Shown here: in pieces, positions 1-64,000 of the stretch
Layout: each line of letters starts with the position of its first letter
Numbering within the stretch: position 1 is the stretch's first letter
NCBI RefSeq assembly: GCF_947077765.1
Contig: NZ_CAMTTF010000001.1
Coordinates: forward strand, 718,818 to 782,817
DNA: 64,000 bases
From: Salinibacter grassmerensis
GTDB lineage: Bacteria > Bacteroidota > Rhodothermia > Rhodothermales > Salinibacteraceae
Direction of reading: 5' to 3'
The notes under the pieces: generated by a model
Told to the model about the DNA's origin: nothing
The model's database searches: none
What the model saw: only the letters and a program-made list of their open reading frames with translations
Made by a program: the position numbers and the translations under genes

Positions 1-2
1 GG

Positions 3-164
3 GGTGTTCAGTACACTATGATTATAATAGCGGCCTCCTTAGCAGCGATCGACTTGTTGAATGCAGGAGTTCTTCTCTCGGCAGGTCTTTCAGCGGGCTT
101 TATTGGAGGGGCTATTGCCTCTTGGGGAGTCATACATTACCACTACAGTAAAGTACAAAAATAA
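3..164 (+). CDS. C-terminal end of an unidentified membrane protein (5' partial)
   Basis: A reading frame is open from base 3 to a TAA at 162-164 and enters from outside the window. An internal ATG lies at 18, but the frame upstream of it is open, so this is probably the tail of a longer protein. The visible peptide has one long hydrophobic stretch rich in Ala, Gly, Leu and Ile, followed by a short tail with His, Tyr and Lys. That is compatible with the last transmembrane helix of a polysaccharide chain-length or export protein, which would suit the sulfotransferase starting 9 bases later. The family assignment is a guess from context. Confidence 0.4.
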   Translation, partial: GVQYTMIIIAASLAAIDLLNAGVLLSAGLSAGFIGGAIASWGVIHYHYSKVQK

Positions 165-173
165 CGACAATGG

Positions 174-1214
174 ATGTCATTCTTAGTTGAGAAGGCGAAA
201 AAAGAGGGCATAGCGAGCGCAGCTAAATTTCTGCTCAATCGTGGGGTGAGGGCCCTGCAGAATTGGAAGCCGGTTTGGACGCCACGCCGGACGTACATTC
301 CCCTCGACTCCGTGAGTATCGAGCGTCCTGTCTTTTTTCTGGGCACTCAAGGAGGGGGACTTACTCTTGTTTCTCGGACACTGCGTCGGAGTGGCCAGTT
401 CGTCATGATCGGAGGTGGATCAGCCTTTTGGATGGGCAATGACGAGATGGATAAATTTCACGTTGGACATGAATCACTGCCCGACGAAATGGCCCTACGA
501 AGTCCAGGCTACCACAACATGACAGGCCGAGAGGAGGATCACCCCATATTCGGATTGGAGCGTAGCTGGGCATACGCCACGGACGAGTTGCTTCCGCGCT
601 ACCGGATGACTCGCGACGATTACTCGGAGAAACTCGAGCGGGAGTTCAAAAACTTCATTCGGCGTAGTATCAGGGCGTACTCGGAGGACGGAAGGGAGTC
701 GCGTTTCCTAGATATGTCACAGAGCTACTCGCTGAAGGTCCCCCTTCTGCGAGAATTCTTTCCTGAGGCAAAGTTCATTGTTGTGACTCGAAATCCCTAT
801 GTGATGTGCTGGCGTGAAGTGACTCGCCGCCCAGATCATAAATATCGTCTATGGAACAAGCGGCCATCTTTCGAAGAAGGGCTTCGCTTGGCCGCACAGC
901 ACTGGGGAAACACTTACCGAATCGCACTCGATGATTTGGGAGCTAGGGATGACTGGATCAGAATTAAGTTTGAGAAGTTTCTGGAAGAACCCAAAGAAAA
1001 GATAAGGGAAATGTCAGTTCTTTGTGGGTTGAAATTTAAGGATAATATGTTGCCAAGCGAGAATGATAAAATTCCTTTAGGTTCGAAAGCATCCAAAAAG
1101 TGGCACCCTATAAGAAAGACAATAAACAAAAAATACAAAAATGAAATAAGTAAAGAGGCTAAATGTATAATAAACGAGGAAATAAATAAAGAAATTGAAA
1201 AGACAGATTACTAA
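174..1214 (+). CDS. Sulfotransferase family protein (PAPS-dependent)
   Basis: The 346-residue protein reads as a PAPS-dependent sulfotransferase, probably adding sulfate to a polysaccharide or a glycolipid. A 5'-phosphosulfate loop variant (FLGTQGGGLTLVSRTL, about residues 55-70) takes the place of the usual GxxRSGTT motif. The 3'-phosphate-binding strand FIVVTRNPYVMCWREVTRR lies at about residues 200-220. The loop is unusual because it lacks the common Lys/Arg-Ser-Gly order, so substrate and activity are uncertain. The first two thirds have moderate GC, but from about base 960 the gene turns very AT-rich with Lys-rich coding and ATA codons. It is followed after 3 bases by a methyltransferase, which suggests one transcript. 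Confidence 0.75.
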   Translation: MSFLVEKAKKEGIASAAKFLLNRGVRALQNWKPVWTPRRTYIPLDSVSIERPVFFLGTQGGGLTLVSRTLRRSGQFVMIGGGSAFWMGNDEMDKFHVGHESLPDEMALRSPGYHNMTGREEDHPIFGLERSWAYATDELLPRYRMTRDDYSEKLEREFKNFIRRSIRAYSEDGRESRFLDMSQSYSLKVPLLREFFPEAKFIVVTRNPYVMCWREVTRRPDHKYRLWNKRPSFEEGLRLAAQHWGNTYRIALDDLGARDDWIRIKFEKFLEEPKEKIREMSVLCGLKFKDNMLPSENDKIPLGSKASKKWHPIRKTINKKYKNEISKEAKCIINEEINKEIEKTDY

Positions 1215-1217
1215 AAT

Positions 1218-1943
1218 ATGAATAATGAAAAAAATAGAGTATACGAAAAATATGTATCTTCTGGGCAAGCAGGTAATGTAAGTATAGATGGGGGTAGACT
1301 AGTTGAGGTAAAAAAAGTAATAGATGAGCACGTACCTAAAGATAAAAGTTGTAGGGTAATAGACATAGGGTGTGGATATGGAATATATTTGAAAGAACTA
1401 AAAGAGAGGGGCTACGAAAAAATAAAGGGAGTGGATGTATCTTCAGAGCAGGTAGAAGCGGCCAAAAAAAATGGTCTAAAAAATATACAAAGAAAACAGG
1501 CTTTGAGTTTTCTTGAAGAAGAGAAAGATGAATCCGTTGATGTAGTGCTTATGATAGACATAATAGAACATATGAACAAGGAGAAGACATTTTCAGTCAT
1601 GGATGAAGTATGCAGGGTTTTACGGAAAGGGGGGAAGTGTATTATACATGTTCCAAACGCTCAGGGGATTTTCGGGATGCGTGTTCGCTATGGCGACCTG
1701 ACCCATGAGCGGGCCTTTTCTCCGAAATCCATTCGGCAGCTGCTGCGAACAACAGGCTTTACGAACGTGAGCGTCTTTGAGGATAAGCCTGTTGTTCACG
1801 GTATTCCGAGCTTGGGCAGAAGGATGCTCTGGGAAGTGATGACTCCCGTTCTGAAACTGTTATTACTCGTGGAGTCTCCTGGAGCCGAGAGCCTCGCCAT
1901 GAGCCAAAATTTACTGGTCACGGCTTTTAAAAATGGAGAATAA
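1218..1943 (+). CDS. Class I SAM-dependent methyltransferase
   Basis: The 241-residue protein has the class I methyltransferase signature. Motif I (VIDIGCGYG) is at residues 47-55, an acidic strand end (GVDVSSEQ) near residue 75, and motif IV-like VLMIDIIEHM at about 110-119, followed by LRKGGKCIIHVPN. It belongs to the Methyltransf_11/23 type common in polysaccharide loci, where members methylate sugars or lipid-linked glycans. The ATG lies 3 bases after the preceding stop, so the genes are probably co-transcribed. The first 420 bases are extremely AT-rich (12 of 60 bases are G or C in 1201-1260), while the end is not (35 of 60 in 1681-1740). The acceptor cannot be read from the sequence. 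Confidence 0.8.
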   Translation: MNNEKNRVYEKYVSSGQAGNVSIDGGRLVEVKKVIDEHVPKDKSCRVIDIGCGYGIYLKELKERGYEKIKGVDVSSEQVEAAKKNGLKNIQRKQALSFLEEEKDESVDVVLMIDIIEHMNKEKTFSVMDEVCRVLRKGGKCIIHVPNAQGIFGMRVRYGDLTHERAFSPKSIRQLLRTTGFTNVSVFEDKPVVHGIPSLGRRMLWEVMTPVLKLLLLVESPGAESLAMSQNLLVTAFKNGE

Positions 1944-2041
1944 GCTGAAGCAACCATTGACGAAATAATAAGGGGGTGACTAAATTTGGATTGCATTGCT
2001 AAGTGCTTTTTTCAGTTTCGTAAAATAAAAAATAAAATATA

Positions 2042-3037
2042 ATGGAAGGCAGTAATGGGCCGATTTTTATAATAGGTCGCCCACATAGTGGGAATACAAT
2101 GCTTACAGATATGCTAGGAAGGCATCCAGATATACGTTCATATCGAGGAGAAGATCACTTTTTCGAAAAATATAATTCCATCAAAAAAATAGAAAATAAT
2201 GAAAAGAAGTTTGATAGAATAATCGAAGAAGTAATAGGAGGAATGGACTCAGAGGCTAGCGAAAGAAGAGGTAGCAATATATACACAGAGTTTAATTCAG
2301 AAGGTATTAAAAGTAAATCCATACATGAGGTTTATGAAGAAGGAAAACGTTATTTTGCAAAAAAAGAGAATTCCAAAAGGTGGGCCCAGAAAGCTACATC
2401 ATATATATTCTACGTAGATGATATAATAGATAGGTTGCCAAGTTCAAAATTCATATTTGTCGTAAGAAACCCGATGGACATTGCGGCATCTAAAAAGCGA
2501 AGGGGCGATGAGGAGAAATGGTTTCGTACCCTTTGGGGCTGGTCTAGAGGGGTGCGAAAAGCATATAACGTTGGAGACAAACTTGATAAAAAAATACTGA
2601 TAGTAAAGTACGAAGATATAGTAAAAAAACCAAATAGAGAATTAAAAAAAGTATCGTCTTTTTTAGACATAGATTATACCGACTCGTTCCTAGATATCCC
2701 CCATGTTAACCGGTCAGAGACTCCGTACAACAAGAAGAGTGATGAAAGAGGCCTGAATAGTGATCGTGTCTTTTACTTTGTTAACGAACTGACAACCGAG
2801 GAGGCGGCATCGGTTCGATGGCTGGTGGACGAAGAGCTTCTTCAAAAGGTGTATCCTGACCTTTCCGGAGGGAAGGATGTAGGTACCATTGAGACACTCA
2901 CCAAAGTCTTGAGTATTACATTCACTGGCATTACACATTTATTCAAAGATCAAGGCTCCCTGTTTCTTACTGAGCCGCAACGTGCTTTGAGTCGATTGCG
3001 ATTGCGTCTTTTCGGCAATAACCAGAACTCGGATTGA
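2042..3037 (+). CDS. Sulfotransferase family protein (PAPS-dependent)
   Basis: This 331-residue protein is a clearer Sulfotransfer_3-type enzyme. IFIIGRPHSGNTMLTDML at residues 8-25 is the 5'-phosphosulfate-binding loop and FIFVVRNPMDIAASKKRR at about 137-155 the 3'-phosphate-binding segment. A later KYEDIVKKP is typical of the family. It should transfer sulfate from PAPS to a sugar hydroxyl, but the acceptor is unknown. About the first 650 bases are AT-rich (11 of 60 G or C in 2161-2220) and use ATA and AGA codons; from about 2690 the composition moves toward the rest of the window (29 of 60 in 2761-2820). The 98-base gap before it is also AT-rich. Confidence 0.82.
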   Translation: MEGSNGPIFIIGRPHSGNTMLTDMLGRHPDIRSYRGEDHFFEKYNSIKKIENNEKKFDRIIEEVIGGMDSEASERRGSNIYTEFNSEGIKSKSIHEVYEEGKRYFAKKENSKRWAQKATSYIFYVDDIIDRLPSSKFIFVVRNPMDIAASKKRRGDEEKWFRTLWGWSRGVRKAYNVGDKLDKKILIVKYEDIVKKPNRELKKVSSFLDIDYTDSFLDIPHVNRSETPYNKKSDERGLNSDRVFYFVNELTTEEAASVRWLVDEELLQKVYPDLSGGKDVGTIETLTKVLSITFTGITHLFKDQGSLFLTEPQRALSRLRLRLFGNNQNSD

Positions 3038-3249
3038 GTGCAGGTTCCCAGTTCCAAAATGTACTATTGCCCCATGTAGTGTTGGTGCCTAATACTTCTC
3101 TATTTCTGGGAAAGTATTAAAGACAACTCATCCAGTAGTCAAATTTGGAAAGTGTTTGGTGGACGTCCTTTCACCTGAAATGATGTAAATTTACTTTCCC
3201 AACTACACGTTCTCGACAGTCACAGAAGTTTAGACTTCAGATCGTCGAT

Positions 3250-4083
3250 ATGGCCTCAAATGTACGAATGCCTTCAAACCTGGCCGAGGAGTTTGAATCC
3301 ACCGAGACAACAATTCGAACCTGGCTGAGTCGAGCTTATCAATAAGAGGAATGAGTGGCTCTCTACAGACGAGTGAAACAGCCGCATGAGTTGGACCAGG
3401 AGCAGAACATAACTTTTTAAGGCGACGTCCTAATTCGCCCGGTAGAAGGAAGAAGTACATCTTAAATCGTCGTATTCGAGATGTGCATCCCTTAGGCCAA
3501 ACTTTCAATCTGCGTTGTGTAGTCTTGATGGAGAGGACGGCCTTCCATGACCTTCAGAAGTGACCGTAGGCGCCCTGCTCCTAATCTCTGATTGTGACTT
3601 TGTTGCTGACAGCACCCACAGGCCCTAGGTAACAGATGTCACTTACGTGCCGAGGTATAAGGGCTATTTGTACACGGCAGTCGTTCCCGATGCCAAAAGC
3701 GGTAAGGTTGTCACCAATGATATATAGGCTGAACTGGCCCTCGAAGCACTGGGTATGATCGCTAAGCGGTGACGTTCAGGCGAGATGTTCACCACCTCAA
3801 TCAAGAGAAAACGCACCACGGGCTCACTACAAAGCGATCGGTTCGTCAAGCGCTGTAAGGAGGCCGGCGTGCGACTTCGAGGGGGCAGTTAAAGACTACT
3901 ATCCAATGCTATGTGCAAGCTCGTCTCCACGAAGATCGAATGTAAACTGATCGAGCGTTTGCTACAAAATGGAAGGTTCGTTTCTCGGTTCGAGTTAATC
4001 GAGGACCGGTACAATCCCGAATGTTTGCACCCCGATCTTGGCTATTGGTCGTCATAGCGCTACGAAGAAGAGTACCACTCCCG
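3250..4083 (+). pseudogene. Fossil IS3-family transposase (orfA plus orfB remnants)
   Basis: No open frame survives here, but conceptual translation shows a decayed IS3-type transposase. Bases 3250-3345 encode an OrfA-like helix-turn-helix stretch (NLAEEFESTETTIRTWL) ended by a TAA. From 3629 one frame reads VTDVTYVPRYKGYLYTAVV, then a QSDRF segment where IS3 integrases have HSDRG, then YNPECLHPDLGYWSS and YEEEY, which matches the conserved IS3 C-terminal signature. At least four in-frame stops interrupt that frame, and the usual catalytic Glu region is altered. Terminal repeats were not recognised, so the element's edges are unknown. It lies between a sulfotransferase and the Wzy-like gene. 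Confidence 0.75.
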
Positions 4084-4169
4084 AGACCACTCGCGAGGGA
4101 CCTCGATTGCCCGTCGCGGCTTGAAAGCCGTCAACTGTCGTTTAAAGTGGGTCAATCCCAGATTCGGAG

Positions 4170-5390
4170 ATGAATACCACGTATGCTCATCAGAACACAT
4201 CTTGGTATAAGGTGAGGAAGTCTGGTCTTTTGGTTGTAGGAGTTGCGCTGTGGTACTCGTTGTTGGTACCCATGCTCGACGTCGCGTCGATAGCGGGATA
4301 TATTGCGCGGATTGCAATCGTCTTGTTTGGGGTTGGTCTTCTTGCGAAAAGGATTGTTAGTCGCTTTCTACAAAGGCGAATGCCGTTAAAAGCAACACTG
4401 CTCATTTTTGGACTGTCTACTGTTGCGGTTACGAACGCTTTAGGATCCGGAGAAATCTCGAAATTCATTGACTTTGTTGCGTTCTTCGGGGGGGTTGCGG
4501 GTTACTTTCTGATTGCTGAGCGTTATCCCTTGAAGAAAAAAGATGTTTTTGTCTTTACGGCAACAGTGTTAATATCTGGGGTGATACTCGAAGTAACAGG
4601 AGCACCTGGTACTCGTGGTGAATTTGGGTTGATTCCATTCTCAGGTGAAAGCTGGAAAGTACTGATCAAGTCGCCCCACTTTACAGGATGGGGAGGGTTA
4701 TTTTTTCTTTTCGTGAGCCTTCTTCTTTCACAAGAGAGGGGGTGGGGGCTAAGATATTTCCAATTGTTCTTGATAGGTTGGTATCTAATTATATTTTCGG
4801 GTAGTCGGAGCTCTATTGCAGCAGCATTAGCGGCAGTCGCGCTCTGGTTTTCGGGAACAGCGCGTCGTATGATAATGCGAAGCCCATACTTGGGCGTCTT
4901 GATAACATTCTTGGCTGGGCTCTCCATGTATCTTGCTCCAATTGTAATATTTGAGTCGTTGAGGACTGAGGGATTTCTTGGGAGGCTTTTGAAAATCTCT
5001 CCTGGCCAGGAGGACGTCACGGCGGGGCGCTTTTTAACCTGGCTGTATCACCTGGAGTTGTTCTTTGAAAATTTTTGGACTGGAGCAGAGACGAGTATGG
5101 TAACTGAGGCAGGAGATACCGTCGGAAGGGAGCTAACTGCCTCCAACGAGTCCTTCTTCACGAAGGTACTGGCAAAGCATGGGGTTTTTGGGATTCTTTT
5201 TCATTTTCTATTCCTTTTTATTTCTTGGTATTCCATCGATAAAAAATCTTACGAAGCGTATATTTTGAGCGTAGTTTTTGCTATTATAACGGCAGCCTCC
5301 GGAGTATTTGGTTCAACATATTATGTTTATTCAGTATTAGGATACTGGCTTTTCTTTTCGTTGGTATTTCTTTCTTCTGATCGGTCCTGA
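4170..5390 (+). CDS. Wzy/O-antigen ligase-like polysaccharide polymerase
   Basis: The 406-residue protein is very hydrophobic, with roughly ten transmembrane helices. One long loop near the middle contains SGSRSS followed by a TAGRFLTWLYHLELFF segment, the pattern of the O-antigen ligase/Wzy_C family (PF04932). Such proteins polymerise or ligate lipid-linked oligosaccharide units on the outer face of the inner membrane. Its place among glycosyltransferases and sulfotransferases supports a polymerase role. The ATG follows the fossil IS3 element by about 86 bases and the stop is 3 bases before the next gene. GC is lower than in the rest of the window, as is common for wzy genes. Polymerase versus ligase cannot be separated here. 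Confidence 0.75.
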   Translation: MNTTYAHQNTSWYKVRKSGLLVVGVALWYSLLVPMLDVASIAGYIARIAIVLFGVGLLAKRIVSRFLQRRMPLKATLLIFGLSTVAVTNALGSGEISKFIDFVAFFGGVAGYFLIAERYPLKKKDVFVFTATVLISGVILEVTGAPGTRGEFGLIPFSGESWKVLIKSPHFTGWGGLFFLFVSLLLSQERGWGLRYFQLFLIGWYLIIFSGSRSSIAAALAAVALWFSGTARRMIMRSPYLGVLITFLAGLSMYLAPIVIFESLRTEGFLGRLLKISPGQEDVTAGRFLTWLYHLELFFENFWTGAETSMVTEAGDTVGRELTASNESFFTKVLAKHGVFGILFHFLFLFISWYSIDKKSYEAYILSVVFAIITAASGVFGSTYYVYSVLGYWLFFSLVFLSSDRS

Positions 5391-5393
5391 TAG

Positions 5394-6605
5394 ATGGATT
5401 TCAGCATTGCTATTGTAGTTCCTTCTCTGCCAACTGGGGGAGGAGTTTCAAACGTTGCTCGATTTTTATACCGAGGCCTTCAACGTCAGCCCGGATACAA
5501 TCCACAGTATGTGTCTCTTGCAACCCGACGGGATGACTCCGCTAGCGTGCGAATCGTAGACCCCGCAACATGGACCTCTGGCATTCAGATTGAGAATGGA
5601 ACGGATGAGAGTAATCCCTACCGTCACGTCGGTGCGTTTCTCACAGAGTTCGAGTTTCAACGATATCGACCTCGACCCGAACTCACGCGTATTCTCGACG
5701 AATACGATTTGGTTCAGGTCGTAGCGGGACATCCGGCCTGGGCACTAGTGGCCGGAAATGTAGATCAACCAGTTGCTCTGCAGGTTGCCACGCTTGCAAA
5801 TGTTGAGCGGGCAATGAAGCGACAAGAGGGAGGAGGACTCATTGGAACGTGGCGCTCATGGATGACGAAAGTTGCGACGTGGATAGGAGACCGAGCCCTC
5901 CATCAGGTCGATGCGGTATTTGTCGAAAATGACTGGATGTACGATTACGTGCAAGAGACCGCTCCATCGACAGAGGCGGTCTTTGCCCCTCCTGGGATGG
6001 ATGTCGATACCTTCGTACCGTCGTCAACATCTTTCACGGAGCGCGACTACATCCTCTCGGTCGGACGATTTGGTGACCCCCGAAAAAACGCACCTCTTTT
6101 ATTCGAGGCGTATACTCGGATCCGAAAGGCTCTGGGTGATGAGGCGCCTCCACTTATTCTTGCAGGCCGGACGGGGCCCTCAAGCGAGGCTTGGGAGGTA
6201 GCCGAGCAGTGCGATGTCCGTCAACACGTTACCTTTATAGAAGACGTCTCGTATGATCGGCTCGTCGAGCTTTACCAGGAGGCAAAATTGTTTCTCCTTT
6301 CTTCGGATGAAGAAGGCCTTGGTCTCGTTATCTTAGAAGCCATGGCTTGTGGAATCCCCGTTGTGAGTACGGACTGCGGGGGGCCGTCCACCGTGGTTCA
6401 AGAGGAGGAAACGGGACGGCTCGTTCCGAAACGGGATCCCGACAGGCTAGCAAGTGAAGCGGTAGACCTTTTGCAGAATCCCTCACTACTTCGAGAGTAC
6501 GGACAGAACGCACGGAAACTCCTTGTTAACCAGTTTTCTGAAGAGGCCACCATGAGGGAGTTTCTAGATGTATACGAAGTCCTTTTGGCGAAAACACATT
6601 CTTAA
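5394..6605 (+). CDS. Glycosyltransferase, GT4 type
   Basis: The 403-residue protein has a GT-B architecture. The N-terminal half begins with PSLPTGGGVSNVARFL and binds the acceptor. The C-terminal half carries YILSVGRFGDPRKN, a long nucleotide-binding domain and the GT4 donor motif DEEGLGLVILEAMACGIPVV, whose EEGLGLVILE stretch corresponds to the family EX7E motif. It should add one sugar from a nucleotide-sugar donor to the growing polysaccharide unit at the cytoplasmic membrane. The ATG lies 3 bases after the wzy-like stop, so both are likely in one operon. Donor and acceptor are not predictable from the sequence. Confidence 0.85.
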   Translation: MDFSIAIVVPSLPTGGGVSNVARFLYRGLQRQPGYNPQYVSLATRRDDSASVRIVDPATWTSGIQIENGTDESNPYRHVGAFLTEFEFQRYRPRPELTRILDEYDLVQVVAGHPAWALVAGNVDQPVALQVATLANVERAMKRQEGGGLIGTWRSWMTKVATWIGDRALHQVDAVFVENDWMYDYVQETAPSTEAVFAPPGMDVDTFVPSSTSFTERDYILSVGRFGDPRKNAPLLFEAYTRIRKALGDEAPPLILAGRTGPSSEAWEVAEQCDVRQHVTFIEDVSYDRLVELYQEAKLFLLSSDEEGLGLVILEAMACGIPVVSTDCGGPSTVVQEEETGRLVPKRDPDRLASEAVDLLQNPSLLREYGQNARKLLVNQFSEEATMREFLDVYEVLLAKTHS

Positions 6606-6623
6606 TCAGTTCCCTACGTCGTT

Positions 6624-7805
6624 GTGAAGCTGCTCTTCATTACGCCATTCTACAAGCCCGCTCACGTCTACGGGGGGCCGACTCGGAGTATACCCGGCTT
6701 ATGTGAGGGATTGGCGCAGCGCGGATGCGAAGTGGAAGTGATGACGACCAATGCGAATGGGGAGGATAAGCTTAATGTGGAAACGGGGCAGCCCATTGAT
6801 CAGGATGGAGTGCCTGTCACCTATTTCGATCAATCCACGATACGAGATCAGTTTTTTTGGTCCTCCGATCTTCGAGACGCTTGTCGGAGAAGAGTTGAGG
6901 AGTTCGACTACGTGTATGTTTACGGAATTTGGAACTACCCAGCAATTGCGGCAGGGGCAGCCTGTCGAGAGAAAAACGTGCCGTATATCATATCTCCGCG
7001 AACTGGGCTTATGGAGTGGCCCTTACAGCAGGGGTGGCTTCGAAAAAAGGCATATCTCTGGCTTTTCGGATACCAGTATCTTGAAGGAGCCTGGGCCATT
7101 CACTATACCACGGAGGTTGAAAAGAGAGAATCGGAGCAATTGAAGTTTGATGTCCCGGGATTTGTCGTCCCAAATTGCATGGATTTTTCGGAGTTTGATC
7201 AGTTGCCTGATGCAGGATACTTCCGAAAACGATATGGGATCTCGGAGGATGCCCCTCTTTTGTTGTTTCTGAGTCGAATTGAGCCTCGAAAAGGACTTGA
7301 ACTTTCCTTTCGTGCTTTTGCGCGAGTCAGAAGCAATGTGCCAAATGCTCACTTCATAGTTGCTGGACCAGGAGAAGAGGAGTATGTACAGCAGCTGCAG
7401 GAGCTTACAGTTGAGTTGGGAATTGGAGAAGCAACGACATTCACTGGTTTTGTGGATGCTGCTGAGCGCCTCGAAGCGCTTGTTGATGCAAATATGTTTA
7501 TCTTGACTTCGTATACAGAGAACTTCGCGATGGCAGCGGTTGAGGCGATGGCGTCCCAGACGCCAGTGTTGCTTTCCGAAGAGGTTGGCGTAGCAAAGAA
7601 TGCCGATGCGGTACGAGCAGGCATCTCTGTTCCGCTTGAAGAAGACGAAATCACGGAGTACCTCGGGAAGGTTTTGAGCTCGCCCTCTTTGCAAGAGAAA
7701 ATGGGGAGAAATGGGCCGAGTCACGTGCGGTCGAGCTACCGACCCGAGTCGGTTGCTGAGCAAATGGTTCAAGCAATACAGCAGCGTCGAGAGGATTCTG
7801 CGTAG
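6624..7805 (+). CDS. Glycosyltransferase, GT4 type (GTG start)
   Basis: The 393-residue GT-B protein starts with KLLFITPFYKPAHVYGGPTR, a typical N-terminus of GT4 enzymes acting on exopolysaccharide. The donor-binding half includes LLFLSRIEPRKGLEL, HFIVAGPGEEE and the EX7E-like region ENFAMAAVEAMASQTPVL. I place the start at the GTG at 6624 because the conserved KLLFITPF strand follows it directly and no in-frame ATG precedes it. It sits 18 bases after the previous glycosyltransferase and probably extends the same glycan. The sugar donor is unknown. Confidence 0.85.
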   Translation: MKLLFITPFYKPAHVYGGPTRSIPGLCEGLAQRGCEVEVMTTNANGEDKLNVETGQPIDQDGVPVTYFDQSTIRDQFFWSSDLRDACRRRVEEFDYVYVYGIWNYPAIAAGAACREKNVPYIISPRTGLMEWPLQQGWLRKKAYLWLFGYQYLEGAWAIHYTTEVEKRESEQLKFDVPGFVVPNCMDFSEFDQLPDAGYFRKRYGISEDAPLLLFLSRIEPRKGLELSFRAFARVRSNVPNAHFIVAGPGEEEYVQQLQELTVELGIGEATTFTGFVDAAERLEALVDANMFILTSYTENFAMAAVEAMASQTPVLLSEEVGVAKNADAVRAGISVPLEEDEITEYLGKVLSSPSLQEKMGRNGPSHVRSSYRPESVAEQMVQAIQQRREDSA

Positions 7806-7846
7806 GGGGTCTTGCATTTCGCTATGACGTCGAATGGTATGCTTTT

Positions 7847-8755
7847 GTGGTGAGCTTAGAACATCTCCTCAAGAATTTTGCACGATCATATGCTCCTCCT
7901 ACAGGGGCGCAGTACGCCAGAAGGTTATTTACCTACTGGCGCTACTGGCGTCAAAAACGTCGTTCTCACGCAGGATACCGGAAATACGGAGAAAGATATC
8001 CACATAACCTGCTGTTTGTGGCAGGTCTTCCGAAAAGCGGGACGAGTTGGATGGAAAGTATGCTCGCCAGTTATCCTGGATTTCACCACACGATGATTCC
8101 GGAGGCTGTCGAGTATGAATTGGAGGCAGCCGGAAGTCACGATTACGAGCTTCCCTCAGATCTTGCGTCACGATTTGAGAATGCGCTCACAGTTTTGAAG
8201 CTACACGCCCCCGGTTCGCCTCGCAATATTGATATCTTAAGGCAACAAGAGATTCCCTACTTGGTCATGTACCGGGATCTTCGGGATGTGGCGGTCAGCC
8301 ATTACTTCTACGTGCGCCGCACACCGTGGCATCCGGAATATCCAGAATATAAGGAACTGTCCATAACTGAGGGAATCCGCCGTTTCGGAAAAACTCTTCT
8401 TCCGGAGTTCGGAAACTGGATCCGCTCCTGGAACGCAAATAGAGATGCCAGGTTGAGCCTCGCACTCCGATATGAGGATCTATTGGACGATACTGAAACT
8501 TACTTTTGGAAGGCTGCCTCACATTTTGGGTTAGACAACTCAAAAGAAATGGTTCGGGAGATTGTTGACGCTCACCGCTTTGAAAATGTGACGGGCGGAC
8601 GCTCGCGTGGAGAGCAAGATGCCCAGAGCTTTGTGCGAAAGGGGATCGCTGGAGACTGGCGATCCCATTTTACAAGTGATACCAAGACTTTGTACAAGGA
8701 AGAAATAGGAGATCTCTTGATCGAGTTGGGGTATGAGGAGGGAAAGAAATGGTAG
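7847..8755 (+). CDS. Sulfotransferase (Sulfotransfer_1 type, GTG start)
   Basis: The 302-residue protein carries the canonical 5'-phosphosulfate loop LPKSGTSWMESML at about residues 59-71 and the 3'-phosphate segment YRDLRDVAVSHYFYVRR at about 142-158. A C-terminal RKGIAGDWRSHFT is the PAPS-contacting RKGxxGDW motif. This is the most complete sulfotransferase of the three in the cluster and should use PAPS to sulfate a glycan or lipid. The start is a GTG at 7847 (a second GTG at 7850 is equally possible), since nearby ATGs are out of frame. It follows a glycosyltransferase on the same strand. Confidence 0.88.
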   Translation: MVSLEHLLKNFARSYAPPTGAQYARRLFTYWRYWRQKRRSHAGYRKYGERYPHNLLFVAGLPKSGTSWMESMLASYPGFHHTMIPEAVEYELEAAGSHDYELPSDLASRFENALTVLKLHAPGSPRNIDILRQQEIPYLVMYRDLRDVAVSHYFYVRRTPWHPEYPEYKELSITEGIRRFGKTLLPEFGNWIRSWNANRDARLSLALRYEDLLDDTETYFWKAASHFGLDNSKEMVREIVDAHRFENVTGGRSRGEQDAQSFVRKGIAGDWRSHFTSDTKTLYKEEIGDLLIELGYEEGKKW

Positions 8756-8783
8756 CTTTTGTCAAATAGACTATGTTCGTCCT

Positions 8784-9896
8784 ATGACCATCTCTAGAAA
8801 CGGCCGTTCCGATCACGGCTCTTTTCTCTCCTCGGATCCCGACGAGCGGATTGCCGCCGATCCGATTTTCGAGGGCGATGTCGATACGGAAAACACGGTC
8901 GTCGTCTGCGGCGCGGGCGGCTTTATTGGCGGACACCTCGTCGCCGACCTGCTTCGCCAGGGCTTTTCTACGGTCCGGGCCGTCGACATCAAGCCGCCGA
9001 GCCAGTGGTTCCAGAAGTTCGATCAGGCGGACAACCGGTCGTTGGACCTCCGGGAGAAGGAAAACTGCTACCGGGCTTTGGAGGGCGCAGACCAGGTCTA
9101 TAACCTCGCCGCCGACATGGGCGGAATGGGCTTCATTGAGAACAACAAGGCCCTCTGCATGCTCAGCGTGCGGATCAACACGCACCTGCTCATGGCTGCC
9201 CGGGACAACGATATCGACAGATACTTTTATTCCTCCAGCGCCTGCGTCTACAACCAGGAAAAGCAGGACACGCCCGACGTGGAGCCGCTCTCGGAGGAGG
9301 ACGCGTATCCGGCCCTCGCCGAGGACGGCTACGGGTGGGAGAAGCTCTTCAGCGAGCGAATGTGCCGGCACTTCCGGGAGGACTTCGGGCTCACCACCCG
9401 TGTGGCCCGCTACCACAACGTGTACGGCCCGTTCGGCACCTACGATGGCGGGCGGGAGAAGGCCCCGGCGGCGCTGACGCGGAAGGCCGTCGAAGCCAAA
9501 CTGTCCGGGGGCGGAGACATCGTGATCTGGGGCGACGGGACGCAGACGAGGTCGTTCATGTACATCGACGACTGCGTGAGGGGGACGCAGAAAATTATGC
9601 ACTCTTCTGTTACAGAGCCGATCAACCTCGGCTCCGACGAGCTGGTGACGATCAATGGATTAGTCGACGTGATCGAGAAGGCCGTTGAGGTAAACCTGGG
9701 CCGGGAGTATGACCTGACCAAGCCGCAAGGGGTGGACGGTAGAAACTCGGACAACACCAAGATCCAACAGGAGTTGGGCTGGGCGCCGCCGACGAAGCTG
9801 CGGGACGGGATGGAGGTGACCGCCGAGTGGATCGAGGAGCAGATGCGGCACCACATCGAGAAGGAGACGACCAGCCGGTTCGCCGTGGCGCACTAA
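8784..9896 (+). CDS. GDP-mannose 3,5-epimerase-like NAD-dependent epimerase
   Basis: This 370-residue extended SDR has an NAD-binding CGAGGFIGGHL at about residues 42-52, the catalytic YGWEK (YxxxK), and the segment NLAADMGGMGFIENN, characteristic of GDP-mannose 3,5-epimerases. Enzymes of that family turn GDP-D-mannose into GDP-L-galactose and GDP-L-gulose; here the product would feed polysaccharide synthesis. I prefer the ATG at 8784. An in-frame ATG at 8733 lies inside the previous gene and would add an unlike 17-residue leader. GC content rises sharply from this gene on. Another GDP-sugar epimerase activity is possible. Confidence 0.8.
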   Translation: MTISRNGRSDHGSFLSSDPDERIAADPIFEGDVDTENTVVVCGAGGFIGGHLVADLLRQGFSTVRAVDIKPPSQWFQKFDQADNRSLDLREKENCYRALEGADQVYNLAADMGGMGFIENNKALCMLSVRINTHLLMAARDNDIDRYFYSSSACVYNQEKQDTPDVEPLSEEDAYPALAEDGYGWEKLFSERMCRHFREDFGLTTRVARYHNVYGPFGTYDGGREKAPAALTRKAVEAKLSGGGDIVIWGDGTQTRSFMYIDDCVRGTQKIMHSSVTEPINLGSDELVTINGLVDVIEKAVEVNLGREYDLTKPQGVDGRNSDNTKIQQELGWAPPTKLRDGMEVTAEWIEEQMRHHIEKETTSRFAVAH

Positions 9897-9956
9897 TGAT
9901 TGGTTGTTGCTTTGGCCCAGTTTTTTGCTCATTTGCTCCAATCCAGCTTTCATCTT

Positions 9957-11225
9957 ATGGAAAAAAAGCATCTCGCCCTGGTCTGTCAGCATTTCTATCC
10001 GGAGATGGTGTCAACGGGAATGCACATGACGGAGTTGGCTCGTCGGCTCCGAAAGCACGGATGGGGGATCACCGTATATTGTGCGCAGCCGGCTCTTGAA
10101 GAAGGGGAAGAAGAGGTGCCGACTATAATGACGCATCAAGGCATACGGATTAAGAGAATGCCTACAGTCGGTGACCAACGAGAGTCCACAGTGTCGCGAC
10201 TATTTTTGGCTTTCACGTACGTTGCGTCGACAACGCGGGCTCTTATTCAGGATCGGGACGAGTACGACGGCTTACTAGTCACTACGAATCCTCCCTTCAT
10301 CGGGCTTGCAGGGTGGTTTGCCTCGAAGGTGCTTGGGAAACCGTACGTTCAACTTGTCTATGACGTATACCCCGACATCGCCGAACAACTCGGTGTGATT
10401 GCCGAAAATGGAGTGCTGTCGGGGCTATGGGAGCAGATGACGCGTCTCATCCTTAACGAGGCAACCAGCACGGTTGTCATTGGTCGAGATATGGCCGAGC
10501 TGGTTCAAAAGAAGATGAGGCGGAAGAATTACGGGAGCATGCAGCTCATTCCGAACTGGTCGGATGAGACAGTCGTTGAGCCGGTTCCACGAAATGAAAA
10601 TCCATTTCGGCGCGAGAATGACGTTGGAGATCGGATGCTTGTGCAGTATGCCGGACGGCATGGTAAGACGCACAATCTAGAGCCATTAATTGAAGCTGCG
10701 AGCCAACTCACCGATCGGCCGGTCCTCTTACAATTCATCGGGGGGGGGGATAAGAAAGAGAAGTTGCAGCGCATGGCAGAAGAACGGAGTCTGGAAAATG
10801 TGATGTTTCTTCCGTACCAGCCCATGGAGAAGCTCGACACAGTCCTGGCTGCAGCGGACATTGCGGTCGTCTGCCTTGAGAGTCGATTTACCGGGATGTC
10901 CGTTCCGAGTAAGACTTACGGCATTATGGCCAGCGGAACGCCTCTTCTGGGCCTCCTCGACAAAGAAAGTGAGATCGGACGAACCATCCAGGAGAACGAC
11001 TGCGGGTATGTCCTGGAAGATCCGTCGGGAACCGAAGTTGCACAGAGCTTAGAAACCCTCTTGAACGAGCCCGATCTTCTTGAAGGTATGGGCACGCGAG
11101 GTCGGGAAGCGTTCGAAGCAAACTTCACACTTTCAGCCGCCGCCGAACGATATGACGCGGTGCTCTCCCGTTACATCTATGGGAGAGAGCCCAATGATAT
11201 GAGGCCCGTACCTGAGAGAGGGTGA
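9957..11225 (+). CDS. Glycosyltransferase, GT4/WcaI-like
   Basis: The protein is 422 residues from the ATG at 9957. It opens with LALVCQHFYPEMVSTGMHM, the start of WcaI-like exopolysaccharide glycosyltransferases, and includes VTTNPPFIGLAGWF and YDVYPDIAEQLG, both frequent in that group. The C-terminal domain has LVQYAGRHGKTHNLE and FTGMSVPSKTYGIMASGTPLL around the donor site. A TTG at 9900 would lengthen it by 19 unlike residues, so the ATG is preferred. It follows the epimerase by 60 bases and likely transfers a sugar onto the lipid-linked unit. The donor is not determined. Confidence 0.85.
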   Translation: MEKKHLALVCQHFYPEMVSTGMHMTELARRLRKHGWGITVYCAQPALEEGEEEVPTIMTHQGIRIKRMPTVGDQRESTVSRLFLAFTYVASTTRALIQDRDEYDGLLVTTNPPFIGLAGWFASKVLGKPYVQLVYDVYPDIAEQLGVIAENGVLSGLWEQMTRLILNEATSTVVIGRDMAELVQKKMRRKNYGSMQLIPNWSDETVVEPVPRNENPFRRENDVGDRMLVQYAGRHGKTHNLEPLIEAASQLTDRPVLLQFIGGGDKKEKLQRMAEERSLENVMFLPYQPMEKLDTVLAAADIAVVCLESRFTGMSVPSKTYGIMASGTPLLGLLDKESEIGRTIQENDCGYVLEDPSGTEVAQSLETLLNEPDLLEGMGTRGREAFEANFTLSAAAERYDAVLSRYIYGREPNDMRPVPERG

Positions 11226-11279
11226 GCATGTGTTGGGTGTCGTCGTGTTGTTTTCTGCTTCATGATCGGGGTCTCTGCA

Positions 11280-12275
11280 ATGACGATTCTGGTGACAGGC
11301 TGTAGTGGGTATATCGCAAGCTTCCTGATTCCTGCGCTGAAAGAACGAGGCCATGCGATCCTCGGAGTTGATCGCGTTTCATACGAAGGAGAGGACGTTG
11401 ACGAGTTTCGGCAGGCTGATCTCGTTGAGGATAAAAGCCTGAGAGGAATGGCCGACCAGGCGGATGCGATTCTCCATCTTGCGGCTGCGAAAGGAGACTG
11501 GGGAATCTCCGAAGAAGAGTACTACCGGGATAACTTGGAGGCCACCCGGAACGTCATTGAGGCTGGGGTGGAAGCTGGGGTGAAAGACTGGGTCTTCTAC
11601 AGTACGGTCTCCACTCTGGGTCCTCATCGACGGGCGGTTGGAGAAAGGGCAGAATTCAATCCCATCAACCCCTATGGTGCGTCCAAAGCCGATGCCGAAA
11701 AGCTCTTTCAGGAGTTCGCCAGGGACAATCCGGAGGCCCGTGTTCTGGTCATTCGCCCATCGGTTGTATATGGTCCGGGTAATCCACCGAGCACGAACAT
11801 CTATCGCCTCGTCGACGCCATCTACAATTGCCGGTTCGCGATGGTGGGATCGGGCGATGCCATCAAGTCGACCTCATACATCGAAAACCTACTGGAAGCG
11901 ACACTCTTCCTGATGGATCGGATGGAATGTGGTATTCAAACCTACATCTACGTCGACGATCCTGCTCTCACGACTGGGACGCTGGTCAAACGCATCTATA
12001 AGCTACTTGGAAAATCACCGCCGTCGTGGCACATCCCGCTAAGTGTCGCGTCACCGATCGCGACGGTATCTGACTGGGCGGCGGACCTCACTGGAGTAGA
12101 CTTTCCGATCACCGCTGCCCGAATTGAAAAGTTCAACCGATCGACGAACTTCAACGCCAGCAAGATTCGGAAAGAAGGATTTGAGCAATCGGTGTCAAAC
12201 AGGGAGGCGCTTCGGAAGACGGTCGATTGGCATCTCCAGCACGAGTATAGTGAGTCTCTGTCAGGTGGACTATAA
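11280..12275 (+). CDS. NAD-dependent epimerase/dehydratase (extended SDR)
   Basis: The 331-residue protein has the NAD(P)-binding TGCSGYIASFL near its start, a DAILHLAA segment, the catalytic NPYGASK (YxxxK) and RPSVVYGPGNPP, all typical of extended SDR sugar-nucleotide enzymes. It probably interconverts or reduces a nucleotide sugar for the polysaccharide. The ATG at 11280 puts the first beta strand (MTILVTGCSG) directly at the N-terminus; an ATG at 11262 would add six residues. It is followed after 117 bases by another SDR gene. I cannot name the substrate. Confidence 0.8.
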   Translation: MTILVTGCSGYIASFLIPALKERGHAILGVDRVSYEGEDVDEFRQADLVEDKSLRGMADQADAILHLAAAKGDWGISEEEYYRDNLEATRNVIEAGVEAGVKDWVFYSTVSTLGPHRRAVGERAEFNPINPYGASKADAEKLFQEFARDNPEARVLVIRPSVVYGPGNPPSTNIYRLVDAIYNCRFAMVGSGDAIKSTSYIENLLEATLFLMDRMECGIQTYIYVDDPALTTGTLVKRIYKLLGKSPPSWHIPLSVASPIATVSDWAADLTGVDFPITAARIEKFNRSTNFNASKIRKEGFEQSVSNREALRKTVDWHLQHEYSESLSGGL

Positions 12276-12392
12276 CCTCTATGGGGAATGACTCCCATCA
12301 TTGCTATGGTTATTGCTCGTCTTCTGTCACAGCTCGAGATGCAGGGGTTGGGCCCTGCCTACTTCTCACTCGTCACTCACGCCTGAAAACCT

Positions 12393-13376
12393 ATGCACAT
12401 CTGCGTCACCGGCGGCGCCGGGTTCGTCGGAGGGCATCTCTGCCGCCGTCTCCTGAACGACGGCCATCGCGTCACGGCCATCGACAACTTCGACCCCTTC
12501 TACCCCCGTAGCATGAAAGAGGAGGGCATTGCGGACGTCCCGCGGGAGCGAGTTACGCTCATCGAGACGAATATCCGTAACACCGACACCCTCTTGCAGG
12601 CCCTGCACGCCCGCGACGTGGATGCGATCGTGCACCTCGCCGCCCGAGCCGGCGTGCGCCCGTCGATTGAAGCGCCAGGGGCCTACGAAAAGACGAACGT
12701 CGGGGGGACCCGGTCGATGCTGGAGGTAGCCCAGGAGCTTGGCGTCGACACATTCATCTACGGGTCTTCCTCGTCCGTGTACGGCAACAACGACACGGTC
12801 CCCCTTGCGGAGAGTGATTCGGTGCGGGAGCCGATCTCACCGTATGCCGCCACAAAACGGTCCGGGGAACTGCTGGCGCACACGTTCCACCACCTCTATG
12901 GGCTAACAGTCCACTGCCTGCGCTTCTTCACCGTCTACGGCCCGCGCCAGCGCCCGGACCAGGCGATCCACCGGTTTGCCCGGCAGCTCCTCATGGACCA
13001 GCCGATCACCATGTACGGCGACGGCACCTCCCGCCGCGACTATACCTACGTGGCCGACATCGTCGACGGCATCGTGTGCAGCCTGCACCGTGCAAAAGGG
13101 CTCGACGAGCCCGAGTACGAAATTATCAACCTCGGGGGATCGGAGACCACGCAGCTCAAGGATCTGATTTCCGGCATTGCCGAGGCCATGGACATCACGC
13201 CGGAGATTGAGCAGCTGCCGACGCAACCGGGCGACGTGAAGCGGACGTACGCCGATATCTCGAAGGCGCAGGAGCTGCTCGACTGGGCGCCGGAGACGCC
13301 GATCGACGAGGGCCTTCAGACGTTTGCCGACTGGGTAAAAGACTACTACGCGGACCGGCCGGTGCTGGATGTGTGA
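12393..13376 (+). CDS. UDP-glucuronate 4-epimerase-like sugar-nucleotide epimerase
   Basis: The 327-residue extended SDR contains [18 protein letters not shown] at residues 4-21, [14 protein letters not shown], the YAATK catalytic pair, [17 protein letters not shown] and [20 protein letters not shown]. The RAGVRPS and RRDYTYV segments are those of UDP-glucuronate/UDP-glucose 4-epimerases (GalE/CapI type). It likely makes UDP-galacturonate or UDP-galactose for the capsule. A decayed second copy of its C-terminal half lies 2.2 kb downstream at 15605-16086, on the other side of a toxin-antitoxin/IS block. Confidence 0.85.
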
Positions 13377-13618
13377 CTGGAACGCAGGTGTGGAGGGAGT
13401 GGGGACGTGAAAGAAACCGCACCGGTCGCTTCGAGACGCGGGCAGGGTGAGAGAGAACCGAACTTATTATTGGGCTGGAAGAAACGACGCCCCGCAGGGG
13501 GCGTAGTGTCGATCACAACCGGATAGACATATGTCAGGTGGAGTCTTCAATCTATAGCCGACGGTGACTTGCCTGGCGGGGACAGTGCAGAACCGCACGA
13601 ACCAGGTGGAACGTGTTC

Positions 13619-13906
13619 ATGGCGAGAGTCACTCGCGAACACCGGACCGAAATCCTGCAGCTTGCTCGCGAGCACGGGGCGTACAATGTGCGGCTCTTTG
13701 GGTCGGCCGCCCGCGGTGAAGATCATCCGGACAGTGATCTTGACCTCTTGGTCAAAATGGAGTCCGGCCGAAGTTTACTAGATCACGTCGCCCTGAAACA
13801 AGACCTCGAAGATCTACTGGGACGAGACGTTGATGTCGTCACGGAAGCGTCGTTGCACCCGGGGCTTCGCGATCGGGTGCTTCGAGAGGCCGTCTCCCTT
13901 CAATGA
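13619..13906 (+). CDS. MntA-type nucleotidyltransferase antitoxin
   Basis: The 95-residue protein has a minimal nucleotidyltransferase fold. RLFGSAARGEDHPDSDLDLL contains GSX10DXD, the active-site motif of MntA antitoxins of type VII (HEPN-MNT) systems. In studied systems MntA transfers AMP to a tyrosine in the HEPN Rx4HxY motif and so silences the toxin RNase. The ATG at 13619 is chosen over a GTG at 13613. Its stop codon TGA overlaps the HEPN start in an ATGA junction at 13903-13906, as expected of translational coupling. Its toxin partner is split by an IS element, so this may be an orphan antitoxin. Confidence 0.85.
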   Translation: MARVTREHRTEILQLAREHGAYNVRLFGSAARGEDHPDSDLDLLVKMESGRSLLDHVALKQDLEDLLGRDVDVVTEASLHPGLRDRVLREAVSLQ

Positions 13907-13957
13907 GTGCCGATAAGTCGGACGCACTGTACCTTGAGCACATTCAAGAGCGCATTA

Positions 13958-13983
13958 TACCAATTGCCTAGGATGATAATGCA
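13958..13983 (+). repeat. IS630-type left terminal inverted repeat
   Basis: This 26-base end starts TACCAATTGC and pairs with the right end at 15079-15104, whose reverse complement starts TACCAAGTGC. 21 of 26 positions agree. The TAG that truncates the HEPN reading frame lies here. Confidence 0.8.
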
Positions 13984-15025
13984 CCTGCGGCGTCAACCAA
14001 ATATCCGTACCCAGTGAGGGAGGCAACCGCTTTCTCGGTGTAGGTGGCAACCGCGCTCCGAACCTCCTGTCGAAGGGCGGCCAGGCTCTCGTAGAGGTCA
14101 AACGCCACTTGATCCTTCAGGTCTTGCCAGAGCCGCTCGACCGGGTTTAGCTCTGGGCTGTACGGCGGGAGAAAAATCAGCCGGACGTTCCTTGGAACCG
14201 AGAGCTTCTTCGCCTTATGGAATGCGCCATTGTCCAGGACGACTGGCGCCCGTGGCTGCGAGGAAACGCTTCTGCAAACCGGTCGAGGAATACCTGAAAG
14301 CAGTCGCTGTTGAGTCGGTCGTGTTCTGCGGGAAAACGCTGTCCCGTCTCCGGCTCGACTGCTCCGTAGAGGTAGAAGTACTCGTAGCCGGGCTTTGCCT
14401 CCTGAATCGGCTTCACGCCAGGGAGAGTAATCCGGTGCCTTTTTACCGGCATCAGTCCGAACCGACACTCGTCCTGGCAGAACAATCGAACAGGCCGACT
14501 CGCCTCCGTCTTGACGCTGTCAAGGCGGCCGGGAAGGCCTTCCTGAAAGTCTATTTGCTCCTGCTCGTTTTTTTTGGGATGGCTCGGCCGGGGCGACTTC
14601 GGCTTGGCCCCGAGATCATACCGCACGATGCCATGCACCGTCGAATAGCAGAGGTCTACGTCCTGCTCCTCAGCAAGCCACTGCTGGATCTCTTTGTAGC
14701 TGCTTTGGGCCCTCCGGCTTAGAGAGGCGTTCCTTAAGATCCTCCATTACAGTAGGGGGAATCGACTGCTGGCCAGGCTCCGGGCCTGGTTCTCCAATCT
14801 CGCGAAGCTTCTCCAGGCCACCTTCCTCGTAGAGCCCGATCCAATCGGCAATCGTGTTGCGACAGGCGCCCAACCGGCGGGCCGCTCCGCTTAGGGCCCA
14901 AAGGCCTCTCCGGTCTTCAACAGCAACAACATGTGGAAGCGGCGCTGGATCTGGGCGTCTCGCTCCTTGCGAACAAGGCGTTCGAGCCGCTCGGCGGACT
15001 CGGAGATCTCTGGAAGGTTGTACAT
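13968..15025 (-). pseudogene. IS630-family transposase, frameshifted
   Basis: Read on the reverse strand from an ATG at 15025, the product begins MYNLPEISESAERLERLVR and breaks at about 14895 (a TAA after EAFGP). It resumes in another frame with the helix-turn-helix ALSGAARRLGACRNTIADW, shifts again near 14700 (into YKEIQQWLAEEQ) and once more near 14260. The DDE catalytic core is still visible in pieces: CQDECRFGL, VVLDNGAFHKAK and PPYSPELNPVERLWQDLK. With three shifts this is most likely a dead gene. A programmed frameshift could explain one of them but not all. Confidence 0.8.
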
Positions 15026-15078
15026 GGCAGGAGGCGTTTTTTGCAAAGCACTTTCCAAACCTCCTGAATTAACAAATC

Positions 15079-15104
15079 TGCATTGTGATCCTCAGCACTT
15101 GGTA
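15079..15104 (-). repeat. IS630-type right terminal inverted repeat
   Basis: The right end of the element is the inverted partner of 13958-13983 with 21 of 26 positions matching. It is followed directly by the TTA target copy at 15105-15107 and by the resumed HEPN coding sequence. Confidence 0.8.
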
Positions 15105-15604
15105 TTAGACGTCTTGAAACGTGCGCCCAGGAGGGGCGAGAGGCCTTTGACGCATCGCCAATTCTTCAGGATGCGGCCATGCGCACCTTCGAAGTGATCG
15201 GGGAGACAGTGAAACAGCTCTCTCCCGATCTTCGAGACCGGTATGCTGATGTGGAATGGCGCAGAGTGGCGGGATTTCGGGATGTGCTCATCCATAACTA
15301 CATGGGCGTTGACCTTGATGAGGTGTGGAACGTGATCGAGAAGGACCTGCCGCGGCTCAAGCGAACGGTGAAGGCCATGCTGGAGGATGTGAACAGATAG
15401 GTCCTTTATTTCCCGGACAACCTAGCCGGTCGGCATTCCCGCCGTCTCTCGCCTGGTTCTTACCCCTCATGCCAGGCCGATGTGCGGAATGGGAACCGGT
15501 CCTGATTCCGACGACTGCTGGGGGGAGGCCTGTCGAAGAGAGGGGCGGTGCGCGAACACATCTCCTTGTACGCCGCGATGAAAAGACCCGGTGGGCTATT
15601 GACG

Positions 15605-16086
15605 CGTGTGTTCTACCTCCTCTACGACATCATCGTTCACGGCCTGGCCTTTTTCCTCGTCTACGGCCCCTGGCTGTACCCTGAGTGAAACGAGGAGGTG
15701 CTTTTAGAGTGCGCCCTAGCCCATCACGATGTGCGGCGACGGCACTTCCCGCCGCGACTACACCTACGTGGCCAACATCGTCGACGGCATCGCGAGCAGC
15801 CTGTGCCGCGCCAAAGGGCTCGACGCCCCCGAGCGTGAAATTTGCCGGAGTGTAGATCACATGGCTCAAGGGCCTAATTACTGATACTGCAAAGGCGATG
15901 GACGTCACGCCGGAGATTGAGCGGCTGCTGGCCCAGCCGGGCGACGTGAGGCGCACGTCCACGGACATCTTGAAGGCGAAGGCTCTGCTAGACTGGGCAC
16001 CGGAGACGCCAATCGACGAAGGGCTCCAAAAATTCGCTGACTGGGTGAACGCCTGCTATGCGGACTGGCCGGTGCTGGACGTGTGA
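15605..16086 (+). pseudogene. Decayed duplicate of the UDP-sugar epimerase C-terminal half
   Basis: The region reads as a damaged copy of the gene at 12393-13376. Bases 15605-15688 give VFYLLYDIIVHGLAFFLVYG, matching the parent segment around [13 protein letters not shown]. From 15729 another frame gives [18 protein letters not shown], and from 15898 a third gives MDVTPEIERLLAQPGDVRRT and continues to the same last residues PVLDV. At least two frameshifts and several stops separate the pieces, and the N-terminal NAD-binding half is absent. This argues for duplication followed by decay, or two separate epimerase genes one of which was lost around the HEPN-MNT insertion. Confidence 0.8.
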
Positions 16087-16222
16087 GTTGAGTGAGAGGG
16101 GAGGGTGCACGAGCGGTGAGAGTATAGGTATGAGAGGTTAAGCGCTCTGCGTTCAGGATCGAGCAGCCGGTAGATATAGAAGGACGAATCTGATTGTATC
16201 AGCCAAATAGGGAGGGTCTCCC

Positions 16223-16576
16223 ATGCACATTCCGAACCCGGATCAGGCTCGGGTTGAACGCACCAAGATTTTGGGGTACCTCCTCAATCAGGAACATCCC
16301 GACGGGCAGAGCAAAGCGCGATTTTTCAAGCAGTGTGGATTTCGACGGTCCCAGTGGCGTCGGCTCGCAAATGCGCTGCGAAACCAGGCCCGGCGTTCGG
16401 AAGTGACGACAGTTCGAGAGTCATCCCATGGAACGCGCTATGTGGTCGAGGGGGCAATCGAAACTCCGACGGGAAACCGCCTGGAGGTGCGGACGGTTTG
16501 GATTGTTGAACAGAATCAATCAGAGCCGGGGCCTCGATTGGTAACGGCGTATCCTCTTTCTTCAACGGACCGGTAG
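16223..16576 (+). CDS. DUF6883-like small protein
   Basis: The 117-residue protein begins with IPNPDQARVERTKILGYLLN, then EHPDGQSKARFFKQCGF, and ends with TGNRLEVRTVWIVEQNQ and PRLVTAYP. This order matches my recollection of the DUF6883 domain. Its function is unknown; members are often found in small two-gene units that look like toxin-antitoxin or polymorphic-toxin modules. A GGGAGG purine run lies about 8 bases before the ATG, a better ribosome site than most genes here have. The stop is 4 bases before the DUF4926-like gene, so the two should be co-expressed. Confidence 0.65.
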   Translation: MHIPNPDQARVERTKILGYLLNQEHPDGQSKARFFKQCGFRRSQWRRLANALRNQARRSEVTTVRESSHGTRYVVEGAIETPTGNRLEVRTVWIVEQNQSEPGPRLVTAYPLSSTDR

Positions 16577-16580
16577 GCAG

Positions 16581-16805
16581 ATGATCGAAGAACACAATCG
16601 AGTGGTTCTTACGACGAAAGAATCCGATGCGGGACTGGAGCCGGGGGACGTCGGAACGGTTGTCCACGTGTATTCTGAGGGGGAGGCCTTTGAGGTTGAG
16701 TTCGTCACCCTCACGGGAGACCCCGTTGCCGTGCTGACCGTCGACCGGGAGGAGGTGCGCCCGGTTCAGTCGCGGGAGCTGACCCACGCCCGGGGCTTGG
16801 AGTGA
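16581..16805 (+). CDS. DUF4926-like small protein
   Basis: The 74-residue protein has the pattern HNRVVLTTKESDAGLEPGDV, then GTVVHVYSEGEAFEVEFV and a TGDPVAVLTVDREEVRPV tail. It looks like a small beta-barrel of the DUF4926 type. It lies 4 bases behind the DUF6883-like gene, and DUF4926 proteins are commonly found as the second member of such pairs. An antitoxin or immunity role is a plausible inference, not shown by the sequence. Confidence 0.65.
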   Translation: MIEEHNRVVLTTKESDAGLEPGDVGTVVHVYSEGEAFEVEFVTLTGDPVAVLTVDREEVRPVQSRELTHARGLE

Positions 16806-16983
16806 GAATGGAGCGCCGGTCGGACGTCCGCGAGGGAGGGGGAGGACCTGCGCCAACAGATTCAGTTTCTGTAGGGGAGTCCGGGGGCAGAATCTGGCGA
16901 TGTATCGACTGTTGTGCGACGTGGGGCAAAACAGTGTCGCACGTTGCTTTTACACCAAGGTCGTCACGAGATCGCCGCCTGAC

Positions 16984-17246
16984 CATGCCCAGTCTTCCCC
17001 CGAGGAGCCCACCTGCTGAAGGCGACGAGTTCTCAAGATCTCGACGCGGCCTTCGAAACGGTCTTTTCGGAGTACTTGTCTCTGAAGATCGACAGTCTTG
17101 AGCGTTCGATTAGGCGTAAGGAAGAAAAGTGGGGCATGGAGTTTTCTGCCTTCAAGCGCCGACTGGCGGAACAGGACCTCTGGGAGTGGGAGGAGGCCGA
17201 AACGCTTAAGGCCCACTACCAAGAGGTGCAAGCGGAATGGACGTAG
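16984..17246 (+). pseudogene. Broken small gene, possible antitoxin-like, frameshifted near its start
   Basis: From the ATG at 16984 the frame is lost after a few codons in a run of five C bases. Removing one C would join it to the frame reading GAHLLKATSSQDLDAAFETV and then a charged helical stretch ending WEWEEAETLKAHYQEVQAEW, stop TAG at 17244-17246. The implied product is about 87 residues, mostly helical, and overlaps the next small gene, which starts at 17237. Overlap with a DUF6516-like partner suggests a two-gene module. I do not recognise a named family for it. Confidence 0.45.
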
Positions 17247-17392
17247 CGACCTTCCTCCCTTCGCTGCTGGATGCGTTGGCGGATCGGCCGTTTGTCCAGT
17301 CCGTCGATCTGGAGACGGAAGCCATTGTTGTCAAGGGCCGGGACGTAGGTCCGATCAACTCTGTTGGGACTCAGTCTCTCGAATGTCTCTGA
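17237..17392 (+). pseudogene. Truncated DUF6516-like small gene
   Basis: The 51-residue reading frame starts MDVATFLPSLLDALADRPFV and continues QSVDLETEAIVVKGRDVG before running into sequence unlike the start. The opening resembles the N-terminus of DUF6516-type proteins, normally near 100 residues, so the C-terminal half appears lost. Its ATG overlaps the end of the preceding broken gene, as in a coupled pair. The last 22 bases overlap a reverse-strand ORF, which may mark where other DNA joined. Confidence 0.4.
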
Positions 17393-17757
17393 GGCACATA
17401 GTCTCGAAGAGCGTCGCAGAGGTGCCGATGAAGCTCTACGAACGTGAGGCGGGCATGCGCCTTTCCCGTCAGCACCAGCAGTGGATCGACACACTCTTGG
17501 GGAATTCGCTTGGTCCCCTTGCTCGTCTGTTCCGTTACGAACACGACCGCACGCATGAATTCGTGCTCCCCGTGCTTGTTGGTTTCGGGCGGGGGCAGGA
17601 GAAACGCGCCGTAAGGATCACTGTCTTCGTAGCCGAGGTCAGGCGCGGGAGAGCCAATGTGCGAGGGAACCCTTTGGGCTCGTACGCGGACCCAGTCGCA
17701 GTCCAGGCGTACGCGGCCCTGATGCGGAAACTTGAGCGTCCAGAGGGTTGCGTAGAT
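17371..17757 (-). CDS. Unassigned reverse-strand ORF, possibly a degraded gene
   Basis: A stretch of 128 codons on the reverse strand reads smoothly. It starts near YATLWTLKFPHQG, includes HIGSPAPDLGYEDSDPYGAF, then EFMRAVVFVTEQTSKGTKR, and ends PLLVLTGKAHARLTFVELH followed by RHLCDALRDYV. Hydrophobic and charged residues alternate as in a real protein, more than the shadow frames do. The open frame extends up to 18027 but the upstream part looks non-coding, and there is no ATG at the likely start; an ATC at 17755-17757 stands where one would be expected. I recognise no family. A shadow frame is the main alternative. Confidence 0.35.
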   Translation of the reverse strand: MYATLWTLKFPHQGRVRLDCDWVRVRAQRVPSHIGSPAPDLGYEDSDPYGAFLLPPPETNKHGEHEFMRAVVFVTEQTSKGTKRIPQECVDPLLVLTGKAHARLTFVELHRHLCDALRDYVPQRHSRD

Positions 17758-18104
17758 GCTCAGTCGGGATGAGGACCGAAGGCTCACGTGGCAGCACTGG
17801 AGCGTAGTACAGATCCCACTGCGAGGGTCCCCCAGAACGTCGGTGCGATGGCAGATAGGTGCATGGACTGCACTCTTTTCGAACAGGGCACGTCGAATGA
17901 TGCCATTGCACGCCCACGATGCCCCTGTTCCTAGGGGGCAATCGTCCATGGGACCGTGTCCTGATGGATTGGGGACGATCGAGGGGCACTGCCTACGGTG
18001 AGTGCTTCGGGCGACGAGTCGGAACAAGGAGCGTCCACGCCGATGGACACGGGCGTTCTACGCGTCGCCTCACCGTGCCGACTGCGAACACTCCGTCCGC
18101 CCCC
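17758..18104. other. Non-coding stretch before the Wzi-type gene
   Basis: About 350 bases without a convincing gene. Frames run through on both strands but give low-complexity, Arg-rich or otherwise unlike translations. It should hold the promoter of the Wzi-type gene, though I see no clear -35/-10 pair. Confidence 0.5.
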
Positions 18105-19619
18105 ATGACTGCTTCTTCCCAACGTGCCCACCCTGGATGCACAACTTGGTGCACAGGGACCCTCCCGGCCGGGCTGATCGTCTGGGCGGGCCTCTGCGCC
18201 TTGCTGATGGGGGCGTCCGCCCGGCCCGCGCAGGGGCAGAGCGGGGGCCCGATTCAGTCGGAGGTGTCGGTTTTCGGGGCGGGGGCGAGCACGGAGGCGT
18301 TGCCCTTCTGGCTGGACGCAAATCAATTCGGACGGTACGATCGAACCGGGGGCTCCCTCGGGGCACGCCTCGCGGCCCGGCGTCCCTTTCCGAGCCCGGA
18401 CGGGAGACTAGAATACGCCGTCGGAATAGATCTATTAGGACGGGCCTCTTCCAACAGCACGCTCCACGTGCAGGAGCTTTACGGGCAGCTCCGGTACGGT
18501 TCCATTCAGATAACGGCCGGGTGGAAGAAGCGCACCGTCGGACGCGTCGACACGGCCCGCTCGCTCGGCGGCATCACGCGCAGCGAAAACGCGACGCCCC
18601 TGCCCCGTGTGAGCGTGTCGACGCCCGGCTACGTGCCGGTCCCCGGCACGGATGGGTTTCTGGGTGTGAAGGGCTACTTAGGCCACGGCTGGATGGGGAG
18701 CGGCCGGGTGGTGCGCAATGCGTTCCTGCACGAGAAGTACGGGTACCTGCGTCTCCTGCCGCCCGAGTGGCCGGTGACGCTCCACGCGGGACTGATCCAC
18801 CATGCGCTCTGGGGCGGGACGCCTACGGAGGCGGTGGCCGGAGAGGAAGCGGGCGCCTTCCGGGACGGGCTCCGGCAGTTTGGCCGCGTCTTCTTCGCGC
18901 TGCGGGGCTCCGGTGAGGTCGGTCCCGATCACATTGGCAACTACGACTTCAGCGTCGACGTAACGGCCGGGCCTGTAGAAGGGCGGGTCTACCGCCAGTT
19001 CTTCTTCGAGGACAAGCCCGGCCTCTGGTTCCGGAACGTGTGGGACGGGCTCTGGGGCGCGAGTCTGCGGCGGACGGACGGGTCAGCCCTTCTAGAAGCG
19101 GTCCTGTACGAGCACTTTCGGTTCATCCGCCAGAACGCCAAGTACGCGGAGGGGCAGCGGCCGGGGGCCGACCGAAACTTCAGCCAGGGCCTCTACCGGT
19201 CAGGCTGGACCTACCGGGGCCGGACGCTGGGCCTTCCGCTCGTGACGCCTCCCGCCAATACGCCGGGCGTCCCCAACGATCGCCCCGGCATCGCCAACAG
19301 CCTCGTCGTGGCCCACCACGTCGCCGTGGAGGGTACGGTGCGGCCGGGCCTCTCCTACCGACTGACGGGCACCTACAGCGAGAACAGCGGCTCGAAGAGC
19401 CTGTGCTCGGATTCCGACTGCACGCGCCTGCTCGACGACCGCTTCTCGCGGACCGGCCAGTGGTCGTTCCTGGTGGAGGCGTTCGGGCGGGTGCCCGGAA
19501 TGGAGCAGCTTTCCTACGACTTAGGAGTGGCCGTGGATACCGGTGACTTTCGACAGGAGAGTGTGGGCGTGCGGGTCGGCCTTACGTGGCGGGGTCTGTA
19601 CGATCCGTTGGGCCCCTAG
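18105..19619 (+). CDS. Capsule assembly protein, Wzi family (outer membrane)
   Basis: From the ATG at 18105 the protein has 504 residues. A hydrophobic signal segment (AGLIVWAGLCALLMG) ends in ARPAQGQ, a likely signal peptidase site. The rest is rich in alternating strands and aromatics (PFWLDANQFGRYDRTGGSLG, WFRNVWDGLWGASLRR, AVDTGDFRQESVGVRVGLTW), as in the Caps_assemb_Wzi beta-barrel family. Wzi helps fix capsular polysaccharide to the cell surface in the outer membrane. It lies on the same strand as the polysaccharide locus but behind 5 kb of decayed accessory DNA, so it probably has its own promoter. Upstream in-frame ATG 17919 is rejected because it would bury the signal peptide. Confidence 0.85.
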   Translation: MTASSQRAHPGCTTWCTGTLPAGLIVWAGLCALLMGASARPAQGQSGGPIQSEVSVFGAGASTEALPFWLDANQFGRYDRTGGSLGARLAARRPFPSPDGRLEYAVGIDLLGRASSNSTLHVQELYGQLRYGSIQITAGWKKRTVGRVDTARSLGGITRSENATPLPRVSVSTPGYVPVPGTDGFLGVKGYLGHGWMGSGRVVRNAFLHEKYGYLRLLPPEWPVTLHAGLIHHALWGGTPTEAVAGEEAGAFRDGLRQFGRVFFALRGSGEVGPDHIGNYDFSVDVTAGPVEGRVYRQFFFEDKPGLWFRNVWDGLWGASLRRTDGSALLEAVLYEHFRFIRQNAKYAEGQRPGADRNFSQGLYRSGWTYRGRTLGLPLVTPPANTPGVPNDRPGIANSLVVAHHVAVEGTVRPGLSYRLTGTYSENSGSKSLCSDSDCTRLLDDRFSRTGQWSFLVEAFGRVPGMEQLSYDLGVAVDTGDFRQESVGVRVGLTWRGLYDPLGP

Positions 19620-19730
19620 GCTGGAGGAATGAACGGCCGGGTGGAGTGGACAACAGAGGAAGGGAACGGATCCTGTTGCGGAGCTGAGCGTTCCGGTATA
19701 TGCATACATACAGATCCCAATTGTACAGCC

Positions 19731-20237
19731 ATGTCTGCATCCACGACCGCAGAACAGGATCGGCAAGAGCGGTGGGCGGAAATTCGCTCGGATCCCGTTC
19801 TCCGTGAGCTTTCCTATAAGGTCGAAACCAACCGTAGAGGACAGCTGATTTTGAGTCCACGCTCCGCTTCGCATTCCGACACGCAGGGCGACCTCATCGC
19901 TCTTCTGCACGAGCATGCGGATGGGTGACGCGTTCGGCCGGAGTTCCCCGTCGTGACGGCGAAGGGGACAAAGGTCGCCGATGTCGTCTGGTGCACGGCC
20001 GCGCGGAGGGACGAGATGGAAGAGACGGGGGATCCTCCGACTCTGGCTCCGGAGGTGTGCATCGAAGTCATGTCCGAGTCGAACGACCTGGACGAGATGG
20101 ACGAGAAGCGTGCGCTCTATCGCGAGGCGGGGGCCAAGGAGGTCTGGATCGTCACCGAAGAGAGAAGCATCCGCTTCTTTGCCGATGAGGAACGAGACAC
20201 GTCCGAGGTAATACTGGACATTCCGAATCGCTTTTGA
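19731..20237 (+). pseudogene. Uma2-family endonuclease-like gene with an in-frame TGA
   Basis: The frame from ATG 19731 gives MSASTTAEQDRQERWAEIR and on to LLHEHADG, meets a TGA at 19926-19928, then continues in the same frame with RVRPEFPVVTAKGTKVADVV, PEVCIEVMSESNDLDEMDEK, RALYREAGAKEVWIV and a TGA stop at 20235-20237. This is the Uma2 (DUF820) PD-(D/E)xK-like fold; the full product would be about 168 residues. A single nonsense change explains the break. A GTG at 19953 could start a C-terminal piece. Uma2 proteins are of unknown role, often multicopy and patchy. Confidence 0.75.
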
Positions 20238-20343
20238 GGACCGGTCGGTGCTCAGGATTTGTGTTCTCTACCGGTCTAGAGAAACAATATTGGCTGAAAC
20301 GGAGAGGAGAAATGTTAAGGTTTTGGGTAGAGTTGGGCGGACA

Positions 20344-20372
20344 TTGACATCCCTGCCCGTGTACCGTACCGT
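20344..20372 (+). promoter_or_regulatory. Possible promoter of the aromatic leader-chorismate mutase unit
   Basis: A perfect TTGACA at 20344-20349 is followed after 17 bases by TACCGT at 20367-20372, a weak -10 match (3 of 6). Transcription would begin near 20379, only a few bases before the leader ATG at 20382, so the leader would be almost leaderless. No Shine-Dalgarno sequence is seen before that ATG. Confidence 0.35.
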
Positions 20373-20381
20373 GCAATAGTC

Positions 20382-20525
20382 ATGAACAGACGCACTCTCA
20401 CATCCGCTGATTTTTCCGCGGCCGACACCCACGTCGGCGCGCCCGAGGGCTTCTGCGCTTTTGCCCGCTTCTATCTGGGCTATGTGTATACCTATTTTTA
20501 CCCCCTAACGGCCAGCGGTTCGTAG
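20382..20525 (+). CDS. Phe/Tyr-rich leader peptide of a transcription attenuator
   Basis: A 47-codon frame lies between the Uma2 remnant and the chorismate mutase gene. Residues 24-40 read FCAFARFYLGYVYTYFY: nine of 17 are Phe or Tyr (4 Phe, 5 Tyr), with no Trp. The seven codons after them end at TAG 20523-20525. A terminator-like hairpin follows 26 bases later, and the downstream gene makes prephenate, the precursor of Phe and Tyr. This is the arrangement of a ribosome-stalling attenuator (compare enteric pheA leaders, which are Phe-rich). A shortage of charged tRNA-Phe or tRNA-Tyr would stall the ribosome at 20451-20501. The peptide itself probably has no function of its own. Confidence 0.8.
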   Translation: MNRRTLTSADFSAADTHVGAPEGFCAFARFYLGYVYTYFYPLTASGS

Positions 20526-20563
20526 AGCGCGCGTACCACGTTGTTGTTGCACCCCGCCGGCCG
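20509..20563 (+). promoter_or_regulatory. Candidate antiterminator pairing of the aromatic attenuator
   Basis: Bases 20509-20518 (CGGCCAGCGG, within the last codons of the leader) can pair with 20554-20563 (CCGCCGGCCG) at 9 of 10 positions. The second arm contains most of the left arm of the terminator at 20552-20560, so the two structures exclude each other. A ribosome stalled on the Phe/Tyr codons leaves 20509-20518 free, while one reaching the stop at 20523 covers it. This is the logic expected of attenuation. Confidence 0.65.
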
Positions 20564-20589
20564 ATCGCCCTCGGCCCCGGCGGGGTTTT
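20552..20589 (+). terminator. Attenuator terminator hairpin upstream of chorismate mutase
   Basis: CCCCGCCGG at 20552-20560 pairs perfectly with CCGGCGGGG at 20577-20585, followed by TTTT at 20586-20589. The 16-base interval can add a small inner hairpin (CCGA with TCGG). It lies 26 bases after the leader stop and 71 bases before the chorismate mutase ATG, so it acts on transcription into that gene. The U-run is short. Confidence 0.75.
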
Positions 20590-20660
20590 CTCGTGTGTGG
20601 GTCGATGGCGCCGCGTCCGGTGGGTCCCCGACGCATTCTCAACCCTCCAGCGACCCACCC

Positions 20661-21029
20661 ATGCCCACGTCTACCAGCCCAACGACTGTCCAGGAGGCGC
20701 GCACCCGCATTGATGAGATCAACGAGCGGGTCGTCGAGCTGCTCGCCGAGCGGCAGGCCGTTGTCGATGCCCTCTGCGAAATGAAGGCCGATGCCGGCCG
20801 CACCGTGCGCGATCCGGAGCGCGAGGCCGAGTTGCTGGCCCACGTCCGGTCGGTGGCAGGCGAGGCGGGCCTGCCCCCCGACCTCGCCGAAACCCTCTTC
20901 GAAGAGATCCTGGCCCACTCCGTGGAGCGCCAGCGGCACCAGCGGGCCGACGAGGCCGCAGAGACGCCTGCCGAGGAGGCCGCGACAGAGGCGACCGGTG
21001 CCGTCTCCACGTGTGGAGCGCAGGCGTAG
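20661..21029 (+). CDS. Chorismate mutase, AroQ (type II) class
   Basis: The 122-residue protein has the all-helical AroQ fold. EARTRIDEINERVVELLAER is helix 1 with the catalytic Arg and the start of the binding site; VVDALCEMKADAGRTVRDPE supplies the conserved Lys and Arg-Asp, followed by EREAELLAHV; and a last helix ends HSVERQRHQ. It converts chorismate to prephenate, the branch step to Phe and Tyr. It stands alone, without a fused prephenate dehydratase or DAHP synthase, and has an acidic, Ala/Glu-rich tail typical of halophilic proteins. An attenuator with a Phe/Tyr leader lies directly upstream. The ATG at 20661 is clear. Confidence 0.88.
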   Translation: MPTSTSPTTVQEARTRIDEINERVVELLAERQAVVDALCEMKADAGRTVRDPEREAELLAHVRSVAGEAGLPPDLAETLFEEILAHSVERQRHQRADEAAETPAEEAATEATGAVSTCGAQA

Positions 21030-21132
21030 GCCCAGGGCGTCCGGCGACGGGCCCGGGCGTAAGGGCTGAATCTCTCGGGGCGAACGGGCATTACAAGACG
21101 AGCCTGTTCTCGCAAATTGGTTTCTGCCCCGC

Positions 21133-21564
21133 ATGAGCACGTCCTCGGACCGCCCGGACTTCGTGCCGGAGTACAACAAGCCGGATGCGCCCGGCCTGCA
21201 CATGAACTTCGACAACACGGTCTCGCTCTACCACGTCGTAGGGCCGGAGGACGACTTCGAGGCGGCGGCGCAGGACGTGTTTGCGCTGCTCAAAGAAGCC
21301 CAGGCGGAGTTTCCAGACTGGCCACGGGTCCTGTACCTCGATATTCAGGGGCATGCCCGAGACGACGGGCGCCTGGAGGAGGACATGGTAGAGCTTCAGC
21401 AGGAGTTTCTCCTCGCCGCCATGGGCAAGTTCTTCACCGCCCTGGCGCTGCCGCTCGTGTCGGTGGTCAACCCGGACGATCAGGTCAACGACCTGCCAGA
21501 CGAGCTCGTCCTGCAGCCCCCCGACGCGGAGTTGCCGGGGGACACGGCCTGGCCCAAAGAATAG
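21133..21564 (+). CDS. Hypothetical acidic protein
   Basis: The 143-residue protein is strongly acidic, with no signal peptide or membrane helix. It contains LHMNFDNTVSLYHVVGPEDD, then FEAAAQDVFALLKEAQAEF and VLYLDIQGHARDDGRLEED, which suggest a mixed alpha/beta cytoplasmic protein. It follows the chorismate mutase gene by 103 bases on the same strand and may share its transcript. I recognise no family. Its regular codon use and the acidic composition shared with neighbours argue that it is real. Confidence 0.7.
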   Translation: MSTSSDRPDFVPEYNKPDAPGLHMNFDNTVSLYHVVGPEDDFEAAAQDVFALLKEAQAEFPDWPRVLYLDIQGHARDDGRLEEDMVELQQEFLLAAMGKFFTALALPLVSVVNPDDQVNDLPDELVLQPPDAELPGDTAWPKE

Positions 21565-21662
21565 GGCCCCAGCGAGCGCGAGGCCCCACGGGCTACTCGC
21601 GCTGGCATGGACGCCGGGCTTCCTGCCGCCCGTTCTCTCCCACGAAACGCACAACCCTCCCC

Positions 21663-21818
21663 ATGATGCCTCCCGTCGCCCTTCTTCAACGCGCCGCCTC
21701 CTTCCAGGCCGACGCGCCGGTCGGAACGGGCATTGAGTGGCTCACCTTAGCCGCCATCTTCGTCCCCGCCGTGCTCCTCGTCGTGCTCGTCTACTGGGGG
21801 GCACAGGAGACGGTGTAG
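21663..21818 (+). CDS. Small single-helix membrane protein
   Basis: The 51-residue frame starts at ATG 21663 (a second ATG at 21666) and has one strong transmembrane segment, WLTLAAIFVPAVLLVVLVYW, near the C-terminus, with a short polar tail. It lies 98 bases after the preceding hypothetical gene. Similar short helices occur in respiratory complexes and as membrane regulators, but nothing here identifies a partner. It is short enough that annotation pipelines may miss it. Confidence 0.5.
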   Translation: MMPPVALLQRAASFQADAPVGTGIEWLTLAAIFVPAVLLVVLVYWGAQETV

Positions 21819-22139
21819 CCCCAGCCTCTCCCCGCTTCGAGGGGACCTGGAGGCATGCTCCCGCCCCGCTCTGAGTGCAGGCCGAAACACAACTGCACGT
21901 CCCCGCTCCGCTCAGGGCGCCGTTGATGGGCCTTCTCTCCCGTGGCAGGGGGCGCCACGTTGCTGACGGACGCGCGTGCCGCCCGTCTCACGCCGTGGGA
22001 AGGAGGCATATATCCCTTCCTGCCTCGTCTGATTGGTCAGCGTTGGAAACGCGACGGCCCGCGCTCCACACGAAACGCCCGTGCCGGGAGCGGGCACGGG
22101 CGTTCTAGGAGGCAATCGGAATGGCGTAAAGACGGCGCG
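21819..22139. other. Intergenic stretch between convergent genes
   Basis: About 320 bases between the small membrane protein (forward) and the TPR gene (reverse). Apart from the hairpin at 22074-22104 I see no gene or element. Confidence 0.5.
22074..22104. terminator. Strong hairpin, likely terminator of the TPR gene
   Basis: AACGCCCGTGCC at 22074-22085 pairs perfectly over 12 bases with GGCACGGGCGTT at 22093-22104 around a 7-base loop. It lies just past the stop of the reverse-strand TPR gene; on that strand the stem ends in TT and runs into TTCG. It may also stop forward transcription. Confidence 0.65.
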
Positions 22140-23054
22140 CTACACGTCGTCACACTCGTTCTCCAGGTAGTGGTTGGCGCGGGCCTCGTAGTCGCCGTAG
22201 GCGGCGTTGTTGAACGTCTCGCAGGCGGAGGCCTTGTTGCCGGTTTCCATTTGGGACTCGGCGATCACGAAGTGGAACTTCGCGGCGTCGCTGCGACTGC
22301 CCTGGTGCAGGTCCAGTCCCTGCCGCGCGGCCTGGATCGCCGACTGGAACTGTCCACTCTCGTAGAGGGCCGTGCCGCGGTAGAACATCGCGTTGGCGTT
22401 CGGCTCCACATACTCCTCCATCTCGTCGAGGGCGCCGAGCGCCTCATTGATCTGAGCCTGCGACGGGCTGTCGCCCTGCAGGGCCTCCGACGCCCGGGCG
22501 AGAAACTCGTCCCGGATGCGCTCGGTGGCCAGGCCCGCCACGCGGGTGTTGCCCACCTCGTTGCCGACCTCGATCGCCTGGCGAAGCGACTGCAGGCCGG
22601 CCTCCGTGCTGTCCTCCATGTTGATGAGAGCGAGGCCTTGGTTGTACTGGACGGTGGGGTCGGCGTCCGTGTACTCCTGCAGCGCCTTGAAGTGGGACAG
22701 GGCCTCGGCGTAGTTTTCCTGCTTGAGCGCAGCGCTCCCCGCGCCCTTCAGGCTCTCGATGAGGTTGTTTTCAATCTTCCCGACGAGGTCGTCGACCCCT
22801 AGCTTCTGGGCCAGCTCAATGGACTCCTCAAACCGCGTGGCGGCCACCTCGTAGTTCTCCGAATTTCCGGCCTGTGCGCCTTCCTTGTAGGTTTGCTGCA
22901 GCTCCTTCTTGAGCTTCTTCTGCTGTTCGGCGGACAGGGAGTTCTCACTCTGGGCGCGCACGCTCCCGATGCCGAGCTGGAGCCCGAGCAGGCAAGCGAG
23001 TGCGACGACCGTCCAACGAGTGACGAGAGCGCGAGGGAACCAGGGGGTGGTCAT
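22140..23054 (-). CDS. Secreted TPR-repeat protein
   Basis: From the ATG at 23054 the protein has 304 residues. It starts with a signal peptide (VALACLLGLQLGIGSVRAQ, cleavage after VRA likely) followed by an acidic, helical, repeat-rich body. TPR-like units are visible in NYEVAATRFEESIELAQKLG, AALKQENYAEALSHFKALQE and AMFYRGTALYESGQFQSAIQ. Such proteins are periplasmic scaffolds, and no enzyme motif is seen. An upstream in-frame start at 23102 would add 16 residues before the signal peptide and is not preferred. Confidence 0.8.
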   Translation of the reverse strand: MTTPWFPRALVTRWTVVALACLLGLQLGIGSVRAQSENSLSAEQQKKLKKELQQTYKEGAQAGNSENYEVAATRFEESIELAQKLGVDDLVGKIENNLIESLKGAGSAALKQENYAEALSHFKALQEYTDADPTVQYNQGLALINMEDSTEAGLQSLRQAIEVGNEVGNTRVAGLATERIRDEFLARASEALQGDSPSQAQINEALGALDEMEEYVEPNANAMFYRGTALYESGQFQSAIQAARQGLDLHQGSRSDAAKFHFVIAESQMETGNKASACETFNNAAYGDYEARANHYLENECDDV

Positions 23055-23654
23055 GAGTGAAGGACTGGTTGCGGGAAAGGATGAAAAAACTGCCGATATC
23101 AAACACCAAGTGAGATAGGAGTGCCCCGGACTTTTGTTTCCAGAACCGACGGCCCGGTGCCGACGGGGGATGAGCGGGTGTGTGGGATGCAGCCCGCTGT
23201 TTCAGTCTCAATTTTCAAGAGGTACAACGTCTGTGCCGGAGGCGCAGTCGGGCCAGCCAGCAGGGTGATCATGCGGCCCCCCCGTTCCACATGCCCCTGC
23301 GTTCGGGGCCCTCCTGCCGGATGAAGGAAGCCCAGTCCGCTTCAGCCGACTGGATCGAGCAAAAGTGTGAAGATGACGTCGGCGAAATGGGACGGGGCGC
23401 GGCGGGAGTGGGCCGTAGGCGGCACTGCGCAGCGCTGTCCAGAATGGAGGACATCTCCTCCCCGGCGAGAAAGAAGCGCGGCGCAGGCGCAGACCGCGGC
23501 GGGCGCGCTGGCATTCGGCGCCCGATCTCGTTATTGTTATGTGGCTATATGTTTATGTGGGCGCCGCGCCGAGGCAGCACTCGACACACGGGTGATCCAT
23601 CGGGGCGCCCACGGATATTCCTCTCGTCTTCTGCGCAACGCATCATTTCTGTCT
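23055..23654. other. Intergenic region between divergent genes
   Basis: About 600 bases between the TPR gene (reverse) and the nucleotidylyltransferase (forward). Forward frames run through it but give Arg/Ala-rich translations without domains, so I read it as non-coding. It should hold two divergent promoters; none is clear enough to mark. Confidence 0.5.
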
Positions 23655-24668
23655 ATGAAGCTCATCGTTCCCATGGCGGGCCGGGGCACTCGCGTCCGCC
23701 CGCATTCGCACGTCACCCCCAAGCCGCTTCTCAAGGTGCGAGGGCGGAGCATCGTCGAGCGCATCGTCGATACCTTTTCCCGCGTCCTCCCGGAGCCTCC
23801 CGACGACGGCGTGTTCGTCCTGGGGCCCGACTTCGGCAACGAGATCCGCGACCAGCTCACGGCGCTCTGCGACGAGCGGGGCATCACGCCGCACTTTCCC
23901 GTGCAGGAGGAGGCCCTCGGCACGGCCCACGCCGTCGGCTGTGCGGGCGAGCACCTTCAGGGCGAAGGCGTCGTGGTGTTTGCGGACACGCTCTTCGGCC
24001 TATCGGGCGAGGTCACCCTCGGCGACGCCGACGTGGTGGCGTTCGTCCGCGAGGTGGACGACCCGCGCCGGTTCGGCATCGCCGTGCGCGATGGGGAGCA
24101 GGTCACCGAGCTCATTGAGAAGCCGGATGACCCGGTGTCCAACGAAGCCCTGATCGGGATCTACTACCTCCGCGAGCTGGCCGACCTAAAGGCCGGCATC
24201 GACCACGTCATCGAGACCGACATGAAGGGCGCCGACGGCGAGTACCAGCTTACCGACGCGCTGGACCACCGCCTGCAGGAGGGCGACGTGTTTACCACGG
24301 CGGGCGTGGACGCGTGGATGGACTGCGGCACGATTCCGGCCCTGCTGGAGACCACCGGGCGCGTCCTGGAGCGGGAGTCGGAGGACGGGCACCAGGGCAC
24401 CGTCGAGGACAGTGTCATCCACGACCCGGTCTACATCGGCCCAGGCGCGACCGTCGAGAACGCGGTCGTGGGCCCGCACGTCTCGATCGAAGAGGGGGCG
24501 ACCGTCTCCGACTCGGTGGTGCGGGACAGCATTGTCTTCGCCGGTGGCGCGGTCGAGAACGCGGTGCTTGCCGACTCGGTCGTGGGGCGCCACGCCGCAG
24601 TCGACCAGCAGGTCCAGAGCATCAACGTGGGCGACCACTCCCAGATCAACGTGGAGCTGCGCAGCTAG
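23655..24668 (+). CDS. Sugar-1-phosphate nucleotidylyltransferase with left-handed beta-helix tail
   Basis: The 337-residue protein begins MKLIVPMAGRGTRVRPHSHV, then TPKPLLKVRGRSIVERIVDT, the nucleotidyltransferase signature GxGTRxRP...KP. The rest of the catalytic domain includes GTAHAVGCAGEHL, ELIEKPDDPVSNEALIGIYY and VDAWMDCGTIPALLET. From about residue 260 hexapeptide-like repeats (VYIGPGATVENAVVGPHVSI) form a left-handed beta-helix. This resembles long RmlA/GlmU-type uridylyl- or thymidylyltransferases. It would activate a sugar phosphate for surface polysaccharide. The exact sugar is unknown. ATG 23655 is chosen because the glycine-rich strand follows at once. Confidence 0.82.
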   Translation: MKLIVPMAGRGTRVRPHSHVTPKPLLKVRGRSIVERIVDTFSRVLPEPPDDGVFVLGPDFGNEIRDQLTALCDERGITPHFPVQEEALGTAHAVGCAGEHLQGEGVVVFADTLFGLSGEVTLGDADVVAFVREVDDPRRFGIAVRDGEQVTELIEKPDDPVSNEALIGIYYLRELADLKAGIDHVIETDMKGADGEYQLTDALDHRLQEGDVFTTAGVDAWMDCGTIPALLETTGRVLERESEDGHQGTVEDSVIHDPVYIGPGATVENAVVGPHVSIEEGATVSDSVVRDSIVFAGGAVENAVLADSVVGRHAAVDQQVQSINVGDHSQINVELRS

Positions 24669-25026
24669 ACCCGCGTTTGCGCAGCCTGGGGCGCATGCGG
24701 GGCGCCAGCCCCACGAACGACCGTGCAGGGTCTAAAAGCACTGCCTGCGCGCGACGCAAGCGTGTGGATTTTGGGTGGACTATGGCATTTGGCGGCGCTG
24801 AGGGCGCCTGTGCCGCGTGGTTTTGGAGCAGGCGAGCCGGCCAATTGTTTATGCCCCCACACCATATACCGGATGGCCCGTCGGGTCGGCGAAGCAACGG
24901 GCCGGTCCCGCCGTGAACGGAAGTGTGTGAAAGGCGAATGCCCCTCTTCAAGGGCAGAGGTCGTTTTCACGCCCCGGTTCACGGGCTCCCGAATGTCCCC
25001 CTCACTCTCGCGTGCCGCACGCCCTC
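24669..25026. other. Intergenic region before mutS2
   Basis: About 360 bases with no supported gene. There are short GC-rich inverted sequences just after the nucleotidylyltransferase stop that could end transcription, but no T-run follows them. Confidence 0.45.
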
Positions 25027-27471
25027 ATGGAGACGTACCCTGACTCGCTGGATGAGAAGCTCGGCTTCGACGTCGTGCGCGACCGCCTGGCGGCCCGCGT
25101 GCAGAGCCCGTTGGGCAAGGAACGCCTTGCGTCCATGCAGCCGGCCCGGACGATGGGCTGGCTGCGGGGCGAACTCGGCCGGGTGGAGGAGCTGCAGGGC
25201 GCTTTTCAGTACGGCGACTCGGTGCCGCTGAGCCCGATGTACGACCTGCGGGATGCCCTCCGCCGGGCCGCCCCGGAGGAGGCTTACGTGGACCCGGAGG
25301 ACCTGATGGCAACCCGACGGACTCTCGTCACGCTCCGCCGGCTGAAGAAGCACTTCGAGGCGCGGCGCGAGGACTACCCGCGGCTGGCCGACGCCGTGGC
25401 GCGGGCCACCCCGCTCCCGGACCTCGAGGAGCACGTCGCGTCCATCCTCGACGAGGACGCCTCCATCCGAGACGACGCGTCGCCGGAGCTGCGGCGCCTG
25501 CGCCAGCAGATTCGCTCGAAGGAGAAGGAGCTCCGCAGAACGCTCGACAAGGCCCTCCGCCATGCCGTCCAGGAGGGCCACGCTACCGGCGAGCAGGCCA
25601 CGCTCCGCGGCGGGCGCATGGTGATCCCGGTCCGCGCCAGCGCGAAAGGAAAGGTGGAGGGCTTCGTGCACGACCGCTCCGCCAGCGGGCAGACCGTCTA
25701 CATCGAGCCGGCGGCCTGCCTGGAGCTCAACAACGAGCTGCGCGAGCTCCAGAGCGCCGAACAGGACGAGATTGAGCGCATCCTGCGCCAGGTGACCAGT
25801 CACGTACGGACCGAGAGCGACGCGATCGAGGAGAATCTGAAGGTGCTGGCCCAGTTCGACCTGCTGCGGGCGAAGGCCCGCTTCGCCAACCGCCTGGACG
25901 CCGTGGTGCCCAAGCTCAACGACGAGGGCCACGTCGAGATCTACGAGGGCCGGAACCCGGTCCTGCAGCTGCACTTCGAAGGGCTTGACGACGAGACCGA
26001 CGGGCGCGCTCCAGGGGAGGAGGAGGCCCTCCCGCCGCGGGAGGTGGTGCCGCTCGACATAGAACTTGGCGCCGACTTCCGCACGCTCGTCATCACCGGG
26101 CCCAACGCGGGGGGCAAGACGGTGACGATGAAGACCGTTGGCCTCTTCTCGCTGATGCTCGCCTACGGGCTGCCCGTCCCGGCGGCGCCCCACTCCTCGT
26201 TTCCGCTCTTCGACCAGATCGTGGCCGACATCGGGGACGAGCAGTCGATCGAGGACGACCTGTCGACCTTCAGCTCGCACGTTTCCAACCTCCGGCACAT
26301 GCTCTCCGCGGCCGGGGACAACGCGCTCGTCCTGATCGACGAGGCGGGCACCGGCACGGACCCGGATGAGGGGGCGGCGCTGGCGCAGGCGGTGCTCGAG
26401 CGGCTCACGGAGGCGGGCGCCCGCACGATCGCGACCACCCACCACGGGACGCTCAAGACGTACGCCCACGAGGCGGAGGCCGTGGAGAACGGGTCGATGG
26501 AGTTTGACCAGGAGACCCTGCGCCCCACCCACCGCTACCAGGAGGGCGTGCCCGGGTCGTCCTACGCCTTCGAGATTGCCCGGCGTATGGGCCTGTCGGG
26601 CGACCTGTTGGACCGGGCCCGCGGCCTGGCCGGGACCCAAAAGACGGAGATGGAGAACCTCATCACCACCTTCGAGCGGCGCACGCAGGAGCTGGAGGAT
26701 GAGCTCTACGACGCCCGCAAGGCCCGCGAGAAGGCCGAGGCGGAGCAGCAGCGGTACGAAGAGAAGCTGGAGAAGCTAGAAAAGGAGCGCGACGAGTTTC
26801 GCCAGCAGGCCCTGGAGGAGGCCGAGCGCATCGTGGAGGAGGCCAATGCCCGCATCGAGAACACGATCCGCGAGATCAAGGAGGCCCAGGCCGACTCGGA
26901 GACCACCCAGGAGGCCCGGCAACAGCTTGAGGACTACAAGCAGAGTCTCCAGACGCGGCGCGAAGAGGCCGAGGCGGAGCCGGATCGGGCGCCCGCCGAG
27001 GCGAACGGGACCTCCTCCGAGGCCTCCGTCGGCCCCATCAACGAGGGCGATCAGGTGGTGGTGGACGACGGCTCGACCGCCGTGGAGGTGCAGGAAATCG
27101 AGGACGGGGAGGCGCTCGTCGTGATGGGCTCGATGCACATGCACGTGCCGCTCGGCCGCCTGACCCGCGTCGGCGGGCCGGAGCCCGAGGACGAAGACAC
27201 GGGCGGGAGCACCGACATGGCGGCGCTGGAGGCGAGCCCTTCGATCGACGTGCGGGGCCAGCGGGTGGACGAGGCCCGGCGGCAGGTGCAGCACTTCCTC
27301 GACGACGCCGTGGCGGCCAACCTCGACACGGTTGAGATCCTCCACGGGAAGGGCACCGGGGCCCTCCGTTCCGCCCTCCACGAGATGCTTGCCGACCGGC
27401 CCGATGTGGCGGACTACCGCAAGGCCCCCATCGAGGAGGGCGGAGCGGGCGTGACGAAGGTGGACCTCTGA
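25027..27471 (+). CDS. mutS2: Endonuclease MutS2
   Basis: The 814-residue protein has the MutS2 layout. A clamp/lever region is followed by an ABC-type ATPase with Walker A GPNAGGKT at about residues 358-365 and Walker B LVLIDEAGTGTDPDEGAALA, then a long Glu/Arg-rich coiled coil (about 540-650). An Smr nuclease domain lies at the end (SIDVRGQRVDEARRQVQHFL, VEILHGKGTGALRSALHEML). MutS2 binds DNA branches or stalled ribosomes and lacks the mismatch-recognition domain of MutS. The ATG at 25027 is preferred; a GTG at 25012 would add five residues. It is unusually acidic, as expected of a salt-in halophile. Confidence 0.95.
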   Translation: METYPDSLDEKLGFDVVRDRLAARVQSPLGKERLASMQPARTMGWLRGELGRVEELQGAFQYGDSVPLSPMYDLRDALRRAAPEEAYVDPEDLMATRRTLVTLRRLKKHFEARREDYPRLADAVARATPLPDLEEHVASILDEDASIRDDASPELRRLRQQIRSKEKELRRTLDKALRHAVQEGHATGEQATLRGGRMVIPVRASAKGKVEGFVHDRSASGQTVYIEPAACLELNNELRELQSAEQDEIERILRQVTSHVRTESDAIEENLKVLAQFDLLRAKARFANRLDAVVPKLNDEGHVEIYEGRNPVLQLHFEGLDDETDGRAPGEEEALPPREVVPLDIELGADFRTLVITGPNAGGKTVTMKTVGLFSLMLAYGLPVPAAPHSSFPLFDQIVADIGDEQSIEDDLSTFSSHVSNLRHMLSAAGDNALVLIDEAGTGTDPDEGAALAQAVLERLTEAGARTIATTHHGTLKTYAHEAEAVENGSMEFDQETLRPTHRYQEGVPGSSYAFEIARRMGLSGDLLDRARGLAGTQKTEMENLITTFERRTQELEDELYDARKAREKAEAEQQRYEEKLEKLEKERDEFRQQALEEAERIVEEANARIENTIREIKEAQADSETTQEARQQLEDYKQSLQTRREEAEAEPDRAPAEANGTSSEASVGPINEGDQVVVDDGSTAVEVQEIEDGEALVVMGSMHMHVPLGRLTRVGGPEPEDEDTGGSTDMAALEASPSIDVRGQRVDEARRQVQHFLDDAVAANLDTVEILHGKGTGALRSALHEMLADRPDVADYRKAPIEEGGAGVTKVDL

Positions 27472-27648
27472 CGTTGAGTCGGGGAGGCTCCATCGACCGG
27501 GAAGCGGCACGCCGTTCGCACCCGCACCGGACGCCAGCCTCCAATGCTCCGCGTTGGACGAAATGCCCGCCGGTTTGTAGCTTCGTGGGCGGTAGCCCAA
27601 ATCGACGACACATCCCCTCGACGACGTTTCCCAACAGCACGTCCACTG

Positions 27649-28614
27649 ATGGCCCATATCGTTTCGACGCGTCCTCTCATCGACGGGGGGCTCTCCGGGG
27701 TGCGAGGCGAGCACACCCTCACGGTTTGCGACCCGCCCGACGGCAGCACGCGCTCCATTGACGACCTCGTCGCCCTGACCGACGGGGCCGATGTGCTGCT
27801 GTCCGTGCTCGCCGACCCGATCACGGAGGCGCTGTTCGAGGCCCGCCCGGGGCTGCAGATGGTGTCGCAGTACGCCGTCGGGGTCGACAACATCGACCTG
27901 GAGGCGGCGGCGGCCCACGACGTGGCCGTTACCCACACGCCCGGCGTGCTGACCGACGCGACCGCAGACCAGGCGTGGGCCCTGCTGCTGGCCGCTGCCC
28001 GGCACGTGCCGGCGGCCGACCGGTACGTGCGCGACGGCCGCTTCGAGCGCTGGGAGACGACCCTCTTGATGGGCACGGAGCTGTCCGGCAAGACCATCGG
28101 CATCGTCGGCATGGGGCGGATCGGAACGGCGGTGGCGCGGCGCGCCCTCGGCTTCGGCATGGAGGTGGTCTACCACAACCGAACGCGGGCCAACCCGACC
28201 GTGGAGCGCCAGGTAAACGCCCGGTACGTAGAGCTGGGCGAGCTGCTGGAGACGAGCGACGTCGTTTCGCTGCACTGCCCGCACAACGACGAGAGCCATC
28301 ACCTTCTCGACGCGGCGGCCTTCGCGAAAATGAAGGCGTCGGCCCTGCTGGTGAACACCGCCCGCGGCCCCGTCGTCGACGAGGAGGCGCTGGTCGATGC
28401 GCTCGCGGATGGCGAGATTGCCGGGGCGGGGGTCGATGTGTTCGAGGACGAGCCGGACGTGCACCCGGGATTGGTGGAGCAGGACCGGGCGGTCCTGGCG
28501 CCCCACTTGGGCAGTGCCACCACCGACACCCGCATGCAGATGGCCCAGATGTGCGTGGACTCCATCACGGCGTTTCTAGAGGGGGCCGAGAGCGTGCCGC
28601 ATCGCCTCGTGTAG
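27649..28614 (+). CDS. D-isomer-specific 2-hydroxyacid dehydrogenase (glyoxylate/hydroxypyruvate reductase-like)
   Basis: The 321-residue protein has the family fold. A Rossmann motif GIVGMGRIGTAVARRALGFG starts near residue 150, and the catalytic triad appears as Arg in NTARGPVVDEEAL, Glu in DVFEDEPDVHPG and His in LAPHLGSAT. It should reduce a 2-keto acid such as glyoxylate or hydroxypyruvate with NAD(P)H; the substrate is not fixed by the sequence. It lies 177 bases after mutS2. The ATG at 27649 is preferred to ATG 27544, whose extra 35 residues look non-coding. Confidence 0.88.
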   Translation: MAHIVSTRPLIDGGLSGVRGEHTLTVCDPPDGSTRSIDDLVALTDGADVLLSVLADPITEALFEARPGLQMVSQYAVGVDNIDLEAAAAHDVAVTHTPGVLTDATADQAWALLLAAARHVPAADRYVRDGRFERWETTLLMGTELSGKTIGIVGMGRIGTAVARRALGFGMEVVYHNRTRANPTVERQVNARYVELGELLETSDVVSLHCPHNDESHHLLDAAAFAKMKASALLVNTARGPVVDEEALVDALADGEIAGAGVDVFEDEPDVHPGLVEQDRAVLAPHLGSATTDTRMQMAQMCVDSITAFLEGAESVPHRLV

Positions 28615-28798
28615 GCCGCCGGTGTCTTCTGGACTGATCGGTCCGGTGGACGTCCCTGTGTGGGGCGGCGGACAGTTGGCGGCGGGGGATCGGGCCATCA
28701 GCCTGCAGGGTGGCATCGGTTCGTTTTTTGCGGGTGCACACTTGTGCCTAAATCCACCGCACTGTCACTCATTCCTTGCCGGTTGGCTTCCTGCGCCC

Positions 28799-29260
28799 AT
28801 GTCCGTCCCAAAATCGTTGATGGTGCTCCTGGTAGTTGGAATTGGAGGGGCCCCATCCGTCGTTCAGGGACAGGCGGCAGACTCGATTGCGTCGGTCCCG
28901 GACTCGACGACCGAAGACACGCCCGCGGTGGCACGGCGGGTGGCAACCGCGTTCGCGGAGGGGGATGCCCGTCGGCTCCTCACGCCGTCGGCCGATCGGG
29001 TCGAGATCAGTCTCTTCGGCAACCGCACGTTCTATAGCGACTCGCAGGCCGTGTACGTGCTGCGGGAGTTCTTTCGGCGCCATCCCTCCGGCCGCTTTGC
29101 GATGGGGGACGTGATGGCAGCCGGGACGAGCTTCTTCGTTCGGGGGGAGTACGAGGAGGCCCGCATGGCCCGCCGGCATCACGTCTATGTTCGGCTCGAC
29201 CAGCCACAGGGCGAAGACCTGTGGAACCTGCACGAGGTTCGGATCGAACATGCTGAGTGA
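28799..29260 (+). CDS. Secreted DUF4783 protein
   Basis: The 153-residue protein starts with a signal peptide (SLMVLLVVGIGGAPSVVQGQ) and then has an NTF2-like region. AVARRVATAFAEGDARRLLT, DRVEISLFGNRTFYSDSQAV, a YVLREFFRRHP segment and a final WNLHEVRIEHAE match the DUF4783 family of Bacteroidota. It is probably periplasmic or surface-exposed; no catalytic function is known. It precedes the large histidine kinase gene by about 100 bases on the same strand and could be co-transcribed with it. Confidence 0.75.
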   Translation: MSVPKSLMVLLVVGIGGAPSVVQGQAADSIASVPDSTTEDTPAVARRVATAFAEGDARRLLTPSADRVEISLFGNRTFYSDSQAVYVLREFFRRHPSGRFAMGDVMAAGTSFFVRGEYEEARMARRHHVYVRLDQPQGEDLWNLHEVRIEHAE

Positions 29261-29362
29261 TGGGGGGCAAACGCTACCCCTTGAGGGAAGGCCTGTCGTG
29301 GGCCCCTACGCCGACTGTGCCCGTGCTCGCTCGTCTGTGGATTCGTGTCTCCGGTGCGCGTG

Positions 29363-32300
29363 ATGGATCGCCTGCTTCGCATGCTCCGACGTCGCCCGTG
29401 GGCCTGGGGCGTGGGCCTTGGGCTGTGCGCAGGGATCCTGGTGACGGCCGGCCTCCGCATGTACGCGGTGCAGAAGATTGAGGCCGACGCGACGGCCCGC
29501 CAGGAGGCGGCGATGGAGGCGGCCCTCACGACGATCGAGGAGCGGTTCGCGAGGCTTCGCGGGCGCCTGCACGACCGTGCGGAGGGGCTCGCCGCCGACT
29601 CGAGCATCCGAATGGACCTACGGAGCTGGCGAGAGCAGGGCACACGCCCATCGGGGCTTGCCCACTACGTGGCCGCCCGCCCGCCTGAGGCTCGCACGGC
29701 AATTGAGGTATACGCCCCGGACGGCGCTGCCCTTGCCTGGGCGGGGCCGCAGGTGCCCATCGACAGCGCACGGGTGGAGAAAGGGCAGGTCGCCCGGCCC
29801 CGCACGACCGTCGTCCGCGACGAAAGCGGCCGATGGGCCCTGGCGGCCTGGGCACCGGTGACGCGTGGGGGAACGCAGCTGGGGGGCGTACGGGTTGCGC
29901 GCGTCGTTCGGTACCAGCCGCCCGTGCAGAACCGATACGTGCAGGGGACGAGCCTGGAGGCCCAGTGGAGCCGCGCGACCGGCGAGCTGGTGCGGGTGCG
30001 CTGGACCGGGGCCCCGCCCGCGACGCCTCATCGGGTGCTTCGGGGCCGGGACGGCGCCGTCTTGGGGTACGCGTCCGTGGAGCCGCCCTCTCCCGACCGG
30101 CTGGTGGACCGAACGTCCGCGTTCTACACAGATCTCCTTGCGGCCGGGGCCGTTGGGCTCATTGGATGGGTTCTCATTCTGGGTGGGCACTGGTACCTCC
30201 GGCTCGCCCGGCGACCGGGGCTTCGCCGCCACTGGCGGGCCCGGCGGGCGGCGGCGGGACGACTTGGTCTCGTCGCGCTCCTCGCGGTCGGGGCACGCTA
30301 CGCGATGCTGGGGCTTGACGTGCCGGCCCGATGGGCGGAGCCCGGCTCGGGCCTCGATCCCCTCTTCGACCCGACGTACTTTGCCTCCACCCTCGGGGGT
30401 GGACTTTTTCGGTCCATCGGAGACTTGCTCCTCTCGGGCGTGTGGGCAGGGGCGCTCGCCGCTGGGGGAGTGTACCTGGCACGGCACTACCGCCCGCAGG
30501 CAGAGGCGTTGAGTGGGCTTCCGGCGGCCTTTCGCCGATACATGCCGGAGCGGCCGCACGCCGCTCGCTACCTTGGAACCCTGCTGGGGCTCGTGGCGGG
30601 AAGCCTCGGAGCGGTCGTAGCCCTCGCCTTTATCGTGCGCCGGGCGGTCTTCGACAGCACCCTTGACTTCTTCGCCCGCACCGGGCTGCTTCCAGAGCCG
30701 CTCGTGCTGGGGGTGCTGTGCGGCCTTTTTCTTCTGGTGGCGGCCGGCATCCTCGTGGGGGTCGGGGGCACGTGGGTGGCCCTGCGCCGCCTCCTGCACC
30801 ACCGCCCCCGCAGCTGGCCGCGGGGCATCGGGCTCGTGCTCGGCACGGGGCTATACGGCGGGGCACTGGCCGCGCTGTACCTCGGGACGGACGTGCAGGC
30901 CTTCGTGTCGCTGCCGTACGTGCTGGCCCTGCTCGGGGGCGTCGCCGCGATGGCGACGTACGGCCTCATCGGGCAGGAGGATGGGGATGAGGCCCTCACG
31001 CTTCGGGGCCTGCTTGGGGGGCTCTTTGCGGTCACGTTGCTGCTCTATCCGCTGCTGCATGCCGGGATGGACGCGAAGCGGCAGGAGCACATGGTCGACG
31101 CCGCGCGCTCGTTTGAACAAGGCCAGGACCCCCGCGTCCTCTATTCGGTGCGCCGGGTGCTCCGGTCGGCGTCAGAGGCACTGGGCCCGTCCATCCAGGC
31201 CGAGGACCTCGCGACCGCGGCCCGGACCGACTCGGCCGCGACCCGGGTCGTGCGGGAGTCGCTGCTGTCGTCCCTCGCGACGTACGAGGTGCGCCTCAGT
31301 GTGCTGGAGTGGGACGGGACGGTGCGCCGCCAGTACACGGCCGACGGGCCCGTGGCGGCGGGGGAGCGGACGGAGGCTGCGGCCCGACAGGCGTTCGAGG
31401 GCCTCTCGTCGCGCTACGGGCAGCGCCCGGGGCCCGTGGTCCAGCAGCTGTCGTCGAGGGGGGGCGTCCAGACCGCCGAGACGCGTCGCGTGCAGTACGC
31501 CGGGCTGTTGGGGATGCCGGCGGAGGGCGAGTTCGTGGAGGGCTGGGTGCTGGTCCGGATCGAGCCGCAGTCCGTGCTGCCCGGGACGGGGTTCGGCCTG
31601 TCTCGGGTCCTACTGCCGGACGGCTCATTTGGGGACCTGTACGCCGATCTGTCGCTCGCGGAGTTCCGGGAGGGGCGCCTCGTGCGGAGCGCGGGCGAGG
31701 CCTTCGGCCGGGCGCGCCTGCAGCCCACTGAGCGTGATGCTCTCCGTGGGCAATCGGGCGTGTGGCGGAACGAGACGGTGCGGGGGCGCGAGTACCTGAC
31801 CCACTACCGCCGTTTCGTGCCCACGGGCGAGACGACCCCCTCGACCGTGGCGGTGCGCATCCCGGCCATCCTGGCGTTCGACCACCTCTACTACCTGCTC
31901 CGGCTCACCGTCGCCGGCCTCTGTGTCGGGCTCGTTGTCTACCTGCTGGGCCTCTACGTGCGGCACCGACGGGGGCGCCTGCCGGCCTCGCGCGTGCGCT
32001 TCCGCGACAAGGTTCTCAACGCCTTCCTGGTCGTCGGGATCGTCTCGATGGTGGCCGTGGGCGTGGTGGGAGTGCGCGTGGTGACGGGCGAGAACGAGCG
32101 GGCCATCGAGCGGCGCATGTACGACCAGCTCACCCGCGTCGAAGAGACGCTGGCCCTGGAGGCCCGCCCCGACGAGCCCCTGTGGCGGGCGGCGGAGCGG
32201 ATGGACGTGGACACCCTTGCCGCCCGGGTGGGGCTCGACTTGCACCTCTACGACGAAGGGCAGCTCACGCGCACGAGTCAGCCCCGCCTCCGCCGCGACG

Positions 32301-33469
32301 GGCTGGTGGACGAGCGCCTGCCGGGGGGCGTGTACCACGAGCTGTACGACGAGGCCTACCGGTTTGTCACCGCGGAGGCGTCCATCGGGCAGTTTCGGTA
32401 CCGGGTCGGGTACCGGGCGCTGGTCGACGAGGCGGGACGTCCCCGAGTGGTCGTTGGCGTTCCCACGCTCGCGCAGCAGGAGCAGCTGCAGGAAGAAAAG
32501 TCCCGCACCCTTGCCTACCTCTTCGGCGCGCTACTGCTGCTCGTCGTGGTGGTTATGCTCACGGGCGTGGTCCTGGCCAACGCCCTGGCCCGGCCCATCG
32601 CCCAGCTCCGACAGGGCCTGGAGGCCGTGGGGGAGGGCCGGTTCACGCGTTCCCTCTCCGTTGGCACGCGAGACGAGATTGGCGACCTCGTGCAGACGTT
32701 CAACGAGATGCGCGACCAGCTCGCCGAGAGCCGGCGCAAGCTGGCCCGCCAGGAGCGGGAGCTGGCGTGGCGCGAGATGGCCCGCCAGGTCGCCCACGAG
32801 ATCAAAAACCCACTCACGCCCATGAAGCTGTCCATCCAGCACCTGCGCCGGGCCTTCAAGCGCACCGATGACGCTACGGGCGCGGACGAGTTCGCGGAGG
32901 TGTTCGACCGCATCACGAGCACGCTCGTGGCGCAGGTCGAGTCGCTCGTGCGCATCGCCGACGAGTTCTCGACCTTTGCCCGGCTGCCCACCCGCGTCCC
33001 CGAGCCGATCGACCTGATCGAGGTCATTCGGGAGGCCGCGTCGCTCATGGAGGAGGGGGCGGCCAACGCCGAGGCCCTGGCCCTCGACCTGCCAGGCGAG
33101 CCGCTGGTGGTGGAGGCCGACCGCGAAGAATTGCGTCGCGTCTACATCAACCTCCTCAAAAACGCCCTGCAGGCCCTCCCCGATGACCGGGAGGGGCGAG
33201 TTCGGGTAACCGCGCGGAGCGAGCATCACGAGGGCGACGGGCCGTCGGTCTACAGCGAGGTGATCGACAACGGCACCGGGATGCCGCCGGAGGTGCAGGA
33301 CAAGGTGTTCGAACCCAACTTCTCGACGAAGACGGGCGGCACGGGTCTCGGGCTGGCCATCGCCCAGAAGAGCATCGACGAGCTTGGGGGGCGAATCGGC
33401 TACGAGACGACGGAGGGCGAGGGGACGACGTTCTGGATCCGGCTTCCCCTCGTCGCGGAGCGGGACTGA
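29363..33469 (+). CDS. Very large NtrY-like sensor histidine kinase
   Basis: The protein has about 1368 residues from the ATG at 29363 (GTG 29345 adds six). About twelve hydrophobic helices spread over its length separate long extracytoplasmic parts. The last helix (LLLLVVVVMLTGVVLANALA) leads into a HAMP domain near 1077. HisKA follows with WREMARQVAHEIKNPLTPMK, phospho-accepting His near residue 1145, then HATPase_c motifs NLLKNALQAL, EVIDNGTGMPPE and FEPNFSTKTGGTGLGLAIAQ. The HEIKNPLTPMKLSIQHL sequence is typical of NtrY. It is about twice the usual NtrY length, with a block of eight or so N-terminal helices that may be a separate sensing unit. No response regulator is adjacent. Confidence 0.88.
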   Translation: MDRLLRMLRRRPWAWGVGLGLCAGILVTAGLRMYAVQKIEADATARQEAAMEAALTTIEERFARLRGRLHDRAEGLAADSSIRMDLRSWREQGTRPSGLAHYVAARPPEARTAIEVYAPDGAALAWAGPQVPIDSARVEKGQVARPRTTVVRDESGRWALAAWAPVTRGGTQLGGVRVARVVRYQPPVQNRYVQGTSLEAQWSRATGELVRVRWTGAPPATPHRVLRGRDGAVLGYASVEPPSPDRLVDRTSAFYTDLLAAGAVGLIGWVLILGGHWYLRLARRPGLRRHWRARRAAAGRLGLVALLAVGARYAMLGLDVPARWAEPGSGLDPLFDPTYFASTLGGGLFRSIGDLLLSGVWAGALAAGGVYLARHYRPQAEALSGLPAAFRRYMPERPHAARYLGTLLGLVAGSLGAVVALAFIVRRAVFDSTLDFFARTGLLPEPLVLGVLCGLFLLVAAGILVGVGGTWVALRRLLHHRPRSWPRGIGLVLGTGLYGGALAALYLGTDVQAFVSLPYVLALLGGVAAMATYGLIGQEDGDEALTLRGLLGGLFAVTLLLYPLLHAGMDAKRQEHMVDAARSFEQGQDPRVLYSVRRVLRSASEALGPSIQAEDLATAARTDSAATRVVRESLLSSLATYEVRLSVLEWDGTVRRQYTADGPVAAGERTEAAARQAFEGLSSRYGQRPGPVVQQLSSRGGVQTAETRRVQYAGLLGMPAEGEFVEGWVLVRIEPQSVLPGTGFGLSRVLLPDGSFGDLYADLSLAEFREGRLVRSAGEAFGRARLQPTERDALRGQSGVWRNETVRGREYLTHYRRFVPTGETTPSTVAVRIPAILAFDHLYYLLRLTVAGLCVGLVVYLLGLYVRHRRGRLPASRVRFRDKVLNAFLVVGIVSMVAVGVVGVRVVTGENERAIERRMYDQLTRVEETLALEARPDEPLWRAAERMDVDTLAARVGLDLHLYDEGQLTRTSQPRLRRDGLVDERLPGGVYHELYDEAYRFVTAEASIGQFRYRVGYRALVDEAGRPRVVVGVPTLAQQEQLQEEKSRTLAYLFGALLLLVVVVMLTGVVLANALARPIAQLRQGLEAVGEGRFTRSLSVGTRDEIGDLVQTFNEMRDQLAESRRKLARQERELAWREMARQVAHEIKNPLTPMKLSIQHLRRAFKRTDDATGADEFAEVFDRITSTLVAQVESLVRIADEFSTFARLPTRVPEPIDLIEVIREAASLMEEGAANAEALALDLPGEPLVVEADREELRRVYINLLKNALQALPDDREGRVRVTARSEHHEGDGPSVYSEVIDNGTGMPPEVQDKVFEPNFSTKTGGTGLGLAIAQKSIDELGGRIGYETTEGEGTTFWIRLPLVAERD

Positions 33470-33482
33470 GGGGCCCGCCTGG

Positions 33483-34739
33483 CTATCCGGTCGTGGAGGC
33501 CGAGCGGGCCGCGGCGCGAATCTGCTCGATGCGCCTTGAGAGGGGCGGATGCGAGTACTCCAGCGCCACTTTGAGGGGGTGGGGCGTGAGGTTGGAGAGA
33601 TTCGTCTCCGCGAGGCGCTTCAGCCCGCCCACGAGCGGCCCGTCCCGGTCGGTGGTCTCGACCGCAAAGCGATCGGCCTGAAACTCGTGGCGGCGTGCCC
33701 AGGCATTGAGCGGGACCGTGAGCAGCAGGTCCACCGGCGAGTAGAGCAGGCCGAAGAACAGCAGCCCCGTGTAGACGGACGGCTGGTCGACGTAGAAGGC
33801 GTGGAAGAGGCCCTCCACCTGCAGGAAGACAGAGAGCATCAAAAAGAGGACGCCGGTCTGCACCACGCTGGTGGCGATGCGCTGAGGAATGTGGTTGAGC
33901 TTGTAGTGCCCCATTTCGTGGGCCACCACCGACAGCAGCTCGTCCACGGACAGCTGCTCCACGAGGGTGTCGAAGAGCACGATGCGCCGGTTCGCTCCGA
34001 AACCAGTGAAAAAGGCATTCGCCTTGTTCGACCGGCGCGACCCGTCCATCACGTAGACCTCGTCGACCGGAAAATCGACCCGGTCGGCGTACGACAAGAT
34101 GGCGCCGCGGAGCTCGCCCTCCTCCAGCGGCTCGAAGTCGTTGAAGAGGGGCATCAGGTAGCGCGGGGCGAAGAACTGGAGCAGCAGCATCACTGCCGTC
34201 ACCACGACCCAGGCGTACACCCAGCCGTACGGGCCGGTGGACTGAAAGAACCAGAGCACCGCGGCCAAGAGGGGCCCCCCGAGGGCCACGCCGAGCGCGA
34301 CGCTCTTCAGCAGGTCGAGCACGAAGGTCTGGGGCGTCGTCTCGTTGAAGCCGAATCGCTCCTCGATCCCAAATGTGGAGTAGAGCGAGAACGGCAGGGA
34401 CAGCGCCCCGCGGCCGAGCACCAGGAGGCCCACGTAGCACAGCCCCGTGACGACGGGCCCGAACCCCCAGCCGCGCACGACCGTGTCGAGCCCTTCGAAC
34501 CCGCCCACGAACCAGAAGACGAGCAGCACCGCAAGGCCGAACGTGGACGAGAAGAGCCCGAGGCGAGTCTGGGCCCGGGTGTATTCCTGGGCGCGCTCGT
34601 ACTCCGCCTCGTCGAACGTGTCCCGAAACTCCGCCGGCAACTCGGGCTGGAGGTGGCGGAGGTTTAAGAGGTCCGAACCGAGGTTGAGTACGTACTCGGC
34701 CAGAAGGGCGCCGAGGATCAAGGCGGCGTAGGTGTTCAC
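33483..34739 (-). CDS. M48 family zinc metalloprotease (Ste24/CAAX protease 1-like)
   Basis: The 418-residue membrane protein has several helices and the zinc site VVAHEMGHYKLNH (HExxH) near residue 272. Downstream RRHEFQADRFAVE supplies the third zinc ligand and is typical of the Ste24 group. In the membrane it would cleave proteins or peptides, perhaps in envelope quality control. I set the start at the GTG at 34739 because the first helix (NTYAALILGALLAEYVLNLG) follows directly; an ATG at 34802 would add 21 polar residues. It converges with the histidine kinase gene, with only 13 bases between the stops. Confidence 0.85.
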   Translation of the reverse strand: MNTYAALILGALLAEYVLNLGSDLLNLRHLQPELPAEFRDTFDEAEYERAQEYTRAQTRLGLFSSTFGLAVLLVFWFVGGFEGLDTVVRGWGFGPVVTGLCYVGLLVLGRGALSLPFSLYSTFGIEERFGFNETTPQTFVLDLLKSVALGVALGGPLLAAVLWFFQSTGPYGWVYAWVVVTAVMLLLQFFAPRYLMPLFNDFEPLEEGELRGAILSYADRVDFPVDEVYVMDGSRRSNKANAFFTGFGANRRIVLFDTLVEQLSVDELLSVVAHEMGHYKLNHIPQRIATSVVQTGVLFLMLSVFLQVEGLFHAFYVDQPSVYTGLLFFGLLYSPVDLLLTVPLNAWARRHEFQADRFAVETTDRDGPLVGGLKRLAETNLSNLTPHPLKVALEYSHPPLSRRIEQIRAAARSASTTG

Positions 34740-34979
34740 AGGTGCAAAACGTCGGGTTGGATTGTAGGATTGGTCGGAGACCGGTTCGCGTTGGCCCCGC
34801 ATGTCGAACGCGTCCGTAACCGCCCCGCCTCGCGGCGTGGTGGGGCGGCCGATGGGCCGGCGCAAGTCTTCGTTCTCGGTGTGAAAGTGGCGGTCTACGA
34901 TGCGCGGGCCCGTGCCGGCAAGCACCCTGGCCCGAAGCGCAAGCGACTCGGCCTGAAGCCTGGTCACTCGGAAGTCAAA

Positions 34980-37655
34980 CTACTCAGAGGCCAAAACCGC
35001 TACGGGAGCTGCTGGCATGTGCTGTTGACGTATCGTATCGACGGCGTCGATGGAAGTGCCCGTCAACACGTCCGTCCAGCAGCGTTTGGCAAGCGTTTCA
35101 GGGAGGGGGAAGGACGCTGGCGCGTCGCGGTTGTGGGCAAGCGGGTAGCGGGCCACGACAGTCAAGAGGGCCGCGTCCGGGTCATCCTCGGGGCCCGTGA
35201 AGCGGCCAAATGCGAACCCGTTGCTGGCGCCGTCGCCCTCCGGCGTGAGTTCGACGTACCCCTCGGCGGCCGCGAGGGCCGAATGCGAGCGGCGCCACCG
35301 CAGCAGCCGCGCCGTGAGGTAAAGGTAGGCGCGCGGGTCCGGGTCCGCGAACAGGTCCTGCACGGCCGCCACGCTGGGGTCGCTGAGCAGCGGGCCGAGG
35401 GCGTTGAGGGCCGACCGGCGGGCCTCCCAGTCGACCGGACGGCGGTTGTCGGGGTCCACGAGCGAGAGGTCGGCACCTTCAGTGCCCCGGTACACGTCCG
35501 GCACGCCGGGGGCGGTGCACTTCATCGCGAGCTGGCTCAGCCGGTTGGCGAAGCCCGCCTCCGCGAGCCGAACGGCAAAGTCGTTGAGCACCGTCGGCGT
35601 CTCCGGGTCCGTCGTCACGCCGCGGACGAAGGCCTTCAGATCCGCCTCGTAGTCGGTGTCCGGGTTGATCCAACTCGTCTGCTGCTTTGCCTCCCGGGCG
35701 GCCTTTTCCATGTAAGCCGCGATCCGATCGGCCAGGTCGTCACGGGCCCCCGCGGCGGGGGGCGTGCCGCGTGCGTCCGTCCAGAGCGCCGCCAGGGTCT
35801 GGAAGAACAGGTAGGCGTCCTTGTCTGACGGCCCGTGTGGGCCGCGGTGGTCGTCTCCGAGCTCCGTGAGCGATGCCACCACTTCGGCCCAGCGCTCCGG
35901 CCTCTCGGCGATCCCCAGGAGCCGCATGCGCGTGTCGGCGCCCCGCTTGTGGTCGTGGGTGGCGGTGGTGAGGAGCGTCTCCGGGTACTCCCGCGCCCGG
36001 AACCGATTGCGAGCGTGGACGGCGTGGTCGTGCGTTCCGAACGCACCGGGCTCGCTCCCGACCTCGTTGAGGGCCGTGAGGGGGACGTAGCGGTACAGGG
36101 CGGTGTCCTCAATGCCTTTCGCCGCCACCGGGCCCGTGTACTGCTGGAGGCGGCCCACCCAGTCGCGCTGCCCGCCGTGCAGGTCCGCCCGCAACTCGCC
36201 GAGAATGGCGTGCTCCACAAACGCGTAGACGATCGGCTCGGCGGCGGGGTTGCGCTGGAGGGCCCGGTGGAGGGCCTCTTCGATCACCTCACGCGCCGTG
36301 TCGGGGGTGTGGGGAAGAAAAGTGCGGTAGCGGTCGAGGGCCGCGATCCCCTCCCGGAGCGCCTCGCGAAGCGCGGCGCGCGGCACGTCCCGCGTGTGGT
36401 AGTCCGCCTCCGAGAGGCGATCGAGCTCCTGCGACAGCCGCGTGAGCTCGCTGGAGAGCATCTGCTCGATGACAAGCAGCTTGCTGTGGTAGACGGCAGT
36501 CTCGTAGTCCTGAGCGTCGGGGACGGCGCGTCGGTAGGTGCGGCGGAGCGCTTCTTCGTTTTTCGGGTACAGCAGCGCCCCCATCGCGTCGTTCAGGAAG
36601 TCGTAGCCCGTCGTGCCCTCTACGGGCCACTCCTCCGGCAGCGTCTCGTGGGGCGCCAGGATCTTTTCCACCCAGATCCGATCGGCGCCCAGGTCCTTGA
36701 GGCGGCCGAGGTACTCGTGGGGGTCGAAGAGGCCGTCGATGTGGTCGATGCGCACGCCGTCCACAGCCTCCTCTGCCAGCAGGTCGCCGAGGAGGCGATG
36801 GGTCTCCCAGAACACGTCCTCGTCTTCCATTCGGAGGCCCACGAGGTCGTTGATGGTGAAGAAGCGGCGGTAGTTGATCTCGCGCCCGGCGGTTTTCCAG
36901 TACGCAAGGCGCCAGTGCTGGGCCTCCAGCAGCTCGTGCAGCGTGTCCCGGTCGAGGAGATCGTTCAGCGCCTCCGGGTCAAACGTGACGTCCACGGCGT
37001 CGAGGCGGCGGCAGAGGGCCGCGGCCCGGTCCCGCGCGTCGGGGGCGAGCTCCGCCAGGGCGTCGCGCACGTCTTGGAGGTCGAAGTACGCCTCGGTACG
37101 CTCGAACTGGGGCAGAAGCGCGTTGAGCACCGTCGGGTAGGTGCGTGGGCTGAGGGCGAAGCGGTGCTCGTAGTAGGTGGCGTAGAAGGTTCCGTCCTCG
37201 TACGACAGCCCAATGCCGCCGTCGTCGAGCACTGTGCCGTAGGTGTCTCCGAGGAAGGGGAGGAGAACTTTGCCCTGGAGTTCCGGCTTGAGCGGCGCCC
37301 AGTCGATGTCGAAGTGGTGGGCGTAGGCCGAGTGGCGCCCGTAGGCGAGCACATCCTGCCACTCCTCGTTGTCCGGGCCCACCCCGGCGTGGTTGGGCAC
37401 GAAGTCGAGCACGAGGCCAAGGCCCGCCTCGGCGGCCGTCTCGCGTAGCGACTCGAACCCTTCGCGTCCCCCGAAGGCCGCCCGCACCTGGGTGTGGTCG
37501 ACCACGTCGTAGCCGTGCGTGCTGCCGGGCCGTGCCTCGGTGATGGGAGAGAGGTAGAGATGGCTCACGCCGAGCGCCTTCAGGTACGGTACGAGGGCCT
37601 CCACCTCGGCGAACCCGAAGTCGGGCGTGAGCTGGAGTCGGTAGGTAGCGGTCAT
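34980..37655 (-). CDS. treY: Malto-oligosyltrehalose synthase TreY
   Basis: The 891-residue GH13 enzyme converts the reducing-end glucose of a maltodextrin to an alpha-1,1-linked (trehalosyl) end. It starts MTATYRLQLTPDFGFAEVEA, the TreY N-terminus, and has GLVLDFVPNHAGVG, VDGVRIDHIDGLFDPHEYLG (Asp nucleophile), IWVEKILAPHETLPEEW (acid/base Glu) and TATHDHKRGADTR, the family variant of the last catalytic Asp motif. It lies 29 bases downstream of treZ on the same strand, so the pair is one operon. Trehalose made this way can serve as a stress solute. Confidence 0.95.
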   Translation of the reverse strand: MTATYRLQLTPDFGFAEVEALVPYLKALGVSHLYLSPITEARPGSTHGYDVVDHTQVRAAFGGREGFESLRETAAEAGLGLVLDFVPNHAGVGPDNEEWQDVLAYGRHSAYAHHFDIDWAPLKPELQGKVLLPFLGDTYGTVLDDGGIGLSYEDGTFYATYYEHRFALSPRTYPTVLNALLPQFERTEAYFDLQDVRDALAELAPDARDRAAALCRRLDAVDVTFDPEALNDLLDRDTLHELLEAQHWRLAYWKTAGREINYRRFFTINDLVGLRMEDEDVFWETHRLLGDLLAEEAVDGVRIDHIDGLFDPHEYLGRLKDLGADRIWVEKILAPHETLPEEWPVEGTTGYDFLNDAMGALLYPKNEEALRRTYRRAVPDAQDYETAVYHSKLLVIEQMLSSELTRLSQELDRLSEADYHTRDVPRAALREALREGIAALDRYRTFLPHTPDTAREVIEEALHRALQRNPAAEPIVYAFVEHAILGELRADLHGGQRDWVGRLQQYTGPVAAKGIEDTALYRYVPLTALNEVGSEPGAFGTHDHAVHARNRFRAREYPETLLTTATHDHKRGADTRMRLLGIAERPERWAEVVASLTELGDDHRGPHGPSDKDAYLFFQTLAALWTDARGTPPAAGARDDLADRIAAYMEKAAREAKQQTSWINPDTDYEADLKAFVRGVTTDPETPTVLNDFAVRLAEAGFANRLSQLAMKCTAPGVPDVYRGTEGADLSLVDPDNRRPVDWEARRSALNALGPLLSDPSVAAVQDLFADPDPRAYLYLTARLLRWRRSHSALAAAEGYVELTPEGDGASNGFAFGRFTGPEDDPDAALLTVVARYPLAHNRDAPASFPLPETLAKRCWTDVLTGTSIDAVDTIRQQHMPAAPVAVLASE

Positions 37656-37684
37656 GAGATGGGTCGGAGCTGAGAGAGGCGCTG

Positions 37685-39457
37685 CTATCCTGCCCCGAAC
37701 ACGACGGCCCCTGCTCGAGAAAAGGACACCGCGTCGTCCGTGAACGCCGGCGGCCGCGGGGCAAGGGTGTACCCGCCCTGCTCGGTGTGAAGTACCGTTG
37801 TAAGCCCCGACGGCGTCTCCACTTGGGCCGACCCTCCCAGATTCACGACGACGTGAAACGGGGGGCGCTCCAGCCGCAGCGTCGTGTCACTCGGGGCCGC
37901 CACGGTCATCTCATCGCCGAGCCGGGGGCGCAGGGCGAGCACGTCGTGGTAGAGGGCCAGCACGCCGTCGTGCGGGGGGCGGCGCGGCTCGTCCCAGTCC
38001 AGCACGCTTCGCTCGAAGGTGGCCGGGGCCTGCGGGTCGGGCACCTCGCCGTCAAAGCCGGAGAAGTCCGCAAACTCTTCCTTCCGTCCCTCGGTGACGG
38101 ACGGGCCGAACTCCTCGTTGTGGTCGGTGAAGAACTGGAACGGGGTGGACGCCGCCCACTCCTGGCCCATGAAGAGGAGGGGGATTTCCTGCACGACACA
38201 GATTAGAACCGAGAGCGCGCGGTACATGGCCGGCGACACATCGTCGGTGAGCCGATTGCCGGTGGGGCGGTTGCCCACCTGGTCGTGATTCTGGATGAAC
38301 GTGACGCACTGCGCGCGGCCCACCGGGTCCGGATCGGTGCCGCGGGGCCCGTCGAGGTGCTCGGAGTACCCGCCCCGAAAGAACCAGCCGTCCCGGATCG
38401 TCGTGGCGATGTCGGGGGCCGTCGTGTCCTGGTAGTCGCGGTAGTAGCCCTCCGTGTCGCCGGCCGTGAGCACGCGCAGCTGGTGGTGCAGGTCGTCGCT
38501 CCAGACGGCGTCGAGGCCGTAGCCGTCCGCATCGCGCGGCTGCACCAGGGTGTTCAGGTTGCGGTGGTCCTCGGCGATAAGGTGGCGCGTGGGCCCATCG
38601 ACGTGTGTCTCCACGGCGGCGGACAGCTCGGCCAGGAAGTGCGGATCGCTCTCGTCGTGCAGGGCGTGGGTGGCGTCGAGCCGGAGGCCGTCGATGTGGT
38701 ACTCCCGGAGCCAGTGCAGCGCGTTGTCGACGAAGAAGCGCCGGACCCCCTCGGCCCCCGCATCGTCGAGATTGATGGCCGGCCCCCAGGGCGTCTCGTA
38801 CTTGTCGGTGAGGACGGGGCCGAAGGCGTTGGCGTAGGCGCCGTCCGGCCCCAGGTGGTTGTAGATAACGTCCAGGATCACAGCGAGGCCCGTCTGGTGC
38901 GCCGCGTCCACGAGGCGGCGCAGGTCGTCGGGACGCCCGTAGGTGTGTGCCGGGGCAAACCAGGCCGCCGGGTCGTAGCCCCAGTTGCGCCTGCCGGGAA
39001 AGTCGTGTACCGGCATCAGCTCGATCGCCGTGACGCCCAGGTCCCGCAGGTACGCGAGCTGCTCACGGACGCCGTCGAAGGTGCCCGCCTCGGTGAAGGC
39101 GCCCACGTGCAGCTCGTACACCACGAGGTCCTCCCGGGAAATTCCGTCCCAGCCCGTGTCGCCCCACTCGTAGCCATCCGGGTCAACGACCTCCGAGGGG
39201 CCGTGCACGCCATCCGGCTGGTGGCGCGAGGCCGGGTCGGGAAGTGGGCCGTCATCGTCGAGCCGGAACCGGTAGCGCGTGCCGGGGGCCGCCGCGTCGG
39301 TGGTCCGCGCAAACAGGCCGTCCTCGGTCTCCGGCAGGGCGAGGGACGGCCCGCCGTCGATCGCCAGGGTGACGGCGTCCGCCGCCGGGGCCCAGACGCG
39401 GAACGTGACGGCGTCGTCGTGGGGGTGGGCGCCATGGACGGGAAAGGACGAAGACAT
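37685..39457 (-). CDS. treZ: Malto-oligosyltrehalose trehalohydrolase TreZ
   Basis: The 590-residue GH13 protein releases trehalose from the TreY product. It has an N-terminal carbohydrate-binding-like domain (VTFRVWAPAADAVTLAIDGG), then the barrel with VYELHVGAFTEAGTFDGV, VILDVIYNHLGPDG, IDGLRLDATHAL (Asp nucleophile), HLIAEDHRNL (Glu) and CVTFIQNHDQVGNRPTGNRL (Asp). WDEPRRPPHDGVLALYHDVL near the end is typical of TreZ. I start it at the ATG at 39457 rather than the TTG at 39472. It is followed by treY after 29 bases. Confidence 0.95.
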   Translation of the reverse strand: MSSSFPVHGAHPHDDAVTFRVWAPAADAVTLAIDGGPSLALPETEDGLFARTTDAAAPGTRYRFRLDDDGPLPDPASRHQPDGVHGPSEVVDPDGYEWGDTGWDGISREDLVVYELHVGAFTEAGTFDGVREQLAYLRDLGVTAIELMPVHDFPGRRNWGYDPAAWFAPAHTYGRPDDLRRLVDAAHQTGLAVILDVIYNHLGPDGAYANAFGPVLTDKYETPWGPAINLDDAGAEGVRRFFVDNALHWLREYHIDGLRLDATHALHDESDPHFLAELSAAVETHVDGPTRHLIAEDHRNLNTLVQPRDADGYGLDAVWSDDLHHQLRVLTAGDTEGYYRDYQDTTAPDIATTIRDGWFFRGGYSEHLDGPRGTDPDPVGRAQCVTFIQNHDQVGNRPTGNRLTDDVSPAMYRALSVLICVVQEIPLLFMGQEWAASTPFQFFTDHNEEFGPSVTEGRKEEFADFSGFDGEVPDPQAPATFERSVLDWDEPRRPPHDGVLALYHDVLALRPRLGDEMTVAAPSDTTLRLERPPFHVVVNLGGSAQVETPSGLTTVLHTEQGGYTLAPRPPAFTDDAVSFSRAGAVVFGAG

Positions 39458-39638
39458 GCGAGACGGAGGCAAAACGTCGTTGGTGGTACGGATATCAACG
39501 GCCGGTGAGAGGGCCGTATTGGGGAAGAGCGGCGTTCACTCCACGTTTTCCAGAGGTCATCTTTGTGCAAGGGAGACCGGAAGGGCCCCACCCAACGAAG
39601 TCACGCCTGAGGCATTGCGACCTCGAAGTGACAAGGGA

Positions 39639-41156
39639 CTACTTGTAGCCGGACGCCCGGCCGTACAGGTGCGTGAGCTCCGCAAGCCACTTCTTGTCCT
39701 TCTCGGTGATCTGGTCAGGGGTAAAGCGCCATGCCCAGTTGCCCCCCATGGTCCCCGGCGTATTGATGCGGCCCTCGCTGCCCAGCCCAATCACGTCCTG
39801 GAGCGGCGTCACCACGCGGTCGGCGACCGACGCCATCATCGCCCGGAGCGCCTGCCGGTGGACACCGTCATCGGGGTCCGTGTCGGGCAGGTTGAGGTAC
39901 GAGCGCGCGAACTCTCGTTCTTTGTCGGAGAGGTCCTTCCGCCACCAGCCGACGAGGGTGTTGTTGTCGTGCGTGCCGGTGTAGGCGACCAGGTTGCGGC
40001 GATGATGGTGCGGCAGAAAGTCGTTGTCGGGGCCGCCGCCGAAGGCAAACTGCAGGACGGCCATGCCCGGAAAGTCGAACGTGTCGCGCAGCGCCCCCAC
40101 CGAATCGGTGATGATGCCCAGGTCCTCGGCAACGACCGGCAGCTCTCCGAACTCGTCCTCCATGGCGTGGAAGAACGCGGCCCCCGGCCCATCCTCCCAC
40201 GAGCCGTCGATGGCGGTGTCGTGCCCGGCGGGAATCGACCAGTACTCGTCGAAGCCTCGGAAGTGGTCGAGCCGCACGAGGTCGAACAGCTCGAACGCGC
40301 GCCGTAGCCGCTCCGTCCACCATTCAAAACCGTGCTCCGCCATCCGGTCCCATCGGTAGAGGGGGTTGCCCCACCGCTGGCCCTCGGGACTGAAGTAGTC
40401 GGGCGGCACGCCGGCCACCGACGTTGGTGTGCCGTCGTCGTCGAGCCGGAAAAACTCCTGGTGCGCCCACACGTCCGCGCTGTCGGGGGCGACGTAGATC
40501 GGAAGGTCCCCAAACAGTCGGATGTCACGGGCGTGGCAGTAGGCCTGCAGGGCCGTCCACTGGCGGTGGAAGAGGTACTGCCAGTAGACATGCCGCTCGA
40601 TCGCCGTCTCGTGCTCATCGCGGGCGCGCTGAAGGGCCTCCGGGTCGCGGCGCACGAGGGCCGAGGACCATTCGGTCCAGGCGGACCCGCCGTGGGCGTC
40701 CTTCAGGGCGGCGTAGAGCGCGTAGTCGTCGAGCCAGGCGGACTGGGACTTCCGAAACTGCTGCACGCGCGTCGCCTCCGGGGTCGACACGTTGGCGCGA
40801 AATCGGCGGAAGGCCGTGCGAAGGACCTCCCGCTTGCGGGGAATGAGGCGCGCGTAGTCGACGTGGTCGTCGGGCAGTTCCGTGAGGGGGGCGAGGTCGT
40901 CCTCTGTGAGCAGCCCGTCCTCCACGAGCGGTTCGGGACTGATTAGAAGCGGATTGCCGGCAAACGTGGACGGGCTGGAGTAGGGCGAGGCGCCGGGCCC
41001 GATGGGCCCGACCGGCAGGACCTGCCACAGCCGCTGGTTGGTGCGGGTGAGAAGGTCGGCAAACTGAAACGCGGCCGGGCCAAGATCGCCGATGCCGTAC
41101 CGGCTGGGGAGGGCGCTGACGGGAAGGAGAAGGCCGCTCGTGCGTCGAGAATCCAC
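39639..41156 (-). CDS. malQ: 4-alpha-glucanotransferase MalQ (GTG start)
   Basis: The 505-residue GH77 enzyme begins MDSRRTSGLLLPVSALPSRY, then GIGDLGPAAFQFADLL, the usual MalQ opening. It carries LVRLDHFRGFDEYWSIPAG (nucleophile Asp), LPVVAEDLGIITDSVGALRD (acid/base Glu) and YTGTHDNNTLVGWW (Asp). It disproportionates maltodextrins and so can lengthen the chains used by TreY. It starts at a GTG at 41156 and lies 181 bases upstream of treZ on the same strand. No glycogen debranching gene (treX) is seen in the set, so MalQ may handle the short leftover chains. Confidence 0.93.
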   Translation of the reverse strand: MDSRRTSGLLLPVSALPSRYGIGDLGPAAFQFADLLTRTNQRLWQVLPVGPIGPGASPYSSPSTFAGNPLLISPEPLVEDGLLTEDDLAPLTELPDDHVDYARLIPRKREVLRTAFRRFRANVSTPEATRVQQFRKSQSAWLDDYALYAALKDAHGGSAWTEWSSALVRRDPEALQRARDEHETAIERHVYWQYLFHRQWTALQAYCHARDIRLFGDLPIYVAPDSADVWAHQEFFRLDDDGTPTSVAGVPPDYFSPEGQRWGNPLYRWDRMAEHGFEWWTERLRRAFELFDLVRLDHFRGFDEYWSIPAGHDTAIDGSWEDGPGAAFFHAMEDEFGELPVVAEDLGIITDSVGALRDTFDFPGMAVLQFAFGGGPDNDFLPHHHRRNLVAYTGTHDNNTLVGWWRKDLSDKEREFARSYLNLPDTDPDDGVHRQALRAMMASVADRVVTPLQDVIGLGSEGRINTPGTMGGNWAWRFTPDQITEKDKKWLAELTHLYGRASGYK

Positions 41157-41274
41157 GGAGGGGAACAGTTGGTGAGGGGGGCGTCAGTATTGGGGCACGC
41201 CGTTCCAGTCAACGGAACAGAGACGAAAATGTCCAGACGGCGCGTCGGCGTCCGGGAGAAGTCCGCGGCGCGGC

Positions 41275-43023
41275 TCACTCGAGATCCTCGTCGACTGGAA
41301 GGTGGGGCCGCTCGTCGGGGGCGAGCCGTGTGTCGGGGGCGCCGGTGGCGGCCTCCACCCGGCCCCGGTACAGCCGCCGAAAGCGGCGGTAGAGCGTGTC
41401 GAACTGGGCGTCGGCCTCCGCGGCGGGCACGTCGATCACCTCGGGGTACTCAAACGTTGCGGCCCCGGCGGTGTCCACGAAGAGCGTCTTGAGGCCGAGC
41501 CGGCGCTGAAAGATCGACGCGGTGGCGTTGAAGACGTGAAATTTCTCGACCGGCAGAATCCACAGGTAGTGCGACAGCACGCCCCGGCGGATGTAAAAGC
41601 CGTCTTCGCCGCTGGCGTACGTGTGGTTGCGGTACTGAAGGACGGCCCATCCCAGAATGAACGGCACGAGCCCGAAGCCCCACCAGGGCAGGACGACGCC
41701 GCCCAGGCGCAGCCAGTCCGCCGGCCAGAAGTAAATGGTGGGCAGGAGAAGGGCGGAGAGCACCGCCGTGTAGCGAATGAACCGGCGCCGGATGGTCAGG
41801 CGCGAGACATGCGTGAACGACTCGGGCAGCTTGACGGAGCGTACCTGGCGGGCCAGCTCGAGAATGCGTTCTGCTCCGGCGAAGGGCGCGATGACCCGGT
41901 GGCCCTGCTCCTCCACGTCCAGTCCCACCGTCTGGACCTTCAGTTCGTACCACCCGAAGGCCCGCATGAACGGGTTGGTGCGGAGGATCAGCGCCTGCAC
42001 CTTGTCGAGCGGGATCGTGCCCTCCGTCACCGTGAACAGGCCATGGCGCTTGCGCAACTTGTCACCGTCGAGCCACAGCCGAAAGTTGTAGTAGCGCGCC
42101 ACGTGGACCCCGATGCCACTGACCCACCCCAGAAAGATGGCGGCCACCACCGTCGCGAGGATGGCCAGGGCGGGATGGCTAAAGATGACCTCCGACACCC
42201 ACTCCATCTGGCCTCGCGCCCGAAGCACCCGTTCGACCAGCGCCTCCGGGTTGAACAGCTCGAGCACCGTGAAAATCACGGCGAGGTAGAGCAGAGAGAA
42301 GCGGAAGGCCCCCGACAGCAGCACCCGTCGCAGCGGCATGTCGAGCAGTGTATCCGTCTCGGTAGCGTCCTCCGCGTCTGCGTTCGCCTCCGCGTCGGCT
42401 TCCTGCGAGTCCCGCTGGAACGACCGGACGACCTGGCGGATCTTGCGGGCCTCGTCCTGATGCACGTACTCCAGGCTGCCCTCGGTGCTGGTGCTTCCGG
42501 CCGTTTCGAGCTTTACCTTTGCGATCCCGAACAGCCGGGCGAACAGGTTGCGTTCGATCTGGATGTTCTGGACGCGCTCGATGGGAATGCTCCGGTTTTT
42601 CCGGTTGAACACGCCGCTCTGGATGACGACCTGCTTCGGCGTGATGCGGTAGCTGAACCGCCAGTACTGGAGCAGGATGGCCGGCAGGGCAAACGCGCCG
42701 TACAGCGCACCGAGCACCAGCGAGGTGACATTTTCCGTGGAGCCAGGGTTGCGGAGAATCGGGAGCAGGATGATCACCAGGGCGGGCAGGCTGGCGCCCA
42801 CCCGCAGGAGAAGCGTGAGCGGATGCAGGCGCTGCGGCTCACGGACGGCCCCGAGCGTCGTCGCGGCCGCGTCCTCCGCCGCGTCCGTCGAGGCAGTCTC
42901 TGCCGAGGCATCCTCTGCCGTATCGGTTGAGGCAGCCTCCGCATCGTCCGCGGGGCGGTCCGGCGCTGGGGGCGTATCCGGGCGCCCATCGGAATTGGGC
43001 TCCGCGGGGGGAGAGGGCGGCAT
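41275..43023 (-). CDS. Bacterial PH-domain membrane protein (YdbT-like)
   Basis: The 582-residue protein has three bacterial PH (bPH2/DUF304) units between pairs of membrane helices, as in Bacillus YdbT. YRITPKQVVIQSGVFNRKNR and RSIPIERVQNIQIERNLFAR mark the first, GTIPLDKVQALILRTNPFMR the second, and FYIRRGVLSHYLWILPVEKF the third. The first 60 residues are a low-complexity, acidic Ala/Asp/Thr/Glu tract, probably cytoplasmic. Its ATG overlaps the stop of the YdbS-like gene (TAATG), so the two are coupled. The role is unclear; in Bacillus the YdbST pair has been linked to resistance to envelope stress. Confidence 0.8.
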   Translation of the reverse strand: MPPSPPAEPNSDGRPDTPPAPDRPADDAEAASTDTAEDASAETASTDAAEDAAATTLGAVREPQRLHPLTLLLRVGASLPALVIILLPILRNPGSTENVTSLVLGALYGAFALPAILLQYWRFSYRITPKQVVIQSGVFNRKNRSIPIERVQNIQIERNLFARLFGIAKVKLETAGSTSTEGSLEYVHQDEARKIRQVVRSFQRDSQEADAEANADAEDATETDTLLDMPLRRVLLSGAFRFSLLYLAVIFTVLELFNPEALVERVLRARGQMEWVSEVIFSHPALAILATVVAAIFLGWVSGIGVHVARYYNFRLWLDGDKLRKRHGLFTVTEGTIPLDKVQALILRTNPFMRAFGWYELKVQTVGLDVEEQGHRVIAPFAGAERILELARQVRSVKLPESFTHVSRLTIRRRFIRYTAVLSALLLPTIYFWPADWLRLGGVVLPWWGFGLVPFILGWAVLQYRNHTYASGEDGFYIRRGVLSHYLWILPVEKFHVFNATASIFQRRLGLKTLFVDTAGAATFEYPEVIDVPAAEADAQFDTLYRRFRRLYRGRVEAATGAPDTRLAPDERPHLPVDEDLE

Positions 43024-43556
43024 TACACCGGCTCTTCAGTGAGCGGGTCTTCGAGGATAAAGCGCTTGATCTTGTCCCGAATGGTCTCGGCCTCCGACAG
43101 GGGCAGGCCGGGAATCACGACGTCGCTGCTGCGCGACCCGGCGGTGTGCACCACCAGGCGGCCGAGCGCGAACTCCCGCTCGATCAGGTCCTGGGACACG
43201 TCGACGTGCTGGATGCGACGCAGCGGCACGATCGTGCGGACGTGTTGCAGCACCCCATGCTCCATGTAGAGCTCTTCGGGCCGCAGTACGAACCCCCATG
43301 CCCGGTAGCGAAGGCGCGGCCAGGCCACGCAGTAGAGCACCCCCCCCACGAGTACCGTTCCCGACAGCGCCCCAAAGGGAAGCCAGGAGTCAGGCGAAAA
43401 CAGGTGGGTGAGGTCGTAAAACAGCGCGGGAAGAAAGAGAAACATCGAAAAGGCGGCCATCTTGATCGTCCAAATGGACCGAATCGATGGGTCGAGTGAC
43501 CGAATGGCGTCGCCGGCCGCCACGTCGGCAAAATCGGCGTCGGCGAGGGCACTCAT
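43023..43556 (-). CDS. Bacterial PH-domain membrane protein (YdbS-like)
   Basis: The 177-residue protein has two membrane helices (TIKMAAFSMFLFLPALFYDL and SGTVLVGGVLYCVAWPRLRY) followed by one bPH2 unit with HGVLQHVRTIVPLRRIQHVD and REFALGRLVVHTAGSRSSDV. This is the YdbS layout. The ATG at 43556 is preferred to an upstream start at 43595. It is translated just before the YdbT-like gene, whose start overlaps its stop; the pair likely forms one membrane complex. Confidence 0.8.
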   Translation of the reverse strand: MSALADADFADVAAGDAIRSLDPSIRSIWTIKMAAFSMFLFLPALFYDLTHLFSPDSWLPFGALSGTVLVGGVLYCVAWPRLRYRAWGFVLRPEELYMEHGVLQHVRTIVPLRRIQHVDVSQDLIEREFALGRLVVHTAGSRSSDVVIPGLPLSEAETIRDKIKRFILEDPLTEEPV

Positions 43557-43663
43557 GGGGGAGGGAGCAAAGACTGAGGTGCAGTAGACAAGCAACTGTA
43601 TTCAAACAAGGGAGCCAGCCGAGGTTTCCGCAGATGCGTGACGTTAACGTTGGTACGCGGTCC

Positions 43664-44203
43664 TCATGCGGGTTCGGCCTGCTCGGAGACAACCTCTACG
43701 ACCTGGGCGACGACCTCCGTGACCGGGCGGTCGGCGTCGAGGGTGTGGTGGGCCGCCTCGTAGGTGGACCGCCGTTCCTCCAGCATCGCTTCGATGCGGG
43801 TGCGCTGCTCGTCTCGCGGCAGCCGGGTGCCGGTGTCGTCTTCAAGGAGGGGCCGCCGGGTGTCGTCGTCCGCCACGCGATCCACCAGCGTGTCGACCGG
43901 AGCGTTCAGGTACAGCACGAGACCATGCTCCTTCGCGAAGGCCCGGTTCTCGTCGTCCACGAGGGCCCCCCCTCCGAGTGCCACGACGAGGTCGTCGGTC
44001 GCGGCTGTTCGGCGGAGCAGGTCGCGTTCGAGCTCGCGGAAGTGCTCCTCCCCGTCCTCCGCGAAGAGGGTGGGAATGGAGCGCCCGGCGTGGGCGGCGA
44101 TGAGGCGGTCGAGGTCCAGAAACGGTTGGCCAAGCCGGGCCGCGGCCTCCGGGCCCACGGTGGACTTGCCACTTGCCATGAAGCCAGTCAAATAAACGCG
44201 CAT
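43664..44203 (-). CDS. aroK: Shikimate kinase
   Basis: The 179-residue kinase phosphorylates shikimate at its 3-hydroxyl with ATP, the fifth step of the shikimate pathway. It opens with MRVYLTGFMASGKSTVGPEA, with the Walker A motif at residues 7-15, then PFLDLDRLIAAHAGRSIPTL with the substrate-binding Asp, FRELERDLLRR with the substrate Arg, and VVALGGGALVDDENRA. RRPLLEDD is the lid region. The ATG at 44203 is chosen over longer frames because the P-loop strand must start there. It lies 108 bases upstream of the PH-domain pair on the same strand and is divergent from truA. Confidence 0.93.
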   Translation of the reverse strand: MRVYLTGFMASGKSTVGPEAAARLGQPFLDLDRLIAAHAGRSIPTLFAEDGEEHFRELERDLLRRTAATDDLVVALGGGALVDDENRAFAKEHGLVLYLNAPVDTLVDRVADDDTRRPLLEDDTGTRLPRDEQRTRIEAMLEERRSTYEAAHHTLDADRPVTEVVAQVVEVVSEQAEPA

Positions 44204-44243
44204 GGAGGAAGGTCTGAAGTTCGGAAGGAAAAAGGGGCTGTGA

Positions 44244-45137
<894 letters not shown>

Positions 45138-45146
45138 TCTGGCGGC

Positions 45147-45782
45147 CTATGCCGGAGCGGGCGCCGGGCGTTCCGTACCGGTATCCGGGCGAAGGTCGCT
45201 CCCTTGCAGCACGTGCTCGATCGACAGGCCCGCGAGCAGAACGAGAGCGCCGACGAGGGGCCGATCGGCACGGACGAAAGCGAGCCAGCCCACGGCCCCC
45301 GCCACCTCCATGAACGTAAACAGCAGGGTGCTCGGGCTCGTGACGTACGCAAGCGGGTTGGTGCGCTTCAGCACCCCCATCTCCACGCTGTGCTCGATGG
45401 TCATGAGCACCATGAGGACGACGCCCGCCACGGCCATGTTCGTCGCGGGCGCCGCCGCGATCGCCCCGATCTCTCCGTCGGCGAGGGCGATCCAGAGGAT
45501 CCAGATGAGCACCTCGCTCAGGGTGATGACGAACAGGCCGGCCACGGTGACCCAGAGGGATTGCTCGACGGGCCCGCCGCCTCGCGACCGGTAGATGTAC
45601 CGAATCCACAGATACACCGAAATCCGCTCCACGGCGAAGCCCGCCCACAGCACGACGTTGGCCTGTACGAACTGGCCCGCGTCTAAAAACTGGAGCCAAA
45701 AATACAGTGCCGCGAACTCCCCCGCCGTGGCGATGATGAACGGGAACACGTCCGTCTTAAAGTCGAGCCGGTCGAGGGTCAT
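45147..45782 (-). CDS. Multi-pass membrane protein of unknown function
   Basis: The 211-residue protein has about six transmembrane helices, for example TAGEFAALYFWLQFLDAG, VVLWAGFAVERISVYLWIRY, VTVAGLFVITLSEVLIWILW and MAVAGVVLMVLMTIEHSVEM. It ends with a short polar tail. Conserved-looking Glu and His residues lie inside helices (GEFAAL, IEHSVEMG), which could bind a metal or cofactor, but I recognise no family. It lies 31 bases upstream (in coordinates) of the peroxidase on the same strand and may be the last gene of that unit. Confidence 0.65.
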   Translation of the reverse strand: MTLDRLDFKTDVFPFIIATAGEFAALYFWLQFLDAGQFVQANVVLWAGFAVERISVYLWIRYIYRSRGGGPVEQSLWVTVAGLFVITLSEVLIWILWIALADGEIGAIAAAPATNMAVAGVVLMVLMTIEHSVEMGVLKRTNPLAYVTSPSTLLFTFMEVAGAVGWLAFVRADRPLVGALVLLAGLSIEHVLQGSDLRPDTGTERPAPAPA

Positions 45783-45813
45783 GGGCTGGAGCGAAAAGGA
45801 AGGAAAAAGATGT

Positions 45814-47220
45814 TCATGCGGAAAGATCGGCCTGGCCCAAAAACCGGAGTGCCGTGAGGCCCGGCATGAAGAAGTACGAGCCGCCCCGCACCTCCACGAA
45901 CCGCTGCATATCCGTCACGCGCCGCCGCACTGGGGTGTCGGGGATCGTGAATGTGGTGCTCTCGTCCTGGGGACTTCCCATAAGGGGGTCGGGGTCGTCG
46001 TAGAGGCCGCTGAATTTTTGACTCTCGATCCAGGTCTGCTGCGTAAACTCAAACTGACGGGCGATGTCGCCGCACAGGCAGAGGAAGTGGAGGCCCCGTT
46101 CGGCGCCGTCGGTCGCGGCCACCATCTCGTCCACATCGAAGTTCTCGGCGAGGGGGGAGCCATAGGGGCGCCCCCGCCGCACGAGGCGGTGGCGGTTGGA
46201 GACTATGGTGGACTGTTCCGGGCCGCCTTCGAGCGAGTCGCGCGGGTTTGAGCGGCGCAGGTGGGAGGCGAACGGACACCGCATACCGTCGGGGTCCTCT
46301 TCGTGGTAGCCGAAGTCGTCCCGTGCGGGGGCCTCGGGGTCGTCCGGGGAGAGGGCCAGTGGCGCGCCGTTGCGCCAGCGCCCAACCATTTTGGCCGCCA
46401 GGCGATGCCGCTCCTCGTCGGAGCCGTAAACGTCCTCGCTCGCCTCGGTCACGAAATTCCAGAAGCCCTGCACGTCCTGGCTGAGCTGTCGAAAGACGAC
46501 ATAGGTGCCGTTGCGCCCAAGGTCGCCCCGGACGCCGTCGCGTTCCGTATCCGTGCGGGGTAGGATCGTCTCCGGGTCGCGGGCGGGATCCACGGAGGGG
46601 CGGACCGGGCGCTCGCCGTAGGCATTCGGGTAGCCGAGAAAGAACTCGCCAGGGGGCACTGTATTGTCGGGTGACCCGGACCGACTTAGGCCCTCCACAA
46701 TCGGCTGGCTGATGCCGTCTCGAAAGCCGAAGTGCTCCCGGGCCGGTTCGAACGAGGTCGTGTCGAGCCGCCGAGTCTCCGCAAGGCCCTGCAGGCCGTC
46801 GCGTACCGACTCAATGCGGGCCTCCAGGGTTTCAGCGTCGATCGCAAACAGCATGATCAGGGCGTGAGCGGGGTTTTCCTCGTTTCCCCAGCGCCACTCC
46901 TCGGGCGCGCTCTCCCCATCGTCTCCCAAAATGCGCTGCCGGTAGGGCGCATCCATCCCTTCCCAGAAAGCCTGATCGAACGTCTGAAGGGTGTCCGCCT
47001 CAAGCCCGAGTGCCCGCAGGCCGTCGCCCGTGAAGGCCACCTGCAGGGCTGAGTCGGACGGCTTGGGGGCGGCCGGCGTCACGTCACCGGGGATGGTTCG
47101 TAGCCACGCCTGCGCGGCCGTCGCGTCCTCGATGCGGAGGAGAAGAAATGTAGCCTCGGGGAGCCCGCCGTAGCCCCGGGCCAGAAACCCCTGCATGTCT
47201 GTAAGTTCTAGAGACGCCAT
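45814..47220 (-). CDS. DyP-type heme peroxidase
   Basis: The 468-residue protein has the dye-decolorizing peroxidase marks. GFRDG lies at residues 165-169, within REHFGFRDGISQP, with the catalytic Asp. MRCPFASHLRRSNPRDS supplies the axial heme His, followed by SNRHRLVRRGRPYG and a final LHFLCLCGDIARQFEFTQQT. No Tat or Sec signal is visible, so it should be cytoplasmic or need a partner for export. It would reduce peroxide with an unknown donor. It lies 39 bases after a membrane protein with two related halves, and the two are probably one operon. Confidence 0.88.
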   Translation of the reverse strand: MASLELTDMQGFLARGYGGLPEATFLLLRIEDATAAQAWLRTIPGDVTPAAPKPSDSALQVAFTGDGLRALGLEADTLQTFDQAFWEGMDAPYRQRILGDDGESAPEEWRWGNEENPAHALIMLFAIDAETLEARIESVRDGLQGLAETRRLDTTSFEPAREHFGFRDGISQPIVEGLSRSGSPDNTVPPGEFFLGYPNAYGERPVRPSVDPARDPETILPRTDTERDGVRGDLGRNGTYVVFRQLSQDVQGFWNFVTEASEDVYGSDEERHRLAAKMVGRWRNGAPLALSPDDPEAPARDDFGYHEEDPDGMRCPFASHLRRSNPRDSLEGGPEQSTIVSNRHRLVRRGRPYGSPLAENFDVDEMVAATDGAERGLHFLCLCGDIARQFEFTQQTWIESQKFSGLYDDPDPLMGSPQDESTTFTIPDTPVRRRVTDMQRFVEVRGGSYFFMPGLTALRFLGQADLSA

Positions 47221-47259
47221 GTCGGGAGGGAGAGGGTGGTCCAGGAGAGTGAATCAGCC

Positions 47260-48645
47260 TCAAAGACGGCGGAGCCACATCCGGGTTTCCGCCGGAGTCT
47301 GTTCGCCGAAGAGGCCGGCGCGGATCGCCGAGTTGTTGTTGATGTTCTGTACTGTCAGGTCCCGGTAGGCACTGTACCAGACCTGCGTGAGCACCTGGCT
47401 GTTGCGGGCGTAGGCCTTGAATCGCTTCTCGTCGCGTGCTCCAGCCCCCACCAGGAAGCGGGTTTTGGGAAACCCGACGGTGTTGCTCCACACGGCCGTG
47501 AGGCCACTGGCCGCCTTGTCGATGAACTCGCCGAGGTAGTTTTCCCAGCTCCCGTCGAAGTTGCTGAAGAAGACGAGCCGCTGCCCGTCGTCGATGGCGA
47601 CCCAGCGGGCGAAGTGGATGGACGAGATGCCTCCGAGCCGGCCCTCGGTGTACACGTACCGCCCAAAAAAGTCGATGGCCCAGAGGACGGCGTATAGCGT
47701 GGCCCGACGAAGCAGGCCCGCTTTCACGGTCGTAACGCTGCTCATCTGGTTCTGGACGATCCGGTCCTCCTTCTCCGCAAGGCGTCGGACGTGCTCGTAG
47801 TCCGTCACCGGCGGGTGCTCGTCGTCGCGCCGCTCGCGCCGCCGGAGCCAAGCCCTGTAGGCCCCACCGCCAGCCAGGAGAAGAGCGGCCTCCAGGCCCA
47901 GCACCGCCCATCCTGCGTTGGAGATCCACGGAACGACCCCGAGGAGAAGGACGGCTGTTGCCAGGAGGGCGAAGAAGGTGCTGTCCCACGGCTGTGGCCA
48001 CCGCGAGGGCACGTTCGGCGGAGCACAGGAGGCCCAGGCGAAGCTCGAATGGGACCGCAGGAGATTCTCCGGGTCGAGATCTGGATCTGACCACACGAAG
48101 TCTTGAATCGACGCCCGTATCGCTTTGGGTGCCTGGTCGCGGAACGACGGGTCCGTCCGGCCTTTCTCATCCAGAAACTGCTGGATGGCAGTTCGCAGGT
48201 CGGCCTCGCGGTGAATTTGTTCAACGGTTCGTCCCCGAGTCCCCACGTAAAACGTGTCGTACCCGATGTCGTGGGCGTTCAAGTATGCGATCACGGGTTC
48301 CGGGGAGCGCTCGTCCGGGGCAGGGTACCCCTCACAATGCTGGTATACGCGGTCGAGCGCCGAACCGCCCACGTCCACGAGTTCCTCCAGGTGCGCGTCC
48401 CGCGGCTCGTCGTAGTTGGTCGATAGGACAAGTTGGGTGGAGGTCTCGCGCCCGAGGTCGTCGGTGGTAGCGGGCAGCAGCACCCATCGGATGAAGTGCA
48501 CGCGCGTGAGCTTCCCGAACGGAACATCCTTGTGTTCGGGGACGGCTTCGCTAATTTCCTCCAGGACGGCCGTGAGGGGGGTGTCGTGCCCCGACCGGAC
48601 GGGGGTGACAACGGTAAGCCCGTTCTGGTACGGTGCTTGTACCAT
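47260..48645 (-). CDS. DyP-peroxidase-associated membrane protein with two similar halves
   Basis: The 461-residue protein has two membrane helices near the middle (TFFALLATAVLLLGVVPWI and WAVLGLEAALLLAGGGAYRA) and a similar domain on either side. The first half has RVHFIRWVLLPA, then LVLSTNYDEPRDAHLEELVD and QHCEGYP. The second has SIHFARWVAIDDGQRLVFFS, then NFDGSWENYLGEFID and NTVGFP. The match HFxRWV...SNxD...GFP/GYP suggests an internal duplication. It lies directly upstream of the DyP peroxidase gene and is likely its membrane partner. I know no function for it. Confidence 0.7.
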   Translation of the reverse strand: MVQAPYQNGLTVVTPVRSGHDTPLTAVLEEISEAVPEHKDVPFGKLTRVHFIRWVLLPATTDDLGRETSTQLVLSTNYDEPRDAHLEELVDVGGSALDRVYQHCEGYPAPDERSPEPVIAYLNAHDIGYDTFYVGTRGRTVEQIHREADLRTAIQQFLDEKGRTDPSFRDQAPKAIRASIQDFVWSDPDLDPENLLRSHSSFAWASCAPPNVPSRWPQPWDSTFFALLATAVLLLGVVPWISNAGWAVLGLEAALLLAGGGAYRAWLRRRERRDDEHPPVTDYEHVRRLAEKEDRIVQNQMSSVTTVKAGLLRRATLYAVLWAIDFFGRYVYTEGRLGGISSIHFARWVAIDDGQRLVFFSNFDGSWENYLGEFIDKAASGLTAVWSNTVGFPKTRFLVGAGARDEKRFKAYARNSQVLTQVWYSAYRDLTVQNINNNSAIRAGLFGEQTPAETRMWLRRL

Positions 48646-48916
48646 GAAGAACGTTGGGGCTTAACGAAAAAATAAGAACGCTTGTGTCTCAGAACGGAAT
48701 CCGTTCGGGCCCACTGAGGCGACTTTAGCGTACATCAAAGAAAGAAAAAATAAAATGAGAATCAAGAAAATATGACGGAAACGGCACCCCAGATCGCCTA
48801 CAAAACCTCATCGGGACACTCCGGTCCCGACAGAAATGCATCCGGCGAAGGTGTAACAAAGACGGGGGTGCGGCGCGTTATTTGAGACCCAGTTTCTCAC
48901 AAAAGACCGTGTCTCC

Positions 48917-49105
48917 ATGGATCTCGACATCCGCACCGTTCTTCGCTGGCTTATCATTGGCGTGATTGCGCTCATCGGCCTCAGCCTCGTGGGCGTACTG
49001 GTGGATGTGGCGGGGGCGCTGCTCCAGCTCGTTCTGAAGGCGGGCGCCGTCGCACTCGTGGTGCTTCTCGTGATTCGTGTACTAGAGGGCGTGCGGTCGG
49101 GGTAG
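48917..49105 (+). CDS. Small two-helix membrane protein
   Basis: The 62-residue protein has two close hydrophobic segments (LIIGVIALIGLSLVGVLVDV and LVLKAGAVALVVLLVIRVLE) with a short acidic start MDLDIRTVLRW. It stands alone, 69 bases before arcA and divergent from the upstream membrane protein gene across an AT-rich spacer of 271 bases. I recognise no family. The clean hydrophobic pattern argues for a real gene. Confidence 0.55.
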   Translation: MDLDIRTVLRWLIIGVIALIGLSLVGVLVDVAGALLQLVLKAGAVALVVLLVIRVLEGVRSG

Positions 49106-49173
49106 GTGGCTTTTCTCCGGGTTGGTTTCGACCTTGCGAATAGTCGACACTCTTCGAACCAGCCCCGTTTCCC

Positions 49174-50481
49174 GTGGACACGCTCCAGGCGCCCTCTACT
49201 CCTTCCGTCGAGCAATCATCGGCCTATAGCATTCCCGCCGAGGCCCACTTGCTCGAACAGGTCATCGTCCACACCCCTGGGTCAGAGATGGAGCTTGTGT
49301 CGCCGGCCAACCGGGAGGACCTGCTCTTCGACGACATTCTCTTCGTGGGCCATGCGCGGCAGGAGCACCTGCTCATGTGCTCGGTCTTCGAGAAAATCGT
49401 AGGCCGTCCCGACGCGGTGCTCCAAATCAAGGACCTTCTGCTCGAAACCTTCGAGGCGGCGGAGGAGGCGCGGCACGCCTTCGTGGAGAAGCTATGCCGA
49501 AGCCTGCCGGAGCAAAATCTGGGGGCGGTGGAGGACGAGTTGAAGCGATTCTCTCCCGAGGCGCTTCAGCAGTTCGCTCTTACTGGCGAGTCGGACTTGG
49601 CCATTCGCGCCCAGCCGGTGCCGAACCTTATGTTCACGCGGGACCTCGCGGCGGTGGTGCACGACCACATTATCCTGAGCCACGCGGCGACGGTGGCACG
49701 GACGCGGGAGAGCATCATTATTAATGTCATTCTGCACCATCACCCCCGGTTTGCCCCTCACAGCGACAAGGTGATTGAGCTGCCCCCGGGTGTCACGTTC
49801 GAAGGGGGCGACCTGCTCGTGGCGAGCCCCGACACGGTGCTGATCGGCCACTCGGAGCGGACCTCACTCGGGGCCATCATGGCGATCGCGCACGAGTTGT
49901 TCGAGTGCACGTCGATCGAGCACGTCCTCGCCGTCGACCTGCCCAAGCGGCGGGCCACCATGCACCTCGACACGGTGTTTACCTTCGCGTCGCCGGAGGA
50001 GGTGATCGTCTTCCCCCCGCTCCTTGAGACCCACGGCTTCGGGTACGCGATGCACTTCACCGCCGCGGACGAGACGGGGCGGTTCGTGACCGACATGCGC
50101 CGCAACCTGCGCGACGTGCTCGACGAGCTGCTCGACCGCGACCTGACGTTTATCCCCTGCGGCGGGACGGAGCGACTCCACCAGGAGCGCGAGCAGTGGA
50201 CGGACGGGGCGAATGTGTTTGCCGCGGCGCCGGGGGCGATCCTGGGCTACGAGCGCAACAGTCGCACCTTCGAGCGCCTGCGGAAGCACGGCTACCGGAT
50301 CGTGTCCGCCGAGAGCTTTCTGTCTTACTTCGAGTCCGGCGAGTTTCACCCCGGTCGAGAGAAGGTCGCAATCCAGCTGGGGGGAACTGAACTGTCACGG
50401 GGACGGGGCGGGCCGCGCTGCATGACGCTCCCGATCGCGCGCCACGCCACGCCCTCGGGCGACGCCTCCGTACACGAGTAG
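49174..50481 (+). CDS. arcA: Arginine deiminase (GTG start)
   Basis: The 435-residue protein should hydrolyse arginine to citrulline and ammonia. It has PNLMFTRDLAAVVHDH, VTFEGGDLLVASPDTVLIGH, ATMHLDTVFTFASPEEVIVF with the catalytic His, and a C-terminal GGPRCMTLPIAR in which Cys is the nucleophile. These are the guanidine-modifying enzyme motifs in the order of arginine deiminases. It starts at a GTG at 49174. The ornithine carbamoyltransferase and carbamate kinase genes that usually complete the pathway are not next to it in this window. Confidence 0.85.
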   Translation: MDTLQAPSTPSVEQSSAYSIPAEAHLLEQVIVHTPGSEMELVSPANREDLLFDDILFVGHARQEHLLMCSVFEKIVGRPDAVLQIKDLLLETFEAAEEARHAFVEKLCRSLPEQNLGAVEDELKRFSPEALQQFALTGESDLAIRAQPVPNLMFTRDLAAVVHDHIILSHAATVARTRESIIINVILHHHPRFAPHSDKVIELPPGVTFEGGDLLVASPDTVLIGHSERTSLGAIMAIAHELFECTSIEHVLAVDLPKRRATMHLDTVFTFASPEEVIVFPPLLETHGFGYAMHFTAADETGRFVTDMRRNLRDVLDELLDRDLTFIPCGGTERLHQEREQWTDGANVFAAAPGAILGYERNSRTFERLRKHGYRIVSAESFLSYFESGEFHPGREKVAIQLGGTELSRGRGGPRCMTLPIARHATPSGDASVHE

Positions 50482-50655
50482 CAGCGTAGACGAGTAGCGG
50501 CATCGGGACAAGCTGATCGACAAGCCCCTTGTGCCCGGAGGCTCTCCGCGCTCGTTCCCCCATTCTTCCATTCTCCAACGCGGGCCCCGAAACTGCCGTT
50601 TGCGCCGACAGGTTTGAATATTGAGTATCGCCTTTGAATCCACCCCTCGGTGCCT

Positions 50656-51639
50656 ATGCGTGACGTAATCATTATCGGGGCCGGCCCCGTCGGGCTCGCC
50701 TGTGGTGTTGAGGCCAAGCGCCGCGACCTCGATGCGCTCCTCATCGAAAAGGGCGCCCTCTGCAACTCGTTTATCGGGTACCCCACCCGAATGGAGTTTT
50801 TCTCCACCCCGGGCCCGCTGGAGATTGGCGGACACCCGTTCCCGACCCGCGATTACAAGCCGCGTCGCGAGGAGGCGCTCGACTACTACCGCCGCGTCGC
50901 CACGACGGAGGACCTGAACCTGCGCCTGTACGAGCCGATGACGGACCTCCGAGGGCAGGACGGGCACTACACGATCGTGACCGAGGAGGACACGTACGAG
51001 ACCCGCAAGGTGGTTGTGGCCACCGGCTTCTACGACGTGCCCAACCAGATGGGGGTGCCGGGGGAGGACCGTGACAAGGTGCGACACTACTTCAAGGAGC
51101 CATTCCCGTACGCCCTCACGGACGTGGCCATCGTGGGCGGGGCCAACTCGGCGGTGAAGGCGGCCCTCAACTGCTACCGCCACGAGGCGAATGTGACGAT
51201 GGTGGTGCGCGATTCGGAGATCGACGACGGGGTGAAGTACTGGCTCCGGCCCGACGTGGAGAACCGGATTGCGGAGGGCTCCATCGACGCCTACTTCGAT
51301 ACGACGGTCTCGGCCATCGAGTCGGACACCCTCCACCTCGACACGCCCGACGGGCCGCAGACGATCGACAATGACTTCGTCCTCGCCATGACGGGGTACC
51401 GGCCGAACTACGACTTCCTGGAGCGGCTCGGCATTGCCATCCGCAACGACGAGGCCCGCACGCCGGTGCACGACGAGGAAGGCACCTTTGAAACGAACCG
51501 GGACGGCCTGTACCTCGCCGGCACCATCTGTGGCGGCTGCGACACGAGCCGGTGGTTCATTGAGAACGGCCGCGTCCACGCCGAGAAGATCACGGACCAC
51601 ATCGCTGCCACGCTCGAAACCGAGCCCGCCGTGGTGTAG
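50656..51639 (+). CDS. ypdA: YpdA family FAD-dependent thiol-disulfide oxidoreductase (bacillithiol disulfide reductase-like)
   Basis: The 327-residue flavoprotein begins MRDVIIIGAGPVGLACGVEA (FAD-binding GxGxxG), then LLIEKGALCNSFIGYPTRME and FFSTPGPLEIGGHPFPT, the YpdA signature region. The NADPH motif is TDVAIVGGANSAVKAALNCY and the C-terminal FAD contact GLYLAGTICGGCDTSRWFIE. YpdA reduces bacillithiol disulfide with NADPH, so its presence hints that this organism uses bacillithiol; no bsh genes are in the window. ATG 50656 is preferred to GTG 50650. Confidence 0.85.
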   Translation: MRDVIIIGAGPVGLACGVEAKRRDLDALLIEKGALCNSFIGYPTRMEFFSTPGPLEIGGHPFPTRDYKPRREEALDYYRRVATTEDLNLRLYEPMTDLRGQDGHYTIVTEEDTYETRKVVVATGFYDVPNQMGVPGEDRDKVRHYFKEPFPYALTDVAIVGGANSAVKAALNCYRHEANVTMVVRDSEIDDGVKYWLRPDVENRIAEGSIDAYFDTTVSAIESDTLHLDTPDGPQTIDNDFVLAMTGYRPNYDFLERLGIAIRNDEARTPVHDEEGTFETNRDGLYLAGTICGGCDTSRWFIENGRVHAEKITDHIAATLETEPAVV

Positions 51640-52039
51640 TGCCCAAGGGGAGATGGCGTGCGGAAGGGACACGGTGTTGCGTTCCCAGTCGCGCGCATCT
51701 CTCGCCTGATGGGAATAGCTTTCCCGACGCGAAACGCTCCTGGACCAGGGGTCCCCAAGGCTCGTCCTTCGGCGGCGTGGGAAGCGAAAACCTTACCGTG
51801 CAAGGAAACGGGCCATCGTCCCCGTTGGACGCATCGCTCGCCTCGGGCCTGGACCCGCGCTCGGCAGGCCATCGGGGAAGGCGTCTAGCCAATTTCGGCC
51901 TCCGGACAGCAGGGGCAGGCACGGCTTTTCTCAGAAGCGGCGCGGCCGTCGCTTTGCCCGAACCGGGAACCCCATTCCGAAAACACGCATTTCTCGGGCG
52001 CAACTTTCCCTCGCTCATCTCGCCGAACGTGGAAACGCA
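51640..52039. other. Intergenic region between ypdA and the DUF4920 gene
   Basis: About 400 bases. Forward and reverse frames run through it, but none shows a domain or a plausible start. I see no clear promoter or terminator. Confidence 0.5.
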
Positions 52040-52537
52040 ATGTCCACACCGGCTCGTCTCTGCTTCCTTTCTGCGCTTGTCTGCTTCGCCGTACTTGCTG
52101 GCGCCTGCCAGCCGGAGCCGGCGTCGTCCCGGGACGCGGCTGCGCAAGCACAGGACGCAGAAACCTACGGGGCGCCCGTCGATGCGGCGTCGGCGCGGAC
52201 GGTGGCGGAGGTGGCGGCGAAGCCGTCGAAGCTTGACGACACGACCGTGACGGTTCAGGGACGCATCTCGACGGTGTGCCAGAAGAAAGGGTGCTGGCTC
52301 GCGCTGGATACGGGCACGGCGCCGCCGATCCGCGTGCTCGTGCCGCGTACCGACGACGGATACGACTTCACGGTGCCGACGACACTATCTGGCCGGGCCA
52401 CGGTCACGGGCACGCTGCAGACCGTCGAGTTCGACGCCGCCACGCAGAAGCATCTTGCCGAGGACGGAGCCCCGCCGGCACCCGCCCAGGAGGTTCAGAT
52501 TGCGGCGACTGGCATCCGGGTGGTGCCCGATGCTTGA
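52040..52537 (+). CDS. DUF4920 lipoprotein
   Basis: The 165-residue protein has a signal sequence ending FAVLAGAC, a plausible though imperfect lipobox with Cys near residue 23, then a soluble domain. TVAEVAAKPSKLDDTTVTVQ, GRISTVCQKKGCWLALDTG and LSGRATVTGTLQTVEF match the DUF4920 pattern, an OB-like fold with a conserved CxxxGCW. The two cysteines could bind a metal or form a disulfide. It is probably a membrane-anchored periplasmic protein of unknown role. Confidence 0.75.
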   Translation: MSTPARLCFLSALVCFAVLAGACQPEPASSRDAAAQAQDAETYGAPVDAASARTVAEVAAKPSKLDDTTVTVQGRISTVCQKKGCWLALDTGTAPPIRVLVPRTDDGYDFTVPTTLSGRATVTGTLQTVEFDAATQKHLAEDGAPPAPAQEVQIAATGIRVVPDA

Positions 52538-52671
52538 CCATCCGTCCTAAGCAGTGCTGCGGCGCGACCGAATTCCGTACGCTACACGCATCACTCGTTC
52601 TGAGGCCGAGACGGGGGGCTTGTCCGCAAAACGCCTTCTGTCCTGCCGAAAAGACAGCCCGCTGACCGGCG

Positions 52672-54012
52672 CTACGCCGTGTCGTTTACCTTGAACTGAC
52701 GGAGGGCCCGGATGGCATTGGGGTCATCGGAAAGGGAGGTGGCCGCGTCGATGATCTGACGGAGTTGGTCGTCGCTCAGGGGCTGATCGATCGCGTTCAC
52801 GTCGTAGGCGATGCCGAGGTCGGGAAAGTCGCGGTGGCTGGACTGGAGGTTGCTGGCCCCGGCCTCGTAGATGGTGTCGTCGATGGCCTTTTTCGTCCCG
52901 CGCACGTCGCTGTGCACCACGGCCAAGACCCAGTGTGGGAGCTCGGCGTTCACGCCGATCGTGTGCCCCTGCCCGAAGACGGTATCGCGGACGGTGCCCT
53001 GCTCGTTTAGGAGCCGGGTAGAGGTGCCCATCCGCGAGGCAATGCGGGGCTGGGCCTCCTGGGTGGCGGCGCCGATGTGAGGCGTGGTAAAGACGTTGTC
53101 CATCTCGGCGTACGGATTGGTCCAGTCCTCGTCCGCGCTGCCCGGCTCGTCGGGAAAGACGTCGACCGCCGCAGCGCGCACGTGATCTTCGTCGATGGCC
53201 CGCTTGAGGTCGCCCGGGTCGTACAGAAAGCCGCGGGCCGCGTTGATGAAGGCGCGCGGGCTGTTGTCCGGCCGGTCCGCGCCGAGCTGGCGGAAGTGGC
53301 TGTAGTCGAGCAGGCCGCTGTTGGGCTGTCCCTGCGGGTCCTCCGCCGAGACGTGCACCGTCACGAAGTCGCCCTTCCGGAACGCCTCCGCAAGGCTGGA
53401 GCACGAGGTCCAGCCCAGCGTGGTCCCCACCTCTCGGGCCACGTCCGCCTCGTCGTAGAAGCGAATGTTCATTCCAAAGGCGTCGGCCAGGCGGGCCAGC
53501 TGCTTGCCAATGTTGCCGAGCCCGATGACGGAGAGGGTCTTGTCCATCAGCTCGTAGCGGCGGGTGCTGTCCTTCGTCCACAGGTGCCGGCGCCCCGTTT
53601 CGTTGGCGGTGTAGAGCCGACGGGCCAGCACGACCATCTCGCCCATCACCATCTCCACGACCGACCGGCCGTTGCTGACCGGATCGTTGAGCACGAGCAC
53701 CCCCTCGTCGGCGCAGGCCTGCTTGTCGACCGTGTCGTCGCCGATGCAGCACAGCATGACGCCCGCCAGGTTGTCGGAGGCCTGCACCACGGGCTCGTCA
53801 ACGACAAACTTGCTTCGCTTGTAGATCAGATCGTGCTGCCCCTCGCGCAGCCGGTCGACCATCGCGTCCTGGTCGTAGCACTCCGGCTTGGGCACCCGAT
53901 CCGGCTCGATGCCCTGCTCGCGCAGGAGCGTGTCGAGGCTCGGGTCCGGCTCCTCCAAGATCAGGGCCTTTTCGAAATGATCGTTGAGGAAGCGCGTCTG
54001 TAGAGACTCCAT
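52672..54012 (-). CDS. Phosphoglycerate dehydrogenase-like 2-hydroxyacid dehydrogenase (SerA family)
   Basis: The 446-residue protein carries the D-2-hydroxyacid dehydrogenase core. LSVIGLGNIGKQLARLADAF is the NAD site and the catalytic residues are Arg in INAARGFLYD, Glu in DVFPDEPGSADED and His in FTTPHIGAATQEA. A C-terminal ACT-like region (HWVLAVVHSDVRGTKKAIDD) resembles that of SerA. It probably oxidises 3-phosphoglycerate in serine synthesis. The ATG at 54012 is preferred to the longer frame from 54075. It converges with the DUF4920 gene, 134 bases apart. Confidence 0.82.
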   Translation of the reverse strand: MESLQTRFLNDHFEKALILEEPDPSLDTLLREQGIEPDRVPKPECYDQDAMVDRLREGQHDLIYKRSKFVVDEPVVQASDNLAGVMLCCIGDDTVDKQACADEGVLVLNDPVSNGRSVVEMVMGEMVVLARRLYTANETGRRHLWTKDSTRRYELMDKTLSVIGLGNIGKQLARLADAFGMNIRFYDEADVAREVGTTLGWTSCSSLAEAFRKGDFVTVHVSAEDPQGQPNSGLLDYSHFRQLGADRPDNSPRAFINAARGFLYDPGDLKRAIDEDHVRAAAVDVFPDEPGSADEDWTNPYAEMDNVFTTPHIGAATQEAQPRIASRMGTSTRLLNEQGTVRDTVFGQGHTIGVNAELPHWVLAVVHSDVRGTKKAIDDTIYEAGASNLQSSHRDFPDLGIAYDVNAIDQPLSDDQLRQIIDAATSLSDDPNAIRALRQFKVNDTA

Positions 54013-54152
54013 GGTATGGACGTTTCGGTCGCTGAAGCAGTGGAGGCTGGGCGGGCGTAGATCAACTAAATACAACAGAAGCCCCTGCTACGTGCAGGGC
54101 ACATCCGTAAAAAACGGGCCACGTTTCTGGACGAGGGGCGCACCAGAGAAGA

Positions 54153-54180
54153 AGCCGCCGGGCCTGTAGACGCGGCGGCT
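54153..54180 (-). terminator. Likely terminator of sucD
   Basis: AGCCGCCG at 54153-54160 pairs with CGGCGGCT at 54173-54180 around a 12-base loop. On the reverse strand it lies about 60 bases past the sucD stop and is followed by a pyrimidine-rich TCTTCTCTGG. Confidence 0.5.
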
Positions 54181-54240
54181 CTTCGGTCTCCATGATGGCA
54201 GGGATGCACCGTCGGGCAAAACGGCGTGCCTTGCACTGGG

Positions 54241-55107
54241 TTACAGGACGTCCTTTACCGTCTCGCCAATGAGGGCGGGATTCTTGACCACCGTCGCCCC
54301 GGCCTCGTCGAGCGCCTGAAACTTGGCCTCGGCCGTGCCGGAGCCGCCGGACACGATCGCCCCGGCGTGGCCCATGCGGCGGCCCGGAGGCGCCGTGCGC
54401 CCCGCGATGAAGCCGAAGACAGGCGTGTCCATGTGGTCCTGGATGTAGCGGGCGGCCTCCTGTTCGTCGGTGCCGCCGATCTCGCCGATCAGAACGATGC
54501 CGTTCGTGTCGGGGTCGTCCTCGAACAGCTCGAGGGCGTCGATGAAGCGCGTGCCGATCACCGGGTCGCCCCCGATGCCGACCGCCGTGCTCTGCCCAAA
54601 GCCGGCCCGCGTGATCTGGTCGACGGCCTCGTAGGTGAGGGTCCCGGAGCGCGAGATGATGCCGATGGAGCCGGGCTCAAAGATCATGGCCGGCATGATG
54701 CCCACCTTGGCCGCGCCCGGCGTGATGACGCCCGGGCAGTTTGGGCCGATGAGGTGGGCGCCCTTCTTCTTGACGTACTGGTAGGTGGGCTTCATGTCCG
54801 CCACCGGAATGCCCTCCGTGATGCAGATGATGACCTCGGCCCCCGCGTCGGCGGACTCCTGGATGGCGTCGGCCGCGAACGGAGGCGGAACGAAGATGAT
54901 GGACGTGTTGGCGTTCTCCTGCTCCACCGCCTCGGCGACGGTGTTGTACACCGGCCGGTCCAGGTGCGTCTGTCCGCCCTTGCCGGGGGTAACGCCCGCC
55001 ACCACGTTGGTGCCGTAGTCGATCATCTGTTCGGCGTGGAAGGTGCCCTCCGAGCCCGTAAAGCCCTGCACCACTACGCGCGTGCCGTCGTCGACGAGAA
55101 TACTCAT
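54241..55107 (-). CDS. sucD: Succinyl-CoA ligase alpha subunit
   Basis: The 288-residue protein is the CoA-binding, phospho-His subunit of succinyl-CoA synthetase in the TCA cycle. It has [58 protein letters not shown], then [14 protein letters not shown] and [19 protein letters not shown]. The phosphorylated His lies in [20 protein letters not shown]. It is full length. The beta subunit gene sucC is not adjacent, so the two subunits are made from separate loci here. Confidence 0.95.
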
Positions 55108-55388
55108 GCGTCCAGAAGGTTGAAATGGAAGGTCTCAGCGTGGAAGGGAGGGCCTGTGCCCGGCCGTAGCGTCACCCGCAGCCTAACGAGCATCGCCAAC
55201 AACTGCTAGGGGCGAGGACGAAAAAAAGCCAAAATCGACGGAACGGTTCTACGGAGGGGACCCGTCGGCGGTGGTCGCCATCCGCCGTGAAGCAAGGCGG
55301 GGCTGGGGTTCGTGATTTATGCAACGTGCCCTGTGAACCTCAGGCTCGTGGTGTCACGCACCTCGTCTCATGCATTACGTCTCGCTCT

Positions 55389-56933
55389 TCACTCCATGAT
55401 CGTCTCGCCGATGCGCAGGAGCAGCGCCTCGTCGAAGTGGGGCCCGAGAAGTTGCAGCCCCACGGGCAGTCCCGGCGTGTCGGGGTGTTCGCCGATGGGC
55501 ACCGTGAGGCCGGGCAGGCCCGCGAGGTTGGCCGTGACGGTGTAGATGTCGTTCAGGTACATTTCGAGCGGATCGTCGGTCTTCTCGCCGAGCCGAAACG
55601 GGGGGGTCGGCGTCGCGGGCGTGACGAGGGCGTCGACGTCCTCGAAGGCCTGTTCGAAGTCGTGGCGGATGAGGGTGCGCACGCGCTGGGCCTTCTCGTA
55701 GTACTTATCGTAGTAGCCGGCGGAGAGGGCATAGGTGCCGAGCATGATGCGGCGCTTCACCTCTTCGCCGAAGCCCTCGGTGCGGCTGCGGGTGTAGAGG
55801 GCGTCGAGGGTGCTCTGCTCGTCGTCGAGCTGCGCCTCGAGGGTGTCCACGCGCGCCTCGTCGCCCTGTGCGCGGGCGGTGGCGAGATCCTCCTTCAGCT
55901 CCTCGCGGCGCTCCTGGAGGGCCTGCTTCGTCTCCTGCAGGTCGGCCCGGTGGCCGTAGCGGATGCCGTCGTAGCGGGCGAGGTTGCTAGAGGCCTCCGC
56001 CGTGGCAACGAGGTAGTAGGTGGCGACGCCGTATTCGGTGTGGGGGAGGGACACCTCCTCGACGGTCGCGCCGGCGTCTTCGAGCTGGTCGACCTGTTCC
56101 GTCACCATGCGGCGGATGTCCGCGTCGAGGCCCTCGGCGAAGTACTCTTCGGGAAGGCCGAGGCGAAGGCCCTCCACCCCGTCGCCGAGGGCCTCCGTGT
56201 AGTCGGGCACATTGACCGAGGCGCTGGTGGCGTCGCGCTCGTCCTTGCCCGCAATGACATTGAGGATGGTCGCTGCGTCTTCCGCGCTCCGGGTCAACGG
56301 CCCGACCACGTCGAGCGACGACGCAAACGCGACGAGGCCGGAGCGGCTGACGCGGCCGTACGTGGGCTTCAGGCCCACCGTGCCGCAGAACGCGGCGGGC
56401 TGGCGCACCGAGCCGCCCGTGTCGCTGCCGAGGGCGGCGTGGCACATGCCGGCGGCCACCGCCGCGGCCGACCCGCCCGACGACCCGCCCGGCACGTACT
56501 CGGGGGCATGTGGGTTGCGCACGGGGCCAAAGTGCGAGGTCTCGTTCGACGAGCCCATCGCAAACTCGTCGCAGTTCGTCTTGCCAATGAAGATGGCGCC
56601 GGCGTCGCGCAGGCGGTCGATCACCGTCGCGTCGTAGAGCGACGAGAAGTCTGCGAGCATCTTCGACCCGCAGCTAACCGGGTAGCCCCGGATGCAAATG
56701 TTGTCCTTCACGGCCAGGACGAGGCCCGCAAGGGGGCGGGGGTTGCCGCGCTCACGCTGGCTGTCGAGGTATCGGGCGTGGTTGAGAGCGCCGTCCTGGT
56801 CGACGCTCGTAAATGCGTTGATCTCATCGTCACGCGCGTCAATGCGCTCCAAAAAAGAAGAGACCAGGGCTTCGCAGCTGGTCTCTCCGGCGTCGAGGGC
56901 GCGACGGGCGTCGGCAAATGTCGGGTACTCCAT
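55389..56933 (-). CDS. gatA: Aspartyl/glutamyl-tRNA amidotransferase subunit A
   Basis: The 514-residue amidase releases ammonia from glutamine to amidate Glu-tRNA-Gln or Asp-tRNA-Asn. The Ser-cisSer-Lys triad is visible: Lys in LAVKDNICIRGYPVSCGSKM, Ser in PGGSSGGSAAAVAAGMCHAA and Ser in ALGSDTGGSVRQPAAFCGTV. LKPTYGRVSRSGLVAFASSL follows. Length is slightly above the usual, with an acidic coiled insert (about residues 320-385) rich in Glu, Arg and Ala. gatB and gatC are not next to it. It lies 95 bases after tatA on the same strand. Confidence 0.93.
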   Translation of the reverse strand: MEYPTFADARRALDAGETSCEALVSSFLERIDARDDEINAFTSVDQDGALNHARYLDSQRERGNPRPLAGLVLAVKDNICIRGYPVSCGSKMLADFSSLYDATVIDRLRDAGAIFIGKTNCDEFAMGSSNETSHFGPVRNPHAPEYVPGGSSGGSAAAVAAGMCHAALGSDTGGSVRQPAAFCGTVGLKPTYGRVSRSGLVAFASSLDVVGPLTRSAEDAATILNVIAGKDERDATSASVNVPDYTEALGDGVEGLRLGLPEEYFAEGLDADIRRMVTEQVDQLEDAGATVEEVSLPHTEYGVATYYLVATAEASSNLARYDGIRYGHRADLQETKQALQERREELKEDLATARAQGDEARVDTLEAQLDDEQSTLDALYTRSRTEGFGEEVKRRIMLGTYALSAGYYDKYYEKAQRVRTLIRHDFEQAFEDVDALVTPATPTPPFRLGEKTDDPLEMYLNDIYTVTANLAGLPGLTVPIGEHPDTPGLPVGLQLLGPHFDEALLLRIGETIME

Positions 56934-57028
56934 GCGTAGACGGGAAAATTCTGCGGAGAAGGGAGCGCAGCGGAGGGGGGAAACAGATGTGGATGGGGCG
57001 GCCCGGATCAGGCACGCTCGGGCGGCGG

Positions 57029-57388
57029 CTACGAGGCCTCCTTCTCCTGCTCCTGGACGTTCGACCCGGCGGCGTCCGGAGACTGTGAGCCGTTGTCGGC
57101 AGACTCTTCGGCGGCCGGCTCTGAGGAGCGCGCCCGGGTCTGTTCCTGGGAGCGCTGCTGGGGGTCCTGACGGGGCTGGGGAGCGCCTTGCTGCGGGGCC
57201 TGCGGCTCGTTGATCTGACGGCCCTGGCTCTCGTTCTCAATCTCGCGGGAGATCTCGTTCGTCGCGCTTTTGAACTCCCGGATGCCCTTGCCGATGCCGC
57301 GCGCGATCTCAGGGATCCGCTTTGCCCCGAACACGAGCAGCAGGACCAGGAAAATGATAATCAGTTCGGGAAAGCCGATGCCGCCCAT
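57029..57388 (-). CDS. tatA: Sec-independent translocase protein TatA
   Basis: The 119-residue protein starts MGGIGFPELIIIFLVLLLVF, then GAKRIPEIARGIGKGIREFK, the short membrane helix, FGxxKLP-like hinge and amphipathic helix of TatA/TatE. The tail is polar and unusually rich in Gln, Pro, Arg and Glu. It would form the pore for folded twin-arginine substrates in the cytoplasmic membrane. No tatB or tatC is adjacent. It is divergent from the adenosine deaminase gene and just upstream of gatA on the same strand. Confidence 0.9.
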   Translation of the reverse strand: MGGIGFPELIIIFLVLLLVFGAKRIPEIARGIGKGIREFKSATNEISREIENESQGRQINEPQAPQQGAPQPRQDPQQRSQEQTRARSSEPAAEESADNGSQSPDAAGSNVQEQEKEAS

Positions 57389-57691
57389 GGGGGTCGTGGA
57401 GAGCTTGGTGGGAAGAAAAAGAGAGCGCGCTCCGGACTGCCGGCTGCCTTGAGGCAAGCAGGCACTGCCGACGGTGCCAGATGAGCAACTTTCAGTTGGA
57501 CGCGACGCAAACGAGGTGGGGGAATGGGGGTTCCAGCCCTGTGTGGCCTCCGCAAAGATGAACGCGCTTCCCGAAACAGCCCCCCGTGCGGTCATGTATC
57601 GGTGGAAAACTTTTTTCGCCGTGCGCCCCTGTCCGCTCGCTCCGGGACCGGCGAGGCTCGTTTGTTCTTCGCCATCTTCCTCCCCACGCCG
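57389..57691. other. Divergent promoter region between tatA and the adenosine deaminase gene
   Basis: About 300 bases that must hold promoters for both genes. A forward frame open from 57524 runs into the deaminase but its translation looks non-coding. I see no clear promoter motif. Confidence 0.45.
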
Positions 57692-58777
57692 ATGTCTTCG
57701 ACGACCGCCCCCGACGCCAAGACGCTTACCCAAGACGACATCCGGAGCTGGCCGAAGGCCGAACTGCACTGCCACCTCGACGGCTCGGTGCGGCTGGAGA
57801 CGATGCTCGACCTGGCGAAGCAGCAGGGCAAAATGAATGTGCTCCCCGCTGACAGTGTGGAGGGGCTCCGCGACGAGCTTCGGCAGGTGGAGGCGTCCGG
57901 AACCCTGGAGGCGTACCTTGCCTGGTTCGACTACACGATTCCGCTGCTTCAGACCGAAGAGGCGCTCCGCCGGACCGCCTACGAGCTAGCGGCGGACAAC
58001 GCGGCGGAGAACGTGCGGTACCTAGAGGTGCGGTACTCGCCCATACTGCACGTTGAGTCGGATCTGTCCCTCGAAGCGGTAAACGACGCCGTGATCGACG
58101 GCCTCCGGCGCGCGGAGGCGGACTTCGACCTTACGACCTCTCTCATCATCTGTGGCCTTCGGGATCGGTTCGAGAGCGCGTCGATGCGGCTGGCGGAGCT
58201 GGCCATCGAGTACCAGCATGAAGGGGTCGTGGCGTTCGACCTAGCAGGGGGCGAGGCGGGAAATCCGCCGAAGGGGCACCTCCACGCGTTCTACCGGGCC
58301 CGCAACAACCTCCTCAACCTCACGATCCACGCCGGGGAGGCCTGGGGACCCGACTCCATCCGCCAGGCGCTCTTCTACTGCGGGGCGCACCGCATCGGGC
58401 ATGGCATCTCGCTGCGCAAGGACCCGGAACTCATGCAGTACTTTGCCGACCACCGCATCCCGCTCGAGATCTGCCCGACGAGCAACGTGGACACGCAGGC
58501 GGTGCCGAGCCTGGAGGCCCACCCCATCGAGACCTACGTGCGGTCCAACATCCCGGTCACCGTCAACACCGACAATCGCCTCTTCAGCCGCACCTCAGTG
58601 ACGAAAGAGCTCTGGCGCGTGTACCAGCACTGCAACCTGGAGGTGCGTCATCTCCGTGAGATCGCTCTCAATGGGTTCCGGTACGGGTTCCTGCCGCACC
58701 AGCAAAAGCAGGACCTCCTCCGGTCGGTCACGGACGACTTTCCGGTGGCGGAGACCTCGGAGACGCCGCTGTGGTAG
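57692..58777 (+). CDS. Adenosine deaminase family protein
   Basis: The 361-residue metal-dependent amidohydrolase should deaminate adenosine or a related purine. It has the zinc ligands of AELHCHLDGSVRLETML, LTIHAGEAWGPDSIRQALFY with the third His and catalytic Glu, and HRIGHGISLRKDPELMQYFA. A final ICPTSNVDTQAVPSLEAHPI and PVTVNTDNRLFSRTS supply the last metal Asp. The ATG at 57692 is preferred because the stretch from 57524 is unlike a protein. The exact purine substrate is not certain. Confidence 0.88.
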   Translation: MSSTTAPDAKTLTQDDIRSWPKAELHCHLDGSVRLETMLDLAKQQGKMNVLPADSVEGLRDELRQVEASGTLEAYLAWFDYTIPLLQTEEALRRTAYELAADNAAENVRYLEVRYSPILHVESDLSLEAVNDAVIDGLRRAEADFDLTTSLIICGLRDRFESASMRLAELAIEYQHEGVVAFDLAGGEAGNPPKGHLHAFYRARNNLLNLTIHAGEAWGPDSIRQALFYCGAHRIGHGISLRKDPELMQYFADHRIPLEICPTSNVDTQAVPSLEAHPIETYVRSNIPVTVNTDNRLFSRTSVTKELWRVYQHCNLEVRHLREIALNGFRYGFLPHQQKQDLLRSVTDDFPVAETSETPLW

Positions 58778-58935
58778 GAGCGAAGGCGGCGCGCGAGAGT
58801 GCGAACCGATTGCTTCCCATCCCGGCGGTTTCCTGTGTGTAGGACATCCAAAGCCTCCAGCGCAGGATTGTCGGGGAGCGTCCTGTTGCCTATCATGCAC
58901 CCTGTTCGTTTCCCGCTTTGACTGCCGTACCGCCC

Positions 58936-60228
58936 ATGGTTCAGACAATCGATCAGGCCGCCTCCCTGCGCGGCACCGTGTCCCTGCCCGCCGACAAGTC
59001 GATTTCGCACCGCACCGCCATCCTGTCGGCGCTCGGGGAGGGGCGCTCCCGGGTGTATAACTTTCCCAACTCGGCCGATCCGCAGTCGACACTCGACTGT
59101 GTGCGCACCCTCGGGATTGAAGCCGGCCGCAACGACGAAGGGGTGCTTGCGATCCACGGCCGTGGGCTGGGCGGACTGCACCCCCCGAGCGAGCCGCTCG
59201 ATTGTGGCAACTCCGGCACCACCATGCGCCTACTCTCGGGCGTGATGGCCGGGCAGGAGTTTGGCAGCGTTCTGACCGGGGACGAGTCCCTCCAGCAGCG
59301 GCCGATGGAGCGCATTGCCGACCCCCTGCAGGCCATGGGCGCGCGAATTGATCTGCGGAGCGGGCACGCGCCCATCCGCATCCGCCCGCAGCGCCCGGAG
59401 GGACTGCGGCCCCTTGAGTATCGGCTGCCGGTGGCCTCCGCTCAGGTCAAGTCGTGCGTACTGCTCGCCGGGCTGTACGCGTCGGGGCGCACCGTCGTGA
59501 TCGAGACGACCCCCTCGCGCGACCACACCGAACGCATGCTGGGCCTGGAGGTGCAGGAGGTGGGCGGCGAGCGCCGCATCATCGTGGAGGAGGATCACAC
59601 CGTGCCGGCGGTCGACTGGTCGGTGCCCGGCGACTTTTCGGGGGCGGCCTTCTTCCTCGTGGCCGGCACGCTGGTGCCGGATAGCGAGCTGCGCCTCGAC
59701 GACGTGGGCTTGAACCCCTCGCGCACAGCCCTGCTTGAGGTGCTGGACGGGATGGGGGCCAACATCACGGTCGAGAATGAGCGGGTGCAGGGAAGCGAGC
59801 CGGTTGGGGACATCACCGTCCGCTCCGCGTCGCTCTCCGGCATCGACATTGGGGGAAGTCTCATCCCCAATCTCATCGACGAGATTCCCGTCATCGCCGT
59901 GGCCGCGGCCTGCGCGGAGGGGCGCACCGAGATTCGGGACGCCGAAGAGCTACGCGTGAAGGAAACCGACCGCCTCCACGCCATGGCGCAGAACCTGGAG
60001 GCGCTGGGGGCGGACGTGCAGGAGCGAGAAGACGGCCTCATCATCGACGGCAACGGCCCCAATCTACTGGGGGCCGCGGTGACAAGCCACGACGACCACC
60101 GCATTGCCATGGCGATGGGGGTGGCCGGCCTCGTGGCGCACGGCACCACCACCATTTCCGATGCGGAGTGCGCCCGCGTGTCGTTCCCGGGCTTTTGGGA
60201 TGAGCTCTCGCGCGTGTCGGTGTCCTGA
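58936..60228 (+). CDS. aroA: 3-phosphoshikimate 1-carboxyvinyltransferase (EPSP synthase)
   Basis: The 430-residue enzyme adds enolpyruvate from PEP to shikimate 3-phosphate. It has GTVSLPADKSISHRTAILSA at the start, CGNSGTTMRLLSGVMAGQEF, SLQQRPMERIADPLQAMGAR, VPGDFSGAAFFLVAGTL and LRVKETDRLHAMAQNLEALG. The closing DDHRIAMAMGVAGL is typical. The ATG at 58936 is preferred to a TTG at 58918. Together with aroK and the chorismate mutase gene it covers three steps from shikimate to prephenate, but the genes are scattered. Confidence 0.95.
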   Translation: MVQTIDQAASLRGTVSLPADKSISHRTAILSALGEGRSRVYNFPNSADPQSTLDCVRTLGIEAGRNDEGVLAIHGRGLGGLHPPSEPLDCGNSGTTMRLLSGVMAGQEFGSVLTGDESLQQRPMERIADPLQAMGARIDLRSGHAPIRIRPQRPEGLRPLEYRLPVASAQVKSCVLLAGLYASGRTVVIETTPSRDHTERMLGLEVQEVGGERRIIVEEDHTVPAVDWSVPGDFSGAAFFLVAGTLVPDSELRLDDVGLNPSRTALLEVLDGMGANITVENERVQGSEPVGDITVRSASLSGIDIGGSLIPNLIDEIPVIAVAAACAEGRTEIRDAEELRVKETDRLHAMAQNLEALGADVQEREDGLIIDGNGPNLLGAAVTSHDDHRIAMAMGVAGLVAHGTTTISDAECARVSFPGFWDELSRVSVS

Positions 60229-60409
60229 AGGAGAGGCGGGCTGTTTTCTAATGGGTGCCCGCGCTCGGAGATGGAAGAGGCACGGGGACGCTGTCGGTTG
60301 CGCATCGGTCGCCGGCTCGCGCGCAGGTGAAATCAAAAGTTGAGGGCTGAGCTCCGACGGTCCGTCGCGATTCCGAGAGGTCTCCGCCGGGGTCCAGCCA
60401 CCAACGTTG

Positions 60410-60709
60410 CTACTTGGCTGCGAGGACGTCTACGTGCTCAATCTGGGGCGGCTCTTCAAGAAGCTCGTCGGCATGCTCCATCAGGGCCGCGGCGATCTCG
60501 CCGTCGAGGTGTGCCTGTCGGCCCTCATCGCCCGCGAAGGTATCGAAGATGCCGAAGGTGGTATCGTCGATCTGGAGGGCGTACCAGGAGACGGTCTTTT
60601 CCTCGTCCTCCGCGAGCGGAAGGGCGTCCTCGAGGAAGGTGCGAACCTCCTCCACCTTGTCGGGCTTTGCGTGCAGGCGAGCGAGAAGAGACTTCTGTTC
60701 GTTGGCCAT
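60410..60709 (-). CDS. ABM-domain monooxygenase (putative quinol monooxygenase)
   Basis: The 99-residue protein is an antibiotic biosynthesis monooxygenase-fold (ABM) protein. SLLARLHAKPDKVEEVRTFL, EKTVSWYALQIDDTTFGIFD and HLDGEIAAALMEHADELLEE follow the strand-helix order of the domain. Such proteins oxidise quinols or similar small molecules as dimers without cofactors, or degrade heme; this member has no tell-tale residue for either. It converges with aroA and is divergent from a small hypothetical gene. Confidence 0.7.
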   Translation of the reverse strand: MANEQKSLLARLHAKPDKVEEVRTFLEDALPLAEDEEKTVSWYALQIDDTTFGIFDTFAGDEGRQAHLDGEIAAALMEHADELLEEPPQIEHVDVLAAK

Positions 60710-60825
60710 GGTTGGGTGTAGAATTGAGTTGGAAGAGAGGAGAGAGCGCAGGTACTGGTGATGCCACCAGACCTACCTTCTGTAATTCTCGGGTCGTGGC
60801 AGTGTCTCCTCACAAGCGTTACCAT

Positions 60826-60843
60826 CCCCCAACATCTTGGGGG
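60826..60843. other. Short hairpin in the divergent spacer
   Basis: CCCCCAA at 60826-60832 and TTGGGGG at 60837-60843 form a 7-base perfect stem with a 4-base loop. It lies between the divergent starts at 60709 and 60935. It could be an operator or structural element; no T-run makes it a terminator. Confidence 0.35.
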
Positions 60844-60934
60844 GCTCGGTGGAGACCAATGAACGTTCTCGGGACCACGATATACTTCTTCGCCGCGTTC
60901 CCACCTGGTACACTCGCAACCAATTCCTCCACCG

Positions 60935-61228
60935 ATGAGGCCCCGCCCCTCCGGCCCGAACGGTCCTCGTCCTCTCACCGACCGGGAGGCGGAGATTGCC
61001 CGTCGTGTCCGCCGATCCCTTCACCTGCCGACCACCATGTCGGAGGAGGAGGTGGCGAAGCAGTTTCGGGACAGTGTGGCGTGGCGACGCGCGCGGCTGA
61101 TGCTGGCGAGCGAAGAGTTGCGCCGGCGGCTCGGGGATGCCCTTGGGCCGCTTGCGTCATGGATGCGTGGTCAGGCACAGTCTCTGCTTAGCCGCGCGCA
61201 GAGGGCTTGGCGGCAGTTCCGAGGGTGA
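60935..61228 (+). CDS. Hypothetical basic protein
   Basis: The 97-residue frame reads MRPRPSGPNGPRPLTDREAE, then IARRVRRSLHLPTTMSEEEV and a helical, Arg/Leu-rich tail LMLASEELRRRLGDALGPL. It is basic, unlike most proteins of the window. I recognise no family. The helical middle suggests a small DNA- or RNA-associated protein, but this is speculation. It ends 70 bases before the stop of the convergent universal stress protein gene. Confidence 0.4.
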   Translation: MRPRPSGPNGPRPLTDREAEIARRVRRSLHLPTTMSEEEVAKQFRDSVAWRRARLMLASEELRRRLGDALGPLASWMRGQAQSLLSRAQRAWRQFRG

Positions 61229-61297
61229 GGGGGCTGTTCGACGCGGAGGGCCGCCCGTTCCTCCACCGGCGAGACAGCGTGCCGGTCCGCGTGTGCG

Positions 61298-62239
61298 CTA
61301 CGCGTCCTCGCCATCGCGAGCGGGGACGAGCGACTTGCCAAAGCTCTTCACGGTGAAGACGGGGCAGGAGGCGCTCCGGGTCACCTTTTCCGCCACGCTC
61401 CCGATGAGGAAGCGCTGAAGCCCCGTGCGGCCGTGCGTCGCCATCACGACGAGGTCGGCGGCATGATCCTCGGCGAAGTCCACGATGTCGCGGGCGGCGT
61501 AGCCGGCGAGCACGTGCATGTCGATCGGCGCGTCGACGTCGTCGAGGTCCGCGACCAGCGCTTCGAGGGCCTCCCGGGCACGCTCCTGCACGTCGGGCTG
61601 GGAAGGGGCGAGCGGATCGATGCCGTACGCGGTCGGGAAGGTCGCCTCCTCGACCACGTGCAGGAGATCGATCGACGCGCTGTAGGCATCCGCTAGGGCC
61701 GTGGCGTGGTCCACCACGAGGGGCGACTGCTCCGACAGGTCGACGGGCACGAGCACACGGTCGATCGGGGTTTGGGCGGGGGCGTCCCCGTCGTCCGCGA
61801 GGACCGTGAAGACCGGGCAGGGTGCCTGGCGTACCACCTCTTCGGCCACGCTCCCACTCAGCAGCCGGTCCATGCCCTTCCGGCCGTGGGTGCCCATTAC
61901 CACGAGGTCCGTATCCTGCTCGGTGGCCTGCTCCACGATCGCCGTCTCGGGCGCGGTGCTGTCCGTCTGGGCGTACACGACCGGCACCGTGCCGCGCTCC
62001 TGCGTCACGGTTTGGACCTCCATGCGCTGCGGGGCCGCGCTGTCAACCGCATCCCCCTCCACGGGCGTCACCGGCAGAAAGTCCATGGGGTTGGATGCGT
62101 CTCCCTCGTCGGGCGTCACCACGTTGAACACACAGATGGTGGCGCCGGACCGCAGCGCTAGGTGCGCGGCGTGGGCGAACGCGTCCTCGGCCACCGAGGA
62201 GAAGTCGGTCGGGAACAGAATGGTGTCAATGTTGAGCAT
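61298..62239 (-). CDS. Universal stress protein with two tandem UspA domains
   Basis: The 313-residue protein is two UspA units in a row. Unit 1 starts NIDTILFPTDFSSVAEDAFA and has the ATP-binding GTHGRKGMDRLLSGSVAEEV. Unit 2 starts DRVLVPVDLSEQSPLVVDHA and has ATHGRTGLQRFLIGSVAEKV. Both keep the G-2x-G-9x-GS pattern, so both may bind ATP. Such proteins respond to energy or stress signals. It lies 44 bases after the response regulator gene on the same strand, which suggests that the two-component system controls or co-expresses it. Confidence 0.88.
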   Translation of the reverse strand: MLNIDTILFPTDFSSVAEDAFAHAAHLALRSGATICVFNVVTPDEGDASNPMDFLPVTPVEGDAVDSAAPQRMEVQTVTQERGTVPVVYAQTDSTAPETAIVEQATEQDTDLVVMGTHGRKGMDRLLSGSVAEEVVRQAPCPVFTVLADDGDAPAQTPIDRVLVPVDLSEQSPLVVDHATALADAYSASIDLLHVVEEATFPTAYGIDPLAPSQPDVQERAREALEALVADLDDVDAPIDMHVLAGYAARDIVDFAEDHAADLVVMATHGRTGLQRFLIGSVAEKVTRSASCPVFTVKSFGKSLVPARDGEDA

Positions 62240-62283
62240 CGGAAGGGGTACAGAATCAGAGACGAAACGGTGAGGAAACGAGA

Positions 62284-62937
62284 TTATGTGCTCTCTTCGC
62301 TCTCCACCCACTGCACGGCGTGCTTCATGAGCTCGTTGGCGGAGTCGAAGTTGAGCTTGTTCTTGATCCGGGCCCGGTACGACTCGACGGTCTTGACGGA
62401 CAGGTGGAGCCGTTCGGCGATGTCGCGCGTCGAGAGGCCCTGCCCCGTCAGCTCAAACACCTCTAGTTCGCGGTCGCTCAACACTTCGAGCGGCGACTGC
62501 ATGATGCGCTCGCGCCCGCCCTCGGCCATGCTCTGCAGCAGTCGCTCGTTGATCTCCTCGCTTACGAAGATGCGGCCGTTGAGCACTTTCCGGATGGCCT
62601 GCACAATGTCGTCGCCGGCCTCCTGCTTCATCACGTAGCCCCGAGCCCCGGCCCGGATGCAGCGCTCGGCGTAGAGGGTCTCATCGTGCCGGGAGACGAC
62701 CAGAATCTGCACGTCAGGGGCCCGCGACTGGAGGTGCTTGATCAGCTCCATCCCGCTCATGCCGGGCAGGGAAATGTCCACAATGACGAGGCTGGGGGAC
62801 AGGTCCTCAATTTCGCTGAGGACCTCCTCGGCACTGTCCATCTGGCCGGCCACGTTGAGGTCGGCCTCCGCCTCAATGGTGCGGGACAGGCCCTTTCGCA
62901 GGAGCGGATGGTCGTCGACCAGTACGATGTCTTTCAT
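62284..62937 (-). CDS. NarL/LuxR-family response regulator
   Basis: The 217-residue regulator has a receiver domain (DIVLVDDHPLLRKGLSRTIE, phospho-accepting Asp in LVIVDISLPGMSGMELIKHL, the Lys in GYVMKQEAGDDIVQAIRK) and a C-terminal LuxR-type helix-turn-helix (LSDRELEVFELTGQGLSTRD, IAERLHLSVKTVESYRARIK). The ATG at 62937 starts exactly at the first strand; the longer frame from 63015 is rejected. The partner kinase is the gene upstream at 63135-64000. The target promoters are unknown. Confidence 0.92.
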   Translation of the reverse strand: MKDIVLVDDHPLLRKGLSRTIEAEADLNVAGQMDSAEEVLSEIEDLSPSLVIVDISLPGMSGMELIKHLQSRAPDVQILVVSRHDETLYAERCIRAGARGYVMKQEAGDDIVQAIRKVLNGRIFVSEEINERLLQSMAEGGRERIMQSPLEVLSDRELEVFELTGQGLSTRDIAERLHLSVKTVESYRARIKNKLNFDSANELMKHAVQWVESEEST

Positions 62938-63134
62938 GGGAGGGCACGGTGCGGTGGCAAAAGAAGGAGGACGTGCATCCCTGCTCCAATTCACGTGGCT
63001 TCGTGCAGGCAGCAAACAGGATAACGTGTATTGCGGGGAACGGAAAGTATCGAGTCGGGCCGGTCATCTGTATCGGGGGGCTGTCGTTTTTCCCTGTGGG
63101 GGATCCCCCGACGAGAGGCTGTTCTCGACGCGCA

Positions 63135-64000
63135 CTACGACTCGGCCGGTACAGGAGCCCGGTCCTCGTCCACGACCACGTCGGCCGTCCGGGGGATTGT
63201 GCAGGTGACCACCGTTCCGTCCCCGAGCTCGCTTTTGATTTCGAGGCCGCCCCCGATGATGCGGGCACGATACTGCATGATGTGGACCCCCATCCCGGAG
63301 CTGTCCGCCACGTCGGGGTCGAAGCCAGTGCCGTCGTCCCGCACCTGGAGGCGGATCTGCTCGTCGCCGGAGGCCAAAACGATCTTGAGGTCGTCGGCCT
63401 CGCCGTGGCGCACGGCGTTGCTCACGGCCTCCTGCGCGATGCGGTAGAGGTGCGTCGCGACCGTGTTGTTGTGAACGAGAACGGTGTCGACCTCCCGGAA
63501 CGAACACCCCACGTTGAACATCCGCACGGCATTTTGGGAAAGGCGACGCAGGGCCTCGGTCAGGCCGTTGCCCTCCACGTCCACCGGAATCAGGCCGTGC
63601 GACAAGTCGCGGGCGTACTGGTCGGCCTCCTTGACGTGATCGGTGATTTCGGCCATGTCCTCGGCGCGCTCGTGGCCCTCCTCCTCCAGTTGCCGGGCCA
63701 GGTCCTGGCTCAGCAGGCCGATGCCCGTCAGCATCTGCCCGAGGCCGTCGTGCAGGTCCTGTCCAATGCGGCGGCGCTCCCCTTCACTGATCTCCAGGAT
63801 CTCCTTCTCGAGCCGGCGCCGCTCGCTAATGTCGCGCACGATGCCGGTGAAGAGAAGCCGATCGCCCAGCTCCACCTCGCTCACGGCCAAGTCCATTGGG
63901 AAGGTCGATCCGTCCTTGCGACGGCCCCACACCTCTCGCCCGATGCCGATGATGCGCCTACGCCCGGTTTCGTGGTAGTTTCGAAGGTACTCGTCGTGCT
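63135..64000 (-). CDS. PAS-containing NarX-like sensor histidine kinase (5' end outside window)
   Basis: The frame is open to the window edge, so the N-terminus is missing. The visible part starts inside a PAS domain (RRRIIGIGREVWGRRKDGST, then FPMDLAVSEVELGDRLLFTG and IVRDISERRRLEKEI). A HisKA_3 dimerisation helix with phospho-His in RRRIGQDLHDGLGQMLTGIG follows, then a HATPase_c domain (EAVSNAVRHGEADDLKIVLA, DDGTGFDPDV, GMGVHIMQYRARIIGGGLEI). This is the partner type of NarL regulators. It lies 197 bases upstream of the regulator gene. The sensed signal is unknown. Confidence 0.9.
   Translation of the reverse strand, partial: HDEYLRNYHETGRRRIIGIGREVWGRRKDGSTFPMDLAVSEVELGDRLLFTGIVRDISERRRLEKEILEISEGERRRIGQDLHDGLGQMLTGIGLLSQDLARQLEEEGHERAEDMAEITDHVKEADQYARDLSHGLIPVDVEGNGLTEALRRLSQNAVRMFNVGCSFREVDTVLVHNNTVATHLYRIAQEAVSNAVRHGEADDLKIVLASGDEQIRLQVRDDGTGFDPDVADSSGMGVHIMQYRARIIGGGLEIKSELGDGTVVTCTIPRTADVVVDEDRAPVPAES

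Follow-up and report, generated by a model that had tools for sequence, protein, structure and literature searches.

A conserved Phe/Tyr leader-peptide attenuator predicted for the chorismate mutase gene of Salinibacter and its relatives

Introduction

In Salinibacter grassmerensis a chorismate mutase (CM) gene is preceded by a short reading frame rich in Phe and Tyr codons and by a GC-rich hairpin followed by a T run, and the question arises whether the supply of these two amino acids sets the expression of an enzyme of their own pathway. An earlier note on the same 64,000-nucleotide stretch of DNA (here called the window) had read the arrangement as enteric-type attenuation. The comparison with related genomes presented below argues for a ribosome-mediated transcription attenuator which would sense charged tRNA-Phe and tRNA-Tyr and control CM, and the probability of this reading is put at about 0.9. 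What has been established, in silico, is that its parts are present and conserved, that the pairing is maintained and that the geometry of a stalled ribosome fits. The principle is a known one, and the example, a conserved Phe/Tyr leader-peptide attenuator of CM, is apparently undescribed.

Structure of the locus

The features of the locus, together with the positions of related leaders discussed below, are collected in Table 1.

Table 1. Predicted elements of the CM attenuator and locations of related leaders (window positions, unless a genome or locus handle is given)
Feature	Position	Strand	Description and basis
Box upstream of promoter	20311..20332	+	close to TTCTGTGTAGA/TTCTGTGTAAA; by eye, 10/13 genus members
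Predicted promoter	20344..20372	+	TTGACA-17-TACCGT, 9 nt before leader ATG; pattern in relatives
Leader peptide ORF	20382..20525	+	47 codons, ATG to TAG (20523-20525); profile matches in relatives
Putative regulatory codons 24-40	20451..20501	+	FCAFARFYLGYVYTYFY, Phe/Tyr 9/17; codon reading, stall geometry, codon choice
Region 2, predicted antiterminator 5' half, within last leader codons	20509..20518	+	CGGCCAGCGG; pairing in relatives
Region 3, predicted antiterminator 3' half, overlapping terminator 5' arm	20554..20563	+	CCGCCGGCCG; pairing in relatives
Predicted intrinsic terminator	20552..20589	+	perfect 9-bp all-GC stem, CCCCGCCGG (20552-20560) / CCGGCGGGG (20577-20585), TTTT at 20586-20589; sequence, energy
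CM gene (predicted regulated gene), AroQ/CM_2 type, 122 aa	20661..21029	+	Pfam PF01817, E 9.2e-22
trpE Trp leader, own genome	G000:C14 near 2711-3157 (L295)		other genomes: L289-L291, L293, L294, L296-L299
Prephenate dehydratase leaders of the phylum	L243, L275, L279, L280, L283, L285, L286		

In 1000 dinucleotide shuffles of the DNA upstream of the CM gene (about 520 bases) no short ORF had at least nine Phe/Tyr in 17 codons, the shuffle maximum being 7. The window holds 489 ORFs of 20-70 aa, and of these one besides the leader reaches this value; it is located on the minus strand at 1077-1268, within the low-GC terminal part of the window, so that composition alone is only moderate evidence and no proof, and the case is carried by conservation. 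Tyr and Phe codons are similarly frequent, with 5 and 5 in the window leader and 110 and 98 in the 27 leaders described below.

The stem of the terminator begins 26 bases after the leader stop, and the slightly longer hairpin used in the ribosome folding test has an energy of -27.6 kcal/mol. Regions 2 and 3 are able to pair at 9 of their 10 positions. The single mismatch, A20514/C20558, is confined to the window, being missing from the 18 other aligned sequences, and it counts against an attenuator, as does the short T run of the window terminator. No Rfam family, including the T-box, riboswitch and leader families, reached its gathering score within the window. The CM gene is the only CM_2 match found in its own genome by the PF01817 search.

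The elements named in the earlier note were re-read. The leader of 47 codons with nine Phe/Tyr at residues 24-40 agrees in coordinates and residues, the perfect 9-bp GC stem with TTTT, 26 bases past the leader stop, holds at each coordinate, the competing pairing of 20509-20518 with 20554-20563 is again found at 9 of 10 positions, and the next gene, taken there for a chorismate mutase, matches the CM_2 family as such.

Conservation of the leader

Relatives were sought by a protein search of 60 and by a PF01817 search of 27 family genomes and 114 order genomes, with 107 CM_2 matches. The upstream DNA of these 107 places (none being present for G036 contig 37, and 346 bases only for G041) was scanned for a Phe/Tyr-rich ORF with an intrinsic terminator behind it, a terminator score of at least 12 being taken as positive. 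It was found that 26 of the 107 places carry a leader ORF with such a terminator; the remaining ones score 10.2 or less or have none. The 26 leaders contain from 3 to 12 Phe/Tyr per 17 codons and nearly all are rich, the low values of G084 (3) and G001 (5) counting against an attenuator. To these was added by eye, under a relaxed T rule, the leader EFGYFYGFYFYF of G036, which lies at a contig end and is followed by a terminator with a poorer T run. The resulting 27 loci include every one of the 13 genus members; five more belong to family f1 and the other nine to families f10-f13. The conservation of Phe/Tyr codons in homologous leaders, which the earlier note had proposed as a check, is strong.

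A leader profile recovered 17 CM-linked leaders with E values of 1.7e-9 or better in 113 order genomes, and Salinibacter altiplanensis, Salinivenus iranica and Salinivenus lutea are among the named matches of another scan, run separately. With the same profile no second copy of the leader was found in the own genome, the best other match having an E value of 0.046 (62 of 77 first-look candidates scored).

In a tree of 105 CM domains, built on few columns and with both G036 rows left out, the 26 leader-bearing rows group with one very long row, G032 (branch support 92/88), and on the other side, which represents a different CM type, 0 of 78 rows carry a leader. The placement of G032 is unreliable, and two label changes are needed because of this long row. 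Both CM types are present in G023, G037, G038 and G083, and the leader stands before only one of them.

The leaders range from 81 to 159 bases including the stop, the frame being open from a start close to the promoter to a stop close to region 2. Their sequence is variable except for the Phe/Tyr codons and the AGG codons at the C-terminal end. Within the genus the peptides are aromatic and moderately conserved (consensus AFARxYLGYAYxYFY); in other families the aromatic stretches read, for example, SFYFYGFAF, PYSGYWF and FSFYFYFYFGY, the codon class being kept and the residue order not. Phe/Tyr codons ending in T make up 144 of 208 in the leaders, but within the CM domains of these loci they number 9 of 68.

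Genes behind the leader

In the window and in nearly all genus members CM stands alone behind the leader; in G008 a match to class I DAHP synthase follows a few hundred bases past CM. Elsewhere fusions occur. According to Pfam, G018 and G013 have CM-DAHP synthase fusions behind the leader, G023 a CM-prephenate dehydratase in which the ACT domain is weak, and G057 (L018) a CM-dehydratase-ACT-DAHP synthase. From the reading of translations, G019 resembles a CM-DAHP synthase and G035, G037 and G038 (L019, L021, L022) resemble the three-function fusion. The latter, composed of CM, prephenate dehydratase/ACT and DAHP synthase, occurs after the leader in three families, f10, f12 and f13. The leader thus tracks the CM domain through its fusions, which all belong to the Phe/Tyr pathway.

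Pairing and covariation of the antiterminator

The longest helix which the final 36 bases of the leader can form with the 5' arm of the terminator, summed over the 27 loci, amounted to 228, and with shuffled leader ends the same sum had a mean of 149.6 and a maximum of 165 (200 rounds). For the permutation tests 19 of the 27 sequences (families f1 and f12) were used, the eight rows in other registers being left out; the MAFFT alignments A3-A5 split region 2 or region 3 in distant rows and were for this reason not used for pair counts. Comparison of 13 positions of region 2 with region 3 in the 19 sequences gave 190 paired cells out of 247. In the antiterminator core 113 of 114 cells are paired, the window mismatch being the sole failure, a figure which is partly forced because the core was located by motif. 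In a motif-free rerun no 13-mer in the last 40 leader bases outscored region 2 in any of the 19 sequences, and when the best region 2 was re-chosen for each partner, 190 was reached by 20 of 5000 permutations of region 3. The covariation signal is weaker in this form than with the motif-located core, for which the corresponding count was 21 of 20000. With 12 less redundant sequences the observed pairing was matched by 115 of 5000 permutations. At fixed position and without G013 and G037 the counts were 91 of 5000 (17 sequences) and 491 of 5000 (10 sequences), the last value not being significant.

Changes from G-C to A-U on both sides were observed in G005, G013, G019 and G037, and in G036 both sides of the antiterminator are wholly different (GGAAGCG / CGCTTCC) with the pairing kept. 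The distance from region 2 to the leader stop is identical in 17 of the 19 sequences. The exchange of region 2 and region 3 partners across species made little difference to the energy (-24.1 kcal/mol for matched and -21.4 kcal/mol for swapped partners), a comparison which is weak because of the GC content. The covariation of the antiterminator is therefore genuine in kind but of moderate strength, and it comes mainly from the distant rows. As to the compensatory changes which the earlier note had suggested looking for, the competing pairing is kept, with some two-sided changes and moderate covariation.

Promoter and upstream box

A strict promoter pattern (TTGACN-like and TANNNT-like elements with 16-18 bases between them) was present in 17 of the 27 leader loci, and all but one of these have a spacer of 17. 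The ATG follows the end of the -10 element after 9-10 bases in 16 of the 17, the exception being G037 with 7 bases before a GTG; in G002 a promoter TTGATA-17-TAGCAT-9 was recognized by eye. A generic sigma-70 scan found no promoter in the window, where TACCGT has 3 of 6 matches to the -10 hexamer of that scan. Because of the spacing of 9-10 nt almost no 5' UTR is predicted, and the conserved promoter position suggests that the leader mRNA is leaderless.

About 12 bases before the -35 element lies the upstream box of Table 1, which is altered in the window itself; it is missing from both Salinivenus rows, G001 and G012, and from the other genera compared. Taken as the signature of a regulon, it was matched in 5 of 11 genomes, four times at the CM locus and once elsewhere, in G028. 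The box is maybe a candidate regulator site, acting together with attenuation.

Ribosome geometry and proposed mechanism

In the enteric layout (pheL/trpL) four segments include a 1:2 protector or pause hairpin, and pheL of E. coli is not leaderless. A conserved 1:2 protector was not found in the 27 loci (mean z -0.60, with 3 of 27 below -1.65); hairpins of forms other than the 1:2 protector tested are possible. Of the claim that all parts of enteric-type attenuation are present, the leader, the terminator and the antiterminator stand and the 1:2 protector is unsupported.

The geometry was tested by folding the RNA which the ribosome leaves free, a fixed footprint being assumed. When the ribosome stood at the stop codon, the terminator contained its own 5' arm, to within one base, in 27 of 27 loci. 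With the ribosome on most of the Phe/Tyr codons, leader RNA took up much of this arm, and in most loci the sequestration faded at the final one or two of these codons, where the ribosome starts to cover region 2. Summed over the loci, 212 arm bases were sequestered by leader RNA, compared with a mean of 129.7 and a maximum of 161 in shuffles of the last 33 bases (100 rounds). For the window alone, 10 of 100 leader-end shuffles sequestered equally, and G038 (76/100), G018 (61), G086 (53) and other f13 rows did no better than shuffles. In this model a ribosome at the leader stop appears able to stand in for the 1:2 protector.

For the transcription start, the translation, the termination and the starvation response of the attenuator we infer the following course. 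Transcription would start at the leader ATG or a few bases from it, and a ribosome would load at the 5' end of the RNA and trail the polymerase. When both Phe and Tyr are plentiful, the ribosome would reach the TAG and cover region 2, leaving region 3 free, so that the terminator could fold and an RNA of about 205-210 nt would be released. When either Phe or Tyr is scarce, the ribosome would stall on codons 24-40 with region 2 uncovered, and the latter would pair with region 3 before the 3' arm is synthesized. With the antiterminator formed there would be no terminator, and the polymerase would continue into the CM gene.

Alternative explanations

The terminator might merely insulate the CM gene from upstream transcription, the leader ORF being a chance frame. 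The existence of one other window ORF with at least nine Phe/Tyr in 17 codons and the shortness of the T tract would agree with this, but leader, region 2 and terminator occur together at 26 of the 107 CM_2 places and in G036, on one side of the tree, with a common promoter spacing in 17 of 27 loci and a pairing that exceeds that of shuffles, and such an origin is considered very unlikely. Arrest by the nascent peptide, or a coupling with Rho or with translation, could act instead of the level of charged tRNA, and peptides that are aromatic and moderately conserved within the genus would suit it. What is kept across families, however, is the codon class and not the residue order; moreover, an intrinsic terminator is present in 27 of 27 loci and trpE in the same genomes carries Trp codons instead, and we give this mechanism very little credence.

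A short terminated RNA or peptide could also act in trans, perhaps besides attenuation, in the manner of rnTrpL/peTrpL of Sinorhizobium. The leaderless leader RNA of S. meliloti is reported to do so (PMC7298713), and the Phe/Tyr RNA would share its form, yet the leader is variable apart from its Phe/Tyr and C-terminal AGG codons, and a trans-acting product is regarded as highly improbable. The preferred reading is attenuation governed by charged tRNA-Phe and tRNA-Tyr.

Leaders at other amino-acid genes

Upstream of trpE a Trp leader occurs in the own genome and in nine other genus members searched, e.g. MIDKASITSLGWWLWSPSLRVKSPLHA, that of G006 being read by eye from the DNA. In these leaders region 2 lies in the last leader codons and is able to pair with the 5' side of the terminator, and a promoter of like spacing was present in 9 of 12 scanned. 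The trpE Trp leader is probably a second undescribed attenuator.

No Phe/Tyr leader was detected before a separate prephenate dehydratase in 14 loci of the own genome and some of the order, and 0 of 16 CM-dehydratase fusions of the sister families f17-f18 had a leader by the criterion used. The own genome gave no match to class I DAHP synthase, and four order loci of this enzyme showed no leader; class II DAHP synthase gave no convincing leader in 13 loci, and nothing clear was seen in the genus among 13 hisG loci. ORFs upstream of hisG were noted in G009 (L304; 4 His in 12 codons, GTG start) and in G030 of another family (L302; 5 His), and these are possible His leaders.

In the phylum, PF00800 was found in 102 of 118 genomes and 60 loci were scanned for leaders (L237, L240 and L281 duplicate loci already used). 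A Phe/Tyr leader with terminator, having 8-9 Phe/Tyr in 12 codons, precedes prephenate dehydratase in seven of the 60, namely in G119, G171, G115, G141, G206, G177 and G144. They resemble the CM leader in having a Phe/Tyr ORF and a terminator and differ from it in enzyme and in sequence, and may be of separate origin.

It is tempting to speculate that in Salinibacter and its relatives CM and anthranilate synthase (trpE), which compete for chorismate, share one attenuator design, in which a leaderless leader mRNA would carry regulatory codons, half of the antiterminator would fall within the final codons of the leader, and a ribosome standing at the stop would take the place of the enteric protector. 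In this scheme the Phe/Tyr leader would sense both amino acids and stay with the CM domain through its fusions with DAHP synthase and/or prephenate dehydratase. As a whole the scheme is tentative, and we would give it somewhat less than an even chance.

Surroundings of the locus

The GC content of window positions 1-18000 is 0.43-0.60, compared with 0.61-0.73 in the remainder, and this part looks like an acquired island ending near the CM locus. Two adjoining ORFs occupy 19629-20237, shortly before the attenuator, and perhaps represent a Uma2 gene that has been split or has decayed: the second has a match to the C-terminal portion of Uma2 (PF05685), and the first is N-terminal-like by eye. Directly downstream of CM, at 21133-21564, is an ORF of 143 aa with no Pfam match, the reverse complement of which was seen by eye beside CM in several relatives; it may form an operon with CM.

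Significance and comparison with known systems

Proteobacteria and Actinobacteria are the groups in which leader-peptide attenuation is well studied, and these data would extend it, with good comparative evidence, to the Salinibacter lineage. The leaders of CM and trpE suggest that the Phe/Tyr and Trp branches are balanced at chorismate by two opposed tRNA sensors. The 27 leaders, with several fusion architectures, offer a test bed for attenuators without 5' UTR or protector hairpin, and the set is also suited to the question of whether one leader senses two amino acids.

In the open-access literature no Phe/Tyr attenuator of the Salinibacter lineage was present among the matches listed, in agreement with the earlier opinion that it may be undescribed there, and the one paper in these sources that names both Salinibacter and 'leader peptide' appears to concern tryptophanase. 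An earlier prediction is possible, for instance in a 2010 survey by Lopatovskaya and colleagues.

In 2010 the authors of a Firmicutes case were aware of no earlier leader-peptide systems outside Proteobacteria and Actinobacteria except ermC (PMC2965389). For Flavobacterium psychrophilum, of the Bacteroidetes, leader-peptide attenuation has been suggested before amino-acid operons (PMC9723704); it belongs to a different class, and no Phe/Tyr leader or CM is named in the available part of that source. In Bacteroides, sORFs reminiscent of leader peptides have been reported (PMC7366714). In a paper on the his genes of Bacteroidota and Rhodothermota the word 'leader' does not occur (PMC8305728), and the available text of a survey of Actinobacteria gives no conserved Phe or Tyr element (PMC1262725).

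Leaders at the 5' end of the transcript have precedents. Transcript data place the starts of the leaderless leader peptides trpL, leuL and ilvL of Streptomyces lividans (PMC8079986) and put the trpL ORF of Sinorhizobium at or near the 5' end of its transcript (PMC7298713). The CM leader is like these in having its ORF near the transcript 5' end, the start being here a prediction, and unlike them in amino acids and lineage. In Corynebacterium glutamicum the leader aroR, with Phe-Tyr-Phe, precedes the aroF operon (DAHP synthase), and stalling is reported to raise transcription under Phe limitation, the availability of Tyr being without effect (PMC11802643). That system is actinobacterial, serves another enzyme and has three aromatic codons named, as against nine here.

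Closest in kind, beside aroR, is pheL-pheA of E. coli, in which a leader with Phe codons precedes CM-PDT and charged tRNA-Phe is the signal (PMC11802643). Both systems have an aromatic-codon leader before an enzyme carrying chorismate mutase. Unlike pheL, the Salinibacter leader is predicted to be leaderless, has region 2 inside its ORF and showed no conserved 1:2 protector, and it contains Tyr as often as Phe before an enzyme that in this genome consists of CM alone.
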